64,000 bases of DNA from Antedon mediterranea. Taxonomy: Eukaryota > Echinodermata > Crinoidea > Comatulida > Antedonidae. Positions 1 through 64,000 of this stretch are shown here, in pieces (position 1 is the stretch's first letter; each line of letters starts with the position of its first letter). Made by a program: the position numbers and the translations under genes. The stretch covers positions 34,335,795-34,399,794 of the forward strand of contig NC_092670.1 in assembly GCF_964355755.1 (NCBI RefSeq). The letters run 5' to 3'. Below the pieces are notes generated by a model that was not told where the DNA came from, did no database searches, and saw only the letters and a list, made by a program, of their open reading frames with translations.

Positions 1-50
1 ATCACATTTTTTGTCACATAAAGTTTGATATTGTAGACAGAGCTTAAGGA
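1..50. repeat. MITE family B, right end (truncated by window edge)
   Basis: The first bases carry the terminal half of a short palindromic MITE that recurs about ten times in this window. Its terminal repeat reads (A)GCTCTGTCTACACTATCA, and here it appears in reverse as GTAGACAGAGCT. It probably lies in a RAD21 intron. Confidence 0.6.
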
Positions 51-74
51 TAGATTAGTGTGTTACACTTTCAA

Positions 75-298
75 TTAAAGATATATTGTCCCCTGAAAAA
101 ATAATTGAGGAAAATATGTTGAAGAGACAATTTTAATGCTAACATAATAAATAAAGTAGATAACAGTTTTTAAAGATAAAAAAGTCAACAAGAAGCTCAT
201 TTAGTTTCTGGTTAAATTTAACTTTTATTTTGTCCCTTTTATAAGCTAAATCATTATTTTTTATTCATCTTTATTTTTTGGGAGACAATGCACTTTAG
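75..298. repeat. MITE family C (TTAA-ended, TTAAAGATGTATTGTCCC)
   Basis: An A+T-rich element begins TTAAAGATATATTGTCCCC and ends with the inverted, slightly decayed copy GGAGACAATGCACTTTAG. The same termini occur at 8.36-8.83 kb and 10.59-11.41 kb. It has no coding capacity. Confidence 0.55.
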
Positions 299-453
299 CT
301 AACTCAATTTTGCATACATACAGTAAATAATATATAGAAGAACTATAATCTTTTAAATACTTCAATGCCAAATGGTATTTAAAATAATAATTGTTATTTT
401 AAAAAAAACATTTCTACTACTGAATTAAAAAAATAGAAAATGTTATTATGTAG

Positions 454-3400
454 GGGATCTTGGTTTTGATCATTCTGTTATGCGTGATGCTGGAAGCGGA
501 GAAGACAGCCTGTACAAACATGGTCACGATAGCACATTGCTGGACGTCAGCAAGAAGGGCAGTGTTATTGACACATCCCTCGAAAAACAAATGGACATAG
601 ATCTTGATCAACCAATCAGATATGACGGATTTGGCGGACAAATTGGCACTGGGGATCCTCTCTTAGGTGAGAAACTTTCTATTGATTTGTTATATAAAGG
701 TAAGATATTTCAACATGAGTGTTTTTTTATGTATTTATTTTTTTCTTTGTTTCCTTTAGCCAATACATAAGTATTAATTGTTCCATTTAATTTATTTCAT
801 TATTTGTTTTAAATCAATAGCGTTAATGAAATGATCATTGATTGCTATCTTTCATAAACCTAATACAAGCTTTCCTAATAATAAATTCATTCCATTGGAA
901 TTTTCCTAAACAATATCGTTATATAACAAGAGCAATCCGAGAGTTGTAACCTCCACCATAAGTTAAAGATCTGTCCTGTAGTTTTTATGTATGGCCTAAA
1001 ATTACTATAATGAAAGTTGTCCAGAATTGAGATCGTTGTTCGGATTGTCTCCAATGGTCCTCCTGGTCGAAATTAAATTGAGAACCCACACCAATTTTGC
1101 ATAATATTGAAAAGAATATTTATGTGGTTTTTCCTTTTTAAATTCACAGGAGATGGGTTCATGACAGGAGCCAGTGACCTTTTTGATGAGCAGCCTGAAA
1201 TTCCTGCTCAAGAAATTTCACTTCGACCTGACGATGCGATGTCGACAACAAGCTCTGTTGGAAAAAGAGATGATGAACAAAAAGACAGAGAAGCAACCAT
1301 TGCAGAAAGTATGTATCTTTCTATAATATCTATTTGTGATGATACTGTTCATAGGCTTTCACTCAATGCCAGACTTTCTGAAAACCATTTCCAAAAGGTC
1401 CCAAATTCTTTTTTACAATTAAAAACACTTACCAAATACCAGACATATTTGGCTAGCCCAAAGCTGTTTGGTATTGTAAGAGTTTTGTATTATATATGTT
1501 TTTATAAATCAATTTAATTTAATTTTTTAATTTTATTCAACGATTAAGTTGATGGAATATTGTGAAATATAAATCATCTACAATGATCTTGCACTAATAA
1601 TAATATTTCTTTAGACTTCAAATTCTTTGCTGCTATTTTAAAATAAATATTGAAAATATTTTTGGACCAGTTAAAGGAACTGAGAGATTTTTCCTGTATA
1701 TATTTTTGCTTTCTACTAATTATGATGAGGTATTTTTTACTTTAATAGTTGATAGTCAGGAGTCATCTGCAAACAAAGCTACTAGTGAAGAAACGGCTGA
1801 ACAACATCAGCCAAATGCACCTGTAGATCAGACCACACTTGTTGCCAATGAGGAAGAAGCATTTGCGCTGGAACCTCTTGATGTTACAGGTATGTATAGT
1901 TAAATACATTGTTCAGCATTCTTCCTAAACATGTTAAAGAAATGCCATAGGGTTTGGCAACATCGCCACTCTTGATGTAATTTGTTAACCTGCCCTGTCA
2001 ATGATAATAATGCGACATTTATATAGCGATATTTCGTAAAGATCAGAGCGGTTTCAATTAGGGATTATATTAAAATACGGATTAAGCTTAACTTTTTTTT
2101 CCAAGGATTCATCCTTTAGAGTAGGGTTCCCAATAGGATGCAAAGCAAAGACATAAGAGTGATGTAAGTTGACCAATAAAGATTTGACATATTATCCAAA
2201 CTATTGCTTGTGATTGGTCAACTCATTTGCATTGTCTACATTATTGTGCCCAAGTGGAAACGAATGAATTGAGGCTGGATAATGTGTTCATAGACATTCT
2301 GTCCTCCAAATGTTTCCATTTTGAGGAAGGTTTAAAGTCAAAATTGTTATGTGAATTTTGATTTTTGATTTTTATAGGTGTTAAGGAAACAAGGCATAGA
2401 AGAAAACGAAAGTTAATTGTTGACGAAGTAAAAGAATTAGCTGGTGACATCATCAAAGCACAACTCAAGGACACGTCGGACATTGTCACCACTTTAGATT
2501 TAGCCCCACCCACCAAGAAGCTTATGTTATGGAAAGAGACAGGCGGAGCAGAGAAACTCTTTGTTCTACCTGGTAGATTACACGCTGTAGAAACTATATT
2601 GAGGGTAAGGCAACCATACAAAAGGGTCTTTCGCACTTGTTTCGGTCCGGCAAATCAACTCGAACCTCAAACCAGCTATGGGCATATAGATAGTGTGCAT
2701 AGCCGTGTGGAGCGTTGTGAAAACGAAACATCAGCATTTGATTTGCCAGTGCCGGAACGAGTGTGAAAAAACCCTTAATACAGTCAACTCTCTTAATACG
2801 GGACACCTGTTGCTGGCATACTATGTCTGGTTTTGCTGGAAAGTCTGGTATTCGCAATGTTTTTAATGGTAGAAATGAAATTGGGACCTTTTGAGCCTCA
2901 AGTTTTCAGAGAGTTCGGTAATGGGAGAGTTGACTGTAACATATTTACCATGTGAATATGGTGTATAATTTCTTACATTTATAGTACAATCAAATATTTT
3001 GAATTACAATCTATGAAAGGCCTGTGCCACTGTAATTTTTTTATCCACATTGACACTAATGTGAGATCAAGTATTCTATAGTAAATAGAAAATATTTGTG
3101 TTTAAAAAAAAAAAAATTGATTATTATAAAATAACATAATATCAATAACAAATTCCAATTTGTTGCTAATGTTTTATGTTTTTCAATCGACTTTAGTGCT
3201 ATACAAAAAATTTAACTGCTGAGATCCCGAAAGACTTGCCAAAGAGTGTAACTGATCAACACCATATGGACCTTGAAGAACCGCACATTCCTCGACAAAA
3301 GAGGAAACACAGTGAAATAGGTGAGTATATTATGCATTGATTTAAAGCCAATGACACGCGAGACCTCCATTTAAGATTTTTAAACTTGAACATTCTCTCA

Positions 3401-4952
3401 AATAGTGTCTCTCAAGCCTTATTTAGATTTGTTTTTTAAATTTAATTTAGGTATTATTGTAAATTAGTCATTTATTTTATTTTTTTTTATATATTTTATT
3501 ATATTATATTTTTTTTGGCTATGATATAATCGGTATCCATTAAAATAAATCAGAATAACAATAATCTATGCTGTAAAGTAGACGGTCTCCAAATGTTTTC
3601 CCAAATGAGCGTAAAAACAGTACTAGATATGTCCAACTAGCGTTCATTTTACCAGCTGATCATGAAGAGGTTAATCTGTGGCTGCTAGAATTGACCCTAC
3701 ATCCTTCTAATATGAAAATAATGTTTAAAATGCTTCCCATTTTGTTTGTCCTCACCAGACATTGCACCCAGAGAATCCCTGCCACCTGCAGTAGAAATCA
3801 TCGAACCACCACAGCCAGTACCAGAGCCTGAACTACCAAGCACATCGAACATGGGTGATCTGTCGTTTGCACATGGTAGGAGGCCGTCGTCTGACGATGA
3901 CGATGGTGGATTCGGTTTTGGCGGTTACGAGGATGACGACGACGATGATGATGTGCCAGCGTTTGCGCCTTCGGTCCTACCACCAGTTACTCTTGTGGAT
4001 GAAGCAGAATTACTAGAAGAGAAAGAAGAATCTTCATCAGACGAAGAGGTTAGTTTGACCTTCTGCTTTTGTTTATTAGCAACATTTATAATTTGGAGTA
4101 TAAATCTGGCTGACTGGCTACTTTTCTTGAGTTGATACAAGTATATAGCAAAGTAAACAGAATGCTTACAATTATTCTAAAGCTTTGTCTACACTATCAA
4201 ATGTGATCACTGCACCATGTTTGGGCATATATCGCCACCATATTTGGGAACATCAACATTTTTTTGTCAAACTAGTTTAATAGTGTAGACAAAGCAAACG
4301 ATCACTCTATATTTAAACATATTTATCTATCTATATCAATTTAAATTGTTTATAATAATTATGTTAATGGTATATTATGGTATTTTAACTTGTTTCTCAT
4401 AATGGTTTTTCTCATCTATGTATTGCTTGGATATATGGCGCATTATAAATGCATTTGTTATTATTATATACATCTAAACATTCTCATTGTCTCAACTAAC
4501 AGTACTAGTAATTTTATCGTCACACCTGGTATTTACGCAAATTACTATGGACCATACCATTAAGCAGGATTACATAATCTGTGCCGTTGTACAGGGGATT
4601 AGAAAGATACACAGCAATTGTTCAACCCATTTTGGCATAAATTACTATCCAATCAAATTTAATAAAAAATAACCTACATTTTTAGGACGACGAAGAAACA
4701 ACTGAAGAAAGGACGGAACGAAAATTAAACAAACGAGCAACACAGATGCTGAACACAATCAAGAAACAGCTTGAGAAAGAGGAATATTCATACTTTGGAG
4801 ATCTTGTACGAAACAATAACAAAAAGCAAGTGGCTGCCAAGTTTTACTCATTACTAGTGTTAAAGAAACAACAAGATATTAGTGTTGAACAGATTGAACC
4901 TTTTGCAGATATCAGGATATCAAGAGGACCTGGATCACAACTAGTATTTTAA
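454..4952 (+). CDS. RAD21: Cohesin subunit RAD21 (SCC1), C-terminal part, seven exons, 5' end outside window
   Basis: RAD21 is the kleisin that closes the SMC1/SMC3 cohesin ring; separase cleaves it at anaphase. Coding exons read from splice sites: 454-666, 1150-1308, 1749-1889, 2378-2604, 3197-3320, 3759-4048 and 4686-4952 (TAA). They join in frame to 472 codons after two leading bases. Recognition comes from the block QTTLVANEEEAFALEPLDVT, the KETRHRRKRKLIVDEVKEL segment, TLDLAPPTKKLMLWKETGG (the SA/SCC3-binding region of vertebrate RAD21), an acidic Asp/Glu run in the sixth exon, and a C-terminal winged-helix domain for the SMC1 head (TQMLNTIKKQL ... AAKFYSLLVLKKQQDI). The human protein is 631 residues, so about the first quarter (the SMC3-binding domain) lies upstream. 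The region matching the first human separase site reads SVMR instead of EIMR. Confidence 0.93.
2781..2936. repeat. Small TA-flanked MITE (CAGTCAACTCTC termini)
   Basis: The 156-bp element has terminal inverted repeats CAGTCAACTCTC / GAGAGTTGACTG and is flanked by TA on both sides, as in Tc1/mariner/pogo-type insertions. It lies in the RAD21 intron between the exons ending at 2604 and starting at 3197. Confidence 0.65.
4181..4295. repeat. MITE family B copy in last RAD21 intron
   Basis: It begins AGCTTTGTCTACACTATCAA and ends TAATAGTGTAGACAAAGC, with the internal family motif CACCATATTTGGGAACATCA. Confidence 0.7.
4390..4475 (+). repeat. Possible SINE 3' tail
   Basis: The stretch TGGCGCATTATAAATGCAT followed by TTATTATTATA resembles the 3' tails shared by many SINEs and L2/CR1-type LINEs (a GGCGCTATATAAAT motif followed by a short tandem repeat). 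No SINE head is recognisable, so the call is tentative. Confidence 0.3.
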
Positions 4953-7900
4953 GAAAATGTTTTTATATATTATATAAAAGGTAAATTACTTGCAGCTGTT
5001 CCTGTAGCCCTCCGTGCATGAGTGGTCACGTGAACTTTGACACAATGGGAGAGTAATTGTCATGGGGTAGGCTTATAACCAAGTCAGTATGGTAAAGGCT
5101 TAACAACATCTATTTTTGTACATACTGTTGTGGTTTATACCTTGTTTGTACAATCTGGTCTATGATCCATGATGCCGATTCACACTGAATTCAAATTTAA
5201 ACCAATTGGTGTTATGTTAAATTTTAATTTAGCACTGGTGTGAACCCAAACTTAGCCCTTACAGTTTGTTCACTAGCTTGATATTTGCACTGTTGCCTTA
5301 TTTAACATTAACTCTATATTGGTTTTTTATAGACTTAAAATAACATTACAAAAATCAAATTGTATACAATGTTAAGATGTATTATAGTGGTGAACAATGA
5401 ATGATTCGTACCACTAAATAGGCATAGTCTATTTCTTCCAGTATAGATTTTATATGTTTACATCATTAACAAAAATGTTATATAAAAAGCTGATGCTGAT
5501 TCAAAAATTGCCAAAATTTGTCAGTTTCATAGCATTTTATTGTTAAAATGGAAAATACAGTATTTGTAAGTGTATTTGCAATGTTCATTATCTCATACCA
5601 GGTGCCCTGATAACTTAAAATTCTCTTCAAACAAAAAGATCCCAAATTACTGCTATTTAAATTTGACTCTGAAGAGTTCACTAAAAAGGTCTTCATGACA
5701 TTTAAAATGAAATTAGAAGGATGTTTTTTTTATTCAGTAAAGTTAGGCCTACTGATAAGAAGTTGTGAGTGCCTTTTGATGGTACAGTATAAGGAACAGC
5801 TATTTGAGTGGATTGTAAAAAAGTATAAATTATTTAACAAGGTTTGTTATCCAAAGTAGTTGGTTTCTCTGTATTTCTGTAATGTAGATGTTTTATATTT
5901 TCCTTTTTGTTGTCTTGTTCCATGTTTAGGCTGGCCCAACTCAAGATATATGTTTTCTCGAGTATTACGCCCTTTTCCTTCTGAAGTTTACTTACAGTAT
6001 AGTTCATTTTTTAATGCCATTTATTTCTCAGCAGAAAGGAAGTACGTAACATAAACGTTGATTGATTTGATAGTATATTTGTTATTGCATCGATAGTATT
6101 ATAGTACTAAGTGTATAGCTTATCACGTTCCAAATGTACGGTGTAGATTTATCAATTTCTCTTTAGTTGGAGGTTACTCCAATTTGTGTGTGAGTGTACA
6201 CTGTTAATGACTAAATACTCAAACAAGATATCCGTTTTTTTTTTCAAACCAGATATGTCTATTATTAAAGTATTAAGTGAGGGCTTAGTATAGTAATTGA
6301 TATATTCAGGACGTCAAACTTGTACAGGTTAAAGAAACAATTTATTATGTTTTTAACATTAAAATGTTATTAAAAATTCCAGAAATGAAAGTTTCTTTAC
6401 TTGTGCCATTAACCAAAGCCTGTTTATTACTTGCACCATTAAATTTCATTGGATTCTATCACTGTACATCCTCCAACAGAATTCTTATTATTGAACTAAA
6501 ACTGTAAATGTGAACTCATAGAAGATAATTAATATTTGTACAAAATATATGTTAAAAATCGTAGAAATATATGCGAATTGATATAGCATTATCGTTAGGT
6601 ATGTAACACATTTTCTGAAGTAAATACAACAATGCTGTTTTTGCTGCATTCATATCATTTATCTCAAAATTATTGCTTTTTAAAATTAATTATATATCAC
6701 TATTTACAAACCACCTGATTATTTGAACTGTATCTCCACATGACATAATTTTGTCCAGTATTATAGGAAAAGTTTTTTTTTTATGCAGTGTTACATATCA
6801 CAAGTGGTGCCTGTACTGTATTAAGGTTAGGCTTATTACCTAGGATACAGGCATATGTTGCACTGTATTTCAGAATTAGCCTAGGATACTGGGAAAATTA
6901 TACATACATACAGTACAGAGAATCTGCTAAACAAACTAACCCAAATTATTTTAAACTGATTGATAAACTTTTTTTTCCAATGTGAACAAACTTTTTTGAA
7001 AAAAGTAATATACAAGTGCAATGTTTTTTATATAAATACAATTTTAAAACTACCATGCACTTTTATAATGGGTTATTTGTAAAAGAAATTATTTGTAGTT
7101 TACACTAGTTAATCATTTTAATATTTTGATCTAGTTATAATAATAAAACGGTTTGTGTTTTCTTCCTATGATTTAATACCTGGTCATTTAAAAATCTCAA
7201 TTATTATTATAAATCAATTAAATGATAATTAAACTTTTAATCTCACAGTAGAACCTCTTAGGAACCCAATAAACTGTGCTCCTATTACTAATAGGGATTT
7301 AGCTTGAATAGGGGATGGTGGTAGTGTTACAACATAGTTCCCTTGTCAGGAGTGTCCCCTTAATAGAAGTATCCACTCACTAGAGGTTGACCATAGTGAC
7401 ATAGTTCCCCTTGTGTGTGTTTCACAGGAAAATGTCCCCTTAATAGGAGTATCTACTCAATAGGGTTGGTTATAATGTTAAATTTCCCTATGTTTATTTA
7501 TGTTCCGGTAATAGTTTTACTGCCATTGTAAAATTCTATGACTTGATCTGTTAATTATCGACTTGATAATCCTGTATTAAACATGTATGTTTGCTTAGGG
7601 ACCAAAAAAAATTATTAATATAGAAAATAAATGAACTAAAATATGTACAAAATTACATAAAATTTAAAAACTTTGTTGCACCCAAATGTTTAAGTTAGAT
7701 TTTACTGTGCCTATGTGGAGGTTAAAGTTATAAATAAAAATGTACATAAAATTCCATTTATACTTTGCCAAGCCTGAACTATTTCAATGTACACACTGTT
7801 ATCAATGTATACTTTTCATGCTCTAAATTTGAATTCTTCAAAATTCCATCAAACCTTAGCCAGTTATATTAATGTGCACATATTTTGTAGCCAAGGTTAA

Positions 7901-8350
7901 TCATTTTTTTCTTTATTGAGATGTGTAAATAAAAGTCAGAAAATATTTACCACTCAGTATATGAGTGTGGATATTACCTAGAATTGATTGTCTTAATAAA
8001 ATGTTTTATGGAAAATATTCTTTGTTAGTTGATTTTTTTGCAGTCTGTTTGTTAATACCAAAACATGACACAAAGAGCAAAATCAGTAAACAAAAATAGA
8101 AAAAAAATTGATTTTATTTTAAGATGTTATTATTCTTTTTAAATAATTAAACATAATATTTACTGGACACATAATTTTCAATAGTAAGTTGACCATGTAC
8201 AAATTCAAGGCTCACAATTGTGTTTAAAAAAAAGTTTACTGTATAGAGAATAAGATCAAATACATTTCACAAACATCTGAAAAAGAAAACACACAATTTA
8301 TACCAAATATATATCAAAGCTAAGCCTCTTTGCTTGGTCTAACAACCTTA
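4953..8350. other. RAD21 3' untranslated region and intergenic A+T-rich DNA
   Basis: No coding region is recognisable. Several AATAAA hexamers occur (for example near 7142, 7733, 7930 and 7992), so the RAD21 3' UTR could end anywhere up to about 8.0 kb. The part at 7245-7470 repeats phrases such as CCCCTTAATAG and looks like a decayed MITE. Open frames here are short and unlike known proteins. Confidence 0.5.
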
Positions 8351-8355
8351 TTAAC

Positions 8356-8830
8356 GATGTATTGTCCCTTGAAACACAAAAAATGAAGGTCAAAATATTC
8401 TAAATTTAAATTGGCCATATCAAAGAGCTAAATTAATTTGATTACATTTCGTCTGGATAATCGTCCCGAGCGAAAGTAAACAAAGATTTCAAACCATGAG
8501 TATACATTATGCATGATGCTAATTAGGATTGTTTACAACTCGTCACGGATGAGAAGGTGTTTTCACACAGATCGCGAGGAAGTTTTATGATTATGCATAC
8601 AGAGTAGCCAAATAAGCGTGTTGCATTACGAGATATGTTTTGATAGAAAACTTTGACTGAAAGTCAAGTTATTTTTTGAACCAAAAAACGTCTGTATTTC
8701 ATTGAAATCATTTTCGACTCATTTTTGGTGAAAATCAATTACTACAGGTATTATAATACTTCAAAATGACCCACTTTTTTCGAAATCTTTTTTTTTTTTT
8801 TTTTGGAATTTGACAAAGGGACAATACATC
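8356..8830. repeat. MITE family C copy, near-intact terminal repeats
   Basis: It starts GATGTATTGTCCCTTG and ends in the inverted repeat AAGGGACAATACATC. TTAA lies just outside or at both ends. It abuts the palindromic element starting at 8836 with only TTTAA between them. Confidence 0.65.
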
Positions 8831-8835
8831 TTTAA

Positions 8836-9233
8836 GGCCCATTCACACTAGGACGATAACGATCGACGATAAATATATAAGCATGACTTTTTTTAACATA
8901 AAACAAAAGAAATTAGAAAGGGTTTCGTTCTAGGACTATAGGATAATCATTTATGCTGTCTTTGATAAAAATAATATTTTTTAAATTCCAATCAAATGAC
9001 GTCATGATACATAAAAACAATAAAATCGTTGTATTGTCACGATATTATTGCTCTTACTAATCATGACGTCATTTGATTGGACGTGTGAAAATATAATTTT
9101 CATCAAAGGAAGCATAGATGGTTATTCTATAGTTCTAGAGTGAAAAGGTTTTATATTTCTTTTATTTTATGTATGAAAAATGCAAATTATTGTCTATTAT
9201 CGTCGATCGTTATCGTCCTAGTGTGAATGGGCC
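8836..9233. repeat. 398-bp fully palindromic MITE
   Basis: Terminal inverted repeats of about 37 bp match exactly (outer end GGCCCATTCACACTAGGACG). The interior is also inverted: the TGACGTCAT motif and a TCTAGGACTATAGGATAA-type stretch occur on both arms. The whole element could fold into one hairpin. TTTAA flanks both sides, a likely TTAA-type target duplication. Confidence 0.8.
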
Positions 9234-9239
9234 TTTAAG

Positions 9240-10011
9240 CTTTGTACATTAATGGGTTACAACTACAAATTATTTCATCTGTAACTTTTGTAGTTATTCA
9301 CAAAACATGTACAGTATTCCTACTGAATACACTGTACTGTGTTGTGTGAGATTATACTATAGTAGTACTGTACAATTTATATTCATGCTACCAAAACAAA
9401 AACACAGTTTATGTCCACTGCTGCTTTGACGAATTTCTATTTTAGACAATGTACAGTAGAAACTGTCCCGTAGAACCACCTTTACTTTCCTGTGAAACGA
9501 AACGAAGGGCAACCCCTATTCAGTGGAAAACGCTATTACTGTATTTTAAAATTAAATGTATATTTATTTTAATATATACATGCCCCACTGACATTACCAG
9601 AGCATCTTAATCTCAATTTAATTTATATATTGGCTCAATTTTGTCAAGGTATCTAAACAGGAATGTAAATATACTGTAATGAAAATATATTTCTTAATTA
9701 TTTGCCATACTTTACTAAATATGGGTAGGCTTCTAAATTACAGTAAAAAATTATACACACAATTAAATCTTCTAAATAAAAATATGTATTCGTTTATAGA
9801 ATCCACTATATTACAACAAATATTGTGAAACAAGGTATAAAATGGTTATTTAAAATGGGTTTAAATTCGTTAACAGTTAAACGCATAGAGCGTAATTACA
9901 TAGCCATAACATTGGCAACGGTTCAATGCTCACTCGCTTCATGGTTCTGGTAGTAGAACAAATCTTCTCGGATAAGGACTATAAACCGTAGGTCCAGTGT
10001 ACACATCTAGC
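9240..10011. other. A+T-rich intergenic or FBXO16 3' UTR sequence
   Basis: No coding exon, RNA gene or clear repeat is recognised. It lies downstream of the proposed last FBXO16 codon on the - strand and may be its 3' UTR. A small degenerate TACAGTAGAA...TTACTGTA inverted pair is present near 9460-9545. Confidence 0.4.
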
Positions 10012-13000
10012 TCAGGTGCACTTTAAAAAACCTAGTACATCCTTCGAGACGAGAGGGTTACCCTGGTGTAAGCTAGTACACTCACAGGCAATGTCACTCA
10101 CACAGCTACTGATCATAACTGGCCCTCTGGAAGACCAGTCTTTGGCTGAAGAGGTCACCCAGTATAAATAAATAATAAAATAAATACACAACAAGAGGTA
10201 TTACTCCACAATTACAGCTCAAAAACTGGACAGGGACCACCTCAATCTGTCAATCAGATATATATGCCAGTTTGATGATACGCCTACTTCTCAGTCACGC
10301 ATCACTACATCTGCGTTTCTGCATGTTGAGCACATCAACACAAGCATATTTTTATCAGTGACCCAATGTATTGGACAATGTACAACTACTACAAAGTCAT
10401 TGATTTCATTGCCATAATAACAAACTAGTTTCGATGTGGTTTTATTCTATCAAATCGACCACACCCACTCTTTGACGTTTATCACCTCTCATCGTCAGAC
10501 GATTCTAGGTAAACCGTTGTCCATGCTTGAGTTGGGAATAGATTTTTAGCTGTGGAATTAATATCACTAACAGGTTAAAATCATATATAACATTAAAGAT
10601 GTATTGTCCCCCTGAAAAAATAATTCTTAAAAAATCTTTTGTTGAATATGCCATTTTAATGCCACCTTATAGTTATCCACTTTGACCAAAAATTGGATCG
10701 AAGTTTTTTACGGAAGTGATTAACTTTATTAAAACTACAAAATAATATATTAAAAGTCTGATTTTATTAAAGGCCAGGTGTGGGCAAAAAATTTCTATTG
10801 ATCATACATTCCAATAATTATCTATCTATAGTTTCCCCTATGTTTCATAATTTTTGGGATTTTATTTGTGTTACACAAGCTTGTTGAAAATAAGCACTTT
10901 CTTATCAGTGGTGGGATAGTTCAAATTACACAGTAAAATCTCTATTCTTTTGTACACAAATTTTGTAAATAGAGAGGCATTTTAAAAAGCTATGAAAAAT
11001 AAACAGTGTGGTAAAAAATGTTATCAGATGACTAAATATAGGTAATATAACTTGAATATTACATTTCTGATATTTTTATTCAACTTCAGCTTTTTATTTT
11101 CATGCTATAGCAAAAATTATCCACTGTATATCCACCATTTTTTTTCACTGTCTAGGGAGTCACCAGACATAATATTACATTAGGTTAACTACCTAACTAC
11201 TGTACTGAAAAAAAGTCTTTCTGTTTTTTATGGAAGAATTTTGCAAAATTTTGTATTTGACCATATTAAGGGAAATTCATGTTTTTTCGTCTCGATTTCT
11301 GTTACAAATATTTGATTTATGTACAATTAACCAAATATTATATTTAAAATTCATGCCTGTACCTGAGCTTTAATCTTTATTTTTTTGGGGGACAATATAT
11401 CAAATAAACTCGCCCGGAGGAAGAGCTAGTGTTGCCCGAAAGCTCTGAAATTTATTTCTGGCTGTTTTATTTGACCATTTTGATTTAGCTTTTTGCTTAT
11501 TTTATTTGTATCTTTATTGAGATCTAGCCACTGATACCCATAGCATTGTCATTTTTCAGTAATTTTCTTTTGGAATTAAATAAATGATACATACACACTG
11601 AGTGAATACTAGAATGAATTAAACAAGGAACTATATTGTAGGCTGTAGCAGGCATAGTGGTGCTTTTCAACGTCTCAATCAGTGTCTCCACCAACAAAAT
11701 TATTTCTTTGTAAACTCTTTACATTTTGAGAGAATCTATGTAAAGCCTTGTCTACACTATCAAACTTTATGTGACAAAAAAGGTATATATATATATATAA
11801 ATGGACATGATGATGTCATATCACTACCATTTGGGCACATCACACTTTTTTTGACAAACAAGTTTGATACCGTAGACAGAGTTTTTACATACCTGGCGGG
11901 TGCCTTTCTGTTCGTGTGACTGCCGTTGATGAAGGGACTGGCTTAATGATAGGTGCTGGTCTGCCTACACTAGTACTTAGATCAGTGGACTGGTAAGGGT
12001 TGGCTTCTGAGCTTCTTGCCCAATCTGGACGGCCATCAACGTCACTAACGTTCTGAAATGTAATGCAATCAATCTTACTAAATGGTCTAGCATATAAACT
12101 TTCTGTGACAATAAAATGTGATGTGCCCATATATGAAAATGATGATGTGATATCACTACCATATTTGGGTGCATCATACTTTTTTTGACAAACTAGTTTG
12201 ATAGTGTAGACAGAGCTCTGGTGCAAGCCTTTTACAATCAATAACTCTACACTTACCGATGCTGATCTTGCTTTCTTTAATTTGTAGGACATGCTGGCAG
12301 ACATTGGTCTAGCCTGCTGATGGTTAGCTGTTTGCTCCATGTCAGTAATTGACCCACTTTTCTTCAATCTTGTATTACCTCTCTTTTCCATCCTTTTCTG
12401 CCTATTAATACAATGATATCCTAGTTAATAATATTTAAACTCAGCACTCTTATATTTAACATTTTAAAAAGAAGTATATGTTATGAAAGTACGACAACTG
12501 TAGTACGTCCATATTCATAAATAAACTTTGAAAATTACGCAGAATTCAACAAAATATAACAACACAAGAGGACACTTTCCTTTGCTTTTACGTGCATTTC
12601 TTGTCGTCTATCGGTAAAACACATGTTTTCTGTTACAATACTTTTACGTTTGTGCACAGATTTGTTTGTTGGTCTTGTTTGTACATATCTTGGTACAGTA
12701 TTACATAGTAATTGCATACTACCATTAAGCTATAAGCTCCATTGCATACTATTATATTACATAACATTTACACTAATTACACAGAGCTTCACAGTCACAG
12801 TATATTATTTTAATTTTATTCAATCGAAACCAACAGCGATAATTACCGCCACTAACCGATAGTTTGATTCAAACAAAGCCAGGACCTTGATTGGTCCTAA
12901 CATTGATCAAGGGCTTCTCTCGTCCAGTGCCCACCTTGACCAGAGGAAAGGCATAAGCCAATACGTCTGAGTCAGATACTAGATGCAGGAGCTGCCATAA

Positions 13001-15377
13001 GAGCCAGCAGTGCTGATTTCAAATGCCTAACGGGACCCCAGCTTCATATACAGCACCCGATATTCCCAGATGGTCTCCTATCCAATCTCTAACCAGGCCC
13101 AACGTTGCTTAACTTCGGTGATCTGACGATAACCGGTGTTTCAACGTAGTAAAGCCGTATATACTGCATTAATTACCTTGCTTTTAGAATCTCATCTTCA
13201 TTATCTAAGTAATTGTTCCTCATTGTGTCGGTGGTCTTTGGATCTGACCCCCTCCAGGGTTTATGCTCCAGCGGTTTTGATGAGGTTGCTGACCTAGGCC
13301 TTGGTGGCTTTCTGGCACTGGTTCCACTTTTAGCATGTTTTTGCTCACCGTTCACAGGGGAAGCAGAAGCAGTCTTTGGTGAAGGGGAATTCTAAATTGT
13401 TTGTAAAATATTGTTTAACACAGTAGTACAGTTTGGGTAGAATATTTAAATATTGTTTTAAATAGCAATATTGGATGTTAATAGAACACAGGTCAATATT
13501 TTTCATACATTTCAGCATTTACTTTTCCACCATGGGGTGCAACTGGATTGGAACAACTGGAGTTTTTTTCTAGGAAGTTATTATCATCAGCTTTTTCTTA
13601 TTTAAATCTGTCGATCTCTCTCTATATTTTTTTCATTTTAAAGAGGGGACCCTAGGATATCAGCTTGCCTGCAGGTTCAGCTGAAAGGGTTACACTCTCT
13701 AAATAAAAGTTGAAATAAATAAATAAAAGAAATAAGAAATCTGTGTGGAGATCCTTTGTCTGAATAGCAAGTTTATAAAATATATTCTCTATACATCTCT
13801 TACTAGAGCTTAGTTGAGAGTGTACTCACAGTCTTGCTGGCCATAACATAGTAACACTATTAATTAAACCTACCTTTGGTGGTAAATAGTGTAAGCTCCT
13901 GACATTCTCAAGGTAAAGCCTTTTCCACACACCAGTTTCAAATGGGCTTGGTTGGAAAGTGAGATGCCAGTTCAGTTTCAAGGCCTTAGGCATCCACACC
14001 TGATCAGCCTCACATAAAAACTTCCAATACCAACATACCTGATGATAACAATTATCAAAATAATGCAAAATATTGTACAATACATATTCATATACTGTAT
14101 GTATTTTGATGTTTAATTTGTTTTTTTATGACCTATAGCAGTACTTTTTAAAAAGTATTTTTAACCAATTTTATACATTTGTAAATTGAAACGAAATCAG
14201 CATTTTTGCTGCCATGTTTTAATCTTTTTTGAATAAATAATACAACAAACAGTTTATCTGATTTCCTTGCCCAGTAATTAATGATGATTAATTTTACAGT
14301 ACAATTACAATACAAGCTATTTTTTATATTTTAAGGGTACAGTAACTGAAAGGGGCCTTAGTACAATATTTGGAGAGGTCCCATGGTATATTATACTCAT
14401 ATTGCTTTAAAGCTCAGGTACAGGCATGAATTTTAAATACAATATCTGGTTAATTGTACATAAATACAATATTTGTAACAGAAATCAAGACAGAAAAACA
14501 TTTCCCTGAAAATGGTCAAATACAAAATTTGGCAAAATTCTGCTATAAAAACGATGAAGACTTTTTTCAGTAGTTTAACCTAATGTAAAAACATGTCTGG
14601 TGACTCCCTAGAAGGTGAAAAAAGATGGTGGATATACGGTGGATAATTTTTTTTTGCTATAGTATGAAAATAAAACTCTGAAGTTGAATAAAAAAAAACG
14701 TAAAATTCAAGTTATATTACCTATATTTAGTCATCCCCCCACTGATAAGAAAGTGCTTATTTTCAACAGGCTCGTGTAACACAAATAAAATCCAAAAAAA
14801 TTATGAAACATAGGGGAAACTATAGATCGATAATTATTGGAATGCATGATCAATAGAAATTATTTTTTGTCCGCACCTGAATGAAATCATACCCAGTCAC
14901 ATACAGTATGAATATGAAACTAACCTGAGCGCACCGACATAGACTTCTGGGATCCAAAAAAGAAAAGATGTAAATAGATAATACACGTGGTAAGGCCCTC
15001 GTAAAGTCTTCTTTTCTTACAGGAACTTGCAGAGATACCACTCCTTTAACAAACTCAAGTTGATTGAGGTTACTTTGACCCAGAACATGCTCCAATGCTA
15101 TTTTCTTCTGTGAGTTTGTCCATTTATCAAACTAGAAAAATGTAATTAAAATATAGTTATATAGTATAGTAAAGTTGAGTATAAACATTATCAATGAAAT
15201 GAGCACTGAAACTGTCAGGTCAGTACCTAATTTTGGTTTGTCAAAATAGAATTTGTTGCATTTATAAAGAGTGATATCCGGGGTAGAGGCAACATGGTGG
15301 ATATATTGTAGAGCACATGTGTTGATATCTGAATAAAGAATGTTGTTAATAATCATTGTCGTATGAAGTCTTCAATC

Positions 15378-15410
<33 letters not shown>

Positions 15411-16807
15411 TAAATAAAAAAAATAGAAATTGTGTTCATATTGAGATGTTATTTGGTTTATATTTATTTGTTACGAGTATAAGTTAACTCGCTTGTTTGG
15501 TCAGAGTTAAGAGAACATAACTTTTGTTTGTCTTTGAAATAAAGGAAAGATGTTGCGCATGTATAAAGAGTGATATCGCCCTCTATCCGGGGTAGAGGCA
15601 ACATGGTGGATTATATTGTAGAGCACATGTGTTGATATCTGAATAAAGAATGTTGTTAATAATCATTGTCGTATGAAGTCTTCAATCATAAAAACAATAC
15701 ATAAAACAGAATTTAAAATAAATTATCTGTCCAGATACTAGAAAACAGAAGTTACTGTACATTCATTTGTGTCTGCACGTGTTTATAGTGGACATTTATA
15801 ATTTACTGTTTGTAATTCAATTTTCAGGTGAAAATGTGAAAAGCAAATGTTTGTCAGACCAAGAAACAAGTAAAGACTAATGCGGAATGTTGGCATGTAC
15901 AGTATGATGATCTATGATCATTTTATTTTATCAAATTACTTTTACTTTTATTGTTTTCTATTAATAGAATACATAATAATAATAATCAAATAAAACATTT
16001 AAATGAAATTATTATTATTACATTAATATAACTTAATTTTTTAAATAACTTAATTGTAATTGAATTTTCAATTTGTTTTGTGTACTTTATTTTTAGTTAT
16101 TCAATTCATGTTTATTTCTGAACAAGTCCATATCAAAAAACAAACAATAAATAAATACAAAAATAATACTTGAAATAAATGGTTGCACAAAAAGATTAGA
16201 TTACAAAAAGTTACATGTTTGCTCAAGAAGGATTCATTGGTTTCAGGGATCGGCTAAAAAAATTGGATAAGATTGAATATGATACAATGATACTTACAGT
16301 ATAGAAGGAGATCCGTATAGAATAAATAGTATGCAAAACAACAGAATTAAAATTGGTTTTCTTACCCATTTGTGAAGAATTTCTAGTCTTTCTTCAAACA
16401 CCTAAAAAAAATAATAAATTATTATCATTTATTATTAATTATACAATTAAAAGAGAGAGAGACGATAGAGAGGTGGCCAATCCCTCCTATCAAGCCCTGA
16501 CCACCTGAAGAAGAAAGGCTAGCCTAGCTAGTAGTAAGCTCTAGGCTTAGCCTAGCCCTAGGTAGACTGGAAGGCGTACTACTACTAAGCCTCTCTACTA
16601 GCCTAGCTAGCTAGGCCTACTAGCTAGCTAGCCTACTAGCTAGGCTAGGCTGCCTTGCCTAGGGCCAGGCCTAGCCTAGTATATAGAAAATCTTACCTTA
16701 TCATTTGTAGGTTGGTGGTTCATAGGCGTCCATGTGCTAAACCTTGCTTTTGAATCAAGATTTCTTCTTTTGTTATCTAAACGCTTTTGGTCGCCAGACC
16801 AAGCCAT
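10012..16807 (-). CDS. FBXO16: F-box only protein 16-like, eight exons
   Basis: F-box proteins are substrate adaptors of SCF ubiquitin ligases; they bind SKP1 through the F-box. Exons on the - strand: 16807-16697 (starts MAWSGDQKRLDNK), 16401-16366, 15131-14925, 14038-13874, 13391-13177, 12401-12257, 12052-11893 and, tentatively, 10145-10012 (TGA). They total 390 codons; human FBXO16 has 292. Family signatures are the N-terminal STWTPMNHQPTNDK and VFEERLEILHKWFDKW, then the F-box LPRVLSIYIFSFLDPRSLCR with CAQVCWYWKFLCEADQVWM (about residues 96-145). FETGVWKRLYLENV, a Pro/Arg/Ser-rich region with RNNYLDNEDEI and a basic KLKKARSAS tail follow. The last exon keeps frame and has a good acceptor, but I see no family match in it; without it the 3' end is unknown. 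The gene is divergent from Staufen and convergent with RAD21. Confidence 0.88.
10593..11407. repeat. MITE family C copy carrying a nested family A element
   Basis: The left end TTAAAGATGTATTGTCCC and the right end TTTTGGGGGACAATATATC are the two termini of family C. Between them sits the complete TTAA-flanked family A element at 10767-11373. The family A copy therefore inserted later. Confidence 0.6.
10767..11373 (-). repeat. MITE family A, about 600 bp, TTAA-flanked
   Basis: The ends read TTAAAGGCCAGGTGTGGGCA and ...CATGCCTGTACCTGAGCTTTAA (short imperfect inverted repeats). Two other copies in the window (14.41 kb and 53.12 kb, opposite orientation) share the whole interior, including TGGTGACTCCCTAGAAGGTG in their orientation. 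TTAA duplications are the hallmark of piggyBac-type insertion, but no transposase is present. Confidence 0.75.
11743..11883. repeat. MITE family B copy next to an FBXO16 splice donor
   Basis: The left terminus is AAAGCCTTGTCTACACTATC, the internal motif ACATGATGATGTCATATCAC, and the right terminus GTAGACAGAG. Its right edge lies a few bases inside the intron from the proposed donor of FBXO16 exon 7 (exon end 11893). Confidence 0.75.
12085..12218. repeat. MITE family B copy in FBXO16 intron 6
   Basis: The right terminus TTTGATAGTGTAGACAGAGC and the internal TATCACTACCATATTTGGG are typical. The left terminus is decayed. Confidence 0.7.
12870..13163 (-). repeat. 5S-rRNA-derived repeat (5S SINE or 5S pseudogene with tail)
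   Basis: On the - strand, about 13163-13045 reads as a diverged 5S rRNA. It contains CACCGGTTATCGTCAGATCA, CACCGAAGTTAAGCAACGTT, GGGCCTGGTTAG, TTGGATAGGAGACCATCTGG and GAATATCGGGTGCTGTA. These match the eukaryotic 5S gene through the A-box, intermediate element and C-box of its internal promoter. The first about 12 bases and scattered positions differ. A further about 170 bp of unrelated sequence follows, as in SINE3-type 5S SINEs. It lies in FBXO16 intron 5, same strand. It is too diverged to be a functional 5S gene. Confidence 0.8.
14407..14880 (+). repeat. MITE family A copy, internally deleted
   Basis: It starts TTAAAGCTCAGGTACAGGCA and runs collinear with the copy at 53.1 kb, but lacks about 120 bp before the CCCCCACTGATAAG segment. 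It ends ...GTCCGCACCTGA without the final TTAA. It lies in FBXO16 intron 3 just outside exon 3. Confidence 0.7.
15257..15690. repeat. Two direct copies of an LTR-like 3' end, plus ATA microsatellite
   Basis: About 130 bp are repeated directly at 15257-15380 and 15553-15690, sharing GGGGTAGAGGCAACATGGTG, TGTAGAGCACATGTGTTGAT, GAATAAAGAATGTTG and TATGAAGTCTTCAATCA. An AATAAA followed by a short tail and TCA at the end suggests the 3' part of retrotransposon LTRs. The second copy has 9 extra bases (GCCCTCTAT). An (ATA)n/A-rich tract at 15380-15425 separates the copies. They lie in FBXO16 intron 2. Confidence 0.55.
16490..16682. repeat. CTAG-rich low-complexity tract
   Basis: A dense run of GCCTAGCTAG, TAGGCCTA and CTAGCTAGC words gives many small overlapping palindromes. 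It lies in FBXO16 intron 1. A similar, longer tract occurs at 58.37-58.95 kb. Confidence 0.6.
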
Positions 16808-17355
16808 GTTTTTGTTGATTAAAATTTCAAAACATTGAAAAATTTTGGAGTAAATTCTATTTAGCCGTTATTGCGTTCATCGATTTAAAGACATGTATAA
16901 CAGATTTCTACACAACCAAGGTTGTACAATATCCACGGCAGTCGTTTAATCAACAACATTGATGCAGGCATAACGAACAAATTGTCAATTATACTTTCAT
17001 AATTAGCTTTTAAAATATATGTAATAAATTTTCTTTAAAAAAAAGTAACTGAAATATATAAAATAATTTAAAATAAAGTATATTTGAAAGCAAATTGTTA
17101 TGAAGTTATGTTTGTTTAAGTTTATTTATAAAATGTGTGAGTTTTTTTATTTCGTCGGCAACAAATTATCATATGGCTATATAACCGACGAGGTGGGGAA
17201 TCGAAAAAGGACAGCGTGACTTGATTCGAGGATATAAAAACTTCTGGCATTTTCTTTCGAGTTTGCCATTCCCAGCCTTCACAATTTCACTATAAACGAA
17301 GGTTAGGGAGTGCTGCACACTTGGTTACAAGGTTTTGATACCTAAACGTTAAAAG
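16808..17355. promoter_or_regulatory. Probable bidirectional FBXO16/Staufen promoter and Staufen 5' UTR exon
   Basis: The interval lies between the FBXO16 start codon (16807, leftward) and a good splice donor at 17355 (AAAAG|GTGAGT, rightward). The stretch at about 17190-17355 has no ATG-led long frame. It is followed by the donor and matches what is needed for the non-coding first exon of Staufen, whose first coding exon opens with an acceptor at 35898-35899. Exon assignment and the transcription start are inferred. Confidence 0.45.
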
Positions 17356-17604
17356 GTGAGTTTTTAAAATTGAAAAAATGAGATTGAAACAAAAGGCTTG
17401 ACCCGGCCATCCTTCTTCTGATCCTCTCCTCCACCCTACCGTTCATTTAGTATAGCCGGTATTCGCATAGCCTACCATTCTTCTATATCTAGCCTAGCTA
17501 GGCCTAGGTAAAACTATCCATCAATTTAGACTAAATAACAAATCTTGTATACTCCATCCTTCGATGTGTAACATGATGTAGGTAGCCTAGGCCCTAGTCA
17601 TTTG

Positions 17605-17615
17605 TTTATAACTTA
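17605..17615. repeat. 11-bp target-site duplication, left copy
   Basis: TTTATAACTTA stands directly before the left terminal repeat of the 18-kb element and is repeated exactly after the right one (35667-35677). Confidence 0.85.
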
Positions 17616-17944
17616 GCGCCGTGAAGTTGGTTACTTATTCCTTATTCGACATTCGTCAATGGAAGTTGGTTCCTTATTCGACGTTCGACATTCGCTAGGC
17701 TAGGCCAAAATTTCGAAAATGATAATTTCCCAGCGGTAAATATGCCGTGCGCCACCAACCAATCTCCTGCTGTTACTTATTCCCTATTCGACATTCATTC
17801 GTGAAGTTGGTTCCTTATTCGACGTTCGCTAGGCCGCGGCCGACCGGCTGGCCCAAATTCGTACCAAAGTAGACCTAGTGTAGATGTACCTATTTTATCA
17901 CAGATTTACATTTTTTAGTTCCGATATTACGACCATACCAACGC
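17616..17944 (+). repeat. Left terminal inverted repeat of the foldback element
   Basis: These 329 bp match the reverse complement of 35329-35666 except for an 8-bp direct duplication (ACTTATTC) and one extra A in the right copy. Inside, a motif of the type GAAGTTGGTT(C/A)CTTATTC with TTCGAC(A/G)TTCG recurs about three times, a possible set of transposase-binding sites. Confidence 0.9.
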
Positions 17945-20900
17945 CTCGGGCCGGGTTCACAATAGTATAGATTGACGTAGTATGGTCCTGGAATTCCAGA
18001 AATGTGCCACTTGCCCCGACCCAGATGATCGGGCAAGTACGGATTTTAAAGCAATTTAAAATGCGTATTTTTAGCATTAATTTAGTAAACACCACTTTTA
18101 AAGTGGCCATATGACCACACACCGACGCCTCGCGTCGGGTACACAATAGTATAGATTGACGTAGTATGGTCCTGGCATTCCAGAAATGTGCCACCTGCCC
18201 CAGCCCAGTGCGGGCAAGTACGTGTTTTAAAGCAATTTCAAATGCGTATTTTAGCAATAATTTACTAAGAATTAATAGCACCACTTTTAAAGTGGCCATA
18301 TGACCACACCCCGACGCCTCGGGCCGAGTACACAATAGTATAGATTGACGTAGTGTGGTCCTGACTTTCCAGAAATGTGCCACTTGCCCCGGCCCAGTGC
18401 GGGCAAGTACGGGTTTTAAAGCAATTTAAAATGCGTATTTTTAGTGTTATTTTACTAAGTATTAATAGCACCACTTTTAAAGTGGCAATATGACCACACC
18501 CCGACGCCTCGGGCCGGGTACACAATAGTATAGATTGACTTAGTATGGTCCTGGCTTTCCAGAAATGTGCCACTTGCCCCGGCCCAGTGCGGGCAAGTAA
18601 ATGTTTAAAAGCAATTTCAAATGCGTATTTTTAGCATTAATTTACTAAGAATTAATAGCACCACATTTAAAGTGGCCATATGACCACACCCCGACGCCTC
18701 GGGCCGGGAACACAATAGTATAGATTGACGTAGTATGGTCCTAGCATTCCAGAAATATGCCACTTGCCCCGGCCCAGTGCGGGCAAGTACGGATTTTAAA
18801 GCAATTTAAAATGCGTATTTTTAGAATTAATTTAGTAAACACCACTTTTAAAGTGGCCATATGACCACACCCCGACGCCTCGGGCCGGGTACACAATAGT
18901 ATAGATTGACGTAGTGTGGTCCTGACTTTCCAGAAATGTGCCACTTGCCCCGGCCCAGTGCGGGCAAGTACGTGTTTAAAAGCAATTTCAAATGCGTATT
19001 TTTAGCATTAATTTAGTAAACACCACTTTTAAAGTGGCCATATGACCACACCCCGACGCCTCGGGCCGGGTACACAATAGTATAGATTGACTTAGTATGG
19101 TCCTGGCTTTCCAGAAATGTGCCACTTGCCCCGGCCCAGTGCGGGCAAGTACGTGTTTAAAAGCAATTTCAAATGCGTATTTTTAGCATTAATTTACTAA
19201 GAATTAATAGCACCACATTTAAAGTGGCCATATGACCACACCCCGACGCCTCGGGCCGGGAACACAATAGTATAGATTAACGTAGTATGGTCCTGGCATT
19301 CCAGAAATATGCCACTTGCCCCGGCCCAGTGCGGGCAAGTACGGATTTTAAAGCAATTTAAAATGCGTATTTTTAGCATTAATTTAGTAAACACCACTTT
19401 TAAAGTGGCCATATGACCACACCCCGACGCCTCGGGCCGGGTACACAATAGTATGGATTGACGTAGAATGGTCCGGACATTCCAGAAATGTGCCACTTGC
19501 CCCGGCCCAGTGCGGGCAAGTACGTGTTTTAAAGCAATTTAAAATGTGTATTTTTAGTCTTATTTTACTAAGTATTAATAGCACCACTTTTAAAGTGGCC
19601 ATATGACCACACCCCGACGCCTCGGGGCGGGTACACAATAATATAGATTGACGTAATTTGGTCCTGGCATTCCAGAAATGTGCCACTTGCCCAGGCCCAG
19701 TGCGGGCAAGTATGGGTTTTAAAGCAATTTAAAATGCGTATTTTTAGTGTTATTTTACTAAGTATTAAAAGCACCACTTTTAAAGTGGCAATATGACCAC
19801 ACACCGACGCCTCGGGTCGGGTTCACGATAGTATAGATTGACGTAGTATGGTCCTGGCATTCAAGAAATGTACCACTTGCCCCGGCCCAGTGCGGGCAAG
19901 TACGTGTTTTAAAGCAATTTAAAATGCGTATTTTTAGCATTAATTTAGTAAACACCACTTTCAAAGTGGCCATATGACCGCACCCCAACGCCTCAGGTCG
20001 GGTACACAATAGTATAGATTGACGTAGTATGGTCCTGGCATTCCAGAAATGTACCACTTGCCCCGGCCCAGTGCGGGCAAGTACGTGTTTAAAAGCAATT
20101 TCAAATGTGTATTTTTAGCATTAATTTACTAAGAATTAATAGCACCACTTTTAAAGTGGCCATATGATCACACCCCAACGCCTCGGGCCGGGAACACAAT
20201 AGTATAGATTGACGTAGAATGGTCCTGGCATTCCAGAAATGTGCCACTTGCCCCGGCCCAGTGCGGGCAAGTACGGATTTTAAAGCAATTTAAAATGCGT
20301 ATTTTTAGCATTAATTTAGTAAACACCATTTTTAAGTGGCCATATGACCACACCCCGACGCCTCGGGTCGGGTTCACAATAGTATAGATTGATGTAGAAT
20401 GGTCCTGGCATTCCATAAATGTGCCACTTGCCCCGGCCCAGTGCGGGCAAGTACGTGTTTAAAAGCAATTTCAAATGCGTATTTTTAGCATTAATTTACT
20501 AAGAATTAATAGCACCACATTTAAAGTGGCCATATGACCACACCCCGACGCCTCGGGCCGGGAACACAATAGTATAGATTAACGTAGTATTGTCCTGGCA
20601 TTCCAGAAATATGCCACTTGCCCCGGCCCAGTGCGGACAAGTACGGATTTTAAAGCAATTTAAAATGCGTATTTTTAGCATTAATTTAGTAAACACCACT
20701 TTTAAAGTGGCCATATGACCACACCCCGACGCCTCGGGCCGGGTACACAATAGTATAGATTGACGTAGTATGGTCCTGGCTTTCCAGAAATGTGCCACTT
20801 GCCCCGGCCCAGTGCGGGCAAGTACGGATTTTAAAGCAATTTAAAATGCGTGTTTTTAGTGTTATTTTACTAAGTATTAATAGCACCAATTTTAAAGTGG

Positions 20901-23900
20901 CAATATGACCACACCCCGACGCCTCGGGCCGGGTACACAATAGTATGGATTGACGTAGAATGGTCCGGACATTTCAGAAATGTGCCACTTGCCCCGGCCC
21001 AGTGCAGGCAAGTACGTGTTTTAAAGCAATTTAAAATGCGTATTTTTAGTGTTATTTTACTAAATATTAATAGCACCACATTTAAAGTGGCCATATGACC
21101 ACACCCCGACGCCTCGGGCCGGGTACACAATAATATAGATTGACGTAGTATGGTCCTGGCATTCCAGAAATGTGCCACTTGCCCCGGCCCAGTGCGGGCA
21201 AGTACGGGTTTTAAAGCAATTTAAAATGCGTATTTTTAGCATTAATTTAGTAAACACCACTTTTAAAGTGGCCATATGACCACACCCCAACGCCTCAGGT
21301 CGGGTACACAATAGTATAGATTGACGTAGTATGGTCCTGGCATTCCAGAAATGTACCACTTGCCCCGGCCCAGTGCGGGCAAGTACGTGTTTAAAAGCAA
21401 TTTCAAATGTGTATTTTTAGCATTAATTTACTAAGAATTAATAGCACCACTTTTAAAGTGGCCATATGACCACACCCCGACGCTTCGGGTCGGGTTCATA
21501 ATAGTATAGATTGATGTAGAATGGTCCTGGCATTCCATAAATGTGCCACTTGCCCCGGCCCAGTACGGGCAAGTAAGTGTTTAAAAGCAATTTCAAATGC
21601 GTATTTTTAGCATTTATTTACTAAGAATTAATAGCACCACATTTAAAGTGGCCATATGACCACACCCCGACGCCTCGGGCCGGGAACACAATAGTATAGA
21701 TTGACGTAGTATGGTCCTGGCATTCCAGAAATATGCCACTTGCCCCGGCCCAGTGCGAGCAAGGACGGATTTTAAAGCAATTTAAAATGCGTATTTTTAG
21801 CATTAATTTAGGAAACACCACTTATAAAGTGGCCATATGACCACACCCCGACGCCTCGGGCCGGGTACACAATAGTATAGATTGACTTAGTATGGTCTTG
21901 GCTTTCCAGAAATGTGCCACTTGCCCCGGCCCAGTGCGGGCAAGTACGTGTTTAAAAGCAATTTCAAATGCGTATTTTTAGCATTAATTTACTAAGAATT
22001 AATAGCACCACATTTAAAGTGGCCATATGACCAAACCCCGACGCCTCGGGCCGGGAACACAATAGTATAGATTAACGTAGTATGGTCCTGGCATTCCAGA
22101 AATATGCCGCTTGCCCCGGCCCAGTGCGGGCAAGTACGGATTTTAAAGCAATTTAAAATGCGTATTTTTAGCATTAATTTAGTAAACACGACTTTTAAAG
22201 TGGCCATATGACCACACCCCGACGCCTCGGGCCGGGTACACAATAGTATAGATTGACGTAGTATGGTCCTGGCTTTCCAGAAATGTGCCACTTGCCCCGG
22301 CCCAGTGCGGGCAAGTACGGATTTTAAAGCAATTTAAAATGCGTGTTTTTAGTGTTATTTTACTAAGTATTAATAGCACCAATTTTAAAGTGGCAATATG
22401 ACCACACCCCGACGCCTCGGGCCGGGTACACAATAGTATGGATTGACGTAGAATGGTCCGGACATTTCAGAAATGTGCCACTTGCCCCGGCCCAGTGCGG
22501 GCAAGTACGTGTTTTAAAGCAATTTAAAATGCGTATTTTTAGTGTTATTTTACTAAATATTAATAGCACCACATTTAAAGTGGCCATATGACCACACCCC
22601 GACGCCTCGGGCCGGGTACACAATAATATAGATTGACGTAGTATGGTCCTGGCATTCCAGAAATGTGCCACTTGCCCCGGCCCAGTGCGGGCAAGTACGG
22701 GTTTTAAAGCAATTTAAAATGCGTATTTTTAGTGTTATTTTACTAAGTATTAATAGCACCACTTTTAAAGTGGCAATATGACCACACCCCGACGCCTCGG
22801 GCCGGGTACACAATAGTATAGATTGACGTAGTATGGTCCTGGCATTCCAGAAATGTGCCACTTGCCCCGGCCCAGTGCGGGCAAGTACGGGTTTTAAAGC
22901 AATTTAAAATGCGTATTTTTAGCATTAATTTAGTAAACACCACTTTTAAAGTGGCCATATGACCACACCCCAACGCCTCAGGTCGGGTACACAATAGTAT
23001 AGATTGACGTAGTATGGTCCTGGCATTCAAGAAATGTACCACTTGCCCCGGCCCAGTGCGGGCAAGTACGTGTTTTAAAGCAATTTAAAATGCGTATTTT
23101 TAGCATTAATTTAGTAAACACCACTTTTAAAGTGGCCATATGACCACACCCCAACGCCTCAGGTCGGGTACACAATAGTATAGATTGACGTAGTATGGTC
23201 CTGGCATTCCAGAAATGTACCACTTGCCCCGGCCCAGTGCGGGCAAGTACGTGTTTAAAAGCAATTTCAAATGTGTATTTTTAGCATTAATTTACTAAGA
23301 ATTAATAGCACCACTTTTAAAGTGGCCATATGACCACACCCCGACGCTTCGGGTCGGGTTCATAATAGTATAGATTGATGTAGAATGGTCCTGGCATTCC
23401 ATAAATGTGCCACTTGCCCCGGCCCAGTACGGGCAAGTAAGTGTTTAAAAGCAATTTCAAATGCGTATTTTTAGCATTAATTTACTAAGAATTAATAGCA
23501 CCACATTTAAAGTGGCCATATGACCACACCCCGACGCCTCGGGCCGGGAACACAATAGTATAGATTAACGTAGTATGGTCCTGGCATTCCAGAAATATGC
23601 CACTTGCCCCGGCCCAGTGCGGGCAAGTACGGATTTTAAAGCAATTTAAAATGCGTATTTTTAGCATTAATTTAGTAAACACGACTTTTAAAGTGGCCAT
23701 ATGACCAAACCCCGACGCCTCGGGCCGGGTACACAATAGTATAGATTGACGTAGTATGGCCCTGGCTTTCCAGAAATGTGCCACTTGCCCCGGCCCAGTG
23801 CGGGCAAGTGCGGATTTTAAAGCAATTTAAAATGCGTGTTTTTAGTGTTATTTTACTAAGTATTAATAGCACCAATTTTAAAGTGGCAATATGACCACAC

Positions 23901-26900
23901 CCCGACGCCTCGGGCCGGGTACACAATAGTATGGATTGACGTAGAATGGTCCGGACATTTCAGAAATGTGCCACTTGCCCCGGCCCAGTGCGGGCAAGTA
24001 CGTGTTTTAAAGCAATTTAAAATGCGTATTTTTAGTGTTATTTTACTAAATATTAATAGCACCACATTTAAAGTGGCCATACGACCACACCCCGACGCCT
24101 CGGGCCGGGAACACAATAGTATAGATTAACGTAGTATGGTCCTGGCATTCCAGAAATATGCCACTTGCCCCGGCCCAGTGCGGGCAAGTACGGATTTTAA
24201 AGCAATTTAAAATGCGTATTTTTAGCATTAATTTAGTAAACACGACTTTTAAAGTGGCCATATGACCACACCCCGACGCCTCGGGCCGGGTACACAATAG
24301 TATAGATTGACGTAGTATGATCCTGGCTTTCCAGAAATGTGCCACTTGCCCCGGCCCAGTGCGGGCAAGTGCGGATTTTAAAGCAATTTAAAATGCGTGT
24401 TTTTAGTGTTATTTTACTAAGTATTAATAGCACCAATTTTAAAGTGGCAATATGACCACACCCCGACGCCTCGGGCCGGGTACACAATAGTATGGATTGA
24501 CGTAGAATGGTCCGGACATTTCAGAAATGTGCCACTTGCCCCGGCCCAGTGCGGGCAAGTACGTGTTTTAAAGCATTTTAAAATGCGTATTTTTAGTGTT
24601 ATTTTACTAAATATTAATAGCACCACATTTAAAGTGGCCATATGACCACACCCCGACGCCTCGGGCCGGGTACACAATAATATAGATTGACGTAGTATGG
24701 TTCTGGCATTCCAGAAATGTGCCACTTGCCCCGGCCCAGTGCGGGCAAGTACGGGTTTTAAAGCAATTTAAAATGCGTATTTTTAGTGTTATTTTACTAA
24801 GTATTAATAGCACCACTTTTAAAGTGGCAATATGACCACACCCCGACGCCTCGGGCCGGGTACACAATAGTATAGATTGACGTAGTATGGTCCTGGCTTT
24901 CCAGAAATGTGCCACTTGCCCCGGCCCAGTGCGTGCAAGTACGTGTTTTAAAGCAATTTCAAATGCGTATTTTTAGCAAAAATTTACTAAGAATTAATAG
25001 CACCACTTTTAAAGTGGCCATATGACCACACCCCGACGCCTCGGGTCGGGTTCACAATAGTATAGATTGATGTAGAATGGTCCTGGCATTCCATAAATGT
25101 GCCACTTGCCCCGGCCCAGTACGGGCAAGTAAGTGTTTAAAAGCAATTTCAAATGCGTATTTTTAGCATTAATTTACTAAGAATTAATAGCACCACATTT
25201 AAAGTGGCCATATGACCACACCCCGACGCCTCGGGCCGGGAACACAATAGTATAGATTGACGTAGTATGGTCCTGGCATTTCAGAAATGTGCCACTTGCC
25301 CCGGCCCAGTGCGGGCAAGTACGGATTTTAAAGCAATTTAAAATGCGTATTTTTAGCATTAATTTAGTAAACATGACTTTTAAAGTGGCCATATGACCAC
25401 ACCCCGACGCCTCGGGCCGGGTACACAATAGTATAGATTGACGTAGTATGGTCCTGGCTTTCCAGAAATGTGCCACTTGCCCCGGCCCAGTGCGGGCAAG
25501 TACGGATTTTAAAGCAATTTAAAATGCGTGTTTTTAGTGTTATTTTACTAAGTATTAATAGCACCAATTTTAAAGTGGCAATATGACCACACCCCGACGC
25601 CTCGGGCCGGGTACACAATAGTATGGATTGACGTAGAATGGTCCGGACATTTCAGAAATGTGCCACTTGCCCCGGCCCAGTGCGGGCAAGTACGTGTTTT
25701 AAAGCAATTTAAAATGCGTATTTTTAGTGTTATTTTACTAAATATTAATAGCACCACATTTAAAGTGGCCATATGACCACACCCCGACGCCTCGGGCCGG
25801 GTACACAATAATATAGATTGACGTAGTATGGTCCTGGCATTCCAGAAATGTGCCACTTGCCCCGGCCCAGTGCGGGCAAGTACGGGTTTTAAAGCAATTT
25901 AAAATGCGTATTTTTAGTGTTATTTTACTAAGTATTAATAGCACCACTTTTAAAGTGGCAATATGACCACACCCCGACGCCTCGGGCCGGGTACACAATA
26001 GTATAGATTGACGTAGTATGGTCCTGGCATTCCAGAAATGTGCCACTTGCCCCGGCCCAGTGCGGGCAAGTACGGGTTTTAAAGCAATTTAAAATGCGTA
26101 TTTTTAGCATTAATTTAGTAAACACCACTTTTAAAGTGGCCATATGACCACACCCCAACGCCTCAGGTCGGGTACACAATAGTATAGATTGACGTAGTAT
26201 GGTCCTGGCATTCAAGAAATGTACCACTTGCCCCGGCCCAGTGCGGGCAAGTACGTGTTTTAAAGCAATTTAAAATGCGTATTTTTAGCATTAATTTAGT
26301 AAACACCACTTTTAAAGTGGCCATATGACCACACCCCAACGCCTCAGGTCGGGTACACAATAGTATAGATTGACGTAGTATGGTCCTGGCATTCCAGAAA
26401 TGTACCACTTGCCCCGGCCCAGTGCGGGCAAGTACGTGTTTAAAAGCAATTTCAAATGTGTATTTTTAGCATTAATTTACTAAGAATTAATAGCACCACT
26501 TTTAAAGTGGCCATATGACCACACCCCGACGCTTCGGGTCGGGTTCATAATAGTATAGATTGATGTAGAATGGTCCTGGCATTCCATAAATGTGCCACTT
26601 GCCCCGGCCCAGTACGGGCAAGTAAGTGTTTAAAAGCAATTTCAAATGCGTATTTTTAGCATTAATTTACTAAGAATTAATAGCACCACATTTAAAGTGG
26701 CCATATGACCACACCCCGACACCTCGGGCCGGGAACACAATAGTATAGATTGACGTAGTATGGTCCTGGCATTCCAGAAATATGCCACTTGCCCCGGCCC
26801 AGTGCGAGCAAGTACGGATTTTAAAGCAATTTAAAATGCGTATTTTTAGCATTAATTTAGTAAACATCACTTTTAAAGTGGCCATATGACCACACCCCGA

Positions 26901-29900
26901 CGCCTCGGGCCGGGTACACAATAGTATAGATTGACTTAGTATGGTCCTGGCTTTCCAGAAATGTGCCACTTGCCCCGGCCCAGTGCGGGCAAGTACGTGT
27001 TTAAAAGCAATTTCAAATGCGTATTTTTAGCATTAAATTTACTAAGAATTAATAGCACCACATTTAAAGTGGCCATATGACCACACCCCGACGCCTCGGG
27101 CCGGGAACACAATAGTATAGATTAACGTAGTATGGTCCTGGCATTCCAGAAATATGCCACTTGCCCCGGCCCAGTGCGGGCAAGTACGGATTTTAAAGCA
27201 ATTTAAAATGCGTATTTTTAGCATTAATTTAGTAAACACGACTTTTAAAGTGGCCATATGACCACACCCCGACGCCTCGGGCCGGGTACACAATAGTATA
27301 GATTGACGTAGTATGGTCCCGGCTTTCCAGAAATGTGCCACTTGCCCCGGCCCAGTGCGGGCAAGTACGGATTTTAAAGCAATTTAAAATGCGTGTTTTT
27401 AGTGTTATTTTACTAAGTATTAATAGCACCAATTTTAAAGTGGCAATATGACCACACCCCGACGCCTCGGGCCGGGTACACAATAGTATGGATTGACGTA
27501 GAATGGTCCGGACATTTCAGAAATGTGCCACTTGCCCCGGCCCAGTGCGGGCAAGTACGTGTTTTAAAGCAATTTAAAATGCGTATTTTTAGTGTTATTT
27601 TACTAAATATTAATAGCACCACATTTAAAGTGGCCATATGACCACACCCCGACGCCTCGGGCCGGGAACACAATAGTATAGATTAACGTAGTATGGTCCT
27701 GGCATTCCAGAAATATGCCACTTGCCCCGGCCCAGTGCGGGCAAGTACGGATTTTAAAGCAATTTAAAATGCGTATTTTTAGCATTAATTTAGTAAACAC
27801 GACTTTTAAAGTGGCCATATGACCACACCCCGACGCCTCGGGCCGGGTACACAATAGTATAGATTGACGTAGTATGGTCCTGGCTTTCCAGAAATGTGCC
27901 ACTTGCCCCGGCCCAGTGCGGGCAAGTGCGGATTTTAAAGCAATTTAAAATGCGTGTTTTTAGTGTTATTTTACTAAGTATTAATAGCACCAATTTTAAA
28001 GTGGCAATATGACCACACCCCGACGCCTCGGGCCGGGTACACAATAGTATGGATTGACGTAGAATGGTCCGGAAATTTCAGAAATGTGCCACTTGCCCCG
28101 GCCCAGTGCGGGCAAGTACGTGTTTTAAAGCAATTTAAAATGCGTATTTTTAGTGTTATTTTACTAAATATTAATAGCACCACATTTAAAGTGGCCATAT
28201 GACCACACCCCGACGCCTCAGGCCGGGTACACAATAATATAGATTGACGTAGTATGGTCCTGGCATTCCAGAAATGTGCCACTTGCCCCGGCCCAGTGCG
28301 GGCAAGTACGGGTTTTAAAGCAATTTAAAATGCGTATTTTTAGTGTTATTTTACTAAGTATTAATAGCACCACTTTTAAAGTGGCAATATGACCACACCC
28401 CGACGCCTCGGGCCGGGTACACAATAGTATAGATTGACGTAGTATGGTCCTGGCTTTCCAGAAATGTGCCACTTGCCCCGGCCCAGTGCGTGCAAGTACG
28501 TGTTTTAAGCAATTTTTTAATGCGTATTTTTAGCAAAAATTTACTAAGAATTAATAGCACCACTTTTAAAGTGGCCATATGACCACACCCCGACGCCTCG
28601 GGTCGGGTTCACAATAGTATAGATTGATGTAGAATGGTCCTGGCATTCCATAAATGTGCCACTTGCCCCGGCCCAGTACGGGCAAGTAAGTGTTTAAAAG
28701 CAATTTCAAATGCGTATTTTTAGCATTAATTTACTAAGAATTAATAGCACCACATTTAAAGTGGCCATATGACCACACCCCGACGCCTCGGGCCGGGAAC
28801 ACAATAGTATAGATTGACGTAGTATGGTCCTGGCATTCCAGAAATATGCCACTTGCCCCGGCCCAGTGCGAGCAAGTACGGATTTTAAAGGAATTTAAAA
28901 TGCGTATTTTTAGCATTAATTTAGTAAACACCACTTTTAAAGTGGCCATATGACCACACCCCGACGCCTCGGGCCGGGTACACAATAGTATAGATTGACG
29001 TAGTATGGTCCTGGCTTTCCAGAAATGTGCCACTTGCCCCGGCCCAGTGCGGGCAAGTACGTGTTTAAAAGCAATTTCAAATGCGTATTTTTAGCATTAA
29101 TTTACTAAGAATTAATAGCACCACATTTAAAGTGGCCATATGACCACACCCCGACGCCTCGGGCCGGGAACACAATAGTATAGATTGACGTAGTATGGTC
29201 CTGGCATTCCAGAAATATGCCACTTGCCCCGGCCCAGTGCGGGCAAGTACGGATTTTAAAGCAATTTAAAATGCGTATTTTTAGCATTAATTTAGTAAAC
29301 ACCACTTTTAAAGTGGCCATATGACCACACCCCGACGCCTCGGGCCGGGTACACAATAGTATAGATTGACGTCGTATGGTCCTGGCTTTCCAGAAATGTG
29401 CCACTTGGCCCGGCCCAGTGCGGGCAAGTACGGATTTTAAAGCAATATAAAATGCGTATTTTTAGTGTTATTTTACTAAGTATTAATAGCACCACTTTTA
29501 AAGTGGCAATATGACCACACCCCGACGCCTCGGGCCGGGTTCACAATAGTATGGATTGACGTAGAAAGGTCCAGACTTTCTAGAAATGTGCCACTTGCCT
29601 CGGCCCAGTGCGGGCAAGTACGGATTTTAAAGCAATTTAAAATGCGTATTTTTAGTGTTATTTTACTAAGTATTAATAGCACCACTTTTAAAGTGCAATA
29701 TGACCACACCCCGACGCCTCGGGCCGGGTTCACAATAGTATGGATTGACGTAGAAAGGTCCAGACTTTCTAGAAATGTGCCACTTGCCCCGGCCCAGTGC
29801 GGGCAAGTACGTGTTTTAAAGCAATTTAAAATGTGTATTTTTAGTCTTATTTTACTAAGTATTAATAGCACCACTTTTAAAGTGGCCATATGACCACACC

Positions 29901-32900
29901 CCGACGCCTCGGGCCAGGTACACAATAATATAGATTGACGTAATTTGGTCCTGGCATTCCAGAAATGTGCCACTTGCCCCGGCCCAGTGCGGGCAAGTAC
30001 GGGTTTTAAAGCAATTTAAAATGCGTATTTTTAGTGTTATTTTACTAAGTATTAAAAGCACCACTTTTAAAGTGGCAATATGACCACACACCGACGCCTC
30101 GGGTCGGGTTCACGATAGTATAGATTGACGTAGTATGGTCCTGGCATTCAAGAAATGTACCACTTGCCCCGGCCCAGTGCGGGCAAGTACGTGTTTTAAA
30201 GCAATTTAAAATGCGTATTTTTAGCATTAATTTAGTAAACACCACTTTTAAAGTGGCCATATGACCACACCCCAACGCCTCAGGTCGGGTACACAATAGT
30301 ATAGATTGACGTAGTATGGTCCTGGCATTCCAGAAATGTACCACTTGCCCCGGCCCAGTGCGGGCAAGTACGGATTTTAAAGCAATTTAAAATGCGTATT
30401 TTTAGCATTAATTTAGTAAACACCACTTTTAAAGTGGCCATATGACCACACCCCGACGCCTCGGGCCGGGTACACAATAGTATAGATTGACGTCGTATGG
30501 TCCTGGCTTTCCAGAAATGTGCCACTTGGCCCGGCCCAGTGCGGGCAAGTACGGATTTTAAAGCAATATAAAATGCGTATTTTTAGTGTTATTTTACTAA
30601 GTATTAATAGCACCACTTTTAAAGTGGCAATATGACCACACCCCGACGCCTCGGGCCGGGTTCACAATAGTATGGATTGACGTAGAAAGGTCCAGACTTT
30701 CTAGAAATGTGCCACTTGCCCCGGCCCAGTGCGGGCAAGTACGTGTTTTAAAGCAATTTAAAATGTGTATTTTTAGTCTTATTTTACTAAGTATTAATAG
30801 CACCACTTTTATAGTGGCCATATGACCACACCCCGACGCCTCGGGCCGGGTACACAATAGTATAGATTGACGTCGTATGGTCCTGGCTTTCCAGAAATGT
30901 GCCACTTGCCTCGGCCCAGTGCGGGCAAGTACGGATTTTAAAGCAATTTAAAATGCGTATTTTTAGTGTTATTTTACTAAGTATTAATAGCACCACTTTT
31001 AAAGTGCAATATGACCACACCCCGACGCCTCGGGCCGGGTTCACAATAGTATGGATTGACGTAGAAAGGTCCAGACTTTCTAGAAATGTGCCACTTGCCC
31101 CGGCCCAGTGCGGGCAAGTACGTGTTTTAAAGCAATTTAAAATGTGTATTTTTAGTCTTATTTTACTAAGTATTAATAGCACCACTTTTAAAGTGGCCAT
31201 ATGACCACACCCCGACGCCTCGGGCCGGGTACACAATAATATAGATTGACGTAATTTGGTCCTGGCATTCCAGAAATGTGCCACTTGCCCCGGCCCAGTG
31301 CGGGCAAGTACGGGTTTTAAAGCAATTTAAAATGCGTATTTTTAGTGTTATTTTACTAAGTATTAAAAGCACCACTTTTAAAGTGGCAATATGACCACAC
31401 ACCGACGCCTCGGGTCGGGTTCACGATAGTATAGATTGACGTAGTATGGTCCTGGCATTCAAGAAATGTACCACTTGCCCCGGCCCAGTGCGGGCAAGTA
31501 CGTGTTTTAAAGCAATTTAAAATGCGTATTTTTAGCATTAATTTAGTAAACACCACTTTCAAAGTGGCCATATGACCACACCCCAACGCCTCAGGTCGGG
31601 TACACAATAGTATAGATTGACGTAGTATGGTCCTGGCATTCCAGAAATGTACCACTTGCCCCGGCCCAGTGCGGGCAAGTACGTGTTTAAAAGCAATTTC
31701 AAATGTGTATTTTTAGCATTAATTTACTAAGAATTAATAGCACCACTTTTAAAGTGGCCATATGATCACACCCCAACGCCTCGGGCCGGGAACACAATAG
31801 TATAGATTGACGTAGTATGGTCCTGGCATTCCAGAAATATGCCACTTGCCCCGGCCCAGTGCGGGCAAGTACGGATTTTAAAGCAATTTAAAATGCGTAT
31901 TTTTAGCATTAATTTAGTAAACACCACTTTTAAAGTGGCCATATGACCACACCCCGACGCCTCGGGCCGGGTACACAATAGTATAGATTGACGTCGTATG
32001 GTCCTGGCTTTCCAGAAATGTGCCACTTGGCCCGGCCCAGTGCGGGCAAGTACGGATTTTAAAGCAATATAAAATGCGTATTTTTAGTGTTATTTTACTA
32101 AGTATTAATAGCACCACTTTTAAAGTGGCAATATGACCACACCCCGACGCCTCGGGCCGGGTTCACAATAGTATGGATTGACGTAGAAAGGTCCAGACTT
32201 TCTAGAAATGTGCCACTTGCCCCGGCCCAGTGCGGGCAAGTACGTGTTTTAAAGCAATTTAAAATGTGTATTTTTAGTCTTATTTTACTAAGTATTAATA
32301 GCACCACTTTTAAAGTGGCCATATGACCACACCCCGACGCCTCGGGCCGGGTACACAATAGTATAGATTGACGTCGTATGGTCCTGGCTTTCCAGAAATG
32401 TGCCACTTGCCCCGGCCCAGTGCGGGCAAGTACGGGTTTTAAAGCAATTTAAAATGCGTATTTTTAGTGTTATTTTACTAAGTATTAAAAGCACCACTTT
32501 TAAAGTGGCAATATGACCACACACCGACGCCTCGGGTCGGGTTAGGGATAGTATAGATTGACGTAGTATGGTCCTGGCATTCAAGAAATGTACCACTTGC
32601 TCCGGCCCAGTGCGGGCAAGTACGTGTTTTAAAGCAATTTAAAATGCGTATTTTTAGCATTAATTTAGTAAACACCACTTTTAAAGTGGCCATATGACCA
32701 CACCCCAACGCCTCAGGTCGGGTACACAATAGTATAGATTGACGTAGTATGGTCCTGGCATTCCAGAAATGTACCACTTGCCCCGGCCCAGTGCGGGCAA
32801 GTACGTGTTTAAAAGCAATTTCAAATGTGTATTTTTAGCATTAATTTACTAAGAATTAATAGCACCACATTTAAAGTGGCCATATGACCACACCCCGACG

Positions 32901-33712
32901 CCTCGGGCCGGGTACACAATAGTATAGATTGACGTAGTATGGTCCTGGCTTTCCAGAAATGTGCCACTTGCCCCGGCCCAGTGCGGGCAAGTACGGATTT
33001 TAAAGCAATTTAAAATGCGTATTTTTAGCATTAATTTAGTAAACACCACTTTTAAAGTGGCCATATGACCACACCCCGACGCCTCAGGTCGGGTTCACAA
33101 TAGTATAGATTGATGTAGAATGGTCCTGGCATTCCATAAATGTTCCACTTGCCCCGGCCCAGTGCGGGCAAGTACGTGTTTAAAAGCAATTTCAAATGCG
33201 TATTTTTAGCATTAATTTACTAAGAATTAATAGCACCACATTTAAAGTGGCCATATGACCACACCCCGACGCCTCGGGCCGGGAACACAATAGTATAGAT
33301 TGACGTAGTATGGTCCTGGCATTCCAGAAATATGCCACTTGACCCGGCCCAGTGCGGGCAAGTACGGATTTTAAAGCAATTTAAAATGCGTATTTTTAGC
33401 ATTAATTTAGTAAACACCACTTTTAAAGTGGCCATATGACCACACCCCGACGCCTCGGGCCGGGTACACAATAGTATAGATTGACGTCGTATGGTCCTGG
33501 CTTTCCAGAAATGTGCCACTTGCCCCGGCCCAGTGCGGGCAAGTACGGATTTTAAAGCAATTTAAAATGCGTATTTTTTGTGTTATTTTACTAAGTATTA
33601 ATAGCACCACTTTTAAAGTGGCAATATGACCACACCCCGACGCCTCGGGCCGGGTTCACAATAGTATGGATTGACGTAGAAAGGTCCAGACTTTCTAGAA
33701 ATGTGCCACTTG
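17945..33712. repeat. Satellite array, left arm, about 85 monomers of 181-190 bp
   Basis: Each monomer contains CCCCGACGCCTCGGGCCGGG, CACAATAGTATAGATTGACG, CATTCCAGAAATGTGCCACT, ACTTGCCC...GGGCAAGT, AAAGCAATTTAAAATGCG and CCACTTTTAAAGTGG. Two length classes differ by about 9 bp: TTTAGTAAACACCAC versus TTTACTAAGAATTAATAGCACCAC. Higher-order repeats are evident: an eight-monomer block of 1,493 bp recurs from 20.5 to 22.0 to 23.5 kb and from 25.2 to 26.7 kb. A seven-monomer block of 1,311 bp recurs from 29.5 to 30.8 kb. Monomer length is not a multiple of three, so the long open frames across it are incidental. Confidence 0.95.
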
Positions 33713-35328
33713 GTCATATGGCCACTTTAAAAGTGGTGTTTACTAAATTAATGCTAAAAATACGCATTTTAAATTGCTTTAAAACACGTACTTGCCCGCA
33801 CTGGGCCGGGGCAAGTGGCACATTTCTGGAATGTCAGGACCATTCTACGTCAATCCATACTATTGTGAACCCGGCCGCCCGAGGCGTCGGGGTGTGGTCA
33901 TATGGCCACTTTAAAAGTGGTGTTTACTAAATTAATGCTAAAAATACGCATTTTAAATTGCTTTAAAACACGTACTTGCCCGCACTGAGCCGAGGCAAGT
34001 GGAACATTTCTGGAATGCCAGGACCATTCTACGTCAATCTATACTATCGTGAACCCGGCCCGAGGCGTCGGGGTGTGGTCATATTGCCACTTTGAAAGTG
34101 GTGCTATTAATACTTAGAAAAAAAAAACTAAATATACGCATTTTAAATTGCTTTAAAACACGTACTTGCCCGCACTTGGCCGGGGCAAGTAGCACATTTA
34201 TGGAATGCCAGGACCATACTACGTCAATCTATACTATTGTGTACCCGGCCCGAGGCGTCGGGGTGTGGTCATATGGCCACTTTAAAAGTGGTGTTTACTA
34301 AATTAATGCTAAAAATTCGCATTTTAAATTGCTTTAAAATCCGTACTTGCCCGCACTGGGCCGGGGCAAGTGGCATATTTCTGGAATGCCAGGACCATAC
34401 TACGTCAATCTATACTATTGTGTTCCCGGCCCGAGGCGTCGGGGTGTGGTCATATGGCCACTTTAAAAGTGGTGTTTACTAAATTAATGCTAAAAATACG
34501 CATTTTAAATTGCTTTAAAACACGTACTTGCCCGCACTGGTCCGGGGCAAGTGGCACATTTCTGGAATGTCAGGACCATTCTACGTCAATCCATACTATT
34601 GTGAACCCGGCCCGAGGCGTCGGGGTGTGGTCATATTGCAACTTTAAAAGTAGTGCTGTTAATACTTAGTAAAAAAACACTAAATATACGCATTTTAAAT
34701 GGCTTTAAAACACGTACTTGCCCGAACTGGGCCGGGGCAATTGGCACATTTCTGGAATGCCAGGACAATACTACGTCAATCTATACTATTGTGTACCCGG
34801 CCCGAGGCGTCGGGGTGTGGTCATATGGCCACTTTAAAAGTGGTGTTTACTAAATTAATGCTAAAAATACGCATTTTAAATTGCTTTAAAACACGTACTT
34901 GCCCGCACTGGGCCGGGGCAAGTGGCATATTTCTGGAATGCCAGGACCATTCTACGTCAATCTATACTATCGTGAACCCGGCCCGAGGCGTCGGGGTGTG
35001 GTCATATGGCCACTTTAAAAGTGGTGCTATTAATTCTTAGGAAATTATTGGTAAAAATACTCTTTGAAATTGCTTTAAAACACGTACTTGCCCGCACTGC
35101 TGGGCCGTGGCAGGTGGCACATTTATGGTATGTCAGGACCATTCTACATCAATCTATACTATTGTGAACCCGGCCCGAGGCGTCGGGGTGTGGTCATATT
35201 TCCACTTTAAAAGTGGTGCTATTAATACTTAGTAAAAAACACTAAAAATACGCATTTTAAATTGCTTTAAAATCCGTACTTGCCCGCACTGGGCCGGGGC
35301 AAGTGGCACATTTCTGGAATGCCAGGAA
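33713..35328. repeat. Satellite array, right arm (inverted), about 8.7 monomers
   Basis: This is the same monomer in reverse complement. The switch occurs within a few bases, at GTGCCACTTG / GGTCATATGGCCAC, with no loop sequence. Monomers toward the outer end are more diverged, for example around 34110-34140, 34630-34690 and 35041-35065. Confidence 0.93.
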
Positions 35329-35666
35329 GCGTTGGTATGGTCGTAATATCGGAACTAAAAAATTGTAAATCTGTGATAAAATAGGTACATCTACACTAGG
35401 TCTACTTTGGTACGAATTTGGGCCAGCCGGTCGGCCGCGGCCTAGCGAACGTCGAATAAGGAACCAACTTCACGAATGAATGTCGAATAGGGAATAAGTG
35501 AATAAGTAACAGCAGGAGATTGGTTGGTGGCGCACGGCATATTTACCGCTGGGAAATTATCATTTTCGAAATTTTGGCCTAGCCTAGCGAATGTCGAACG
35601 TCGAATAAGGAACCAACTTCCATTGACGAATGTCGAATAAGGAATAAGTAACCAACTTCACGGCGC
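35329..35666 (-). repeat. Right terminal inverted repeat of the foldback element
   Basis: This 338-bp mirror copy of the left terminal repeat ends ...CTTCACGGCGC. The following 11 bases repeat the left flank. Confidence 0.9.
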
Positions 35667-35677
35667 TTTATAACTTA
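35667..35677. repeat. 11-bp target-site duplication, right copy
   Basis: TTTATAACTTA is identical to the left copy at 17605-17615. Confidence 0.85.
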
Positions 35678-35913
35678 ATAATATTATTAATGATAATATT
35701 GATGGTTTTTTTTTTATTAATTTTTAATTTTATGCACATTTAATTTATGTATTTTTTGTTAAAATGACAGTTTTTCTCTGTAATATGGTTCATTCAGTGT
35801 TGTATGTTATTGCGTTTTTAAGCATCCGGAAACCAAATGTCATGTTTGCCTATGCTTGTGTTCATGACAATAAAGAATTTATCTTAATTTTATTTGTAGT
35901 GAATAGAGAAATA

Positions 35914-38900
35914 ATGTCTCAATTCCTTGGAACCAAGCAGACAAGCCAGGCAATACACCATGTTAATAACAGCATAATGTTGTCCAATCATACAACACCT
36001 GCTACTGTTAACACAGTGTTGCCAGGACAGGCAACACCAGACAACAACAGTTCAGTGTTGCAAGGTCCGACCGAGATGGCTGCGGCAGCCACTCGGCCTG
36101 CTGCGAGTCCAACAAGTTTGAGCACCAACCTCACAGAAGCAAGCAAAGATGTTGTTGTTAGTTTCTTTTATTTAAAAAATTCCAAATTAGGCTTCAAACA
36201 ATTTAAAGTGCTTTTTACATTATATAAATACTGGATTTAAGAATATTTGTTATTTTGCACAGTTGAATTGCAATAGAATCTATGTTTTTTTTTACATGGA
36301 CTCTCGCATTGTTTTAAATTAGTTTTCATGCTTTTTTTATAGGTTCCAACTGAGATGGGTCCTCAGATGGCAAACCCCAAAGAGAAGACGCCTATGTGCC
36401 TTCTAAACGAACTAGCCCGCTTTAACCGGCTTCAACCAAAGTACGAACTAACAGACCAAACAGGACCTCCACACTTAAAAGTCTTCAGAGTACAACTATG
36501 TCTTGGTGATAAGAAATATGAAGCCACTGGTTCAAGTATTAAAAAAGCTCAGCACGAAGCAGCCAAACAAGCTTTGATGGAATCAACTCTTCCGAAACCA
36601 TTGCCCAGACCGCCTTCCTCGCGCCCTCACAAGTTCAATCCAAACCCGGATGCGTTGACTGCCACCGTGTTACTGAATGGATACAGCATGAAGAAAGGTG
36701 TACCCATTAATTATTCAACTGTGCCATCCACGCAAATCGATGGCGGTGGCGGTGTTCAATCACATGTCTATCCATATACACCTTCGCATCATCAGCAGCA
36801 GGTGTACTATTCCAGCTATCGTCATCCACATCCACGCGGTGTATACAGGTACGGCAGAATTTTATTGATTTATTTGACCAATACTTAATAACAGAACAAA
36901 TAAAAACAAAAGGTCAAGGAAAAAAAGTGACAAAGGTAACTATATAAGCAGGGTTTTTGTTAGCGATTATTGAAGACCATTTGGTTCCCACCGTATAAGA
37001 AAGTCTCTACCCTAGGCCCAGTTTTAACACAGCACCTACCTAAGAAACTTCTAAATACCTGACAAAATTGTTTTTTCCACCCCACTTTTTACTTTGTGAG
37101 ATCAAAACCCAATTCTCTTATTACATCCCTAGCTGCTTAAATGACAAATTATCTTTTTGTGTTTTTGTGGTAAATGTATAATTTTTATTCATAAATTATA
37201 TCAGTTTCTATGAAATTATTTAAAATAAAATTTTCAGGCATCCTCCACGCACATTTAGCGTTGTTTTAAACATAGCCAGTAAAGAATATACTGGAGAGGG
37301 CCGAAACATGAAAGAAGCCAAACAGAATGCTGCTACCAAGGCCTTGCATGACCTTAAAGAAGCTGGAGAAGATGTCACAACTCTTACTAAAGACCAGGTA
37401 ATTGATATGAATTCTGGGCCCATTGTCATGGCTGTTACAGTGGCGTGGGGAAACTAAGAGTGTAGGCAGCAACAACCTCTTCCTAAAGCTCTGTCTACAC
37501 CATCAAACTGTATGTGACAAATAAATGTTATATGGCAATAATGGACATGATGACGTCATAACACTACCATATTTGGGCTTTACGTACATACGTCCAGTTT
37601 TGGAATGTGCGTGTCCCTTGTGGCATAGCTCATTAACCAATATCCAATGTTTTAGAATTTAAAAGGTACAGAAGAGAGCTCTAAGATGTATTTACGGTGC
37701 TAATTACATCAGTTATGAAAATGTTTTATCCATGTCTGGATTATGTTCCCTTGAAGCCAGAAGAGATAACCTGATGATGAAGTTTGGGAATGGGCTACTA
37801 CTCTCTAAACTGTTTTTATGAATAAATACCTACATATATATCACTACCATATTTGGGCATATCACACTAGTTTGATAGTGTAGACAGCTTAACAGGCTTT
37901 TACATGAAAGGACAACATCTAGCCAAGTAGCACTCCAACTTACCTAATGTTGTTTATCATGTTTTATAGGCTACAAGCACGGCATCCTGTGATGTGCAGA
38001 CTGAAACAGCTGTTGGTAAGACTATGTCAACTTAGTAAAACAATGTAGATAAATAGTGAGGAGCCTAGTACAAAAGAATTTTAACGTACCACAAATGGCG
38101 AAACTTGTTATTACCATTGTAGTAGTTAAGGAGCAGACACAGTGTATTTGAAACAAATTGTGGGAGCCACTCAATTAATTTCACCTCAAACTATATAACA
38201 TGTCCACATACTGCTGAATTTATTGATTGTGGCCACAGCATGTAAAGTCACATAAATGAATAGCTGTATATACTGAGCATCTGACCAATTATGGTATTAA
38301 TTATAAATTCCAATCACTCAACCTGTAGCCAAGGAGTTTGTAGGGTTCGAAAAAAAATCCCTTTTGCTTTAATTAAGTGCCATTTTCAAACTAGAGACGA
38401 GCAGTGAAAGTTTTAGTAAATAGGCCTAACTTATGACAATGTTATGGCCAATTCTACCTAGCCAGCCGGCAAATTATATCCATCTACTAGGTGTAGGCCT
38501 AAATATCTTTCCCCTTTTTGTGTAAAAACGGGCTACAGGCTTGTTACTGTGATAAATTTTTATCCTTTTTAGAATTAATGTTACTTTTGGTGTTTTTTTT
38601 TTTTAGCTTCATGTGAAGTAGCTGAACCAGGGAAGTCTGAGATCAGTCTAGTCTATGAACTTGCTCACCCACATAATCTCAATGTACAGTTTGAAGTAAG
38701 TTATCATTGTTGACATATTTAAACATTTATTGGAATAGCCACCCTAGGGGGTTTATTGTTCGAAAGGGTTTTAGGATGGGAATTGGCTCACAGTAATTGA
38801 AAGCTCTTGGTTTGACAATAAGAGTTCATTCAGACTTTACAATTTACACATGTAAAGGTCACGTGTGGTGTAAATTTTAAGATAAATCAGCTGTTGCAAA

Positions 38901-41900
38901 AACCTAACTCATGAGGTGGATTTTTCAATTAACACCTTAAACCGCCAGCTGATAAGGAGCAATTTGACCTTATTCGTGTAATAAGGTGCACGAAATATGA
39001 CCTAGCTACTGCTAGGTAAATTTGTTTACATTTGTAAATTTGTTGTAGTTCAAACAGTTCGTCTGGTTAGCCCTAAGTGTAATTTAGTTACACATGTAAT
39101 TTAGTTTAAAGTTCGAACACAGCCCAAGTGTAATATTTATGTTTTCCATTGTTACAGGTACTTGACGAGTCTGGTCCCGCACACATGAAAAAGTTTAGGA
39201 TGAAGTGTACCTGCGGTGATTTTGTATGTGAAGGAGAAGGGCTGTCAAAGAAACAGGCCAAGCACATTGCAGCAAATGCTATGCTAAAGAAGCTATGCAC
39301 TCTACCAAGGGTAACAACTCTGTACAGGCCTAGGCCACGCTTTCCAAAGAAAAGCAAGAAAACCAAGTCTATTTCTAAAGTTAGTATATATTTTTTCCTT
39401 AATTATTTTTTATTTTTCCAAAATTATTCTGCTGCATTACTGCAGTAACTCATTAACCTTCTTATCCAATTAATTAGCAAGCGCTTTTTTCAACTAATAC
39501 CTCATACATACTGTTTATTGCAGTAACATCTACATTGAAACAAAAATCAAAAGGTGTATTTACTTGGCCCCAAATTATGGGAACAACTACCAATTCAGCT
39601 GAAATCCAAGATGTCCGTAGCCAGTTTTAAAATCACCTACAGTATAAGCAATCACTAATTAACAACTACATTTCCTAATTTATCTTTTTTGAGATCTGTT
39701 TTGTTGATTTTACAGTAAATAACCACTTATTAGTTAGTTTTAACTTTTTTGGCATAATTACTTGATAATATTCAATGTTTTTTATATATTTTTTTCCTTA
39801 TAATATTTTTTTGTCGCCAATTATTTAGATTTATTAGTTTTCTTGTCATGTCGACAACTGTTCAGGTGGTCAATGCTTAAAGTAATTTTTACTTATTTTG
39901 ATCTCCTTTCACACATTGTCTTCTTTTTTCTTTTCTTATAGTTCATATATCTGTTCCTTTTGTTCAATGTGTGGAAAATAAATAAATGAAACAAACAAAC
40001 AAACTGCAGTAACTGCAGTAGAAATAGGTCGAAATAATCCCTTAAATAAACAAACAACAAAGTGGCATGAGAATGTAATAGAGTGGATGGTAGTGAAGTA
40101 GTTCATATGCTTGCTTATATTATTAGTACCAAATATGATAGTGATATGTCTACATTTTTTAGTGATATAAATAACATCATCATGTCCATATATAGGCACA
40201 TTCACATGTTGTCTTTCTACACTATCAAACTTTATGTGAAAAAAAAATGCGCTGTGCCCATATATGGACATGATGATGCCATATCACTACCATATTCAGG
40301 CACATCACACTATTTTTGTCAAACTAGTTTGATAGTGTAGAGAGAGCTTTAGACTGCTATTTGATGTACTATAAAAAATAAATATTGTACAATATTCAAT
40401 ATTTTGTATATTCTATCAATAGGCTGCTGCTACAAGTCCTGAGCTAAATGCTGCCCTCAATCCCATCAGCCGACTTGTCCAGATTCTTCAGAAACAAGAG
40501 AAGAAAGTAGAGGCCATGTTTTCAGTGATTCAAGAAAAAAAGTTGCCTGTTAGAAGACGAGAGTTCACAATTCAGGTAGAAATTCAATCCGTGCTGCCAC
40601 CCTCTATTCCATCACCACCCTCATTCTTCCTCCGACCCTTCCCCCTTCCCCTCTTTTTTTCACCACCATTTTCTTTACAATTACTGACGTACAGAAATCG
40701 AGATAAATAATACAGATATACAAACTATGCAAAATTATGATTTGACATAATAGTATACGAAACCCACAGCAAAACGCAATAGACAAATAAATGACTATGT
40801 TCGTAAAGGTTTCAAAACACAGCATGGTTAGCCTTTCGTTTCATGACACACACGAAACTACAAAACTAATAATAATGAAATACTTTTTATAAAGACTACT
40901 GAAATTAATTATGGCAAATTGAGAAGTAATTTTTCTTCTCCCCTCCTCTTGTATATATTCCTTACACAATTATTAATTCCAGTAATTTGTCCTAATATAG
41001 TGTATGGCTGGCCCTCACAAGTGCACAGGTGTGGGACCAACCAAAAAAACAGCCAAGAAAGCTGCGGCAGAGGAAATGCTGAGACTTATGGGATACGAAA
41101 GCGAACAAGTGCCAAGTGTCCGGCCAGCACTGAAGAAGGCATCAGCAGAAACAGGGGTAAAGACCTTTTTCTTAATTTCTAAATACCTTAATACACCTTT
41201 CCAATTCTAAAGGCAAAAAGCAGTTATTGTTATCGTTGTTTACAAAACCTTGATAGTATAACATTTCATGACCTATGACCTAAATCTACAATTGATGTAT
41301 TATCTGCCTTATTGGATTTTTGTCAGAGGAGTAAAGTTATAAAAAACTAGATTTGAATAAATGTTTGCTTGCATTGTTAAATTTTGTGAGAAATTGGTTT
41401 TAGGAAATTTATTATTATTATGAACCCTGTAGAATATATTGTATTTATTGAATTGGAAGGTCAACTCATAAAATGTATTGATGTATCATTCTATTTTAGA
41501 CAAAAGATGAAAAAGCAGACAGGAAAGTTACATTTGCTGCAGATGCAAAAGGTATTTTAAAACCACCATAGAATTGTGTTTTGTATAAATGTTAATTATA
41601 TGATAGTTAAAATGTGATTTTTACCATTATAGCTTATTAAGCTCTGTCTACACTATCACACTTTATGTGACAAAAATGTCCCATAATGGACACAATGACA
41701 TCATATAATACCATATATGGGCACATCACACTTTTTTGTCCAAAATAGTTTGATAGTGTAAACAGAGCTTCTACACTATCAAACTTTATGTGAAAAAAAA
41801 ATTGTAATGGACACAATGACACCATATAATACAATATTTGGAAACATCAAATTTTTTTGGTCAAAATAGTTTGATAGTGTAGACAGAGCTTTATCCCAAA

Positions 41901-43112
41901 ATCCAAATTGCACTAGAAAAAAAAATCTTCATAATGGTAAATCTTGCATATTTAGTATTATGCTTGTTTGTTTTTGTTAACCTTTATTCAATTGATTATT
42001 TCGTTGTTATTTGTATACAGCAGGACGATCCCATGGGCTTGTACCAGGACTGCTTCCAATGTTACCTGGAATGACCTCGCCAGGATTTGCAGGTATACGC
42101 TTATAGTACAGTAGTAATCAAACTTTATGTGACAACAAAATGTGATGTGCCCTTATATGGACACGATGATGTCATATCACTACCATATTTGGGCAAATTT
42201 TTTCACATAACGTTTGATAGTATAGACATAGTTTTAGAGTGTATACTTAGAGGTTCTCAACAGTGTTGTATTGTAGGCAAGTTTGTAATTTACAAAATAA
42301 TCTTGTGAGCCAGATATAGAGCATTAAACCTTAAGTTCTGTCTACGCTATCAAACTAGTTTCACAAAAAAAGTGTGATTTGCCCAAATTTGGTAGTAATA
42401 TGACATCATCATATGGGCACATCACATATTTTTGTCACATAAAGTTTGATAGTGTAGACTAAATTCTTTTTTCCTTGAGTGTCAATATATGCCAAAAATG
42501 TTTTTTAAGATTATATAAAAAAAAACAATTAAACATTTTTTTAGGTATTAACCGTGTACCGCCAGTATCATCCAACAACAAGCAGTCGCAGACGACCGCA
42601 GTGATCGCACGTGAACTGCTGACAAACGGACACTCTGAGACGGCGGCAGAACTAATCAAAGCTGGTAAATCACATACTATAGGCTTAGATGAAGACGCAA
42701 AGTTGGTGCGCCCTAAAACTCAGCTAGAATATTTAGGTCAACTTCAAGGACTAGGCGTTCACTTTCAAGACTTTCCAAAGGTATTTAAAATTGTGTTTAC
42801 TGCAGTACTTGATGCTTTACTGCAGTAACAAAGGTCATATATTTTACCCAAAAATATTTTTTTCAAATTACATAAATATCTTGTTTCTCTCATTTTTGTA
42901 TGAGTTAATTTTTTTTTACTCACTGTTGCTAAACAACATTTTTTATATTGCAGAGCAACAAATCTGAGTTTATGTCACTTGTGTCCGTCACCACTAGCCC
43001 AAAACTAGTTGCCCACGGATCCGGCCCGACCACTGAGGCATCACACGACGCAGCGTCAATGACTGCCCTGAAGTTGCTTTCTGAAATGGACAAACAGCAC
43101 GAAATGCCATAA
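35914..43112 (+). CDS. STAU: Staufen, double-stranded-RNA-binding protein, twelve coding exons, complete
   Basis: Staufen binds dsRNA stems in mRNAs and acts in cytoplasmic mRNA transport, localisation and decay. Coding exons: 35914-36156, 36343-36848, 37238-37397, 37970-38015, 38607-38695, 39158-39379, 40423-40575, 41001-41156, 41500-41551, 42021-42092, 42545-42780 and 42954-43112 (TAA). They sum to 697 codons. Domains: dsRBD at about residues 95-165 (TPMCLLNELARFNRLQPKYE ... SSIKKAQHEAAKQALMEST). A second at about 184-290 is split by a Tyr/His/Pro-rich loop, as in fly Staufen dsRBD2. A third lies at about 330-400 (KSEISLVYELA, VLDESGPAHMKKFRMKCTCG). A fourth lies at about 430-505 (LPVRRREFTIQ, TGVGPTKKTAKKAAAEEML). 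The C-terminal domain is at about 570-695 (TAVIARELLTNG, QLEYLGQLQGL, DFPK). The ATG follows an acceptor at 35899, so an upstream UTR exon exists. STAU1 versus STAU2 cannot be assigned; invertebrates usually have one gene. Confidence 0.93.
37485..37890. repeat. MITE family B copy interrupted by a LINE fragment
   Basis: The left terminus AAAGCTCTGTCTACACCATC and the right terminus TTTGATAGTGTAGACAGCTT belong to one copy. It is split by a 263-bp insertion at 37579-37841 with a 17-bp duplicated target. It lies in Staufen intron 3. Confidence 0.75.
37579..37841 (+). mobile_element. 5'-truncated LINE fragment (CR1/Jockey-like reverse transcriptase tail)
   Basis: The fragment is bounded by exact copies of CACTACCATATTTGGGC (37562-37578 and 37842-37858). 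One frame reads VQKRALRCIYGANYISYENV and then SGLCSLEARRDNLMMKFG before a stop. This VQKRA(L)RxIYG...LEARR motif is typical of the region C-terminal to the reverse transcriptase of CR1/Jockey-group non-LTR elements. It ends near GAATAAATAC with a short ACATATATAT tail. Confidence 0.7.
40209..40350. repeat. MITE family B copy in Staufen intron 6
   Basis: It runs from CTTTCTACACTATCAAACTT to TTTGATAGTGTAGAGAGAGC, with the internal CATATATGGACATGATGATG. A second, partial and inverted match lies just upstream (about 40125-40205). Confidence 0.75.
41640..41891. repeat. Two MITE family B copies in tandem, Staufen intron 9
   Basis: The first copy (41640-41769) and second (about 41769-41891) abut at AACAGAGCTTCTACACTATC, so they share or directly join their terminal repeats. 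Both have the internal AATGGACACAATGACA variant, which suggests one copy arose from the other locally. Confidence 0.75.
42115..42231. repeat. MITE family B copy in Staufen intron 10
   Basis: It carries TCAAACTTTATGTGACAACA, TATATGGACACGATGATGTC and CGTTTGATAGTATAGACATA. It starts about 20 bp past the exon 10 donor. Confidence 0.65.
42334..42459. repeat. MITE family B copy in Staufen intron 10, inverted
   Basis: It runs from AAGTTCTGTCTACGCTATCA to AAGTTTGATAGTGTAGACTA, opposite in orientation to the preceding copy. The two copies could pair in the transcript. Confidence 0.7.
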
Positions 43113-43355
43113 AAGAGTTTTCCAGTGAAATTTAGTAACATGTTCTCAAAGTTGAAATTGGTGCATGCTTGCTTGTTTCATTCATTACATATAATATATC
43201 AAAATATGACCATACTATTGTAATTAACCTTTGACCTTGTAGTAAAGTAGAAACACACGTACAGGATGTTTACTAACATGTAAATAGTTTGTCAACATAC
43301 GTAAGTTGAAAAAGTAAATTTGAAGATTCTGATAGATTAGAAACAAACTATAACA

Positions 43356-43759
43356 CAGGTGTTCTCAACAGAGATAACCTTTGGGTCAAGTTCAGCCTAC
43401 GAGTGAAATTCATATGGCCCGCAAAGAGCAACTGCTAATTAATATCCCTAAACCCATGAGATTCCAGTTCGTAACGCACAGGCCTGATGCCCCTAGTTTA
43501 GGAACCCCAAGTGGCCCTCCAACGCTAGAGGCCTCGGATGCTTTTAGCCTTTTTCTACATATTTTAATGCCCGTTTTTTCTACTTGGCACTGCTCAGGGA
43601 CCCCTATAAGCTCCGGGGCCCCTGGGTTTAGCCAGTGAGCGCTCATAGCCACTGTCCTCGCCCCATGTGACCCTACACTCTACAGTACAGTATATCTAGC
43701 CTGCAAGATTATTTGTATATTACAATCTGGTCCACGATAGAAACTGTTGAGAACACCTG
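43356..43759. repeat. Non-autonomous hAT-like element in Staufen 3' flank
   Basis: The termini are CAGGTGTTCTCAACAG and its inverse CTGTTGAGAACACCTG. The flanking 8-mers CTATAACA and CTATAGTA match at 6 of 8 positions. CAGxGGTTCTCAA-type termini and 8-bp duplications are typical of hAT elements. No transposase frame is present. It lies between the Staufen stop codon and the first good AATAAA. Confidence 0.7.
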
Positions 43760-43789
43760 CTATAGTATCCGCTATGAAAGAAAGAACAG

Positions 43790-43795
43790 AATAAA
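43790..43795 (+). terminator. Candidate Staufen polyadenylation signal
   Basis: AATAAA is the first clear hexamer after the Staufen stop codon, about 680 bp downstream and just past the hAT-like element. Another lies near 44006. No transcript data. Confidence 0.35.
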
Positions 43796-45933
43796 ATTAC
43801 CATTCTTTGAATGATAACCAATGATTCAATCATTTTTAATTAGAAATTTATCAATTGTAAGATTATTTGTTTAAGAATTATTTATTTGCAATTGAATTGT
43901 TTTACTCTTATTATTTTAATACAAACCTGCTTTATTACTTTAAGAATACATTTTATTATAAGCAATTATATTTGAAGGTTACTATAGCATGTTACAAATG
44001 TAAAAATAAAGTCAGAAATTGTCGTCAGGCATGCATGTCGGAAACTTGTACAGGTTTTTATTTTAGTTTGTCATTTCATTTATTTATTCGACCCCAAAAG
44101 CAACAGAGTCACCATAACATATGATGTCTGGGGGCTCGGAGGCATTTTTTCCCCTATGCAGTTAAGGCAAAAATCATGAATAATTCATTAGAATAATTAA
44201 GACGTAATATGGGACATTATAGAAGGCGCTATATAAGCATGGAGAGAAAAAATAATATGTGTAAACAGCGTTTGCCAACCGAAATGTTTGGTCTAGTGGT
44301 AAAGGCTTTATTTAACCTATTACACTGGAGGTACAAGATTAATAGTTGAGAGAGATTAATTAGATGGTTAGGTGTAGTTTATTTAGTAAGTAGATCAGCT
44401 ATCTTGCAATTTCTTATAATAGAAAATAATTAACATTATTCATGATTTTTTCCTTAACTTCATAGGAAAAAAATGCGGAGTTTTGTCTTAATATTAGTAA
44501 AAAGATAAATATTTTGAATATCAAACAATCAATTTGTTTAAAGGTTTTTGTTAAGATAATAACGAAATCATAAATGTATATATGGCTCTGTACTGAGGGT
44601 TCTCGGCTTAACATAACACCAGCAGAGTCTTTGAAATGTCCATCATCCAGGCTGCGGCAAAAAATCGCTTCTCGTCGTTTTCACGTCGTGGCTCGCGCCA
44701 ATCTGTTTTAATCGACGCGCGTATCGTGTGGGTCTACACAATCCGGTAAAAGAAAGCCGGTTTTTTTTGCATTGTGGTCCTGTTAAATACAAAATAAATC
44801 TTGGGGAAAAAAAATAGTTTTGTGAAAAAAAATATGATCGAAATCTAGCTTTGAATAAAGCAATTGTTGGAGAATTTTTAATTTCAGTACGGTAGGTTAT
44901 TCCATATTTTAGCGACTGCAACTTTGACGACGAGCTCATCTTACCAAAGAAATTATTATTATATAGTTCTTTGATCTTACTAAGGCATACAGTAGTAGGG
45001 TATTGTAATTAGAAAAGAAAATGAAGATCCTACAAAAATTCTTACTTTTCACACAACACAAAGTAAACGAAGAGGTCGGAAAATACCATCAGTACTTGAT
45101 AAAGTTGTACAACAAAGTCAACTTACTAGATGCAACTTCATTGGAAATTTATAATTCCCAGCAATGTGTTAACTGTATATATGAACTGTTTTATAAGTTG
45201 TTTTGTGACTGTGCAATTTGGTAGTAGTCACTCTCATACTGTACATTTAAAAGTAACACATCCAATGCCAACTTTAAGTCAATGGCTACCAGATGTCTCT
45301 GTGAGACGTTTATTTGAATTACCAGTACCAGTACCAGTTATAATACTGCTGCTGGACCTTATTTTGGCGCATTCTTTTTGGGGAAATACAGGAAAAGCGC
45401 GTCATTATTTGCGCGCCCGAAGATATAGCACGCATTGCGCGTACATAGAAACATGTATCCCCGTGAAACAATTCACCACAACAAATAATCATACCTACGA
45501 ATTCGCTTAGTTGAGAAGTACACGTACTTACAAACTACGCTATTAAATTGCCTGTTTTCTTAAAGCACGGTTTGTCAACCAAACATTGGTAAGCAATACA
45601 AATAAGTTTTTTTTTTAAATCATCGGTAACCTATCGGTAACCTTTTTTTTTTTTAATTGCTGTAAAATCGGAATACGTATTATAGCCTAGTGAAAAGGTT
45701 CATCTAGGCCTAGATGTCTTGTTACAATTTTTATAGACCTAGTAGTAGCCTAATGGGTTACGTAGTAGAAGTTTAGTTAGACTGATGATGTCATCTACAA
45801 AATTTTGTTGATTTTTCTTTTATTTTTTTAAAAGCAATTCAATAAAATAATCAAATAAATGTTACTTTTTTTTTCCATCATTGAGATTTCAATTCAGATA
45901 TTATTTATTTAATTCTATCATATATGTTTTCAG
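43796..45933. other. Intergenic region between Staufen and the kinase-like gene
   Basis: No convincing coding exon. Fragments noticed: a GGCGCTATATAAGCATGGAG SINE-tail-like motif near 44226, and a tRNA-like head TTTGGTCTAGTGGTAAAGGC near 44285 with GGTACAAGATT about 45 bp on, which could be a decayed tRNA-derived SINE. Two CpG-bearing patches (about 44650-44740 and 45365-45475) may be promoter-related. Open frames at 45130-45510 and 44643-44939 resemble nothing known. Confidence 0.4.
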
Positions 45934-47809
45934 CTTTCTTTTTTACCAAGGATGGGTAGAAAAAAGAAAAATAAAGTTCACCCTGACGCCAATAAGGCCG
46001 CTGGATCAAGGTAAGCCCAAAATGTAGCCCGCAGTCTGCTGACATAAGCCTTTTGATAATTTGGCAGTTTCTTTCTTTGAACACGTCATTCAACATCTAT
46101 AGTACATGTCAAAATTATTCTACTGCAGTAACTATATATTTCATGAAGTAACACATTATTTTAGTTTGCTTCAAAGTCTACGAGACAGTCACTACAATAA
46201 AGAGTTTGATTACACCCCACTCAAGCACCTCACACGAAGATGCTTTTAAAAAAAAATAATTGCATAAACAATGAACAAAGTGTAGATACTGCAGTAGCTG
46301 CAGTACAATTTTGGTTTAAAAAAAAATATATATAAATACAACATTTTCTTTAAAATAATGAAAATCTTTCATTGTGGATTTTAATTCTAATAATTTTATT
46401 GTAGGGAGGATAATGCATCATTTGCAAGCCGCTTCACAACCTTCATCTTTGGAATGTGCATGCTGAGGCAAGCGCCAACAACTGGCAGCTATGAGAAAGT
46501 TCCGAAAAAAGAACAAGGTTGTCAGACTTCCGGTGTCCAGAATCAGCAGGAGGCGACCACAAAGAAAGACGCTTGGTGCCAATACTCTTACGCAGATGGC
46601 AAGTCAACTCGAAATGCATCTGTTCAAACCCGTTCCAAGCGAAAAGGGAAAAAGACGATTGTCATGAAAGATGCCTCGTGCCAATACTCCCAACCGGATC
46701 CCAAGATAATCTGCCATGCATCTGTTCAGACTGAGGAAAACCAGAAAAAGACGGTTATGAAAGATGCCTCATGCCAACCGGATCGCAAGACAGCCTGTCA
46801 TGCATCAGTTCAGACTCTACCCAAAGAGTTAAAGAGTACATCAACGACAACTTTACCAATGAACGACGGATTATGCCAAGTCAATGATGCAAGTACCATG
46901 ACCTCTATGTTGTGTCAATGTGGTGACGGACTCCTGCCTCCTGCCAAGAACCCAGGTGTAACTGCAGCAGAAGCTACATCATCTGTATCTAGCTGCTCTA
47001 GTAGATCCTCCATTCAACCAGATAGTGAATCTGAAAATGAAGAAGACATCTGTAAATACACAAGTCTGATCCGAAAAGTTGCCCAGTGGAAAAAGGGGGT
47101 AAATTACAGACTGAAGGATCTAGAAGCACGTCTATCATTTGACCTTCCGACTTGTAATGATATTATCAAACCTGTCTTATGCAGAGGTAAAGAAATAATT
47201 ATTGGGAATGGAACATCTGGTTTAATGAAACTAGCAGAGAAAATATCAGAAAGTGGTTCAGCAACGATGATTGCAGTGAAGTCCATCGATCCGACATCTG
47301 TCCTGGAGGAAAAACCAATGTTAATTTATGAAAAGAATTATTACATTAGGAAAGGTTTTATTGAGGCCAAAATACTGTCAAAATTATCAGATTGTGTACT
47401 CTTCCCAAAGATTTATGGCATACATCATGATCCAGATGAGCATATATTGGACATTTATATGGAACTCTTTAGCATAGGTGGTTATCATAATGCTTCACTT
47501 CAGGAGTACCTTCAAGAAAACAAAGGCATCAAGAATGAACATTCTCTACTACTATGGCTTCTCATTGCTTATGACATCACATCTGGAATCCAGGTCTTGC
47601 ACATTAACGGATATCTGCACAACAACATTGCATCGCGCAACATTGTTTTGACAAATACGAAGGAACGAGTGTGTGGAAGAATCGTCGACCTTGGTTCCGT
47701 ATCACTTGCATCTACACAACAACCAAGACTTTACCAAGAAGACTTCAGTAAGGAGGAGGAAAGAGAAAGATTTTCTACTATTTGGCCGGAAGTTGCTCCA
47801 GAATTCATA

Positions 47810-47820
47810 ACTGGTGACTT
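47810..47820. repeat. LINE target-site duplication, left copy
   Basis: ACTGGTGACTT precedes the poly-T run. The same 11 bases lie at 50326-50336. The last two T could also belong to the tail. Confidence 0.85.
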
Positions 47821-50325
47821 TTTTTTTTTTTTTTTTTTTTTATTTTTTTTTTTTTTCATTTTTTTTTTATTCATTTCAAAAAATACAACCATAACACAAA
47901 TCACTTAAATATAAAGTAATAGGTATCAAAAAGATATGAACGTTTAAATAAAGTAACTTACAGTGATCAAACAATATTAAAAACTATAAATTATTAATTC
48001 CATTTTTTTTTAAAAGTAAATAATTAATTAATTTGGTAAATGCTGTGTTTTCCACAATTATGTAACTAATCTAACTAAATATAATTGTATTAATCAAATT
48101 AGCCAGAGATATACATTTACTAACATATTAATTTTTTTTTTTGTCTTTACATAGCAATAATAAATAATACTCATATTTATACATACACATACATACACAC
48201 AAATATATCTTAATCTGTACTATTACCAAGGAACTATAATATATTTGTGTTAATTAAAATCAGATACATACATTTAACAACATAACCATTTTTGTTTCTT
48301 TAAAATAATACATATATATTAATAAAATACATATTTTTAATTATCTGTATTGTAACCAAGGAACTAATAGTATGCCTATAATAAATACTTAAATATATCT
48401 AACAAGTGCAAATAATAATTTCTGGTTTACATTTTAATTTAATACAATAATAAAGAGCAAGCGTAATAATAATAATAATACACAAAAGTAAGTCATTTCC
48501 TCGAGAAACAGTATCGTTAAGTTATCAAATATAATCTTCTATTAATCTCCACTTTTGTCTGAAATTATACAATGTACTTCTTTTAGAAGCAATGTTTTTC
48601 TCTACGTTATAATTAAATTTTAACCGATTAAAGAAAACCTGGAAGACTGGCTTTTTGTGAGTTAATTTGTAACTAAATATAATTTTCTTAATCAACAAAA
48701 TACATAGATTTAATAACATATCAGGATTTTCTGTATTGTAACCAAATAATATGGAGGTTTTATCAAGGTAAATCTTTGTTTTTGAAATGTTTGGTTGCAA
48801 TGTTACATTCAACCAAAAGATGGGTCATAGTTTCACTATTTGATTCACAATAGGAACACATATTACTCGGCACAATATTCATTTTATGTAGTCTACTATT
48901 AGTTGACAAGCAATTCACATTAATTTTATACTGAAATATTCTGGTTCTTACCTCCTGAGAACATTTAAATGGTAATACATAGATATTTTCCCATTTATCG
49001 CTATCTACACCTAATTTATCCTGCAATTTACTTTGAGATGTTGGTATTTTAAAGATTTTTTTAATTAAGGCTCTGTATATATTTTTTGTACTCATACTTT
49101 CTAATTCTTTCTCTTCATTCTTTACTTCCACTATAAACCCTCTCTTTTTATAATTTGTTCGTAAAAACCCTAGCTTCATGTTTGCTTTCCACTGTGGGGG
49201 TATTGCAGATATCGTCATTCTCCAGTGCATGAAATTACTTGTCGATAAGCCTCTCTTTATCCACGTATTAAAGGGAATGATATTACCGTTTTCATAAAAA
49301 AGGTCGCTTACTAAACATATCCCAACATCTCTGAGGCTCTTGTAATAAAATGGCTTGCCATGTATATGCATGTGCCTATTAAACCATATATATTGGGACC
49401 CTTCGTTTACTGTATCAGGATGTATTAATTCGAAATAAGCGTTTAACATATCCTTATAAAACAATGGAATATTTTTCCAACTACGGACACAGTCCGCGCT
49501 TACATTACAATAAAAAATAGTGTCGCCTCCTTGCTTATTTAGGAACCTATGTAGTAGAGATCTCCATGCTGCATTGACATTTATGTTATATCGTTGTATC
49601 CATTTTATTTTTAATGCCTTAAACATACTTTTGATATCTACCATTTTTAAGCCGCCTTCTTCAATATTCCCAATTAATGTTGTTCTTTTTATCATACCTT
49701 TACCACCGTTCCATAAGAAATTAAATAGAATTGTTTCAATTGATTTAACTACATGGGGCGGTATATGTATGACAGATGCTAAATATATAAATTGGGATAT
49801 TGCGAATGTTTTAATTAAAATTATTTTTCCTGCTAAGGTTAGTTGTCTGGTTCTCCATATGTTTAATATTGTTTTTAGTTGTTTAATTTTCGTTTCGAAA
49901 TTACATTTTTCCCGTTGTCTTTCATTATAAGAAAAGTAAACTCCTAATGCTTTTACTGGTTGTTGTGGCCATTGCATATGTATTGGTTTGTTTTTACATC
50001 GCCTATTTGAACCAAGCCATATAGCCTGCGATTTGCTTATATTTAATTTCAAGCCCGATATTTTTGAAAATTTCTCTATTAAGTTAATTATATTTTTTGC
50101 TGACACTTCATCTTTCAAAAAGCATGTGGAGTCGTCTGCATATTGAGTTATTTTAATTTCTCTATTATTTACTGCAATCCCCTTAATAGTTTTATCGTCT
50201 CGTATGGCACATGCTAGTAATTCTATTGATAGGATAAATAAGTAAGGGCTGAGGGGGTCACCCTGTCGTACACCCCTTCCAACTAGAAAATAACTTGATG
50301 ACTGCCCATTATTTATCACGCAACT
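47821..50325 (-). mobile_element. 5'-truncated non-LTR retrotransposon (L1/Tx1-like LINE), antisense in the kinase-like exon
   Basis: On the - strand the insert starts inside the reverse transcriptase domain at MINNGQSSSYFLVGRGVRQG, with GVRQGDPLSPYLFILSIELL and the catalytic-box QYADDSTCFLKD. It continues through a thumb/connection region (SQFIYLASVIHIPPHV, FNFLWNGGKGMIKRTTLIG) to a Cys/His motif CSYCESNSETMTHLLVEC. The frame stops at 48763. A second frame from about 48812 to 48525 appears to continue it, so a frameshift near 48.8 kb is likely. About 650 bp of A+T-rich 3' UTR follows, then an A-tail seen as interrupted poly-T at 47821-47878. With only part of the reverse transcriptase and no endonuclease, this copy cannot move by itself. 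It is flanked by an 11-bp duplication. Confidence 0.9.
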
Positions 50326-50654
50326 ACTGGTGACTTGGTCGAGACAACGGCTACCGACATCTATGCTCTAGGAGTTTTGTTTAAAGAGCTCTATGACCAC
50401 ATTAATTTACCAGAACTTCAGATTTTGAGCCGCGATATGACAGCAGAGGATCCTAGCCAACGCCCATCCGTTAAAGATGTTTTAAATAAACTTCACAAGT
50501 ATATTTGTACAGAGAAGGCAGCACTTGGATTTGGAGATGTCAAATTTGTTTAAAGCTCATTCAATAATTCTAATATTCAATGTAAAAAAATCAATAATCT
50601 CAGAAAATTAATTTATTATATGGCAGTCGCTAATAATTTGTATTCATCACCTGG

Positions 50655-50660
50655 AATAAA
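50655..50660 (+). terminator. Candidate polyadenylation signal of the kinase-like gene
   Basis: AATAAA lies 102 bp after the stop codon, with another at about 50675. This is a normal distance for a short 3' UTR. Confidence 0.4.
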
Positions 50661-50699
50661 GTTGATTTTAAGGAAATAAATCCATAAATAATTTAATAC

Positions 50700-51396
50700 T
50701 TTGTATGTATTCAGTTTCTCTTCACAATGCTTTTACTAAATTTCTCAACCTAATGGAATAAAATATGTCAACTAATGATTACTTATTACGCCAAAATGAT
50801 AACTATGGCAATGTACTGCTGCATCCATCTTAGATCATTGACGAAGGCTAGGCCAGAAATCTAGGCTATTCAAAAAGGCAATGCTCTAAATTCGAACGCA
50901 GAGTAGAACCTGAAGCAAACTACAGTATCTGTACGAGGAGGGCAACTAATCTTCCAGTCTTAGTTCTTTTCGCTCAAAAATCCAAACATGCAAGTCAAAA
51001 CAGCCCTTACGGTAGCCTAATCTAGAACATTTTAATGCAAAAAGTATGTCCATATGACTGTCCGTTAATGAGTTATGAATGTTTAAGTAACTTTAAGAAA
51101 ATAATATGGCCGTTATTTGGCTACGCTTTGCACATATTTTTATTGTTATCTTCGATATCGTGACATAAAAAAGGCGTATTTCCAGTGGAACTATTCGCAA
51201 CTCCGGTGGTTACCGTACGTTCCTGGCCTTCCTATGTGCTTTCATCTCATTAATTAACCCACTTAGCTTTAATAATGTTTAGAAAAAAATGTGGTTCCAT
51301 GTGATTTTGTTTTCTTCAGTGCTGAATAACTGGCACACTTCTAAGTAAACAGTATATAGCGATTGCTTTGCTCTACCAATTTTTAAAGGCAAAATT
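50700..51396. other. Intergenic, nothing recognised
   Basis: No coding exon, RNA gene or clear repeat terminus was found on either strand. Confidence 0.4.
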
Positions 51397-52618
51397 CAGG
51401 GGCGGATCCAGGATTTTGTGAAAAAGGGGACGCACCTTTAGAGCGTCCACACCAACTCAGCCCCACCACGGTGGGATGGGGGTGGGAGGGGGGTGAGTTG
51501 AGACGATTTTGAAAATATAACACCTCTAGATGGTCGGAAATGGCACTCTTACTTTATTATAAATGTATTAACAATTGATATTTTAAATATGAAAAACTGA
51601 GGTACTAGCCTATGGATGGCATTTTCCCCACAGGCCTATTTTGAGTCAGCGTTTGCACATGGCGCGGAAAAGGTGCTTGCAGGACCGTCGACAGGACCTG
51701 TGGCGATCGAATTGAACTTTGTTAAATGACCCCCAGATGGCCGGAAATGGTACTCTTGCACATAAAATTCATGATAAATGGCACCACCTCTAATTTGCAG
51801 GAAAAGACACTCTCATATGTAGCATGCTACCAATGAGCAAAACGATCATACCTTTCCCTCCAATAAACACACGTGACTAATTACAGGACGATATAAAATA
51901 ACATTTTATTGCCGATTTCATTCACTCCTCAGTAGGCCTATTTTGTGTTGATTGCGTTGCGTTCAAGTTCAATGCGAACGTACATCTAGGTAGAAGGGAA
52001 GGCCCGAAAAAACCGCAAAATTTAATGCTAATTATAGCTCAATATTTATTTACATCAATTTGTTGAAGAAATTAAATATATAAATATAAATAGATATTGA
52101 TACAGTTGGGTGGGTGGCCTAGAAAAAAAAGTCGGTTTCCATAATGTATACTACAGTACACAGTTACCCCAGTTAGTGTACTATTATTATTATTAACATA
52201 TCCTCTATGATGATGATCTGGTAACCACGGCGTTCCATTTTTGACGTATATACAGTTTTATTTATGCGGTTGTATGTCATTTTTGTATGAATCGTTCGTG
52301 CCCCGAGTAGGCCTATAGGTACGATACACGCATCAATATCATGTTACATCCGGGGACCAAAAGCGTTTATTTTTCAGGTGAAAATAGGCAATTCATTTCG
52401 CAACTCTTAGAAATTTACAGACAGCAACAGCAATGGTGACCTCTAATAAAAGTAAATTAGCACGGCGCTGAAACAATGTGTTTTAATCAAAAGTGAAAGT
52501 ACTTTACTCTTTTTTACGCTTCTTTTTCCCAATTTTTTTTCCTTATGGTAGGATAATTTTGTTCTCTCGAGATTTATAGGGGGCGTGCGGAGGGCGCGCC
52601 CCTCTGGATCCGCCACTG
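51397..52618. mobile_element. Non-autonomous DNA element with CAGGGGCGGATCCAG termini
   Basis: The left end CAGGGGCGGATCCAGGATTT and the right end CTGGATCCGCCACTG form an imperfect inverted repeat, with a G-rich run just inside both. CAG(T/G)GGCGGATCC ends are common in animal hAT/CACTA-like elements. I see no clear target duplication and no transposase frame, so the superfamily is open. Confidence 0.55.
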
Positions 52619-52786
52619 ACTGATGGTGCTGGTGGTCCAATGTAATTGTTAAGAAACCCAGTGCATCTTTCGTAAGAGCAAGATATTATTACCCTATATC
52701 TATATGATACTGGCCCATCGCTGTCGAAATAAGAATTAGATCCGTGTAGTAAGAATATAAACATCTATGTTTTTATTTACTAGTAG

Positions 52787-53091
52787 AAGGATATGTTAAA
52801 AAGCAGAAATTGTGCTATTTTGGCCACATTAAGCGGCAAGATGGAATGGAGACGAGAGTGTTGGAGGCTTATATTCCAGGGAAGAGAAGAAGAGGAAGAC
52901 CAAGATGGAAAAAGACTATAACAGATGTGTTTGACTCTATGGAGCAAGCAAGTAGGATCACAGAAGACAGGAGATGGTTTCAGAATACTGTTAGAGAAGC
53001 CACGTTCAGCGTTTGCTTTGACGACGACGACGAGTATAAGGAACTTTTACGAGAAATTGAAACTATGAAGGAGGGTGCACGGGGTCATTAA
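52787..53091 (+). mobile_element. LINE C-terminal fragment (RTE-like or related)
   Basis: One frame reads KLCYFGHIKRQDGMETRVLE, then GKRRRGRPRWKKTITDVF, a Glu/Arg helix and a stop at 53091. The pattern FGHxxR ... GKRxRGRPRxxWxDxI ... AxDRxxWR is the usual C-terminal tail of RTE-type and related reverse-transcriptase polyproteins. Nothing of the polymerase precedes it, so it is a short 5'-truncated remnant. Confidence 0.7.
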
Positions 53092-53114
53092 AAAAATGTC
53101 TGTCGTTCTTTCTT

Positions 53115-53710
53115 TTAAAGCTCATGTACAGGCATGAATTTTAAATATAATATTTGGTTAATTGTACATAAATCAAATATTTGAAACAGAAATCAAGACG
53201 AAAAAACATGAATTCCTCTTAATATGGTCAAATACAAAATTTGGCAAAATGTTGCCATAAAAACCAGGAAGAATTTTTTTCAGTAGTTAGGTAGTTTAAC
53301 CTAATGTAATAACATGTCTGGTGACTCCCTAGAAGGTGAAAAAAGATGGTGGATATACGGTGGATAATTTTTGCTATAGCATGAAAATAAAAATCTGAAG
53401 TTGAATAAAAATACCAGAAATGTAAAATTAAATTTATATTACCTATATTTAGTCATCTATTAACATTTTTTACCACCCCGTTTATTTTTCATAGCTTTTT
53501 AAAATGCCTCTCTATTTACAAAATGTGTTTACAAAAGAATAGAGATTTTACTGTGTAATTTGAACTATCCCCCCACTGAGAAGAAATTTTCAACAAGCTC
53601 ATGTAACTCAAATAAATCCAAAAAAATTATGAAACCTAGGGGAAACTATAGATCGATAATTATTGGAATGTATGATCAATAGAAATTTTTTGCCCGTATC
53701 TGGCCTTTAA
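53115..53710 (+). repeat. MITE family A, complete copy, TTAA-flanked
   Basis: It begins TTAAAGCTCATGTACAGGCA and ends TTTGCCCGTATCTGGCCTTTAA. The interior matches the copies at 10.77 kb (inverted) and 14.41 kb. Confidence 0.78.
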
Positions 53711-53779
53711 GTGGTGTTCATCGGTTCTGCAGTCACAGACATTACAGATTCCAAAACTGTATAAAACTGTATTTGATTT

Positions 53780-53900
53780 TAAAGCTATATGTCTAAACTT
53801 TTTGAGAAAACGTGTGATGTGCCCAAATGACATTATCATGTCCATATAATGGGCACATAACATTTTTTCTCATATAAAGTTTGATAGTGTAGACTAGACT
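53780..53900. repeat. MITE family B copy
   Basis: It carries the internal GTGCCCAAATGACATTATCA and TCATGTCCATATAATGGGCA and the right terminus AGTTTGATAGTGTAGACTAG. The left terminus is weak (AAAGCTATATGTCTAAACTT). Confidence 0.6.
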
Positions 53901-54217
53901 TAACTTGTTCTTGTACTTTTTCTTGCATAACCTTTGTTGAAATTGATTTTGAAAAATGAATGAAAGAATGTAGGTTAAGTTCGCAAGGATTCTTTTATAT
54001 TTTAATAATATGAATTGTTAAATCTGGTGTAAGATTAATATGAATTTCGATACTACTAAACTCATAAGAGGGCGCTCTTGGTTGTGGTAACAGTGTGTTT
54101 TCATAGTTGGTTAAGTATTAAATTTAAATCTCTAAAAATCACTTTAATCCTTCTAAATTGTAACACTATCTGTAAGAGATATTAATAATTACCTAATACT
54201 AGAGCTATACTTTACTG

Positions 54218-55476
54218 TTTAACAAAATGAATAGTTTAAGAGATAACAGGCAAAAATGGCTCAAGTGCATAATTAATGTGCACATATTGCTACAATAGCG
54301 ATATTTAAATGGACATAAGTTTTATACTGAAACCCCTAGAACATCACAACTTGTTATCTTAGCAAAACTTTTGATCCTGAATCCATTTTTACAATCAATG
54401 AAGTAACAAAATCAATAGTTTTAAAGATACATTTGCTAAAAAATGGCCCTAGAGTGAATGCACACAGCAACAATTGCAAATATGTATATGGGCAATTAAT
54501 TCCAGCAAAATGTCACCCAGTGCAACAAAAATTTAAATTGACATTGAAAAATCATAAATGGTGTCATTTTAAAGATTATTAGTTGAACTTTTATTAATTA
54601 TAATTGTTTTTTTATATAATAATCAGAAAAAACAAATATTTTGTCTGTTGAATATGTACGTACATTTTGAAAAATGTTTTTTTCCCATTTTTTTTCTGAA
54701 TTTTGCTAAAAATTCAATTTACAAACATAATAACATAATAACATAACATAATTATTAAAAATTTTCCCTAGAAATTAAAAAATTCTGGCCGTGCAAAATT
54801 TGTAAATTTTAGGTGTGACGTGTACGTCCATATAACAAAATTACAACAAATCATTTTTTCTTAGTTGCGTAATTGCATATTGATATGGATTTTTTTTAGC
54901 TGAACTATCATTTTTTAGCCTTTATGATTAAAAAATAATTCATAAATCATGAACATTTCATTTAATTTTCTTTTCTTTTTGTTGTTAATTATAATATGGA
55001 CGTACATTTTTATGTATGTCCATACAGTACGTCCATAACGTTAGTTGAACGGGCTCTGAGATGATAAATTTCCTAACAAAATGTATACATCAATGTTAAT
55101 ATAGGTAGTGGTGTTCCCTCTCAAATATAGTAATCTTTTTATAAAAGTACTTATGATAAAGAATGGAACATTGGAGGAAAAATACTTGAAAGATCAGAAG
55201 AAAATATGGCCTGGACGTACGTCTATGTAAAATTCATGAACATCCAAGAAGCGCACCAGCAGTCTAATGAAAACTATTCATTTTGTTACTTTGAATGAAG
55301 CAGAAATGGATTCAGGATCAAAAGTTTTGCTGGTGATAACAAGTTGTGAGGTTTCAGTATAAAACTTATGTCCATTTAAATATCGCGATGGTAGCTAGCA
55401 ATATGTGCACACTATTTATACACTTGAGCCATTTTTGACCACGTATATCTTTTAAACTATTCATTTTGTTACTTTG
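54218..55476. repeat. Foldback-like inverted repeat, arms about 208 bp, loop about 840 bp
   Basis: 54218-54425 is an inverted, diverged copy of 55268-55476; shared stretches include TTTAAATGGACATAAGTTTT, AAAAATGGCTCAAGTG and AACTTTTGATCCTGAATCCA. Inside the arms, the phrase AACAAAAT(G/C)AATAGTTT recurs at about 183-bp spacing, so each arm is itself a short tandem repeat. Outer ends could not be fixed. No coding frame. Confidence 0.65.
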
Positions 55477-55479
55477 AAT

Positions 55480-57380
55480 GTTGCAGAAATGGATTCGGGG
55501 CCAAAAATTGTCTAAAATTGAATGTATTGAAAGCACTAGGAAATAAAATACTGAAATTATGATCTTCCGAAAATTGACGATAGCACGTTTTACATTGAAA
55601 TTGCTACAAATATACACAAAACGCCTTCATTTCATAGTCATATTTCGACATGAAGGAATAAAGACATCAAACTGGTATTTGGAACATAGCTGAATCATGC
55701 ATTGATGAACTTATATGATGAGTTTCAACTTTGGGAATAATTGCCCACAAGGTCAAAGTTCAAAACGAAAAAGTAATGATTTTTTGTATTTTGTGTCCCG
55801 AGTGACTTTTTGACACGCAGTGTACCCCTAGGATGAATTTTTAATATGATAAACTTTTTTGTATGGATACATTTAGCACCATATATTAACATTGTATAGA
55901 AAAAAATCAATTAAAAAATGTATTTTCATATTTAAATAAAGGGTAAAAATTGCCGAAACTGTTTGCAACAAAATAAATTGGGGTCTCTAGGGACAAAAAT
56001 CTCGGAAAATAATTGAGATACAGCCATTTTTTTATATATTTTTAATCTATGATCAAAATTATGTCAGTCTATCAATATTCAACTTATTAGCTCTGATAGT
56101 TTTTAAAATAATGGCTAATTAAAAATGCAACTTTACAAAAAGGTAATTTATTAAGACCAAAAATTCTACAGACGACACATTTTCAAATGGCCATAACTTT
56201 TTAACGACTTGGAGTTGGCAACTGAAATGTTTGGTGCGTACGCGTTCGTGAGACATAGTTGCATATTTTATGAAAGTTTCAAGAAAATCTGAGGGGGTAC
56301 CCAGCCATGATTTTCAGAAAATTTGTTGAGTTGGCATGGAATGACCCATAGTAAATGCATCCTCTATCAATAATTTTAAAACCCACCTTGAAACACACTG
56401 GAAAACCCACAACCTAAAGTTTGAGCCATATAACCAAGATGTTCAAAGAGGGACTCACAAACCTTAACAGGTTTATAGTCTAAAGGTCAAGGTAAATCAA
56501 GGTAAAATCATGAACTTTTAACAATTGAAATGTCAATTATTATCCATAAATAGGTAGGTTTGTATAGACATATCCTATAGCTTTTGTTAAGTATTGTGTG
56601 CTTTTAAATCCACCATTCCAACACAGATCAGTGAGTTTTATTGTCAACGCATGATAACAAATAACCCAGGCCTATCTTCAGCTACAGGCCAACCATCCAT
56701 TCGTTATGGTTAGAAAATGATTAGAAGGCATGGCCAAATATAGAATAATGAAGCTCCCGACCGAATGAAATTTTGTAGCTGTTAGGCCTATATTTTATAT
56801 AAAAAAACAAATTATGATAATATTTTGATAAATATTTCTGTTATCTGCAAACATTTTGTTTACTTTTTTAAAACCCGTTTTGTCATATCGTTTTTATTTA
56901 GGCATGATTGCCATGCATGGCATGTTTGTCCGACGTTAAACAAAAGTGTTCAAATTGAGTCATCCTTTTCCATTTTTTAACGCCCTTCTTTTAGCTATTT
57001 TTGCGACACATTTTTTTAATTTCCTTAAAAAGACCATTAAACTGTTCCGCCATGATACAAGAAAAGAAAGTGTATGGATTATTATCAGGTTATTATTTAT
57101 TCAGGTAAAATAAGGAATAATTGATCTTTCGGTTGACGACTTTTTTCTAATACTGATAGCTTGCCGATTGCATTTTAAGTCTCCCAGTACAAGGTTCCTT
57201 CATTACATACAGGAGTATTTAGGCTACGTTTATCATCAGTTAGGCCTAGCATAATAATTAGATCTAATTACGGTAATTAAAATTAGAATTATAGAAAATT
57301 ATTTTACAAGAGTTAGAATTATGTTCTTTATAAATTCTTATCTTTATGAATCATAGGCTCTTTCTTATGATACTTACCGT
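55480..57380. other. A+T-rich intergenic DNA, nothing recognised
   Basis: There are no recognisable exons or RNA genes. Parts of 55500-56350 may be a decayed retroelement, but no protein motif is readable. Confidence 0.35.
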
Positions 57381-57381
57381 A

Positions 57382-59752
57382 CACACTAAAAAAAAAAGGT
57401 GCAAATCTCTACCTAAAAAGGTGCAAACCGATGCAACAATAGCAGCTTCCTTTAAGGTGCACAACTGCACCTTTGACGGAAGGTGCAATTTTGAACCCTG
57501 ATAAAGGGTGCTATAATGCTCCTTTGGAGTTCACATTTGCACCATATAAGGTGTAATTTTCTACCCTAAAAGGTGCAAACTAAATGCAACAATAGCAGCT
57601 CCCCAAAGGAGCAAAATTCAACCTCTAAATAAAGGTGCAACTTTACACCCTAATAAAAGGTTCAATAATGCTCCTCTAAGATTCAAATTTCTGTTAAAAA
57701 GGTGCACAAATAAAAATCACTAAAATACAAAAAATATTGATTAAGCTTTGTATAATTTTATTCAACTTTAAAACATTACATTATTCAATTCAACTGCTGA
57801 ATTAATGGATGGCAATTACCAGTCTCTGCACCTTAAATAGAGTGTGGCCATCTCTTCTCAAACCAACAATAGGCCTATTGTTAAAATTATCTAATGATGA
57901 CATCTTTGGCAGTATTTTCTTCTTATCCCCATATATCTGAAACAGTGTTCTTGATGTCTGGTTCACCTTTTCCGAACATTTTCACCTGATTATGTACTTT
58001 CCTAAAAAGCATGAAATAGGAAGGGAAACAATTATATTAATATTATCATTAATATGACAACATCATACAATACATTATTGACATTGTTCTGATTTTTAAA
58101 GTCAAATTACCTTGACCACATGCTTCACATACTTTAAAGTATGTTCCTCTCCCTTTCCTCAGCTCGTAGTATAGTAGGCCCTATATACTAGAGTATTACA
58201 GTACATGTGGTCACATTTCTTTCTCCTTTTCTGAACATCTTTATTGCTGCTGATTAGAGCAGAGGTGCTCTTTCATGTTTTAAACTTATTTTATCCCTCC
58301 ATGACATCATGGCATGTAGGCTGTAACTATAATTAAAAATAATGATAATGTGTATAAAAGAATTTAATATAGGCCTAGGCCTAGGCCTAATAATACCCAG
58401 CTACTGTAATAACTAATATTAATAACTAGGCCCCTGGCCTGCCTAGCTAGGCCTATTATTAATTATAGGCCTAGCCGGCTAGCTAGGCCTCGGACTGTAA
58501 ATAAGTTTAAGGTCTAGGCCTAGGCCTACCTAGTGAACCTAGGCCTAGGCATAGCTAGCCTATTATGCCTAACCTACTAGCTAGACCCAGGTAAGTAGGC
58601 TAGGCCTGGTCTAGGACTAGCCCCCGCCCGAAAGGCTACTGTAGGCTAAGTAGGCCTCTAGACTGCCTACTTTAGGCTTAACCTAGCCTAGGCCTAATAG
58701 AGGCCGCCTAGAGGCCCTAGATAGGCTAGGTAGGAGGCCTCTAGCTAGCCATATTTATTTATTTAGCTATCATTTTTAAGTTTTAGGCCTAGCCTAGGCT
58801 TATAGGCCTATACAATAATTAATCTAATAAAAACAACCAAACTACATGCCTATAAAGCTTCGTTACTTACTTTTAACAGCTATCCTACACTGGAGAGGTG
58901 TGGGAGCTAGGGCCTAGGCCTAGGCCTAGGCCTAGGCCTAGTTTAATTTTATAGCCTGATTTTTTGGGCGCAAACTCCTCAATTCAAACTGCATGTTTAA
59001 CAACCGCACGCGCTTAAAATTATTGTTCAATTCCTGTTTCAAATAAATTTAGAACAGATGCCTACATTATGATATTAGATATTCTAATAATATTGTTAAA
59101 TATGAAAGAAAAGTTTACTTATTCTAGACAAACCAGAGTAAATAACCTCTGAAATTCAATATTTTAACAATTGTTTACAGACATCTTGCGTGCGCATACG
59201 GTACGAAAATTGTACAAAAATGGTACAAAAAGGTGCTATTATGCACCTTTTAACTGATGTTAAACCTTATAGGGTGCCCAGTTGAACCTTTGAATTTATC
59301 ATGTTAAAGGTATTAAACTTTAATTTTCAGTTACAAGCCAGCGACTTTCTAATGTTCCGTAAAAAAAAGATTTGTTCGAATTCCGATAGCTGTCCCCACA
59401 AACCTATCTATATTATTATTAATCTTTCTTATTTTTGTTTTAACTTACCACAATAATGTCATTCTAAAAAAATTGTCCTTATCATCACCTTTTAAGCTTT
59501 TAGAAGCCCTAAGTTAAACATATCAAGAAGCGTTCATTAATTTAATAGGTCTTATTTGTCACACAGTCACCATGGCCTACTTGGGCCTTTGCGGTGCAGT
59601 TCTGCACCTTTTTATACTTGTCTGCATTTTCGATATAGAAGGTGCAAAAAATAAACCTTTTATGAACTCTGCACCATTTTATGAGAAAAAGGCGCAAATT
59701 AGCACCCTTTTATAGGTTTGCACCTTTTATTGCACCTTTAGTTTTAAGTGTG
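57382..59752. mobile_element. TA-flanked non-autonomous element with GGTGCAA subterminal repeats
   Basis: The ends CACACTAAAA and TTTTAAGTGTG are inverted and flanked by TA on both sides. The first about 340 bp and last about 540 bp carry many copies of AAGGTGCAA or its complement, with a longer unit (ATGCAACAATAGCAGCT) repeated at about 152 bp near the left end. The middle holds a TAGGCC-rich tract. There is no transposase frame. TA duplication fits Tc1/mariner-like insertion, but the element is not recognised. Confidence 0.65.
58370..58950. repeat. TAGGCC/CTAG palindromic low-complexity tract
   Basis: Long runs of CCTAGGCCTAGG, the longest at about 58911-58942, alternate with CTAGCTAGGC words. 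Each 6-mer is self-complementary in register. It lies inside the 57.4-59.75 kb element. Confidence 0.75.
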
Positions 59753-59754
59753 TA

Positions 59755-62373
59755 CATCAACATTTGTAAACTTAAATTTATATTTGGAGGTGGATTTTCC
59801 AACTTTTGGCAGAGTATTATTAAATGATTGCGCCATCTTAACTCCAATGTTGACTAGTGGCAAAGGTAAAGGAACAGCAACACTATAAAAACAGATAAAA
59901 CTAGAATTCCCCAGGTAGGGGGCAGAAGTTGGCGCAGCTCGCAAAACAATCGGTCCCAGCGTTTAAAAGCCTTTGCCAAAAAAGATGTGGCTCCAGGCCC
60001 ACTTTATGAGAAAATCGCTTCAGACATAGAACCCAGTCAGTTTGAGCTGACTGGGTAATATTACTTGAAACTATAGGCATTGCCAGCGGCTTACCCGATA
60101 CCCGTTTTAAAACTATTAATAGTCTTAGCAGGAACAACCGATTCAGGTAAATTAGGTCTAGTGTAAAAATAAATACCCAAATTAAAAACAATATAGAATA
60201 GATAAAATGTGTTCAAGGAAATTTTCATAGACCGTTTTAGTTTTAATAGTTATTCACACACAAATAATAATTTCACTTTAAAAAGTAATAAAGTATAAAA
60301 TACAACAAATACAAAAATAAAATTTGACCTTTGCCCTCCTCAGGTAAATTCCTTTCTTTTTATAGAATGCAATCAAAAATTACGTTTTGTTCAAATTCTC
60401 GACTTTACATTTTATTGAATGGTTATTTTGAACTGTTCAACTGGCGAATCGTAGGCATAGCGTGACCATTTGACTATAAGCCTTATAATCATGGATCAAT
60501 ACATTATTAATCTTCACTAATAAAAAGCATAGATGCGGAGCGAGTTTTAATTCTCTTTTTATCAAATAATAGGAGAATAGAAAAACAAGTCTTTACAACC
60601 ACAATTAGGACTATGCCGTTTTTTGGCTGGATTGTTTAGGCCTAACAAATTGGAAGTTTCTAGCCTAGACTAGACCTACGATTGATGGTAATGGGTGTGT
60701 CTAGAGTGTTTACTATAGGCCTAGGTCTATAGTGGATTTACCAAGCGACCATCTATATAATATTATAATATTATTATTATTAAGTCTTTATGTAGCCTAG
60801 AGTAAAAACTATAGTTTAGTGATAGGGGCTATTATTAACTTGGTCTGTCTTATATGATGTGGCATTGCGTTACGGTACACGAAATGTATGGGCCCTCCTT
60901 GTTAATATTATCACACACCACAGCACTTGCCTCTACCAGAAATCAGATCCAACGGGGTGGGGGGTTGACAAGTCCATAAGATCTACCCACAAATTCTTCC
61001 ATTGTATTATGCGGATTAACACATCGAAAATATAAATGATTGTGTTGCTGGTCAGAGATTTGATTGTGAACAAATTCCGAATCTTGAGAGAGGCTAAACT
61101 TAAAAGTTGAATTGAGGCCGTCGCGGATTCCTGAAACAAAAGCTTTTTTATTTTGTTTTTTTTTATTTGGATTTAGATAGTTTAAGTGGATTTTTGGTTG
61201 TAAACGATCGTAAAATAGAAAAATACTTTCTATTTTTATTTCGCCGTCCATATGCGGTCAACTTCCACCAGTCTAATCTCATATTGGATTTAGTAAGATT
61301 AATAGACTTATTCGTTTGTGTAAATTATATCCTAATGAGCCGACCAATATTGATAATTTAATCTCAATAACTCAAAAATATTTGACACAAAACTAGGATA
61401 AACTATTAAGACAGATATTACGCCGTCCGTCTACAGACAATCTTTCCCTAATCTAATCTCATATTGGATTCATATTGGAGACAGAAGAGCTGGTGACTGA
61501 CTGTAGTATGCAATTTTAAGTGAAACCTTACTCGGAAGGAGACTTCATCTCAGTTCGACTCCAGTACGTGACAATATTACAGAGTTACGAAGATCAGAAT
61601 TTATTATTATTCCAGTAATCGTGTTCTTTAATGAGAAGGACCCGTATGACATCTTAACTTCTGTAATGTTTAATAATGTCAAAGTTCTACAACATAAATG
61701 TTTAATGCATTCCAATATTCGTCGGAAAGTGTACACTCGAGTAACAAGCACGTAGACATAAAGAGCTATCATTCTAATTTGTTAACAGAAAATCGGCATT
61801 TATTTTCTTTTATTCGAAGCGGAATTCTCAAAATCGTTTTTAGAATACTGATAGTATATATTATATCTTCATCAGCAGTACACATGGGGTATTTCTTGAA
61901 CACAGAATCTTGGTAAATTCAGGGACGGGTAGGCCTACGTAAAAAATAGAACATTTAGAATTTTTTCTGCGAAGTGTTTTTTTCCAGGCCCAACCAAATT
62001 CAATTTCCCATTGACTGATAAACAAAAAACACACAAATATACTGTACTTAGTTAAAAAAATATTTATTTTAGAAAAACACAAAACATATTTGAGGGCCAC
62101 CGATACATCGAGGGAAAGCAGGCTGACGTCATGCAGATAGCACATGATTACAAGCCAATGCTTCCCTTCTATCAGCCTAAAATGTTGAAGTCTAATTGTA
62201 AACAGGTAATTCAAGGGAATAATTAATTGCTTTGGATGATAAAAGAAACTTATATAAAATGGATTTTAAAAACTCCATTTAATGACAACTTAACAACATG
62301 TACAGCTTTCTTGTAGAAAATATAGCTTCAGTGCATGATTTTTGTTAAATTAAAATTTCCCCTATCAAAAACA
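59755..62373. other. Intergenic region, nothing firm
   Basis: Open frames on both strands are short and resemble no family with confidence. A - strand frame at 60943-61251 was considered as a retroelement fragment and not accepted. The phrase CTAATCTCATATTGGATT recurs at 61273 and 61451. Confidence 0.35.
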
Positions 62374-62379
62374 TTTATT
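62374..62379 (-). terminator. Candidate polyadenylation signal of the carbonic anhydrase gene
   Basis: AATAAA on the - strand lies about 70 bp downstream of the stop codon. Confidence 0.4.
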
Positions 62380-62450
62380 TAATATTCGTAAATTGTGTAA
62401 TCTGTGAATAAATTAATAACGATGTGACGTCGTTGCTGTTATGGCATCGT

Positions 62451-63987
62451 CTAAAAGGATGATAGACGCACGAAAACAGCCGCAACTATCAGTGTCATTA
62501 CCGACATTGTAGACATGCTGGCGACGCTAGGGTCTGTGTAATATGACTTGTAGAGAACCCTGTCGAGACGTGGCTGTGGTGGACGCCAGTTGTCAGAGAG
62601 GGTATGTCCATCGTTATCGTCAAGAGCTCGAAATATTTCCATCTGTATACATAAAGAAGCAAATATATCTTGGTAAAAGACATTCCATTTAAAGCAATGT
62701 AATCAAGATATAGACATGTCGGTATTTTCGATTTTCAAATAGATGTTCTCTTTATTAAAAAAGCTTGGCTGCTTGCTACCTTAAGCCACATTCACATTAG
62801 CCCTAATTGTTACGTTTTCTATTATTTAACAAACGTATTCAGGTGAATATAACTTTAGTTCGACGTAAAAAATTTGCCCGGGTCCTCGCTAGCCTAGCTA
62901 AGCCCAAGGCTTTTTAATTATAGTTGATGATTGTCATTTATTATTTCATTAGACATAGAAAATGTCTAAATAGAATAGGCTATTGGCGTTTTCTACTTTG
63001 TCGATAGTCCAAGGAGATTCAAACGGTGAACAGACTTACCTGTTCTGATGAAAGTACAATGGATTTCTCAAAGACAGTCCATATTACAGCTTCGTTACAC
63101 GAAGGCGTAGTTAGCGACCCATCGTATCGGTAGAAGTGGTCGGTGGAATCGGGTAGAAGATGCGACAAGATAATTGTACTGTTGAGCGTAGCCACTTCTG
63201 CAAAAACGACAATTAAATGCTTATTATTACTAATTGCTGCGTGGCAGCTACATTCTCCATTCCCGCTTAAAGGCTTCCGAACTCCATCTTTAAAATATGT
63301 AACGTTTTTGCAAATAACTTACCGTTGTCTTTAAGCTGCTGAACGGCAGCCAATATCGGCACGAAATCCTCATTATCAACATCTCCTACCTGACAATCAA
63401 ACAAAAATGAATGAGTAATATTATGTCTCATTGATAATTGATGTAATCGGTAATCGGTGCATGCGTTGCAATTGCGGTAATCATTCGCGCCGTAAGCTTG
63501 GTTCTCACTAGGATGCAACGTAAGGACGTAGGCCGCACGTCAACGAATTAACCCATCACAAGCAACAGATGGAATAAGCCTAGCTTTCGATTGGCCAATT
63601 CGCTTGCGTTGCGGCTTACGTCTTGCGTTACGTTCTAGTGGGAACCAAGCTTTAAGCGTGGTTCTCACTAGAGCCGCAACGTAACGCAATCTACGCAACG
63701 CAAGAAAATGCCCTTCCAATAATTGTGTTTGCCCCCGCCTGCGTGAAATCAAACCTGTGATGTTTGCAGCATTGTCGCGTCGTCGGTTCCCGGTTGTGAT
63801 AACGCAATACAGCACTTTGCGTCGATACGTCGCTGCGTTACGCTACGTTGCGTTCTAGTGGGAACCACGCTTTACTGAGCAAATGTATTCAACTCACCTC
63901 AATATGAACGCCAAGAACGGCAAGACCAATCGGATCATTAACAGCATCAGCAAGTTCCATACCATCTTTCACGTGCACAATGTGCAT
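62451..63987 (-). CDS. Alpha-carbonic anhydrase, C-terminal part, four exons, probably membrane-anchored; 5' end outside window
   Basis: Alpha-carbonic anhydrases hydrate CO2 at a zinc held by three histidines. Exons on the - strand: 63987-63898, 63389-63323, 63197-63040 and 62642-62451 (stop). They join in frame to 168 residues. MHIVHVKDGMELADAVND with GLAVLGVHIE holds the third zinc ligand (His119 of human CA II numbering; the other two lie upstream of the window). VGDVDNEDFVPILAAVQQLK follows, then FYRYDGSLTTPSCNEAVIWT with the Thr199-Thr200 gatekeeper pair. VFEKSIVLSSEQMEIFRAL and a degenerate NWRPPQPRLDR end the domain. The C-terminus has a Ser-rich stretch followed by a hydrophobic segment (SVMTLIVAAVFVRLSSF), typical of GPI-anchored or membrane-bound members such as CA4. 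Pro202 is Ser. The N-terminal half is not visible, so activity cannot be judged. Confidence 0.88.
63495..63872. repeat. Two adjacent palindromic MITEs in a carbonic anhydrase intron
   Basis: 63495-63652 runs from AAGCTTGGTTCTCACTAGGA to GTTCTAGTGGGAACCAAGCTT. 63654-63872 runs from AAGCGTGGTTCTCACTAGAG to GTTCTAGTGGGAACCACGCTT. They are related but distinct copies, each with matching ends, head to tail with about one base between. Both are richer in CpG than the surroundings. Confidence 0.75.
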
Positions 63988-64000
63988 CTGTTTAGAAAAA

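Follow-up and report, generated by a model that had tools for sequence, protein, structure and literature searches.

An 18-kb foldback transposon with a satellite body in the crinoid Antedon mediterranea

We analysed a window of 64,000 nucleotides (the whole stretch of DNA under study) from contig NC_092670.1 of Antedon mediterranea (NCBI RefSeq assembly GCF_964355755.1, forward strand, 34,335,795 to 34,399,794) and confirmed that window positions 17615-35667 are an 18,053-bp foldback element and real mobile DNA, with the following features:

17606..17614, no strand: left target-site duplication (TSD) TTATAACTT, 9 bp, from direct-repeat comparison over end-pairs
17615..17944, plus strand: left terminal inverted repeat, 330 bp, beginning AGCGCCGTGAAGTTGG
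17941..33712, plus strand: long satellite arm, ~84 monomers (84.4 copies) of 181/190 bp
33711..33712, no strand: head-to-head junction of the arms, spacer-free, mirrored in the sister copy C1:25603285-25617578
33711..35327, minus strand: short inverted satellite arm, ~9 monomers (8.7 copies)
35329..35667, minus strand: right terminal inverted repeat, 339 bp
35668..35676, no strand: right TSD TTATAACTT, 9 bp

The body consists of two opposed, abutting satellite arrays with nothing else present, in agreement with the original prediction of about 94 monomers between the ends (84.4 forward and 8.7 inverted copies). The terminal repeats, predicted as near-identical and 329 and 338 bp long, are indeed so alike that no substitution occurs over 316 compared columns, the indels being one of 8 bp and one of 1 bp, but they measure 330 and 339 bp. 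No coding region was seen in the elements, and we obtained no domain from the Pfam scan of two periodic reading frames of the window satellite and no match from the Rfam search of the window element. The predicted higher-order organisation proved weak: the 181- and 190-bp monomer types alternate irregularly and mean identity by lag within the long arm ranges only from 0.898 to 0.927 (lags 1-24), leaving a strict higher-order repeat unsupported.

The flanking direct repeats had been read as 11 bp long, and TTTATAACTTA occurs exactly twice in the window (17605-17615 and 35667-35677) and never on the opposite strand. Exact 9-bp direct repeats were found in 17 of the 18 other end-pairs, and in those 17 a single A separates the repeat from the left end and a single T stands at the right end; the 11-bp reading is exact in only three of the 17 pairs in which it was tested. 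Since the other pairs give exact 9-mers and the A and T belong to the ends, the repeats are real but the duplication is the 9-bp TTATAACTT, and the element spans 17615-35667. Across the end-pairs examined, 18 of 19 have exact 9-mer TSDs, with the exception mismatched at two of nine positions (by family as defined below, seven of eight A pairs and ten of ten B pairs, plus the short A copy L007).

Upon searching the genome with the first 30 bases of the element, we found 56 matches at up to three mismatches against none for the reversed control, which rules out chance. As had been anticipated, the ends thus occur elsewhere and mostly as inverted pairs: 40 of the 56 matches form nine pairs of family A, to which the window element belongs (1.4-20 kb), and eleven of family B (12-24 kb), with 16 left without a clean partner, and among the matches listed they lie on contigs C1-C11 only. 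Family B has its own satellite of 192/196 bp, distinct from that of A and yet homologous to it along the monomer's length (score 127, against 44 for the best of 300 shuffles). Among the ends fetched outside the window, satellite adjoins all 20 of family B and 13 of the 14 of family A, the lone exception (L001) being interrupted by an insertion inside the end; the satellite has probably been in the element lineage since before the A/B split. Nine elements were read over their full length in the assembly, without N (seven A and two B), and each consists of a forward array followed by an inverted array, with no middle domain and a spacer of 0 to ~20 bp between the arms. With their inverted tandem-repeat arms and a TSD around the whole unit, they belong to the foldback class. 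Flanking duplications differ between copies and monomer number varies (25 to 91 counted monomers across the seven whole A elements), as the original prediction had expected. Short relatives of ~0.3-8 kb are also known. Of the 12 unpaired end-bearing places retrieved as 2.4-kb pieces (L090-L101), L097 is a complete B element of small size; in each of the rest the element is truncated, is interrupted or extends beyond the piece, and in L090 no more than 30 bases of a B end are present.

Among the 20 of 26 candidates scored, most of the A arrays adjoin A-type ends. For the 12-kb A array at C6:27412025-27424066 the listed end on the left is ~15 kb away and on the right there is no listed end, and five other places hold satellite fragments of just 53-205 bp. 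Small elements whose ends are of another kind (L073-L076) contain B-type monomers as well.

Insertion with a 9-bp duplication is established, as is the spread of copies over many sites and several contigs, and we regard with high confidence, as the best explanation overall, a non-autonomous foldback DNA transposon whose satellite body is carried by transposase made elsewhere. That transposase, probably of Mutator type, would recognise the ~330-bp ends; the whole element would be cut out together with its satellite body, cut-and-paste being the presumed mode, and reinsertion at a new site would create the 9-bp duplication. On the simplest reading of the sister copies described below, the complete ~80-monomer body would move as one unit and then gain or lose whole monomers, possibly by unequal exchange or repair synthesis.

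Helitrons and Helentrons have, to our knowledge, neither long terminal inverted repeats nor a 9-bp duplication, and we know of no foldback arms in the Cg_HINE Helentrons; the present element has both long terminal inverted repeats and a 9-bp duplication, which sets it apart from this group. A transposase source from another superfamily (P-like as in Galileo, Merlin, or an unknown one) appears less probable than a Mutator-type source, though it deserves serious weight. The P superfamily is described as including foldback structure too, but with Galileo duplications of 7 bp (PMC3573991), against 9 bp here, whereas a 9-bp duplication and long terminal inverted repeats suit the 8-11 bp given for MULEs (PMC6446971). 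The PF10551 (MULE) profile has 36 matches in the genome, six of them within fetched loci, and at the five loci with long frames (L052-L056) no element ends were found within ~3.5 kb with the three short end-motif pieces sought, a point in favour of a non-Mutator source. Measured against 121 listed related ends (one list being 100 of 130), two of the 36 matches lie at 20 kb and the next at 173 kb, while all 11 matches of the PF12762 (Merlin-type) profile are more than 500 kb away, which argues against Merlin; PF00872 gave one match, and no transposase tied to element ends emerged from the searches, these three profiles included. A MULE domain lies 20 kb from a truncated A end at C4:9685322-9708321 (L040-L042), with no sign of a connection between them. 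Six frames of at least 90 aa from L090-L101 yielded no transposase when scanned against Pfam (a ubiquitin-conjugating-enzyme domain in L092, Nrf1 below cut-off in L100, and four empty). The idea that monomers serve as extra transposase sites gained no support in A or B, where the similarity of terminal motif and monomer is no better than in shuffles (292 of 300 in A and 296 of 300 in B reach the score, not significant; 17 of 300, weak, in a third family, C).

Next, we compared arrays monomer by monomer, using an alignment set from which 141 of 646 initial calls were dropped, the initial anchor with 5 errors allowed having over-called. The copies on C7 and C8 share 79 aligned colinear monomers at a mean identity of 0.9955 (99.55%), 54 of them exact, with 2 and 9 unmatched (score 2.87, where none of 50 permutations exceeded -1.12), and the two have different TSDs, different contigs and unrelated 90-bp flanks. 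Because these 79 colinear monomers sit inside different TSDs, the ~15-kb satellite block most likely moved as a unit. Similarly, the window element and the C1:25603285 copy, in opposite orientation, have 67 aligned monomers (mean 0.9864, 22 exact, 24 and 2 unmatched) and mirrored arm junctions. Whole-monomer gains and losses separate the sister copies. Block duplication is suggested by monomers 54-57, which are extra in C8 and agree at 0.994-1.000 with monomers 71-74 of that array. Of the two options originally offered for the satellite block, delivery inside the element or growth there, both hold. Part of the identity between sister copies could instead be the product of gene conversion among elements. 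It is improbable that only short foldback elements moved, the satellite then growing in place at each site and the long arrays never transposing: short relatives do occur and six other A pairs are non-colinear with 0-3 exact aligned monomers (window-C7, window-C3, window-C8a, C3-C8a, C1a-C3 and C7-C8a), but both sister pairs keep monomer order and junction over most of the array, and their identity would need gene conversion over ~15 kb between different sites. An assembly artefact, that is, a false inversion or a collapsed array in an element known here from the assembly alone, is very improbable, as the build recurs with varying lengths and junctions in the nine whole elements and the sister arrays are concordant monomer by monomer.

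Searching with the joined flanks of eight A insertions, we found junction-spanning matches, that is, paralogous empty sites, for three (among the matches listed, 40 for C1:2305353, 2 for C3:36281310 and 37 for C5:8649412), and all eight fetched paralogues align gap-free across the junction. The paralogues found for the C5 insertion have AGACCCAAC, the sequence of its right-hand duplication, which indicates that the left one changed, and both paralogues found for the C3 insertion show a one-base difference within the 9-mer. For the other five insertions, the window's included, no empty site was seen among 40 of 1378 candidates scored. That two small transposons inserted independently as solo ends beside an older, never-moved satellite block can be dismissed as refuted, even though short elements with related ends exist (L097, L048) and 16 of the 56 end matches are unpaired, since in 18 of 19 end-pairs the entire block lies between the two copies of one 9-bp duplication and ends and satellite are absent together from the empty sites.

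The suggested kinship with foldback elements holds for the inverted tandem-repeat arms with TSDs, but the build is closer to Tetris of Drosophila virilis than to FB or TU. By architecture as described, Tetris is the closest described relative: a non-autonomous element with an outer flanking domain followed by ~220-bp tandem repeats in inverted arms, 8-10-bp duplications and variable repeat number from copy to copy, whose repeats also form satellite arrays (PMC4079207). All these element features recur here, but Tetris arms are given as up to 1,735 bp with a middle domain, whereas the whole A and B elements have an arm of up to ~16 kb and lack the three-domain architecture; and the Tetris study suggests that transposition may have been disrupted by larger arrays, which it found with up to 66 copies (PMC4079207), whereas here ~80-monomer arrays apparently moved with their ends. 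The Galileo F subfamily of Drosophila mojavensis likewise has long ends with a variable count of a ~210-bp tandem repeat, but with up to three repeats, ends of up to ~1.26 kb, 7-bp duplications and P-superfamily membership in the published description (PMC3573991). The Cg_HINE Helentrons of Crassostrea gigas carry satellite-like arrays of 140-180 bp centrally in non-autonomous elements and retain the association of array and flank through family divergence, but are described with Helitron-like ends and a longest array of 29 monomers (PMC7492417). Rehavkus and Phantom MULEs share 9-bp (8-10) duplications, ends of up to 400 (613) bp and, in some, a minisatellite, but are reported to carry transposase, whereas the window element holds satellite only (PMC6446971). 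Rehavkus is characterised by a transposase with a PHD finger. Among the papers listed by our literature search, which covers few subscription journals, we saw no comparable element described. Foldback elements with tandem-repeat arms are known already; what distinguishes this one is its extreme size and its satellite-only body.

It has long been asked how satellites reach new places on chromosomes. Published models hold that long internal arrays reduce or halt transposition (PMC7492417, citing Scalvenzi and Pollet). Given that two ~80-monomer copies on different contigs, with different exact duplications, share near-identical order, satellite-size arrays apparently moved, and the sister copies are evidence against such arrays stopping transposition. 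Tentatively, with slightly less than even confidence, we propose that essentially all of this satellite family forms the body of a transposon lineage, its ~80-monomer arrays being transposed intact, reshaped as monomers are gained and lost, and transposed anew, with the satellite diverging along with the ends into A and B. If so, the lineage would have been moving recently, with the foldback array as its stable body plan rather than a by-product in decay, and as a direct vehicle seeding ready-made satellite blocks into chromosome arms. With ~20 sizeable elements in this one assembly, monomer gain and loss become measurable between copies whose relationship is known, a difficult task for classical satellites.

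Finally, family C of the same genome (L046-L051, L057-L061) resembles A in its terminal core GTGAAGTTGGTTACT, its 9-bp duplications and its head-to-head tandem arms (units of 147/148 bp), but the arms are short (~6-13 monomers in L057-L061) and enclose a unique middle of ~1.3 kb. Family C thus has the build of Tetris. Sequence comparison with shuffles gave no recognisable homology of the C satellite to that of A. Among the five C elements of 4-6 kb, four (L057-L060) have no stop-to-stop frame of at least 100 aa, and reverse transcriptase domains lie inside L061 and L046. Among the 40 of 671 candidates scored, long matches to the C middle part occur at six places, each close to C ends, and the remaining matches are partial.

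We found that the terminal inverted repeats of the window element, a foldback element of 18,053 bp (window 17615-35667), are near-identical, as originally noted, differing solely by one 8-bp and one 1-bp indel. The forward and inverted satellite arrays between them abut, and the expected satellite-only body was likewise recovered: beyond the ends and two arrays no module was seen in the interior, there was no match to Rfam, and the two periodic reading frames scanned against Pfam gave no domain.

Features of the window element (window coordinates)
Left terminal inverted repeat, 330 bp, paired with the 339-bp right end
Right terminal inverted repeat, 339 bp, paired with the 330-bp left end
17941-33712, forward, long satellite array, 181/190-bp unit, 84.4 copies
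33711-35327, inverted, short satellite array, 181/190-bp unit, 8.7 copies

Genome-search counts come from one assembly and are lower bounds throughout; on this basis, the left terminal stretch (window 17605-17945) has at least 41 matches in the 354-Mb genome (best 40 of 63 candidates scored), and the outermost 30 bases of the end are present at 56 places when 3 or fewer mismatches are allowed (none for the reversed control), 40 of these falling into 20 inverted pairs and 16 being unpaired. The terminal repeat is thus present elsewhere, as anticipated. Family A (AGCGCCGTG...) comprises nine end-pairs including that of the window element (1.4 to 20.4 kb), family B (ACCGGCGTG...) eleven end-pairs (12.0 to 24.4 kb), and family C (TGTCTGTGAAGTTGGTTACTAG...) 53 ends with no more than 1 mismatch (none in the control). 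A and B ends have most of their first 30 bases in common and are about 82% alike over some 85 bases. A forward monomer directly follows the end in 20/20 fetched B ends and 13/14 fetched A ends, the exception being locus L001, with an insertion within its end.

All pairs read have A as the outermost base of the left end and T as that of the right end, with a 9-bp direct repeat outside. An 11-bp repeat had been proposed; its two exact copies of TTTATAACTTA are indeed there (window 17605-17615 and 35667-35677), but the duplication is of 9 bp, the 11-bp reading being exact in only 3 of 17 pairs. A 10-bp duplication fits no pair. Other copies were expected to carry different duplications and variable monomer numbers, and both were found. 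Across 8 A and 10 B pairs (one B pair, C11:21862146, left out), 17 of 18 duplications are exact 9-mers, all different, the sole inexact one (C5:8649412) having 2 mismatches; with the short A copy C4:53564, which has GTAGGACTA at both sides, 18 of 19 pairs are exact. The seven whole A elements contain 25, 69, 73, 78, 81, 88 and 91 monomers, and in all of them the left array is forward and the right array inverted. The orientation switch is close to the right end of the window element and to the left end of C1:25603285; in C7:9238350 and C8:13419833 it comes after about one fifth of the length, and in C8:10120808 and C3:36281310 it is roughly central. Two are impure: the right arm of C3:36281310 includes about 2.6 kb of other sequence, and the left end of C1:2305353 is interrupted by an insertion of about 1.9 kb (C1:2305353-2307575; L001, L068). 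Judged from match coordinates, a 19-bp stretch of the end is present on either side of this insertion, which contains TGCCTCGC-type repeats. The two B elements read whole are built as in A, with a 192/196-bp unit.

Joined flanks of eight A insertions were searched against the genome (best 40 of 1378 candidates scored), and among the matches listed, single matches spanning the junction were obtained for three: C1:2305353 (at least 40, 97-99% identity), C3:36281310 (at least 2, 99%) and C5:8649412 (at least 37 that run to the edge of the query, 91-99%); among the same matches there was no empty site for the other five, the window element's included. All 8 fetched paralogues align across the junction without a gap. 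Those of C5:8649412 carry its right duplication, which implies that the left copy was altered after insertion, and both paralogues of C3:36281310 differ from the duplication at 1 of 9 bases. The C1:2305353 and C5:8649412 insertions sit in copies of one dispersed repeat, since their paralogues adjoin each other at most listed places.

We also compared monomer order between elements. C7:9238350 and C8:13419833 have a common order along the whole element: 79 monomers can be aligned, 54 of them exact and 73 at ≥0.98 (mean identity 0.9955), with 2 and 9 unmatched monomers and an order score of 2.87 against a best of −1.12 in 50 order permutations. The two copies have unrelated 90-bp flanks, and each is bracketed by its own exact 9-mer. 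The window element and C1:25603285, which lie in opposite orientations, have a mirrored array junction in common, with 67 aligned monomers (mean 0.9864; 22 exact; 24 and 2 unmatched). Six other A pairs tested display nothing comparable, with only 0 to 3 exact monomers and means of 0.957 to 0.965. Given the shared order, unrelated flanks, different 9-mers and whole-monomer differences, the arrays most likely moved in one piece and were afterwards altered in steps of whole monomers; the remaining alternative is that gene conversion over some 15 kb caused the likeness of the sister copies. Extra monomers 54-57 of C8:13419833 match 71-74 of the same array at 0.994-1.000, which points to a block duplication. 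Whether the satellite was delivered or grew within the element is most likely answered by both, as sister arrays are colinear and differ by whole monomers; such change may proceed through unequal exchange, slippage or repair synthesis. The A ends (14 ends from seven pairs, C1:2305353 and C4:53564 left out) have a mean pairwise identity of 0.9945 and the B ends (20 ends) one of 0.9899, whereas monomers within one A element average 0.900-0.910, equal to the between-element identity. This contrast is consistent with recent copying, in one piece, of arrays that were older and had already diversified; homogenisation restricted to the ends would be consistent with it too.

Monomers of A and B can be aligned over their full length (score 127, against at most 44 in 300 shuffles) and, their ends being related, the common ancestor of both families probably had ends and satellite. 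A and C monomers are not significantly similar (229/300 shuffles reached the value), and B and C monomers only weakly (7/300). The 17-mer CCACTTGCCCCGGYCCA occurs 1008 times genome-wide (control 0), 442 of them in nine whole elements, and in an A-dimer search most arrays adjoin A-type ends (best 20 of 26 candidates scored). A 12-kb A-monomer array with a head-to-head switch (C6:27412025-27424066) has its nearest end, among the matches listed, about 15 kb to the left and none at the right; five places away from ends among those matches hold satellite fragments of 53-205 bp only. Four small loci (L073-L076; C1:5272601-5274700 and others), at least three of them inverted foldbacks, have B-type monomers between other terminal sequences and count against strict confinement of the satellite.

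Family C copies (L057-L061, L046-L051, e.g. C11:8943116-8947657) have head-to-head tandem arms with a 147/148-bp unit, 9-bp duplications (e.g. TAAGAGGAA in L048, GGATATTTT in L058) and, in larger copies, a middle part of about 1.3 kb; L046 and L061 carry reverse transcriptase insertions. At L043 and L045 (C3:22931221, C3:20765243) the terminal core is the same, but the upstream flanks are common to these repeats on contig C3, which are probably a segmental duplication; a third end match lies at C3:20900307. Both loci hold arrays of 21-bp units, L043 also of 74-bp units. Tetris (PMC4079207) has a flanking domain, tandem repeats of about 220 bp in its arms and 8-10-bp duplications; family C, with its middle part, has the same architecture, and relative to that description A and B are extreme forms, in which the middle part is absent and an arm can reach about 16 kb. 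According to the Tetris authors, transposition may have been disrupted by larger arrays, and PMC7492417 cites a model in which repeat number is inversely related to mobility and reports 29 monomers as the longest array; our sister copies speak against the view that arrays of about 80 monomers cannot transpose.

The 9-bp duplication and long ends fit the Mutator-like class, for which PMC6446971 gives duplications of 8-11 bp. The element yielded no transposase reading frame; its enzyme must therefore act in trans. Comparing MULE and Merlin-type matches with 121 listed ends, we found no such transposase linked to them: 2 of 36 MULE matches (both about 20 kb away by listed positions) and 0 of 11 Merlin-type matches lie within 30 kb. 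Five MULE-domain places of equal score with 651-aa open frames (C2:1382286, C2:15352026, C3:9339044, C5:1627366, C11:21020252) are possibly a recently active Mutator-like element.

Within the window, an open frame with a double-stranded-RNA-binding domain (36355-36888), perhaps Staufen-like, lies 0.7 kb right of the element. There are also an open frame with a protein kinase domain (46454-47908), a minus-strand reverse transcriptase frame (48763-50319) and two further short tandem repeats of about 2 copies each (41647-41924, 121-bp unit; 57396-57675, 152-bp unit). Another inverted tandem-array pair, with a unit of about 345 bp and arms 87% alike, is located at approximately C4:9695214-9698512 (L040-L041).
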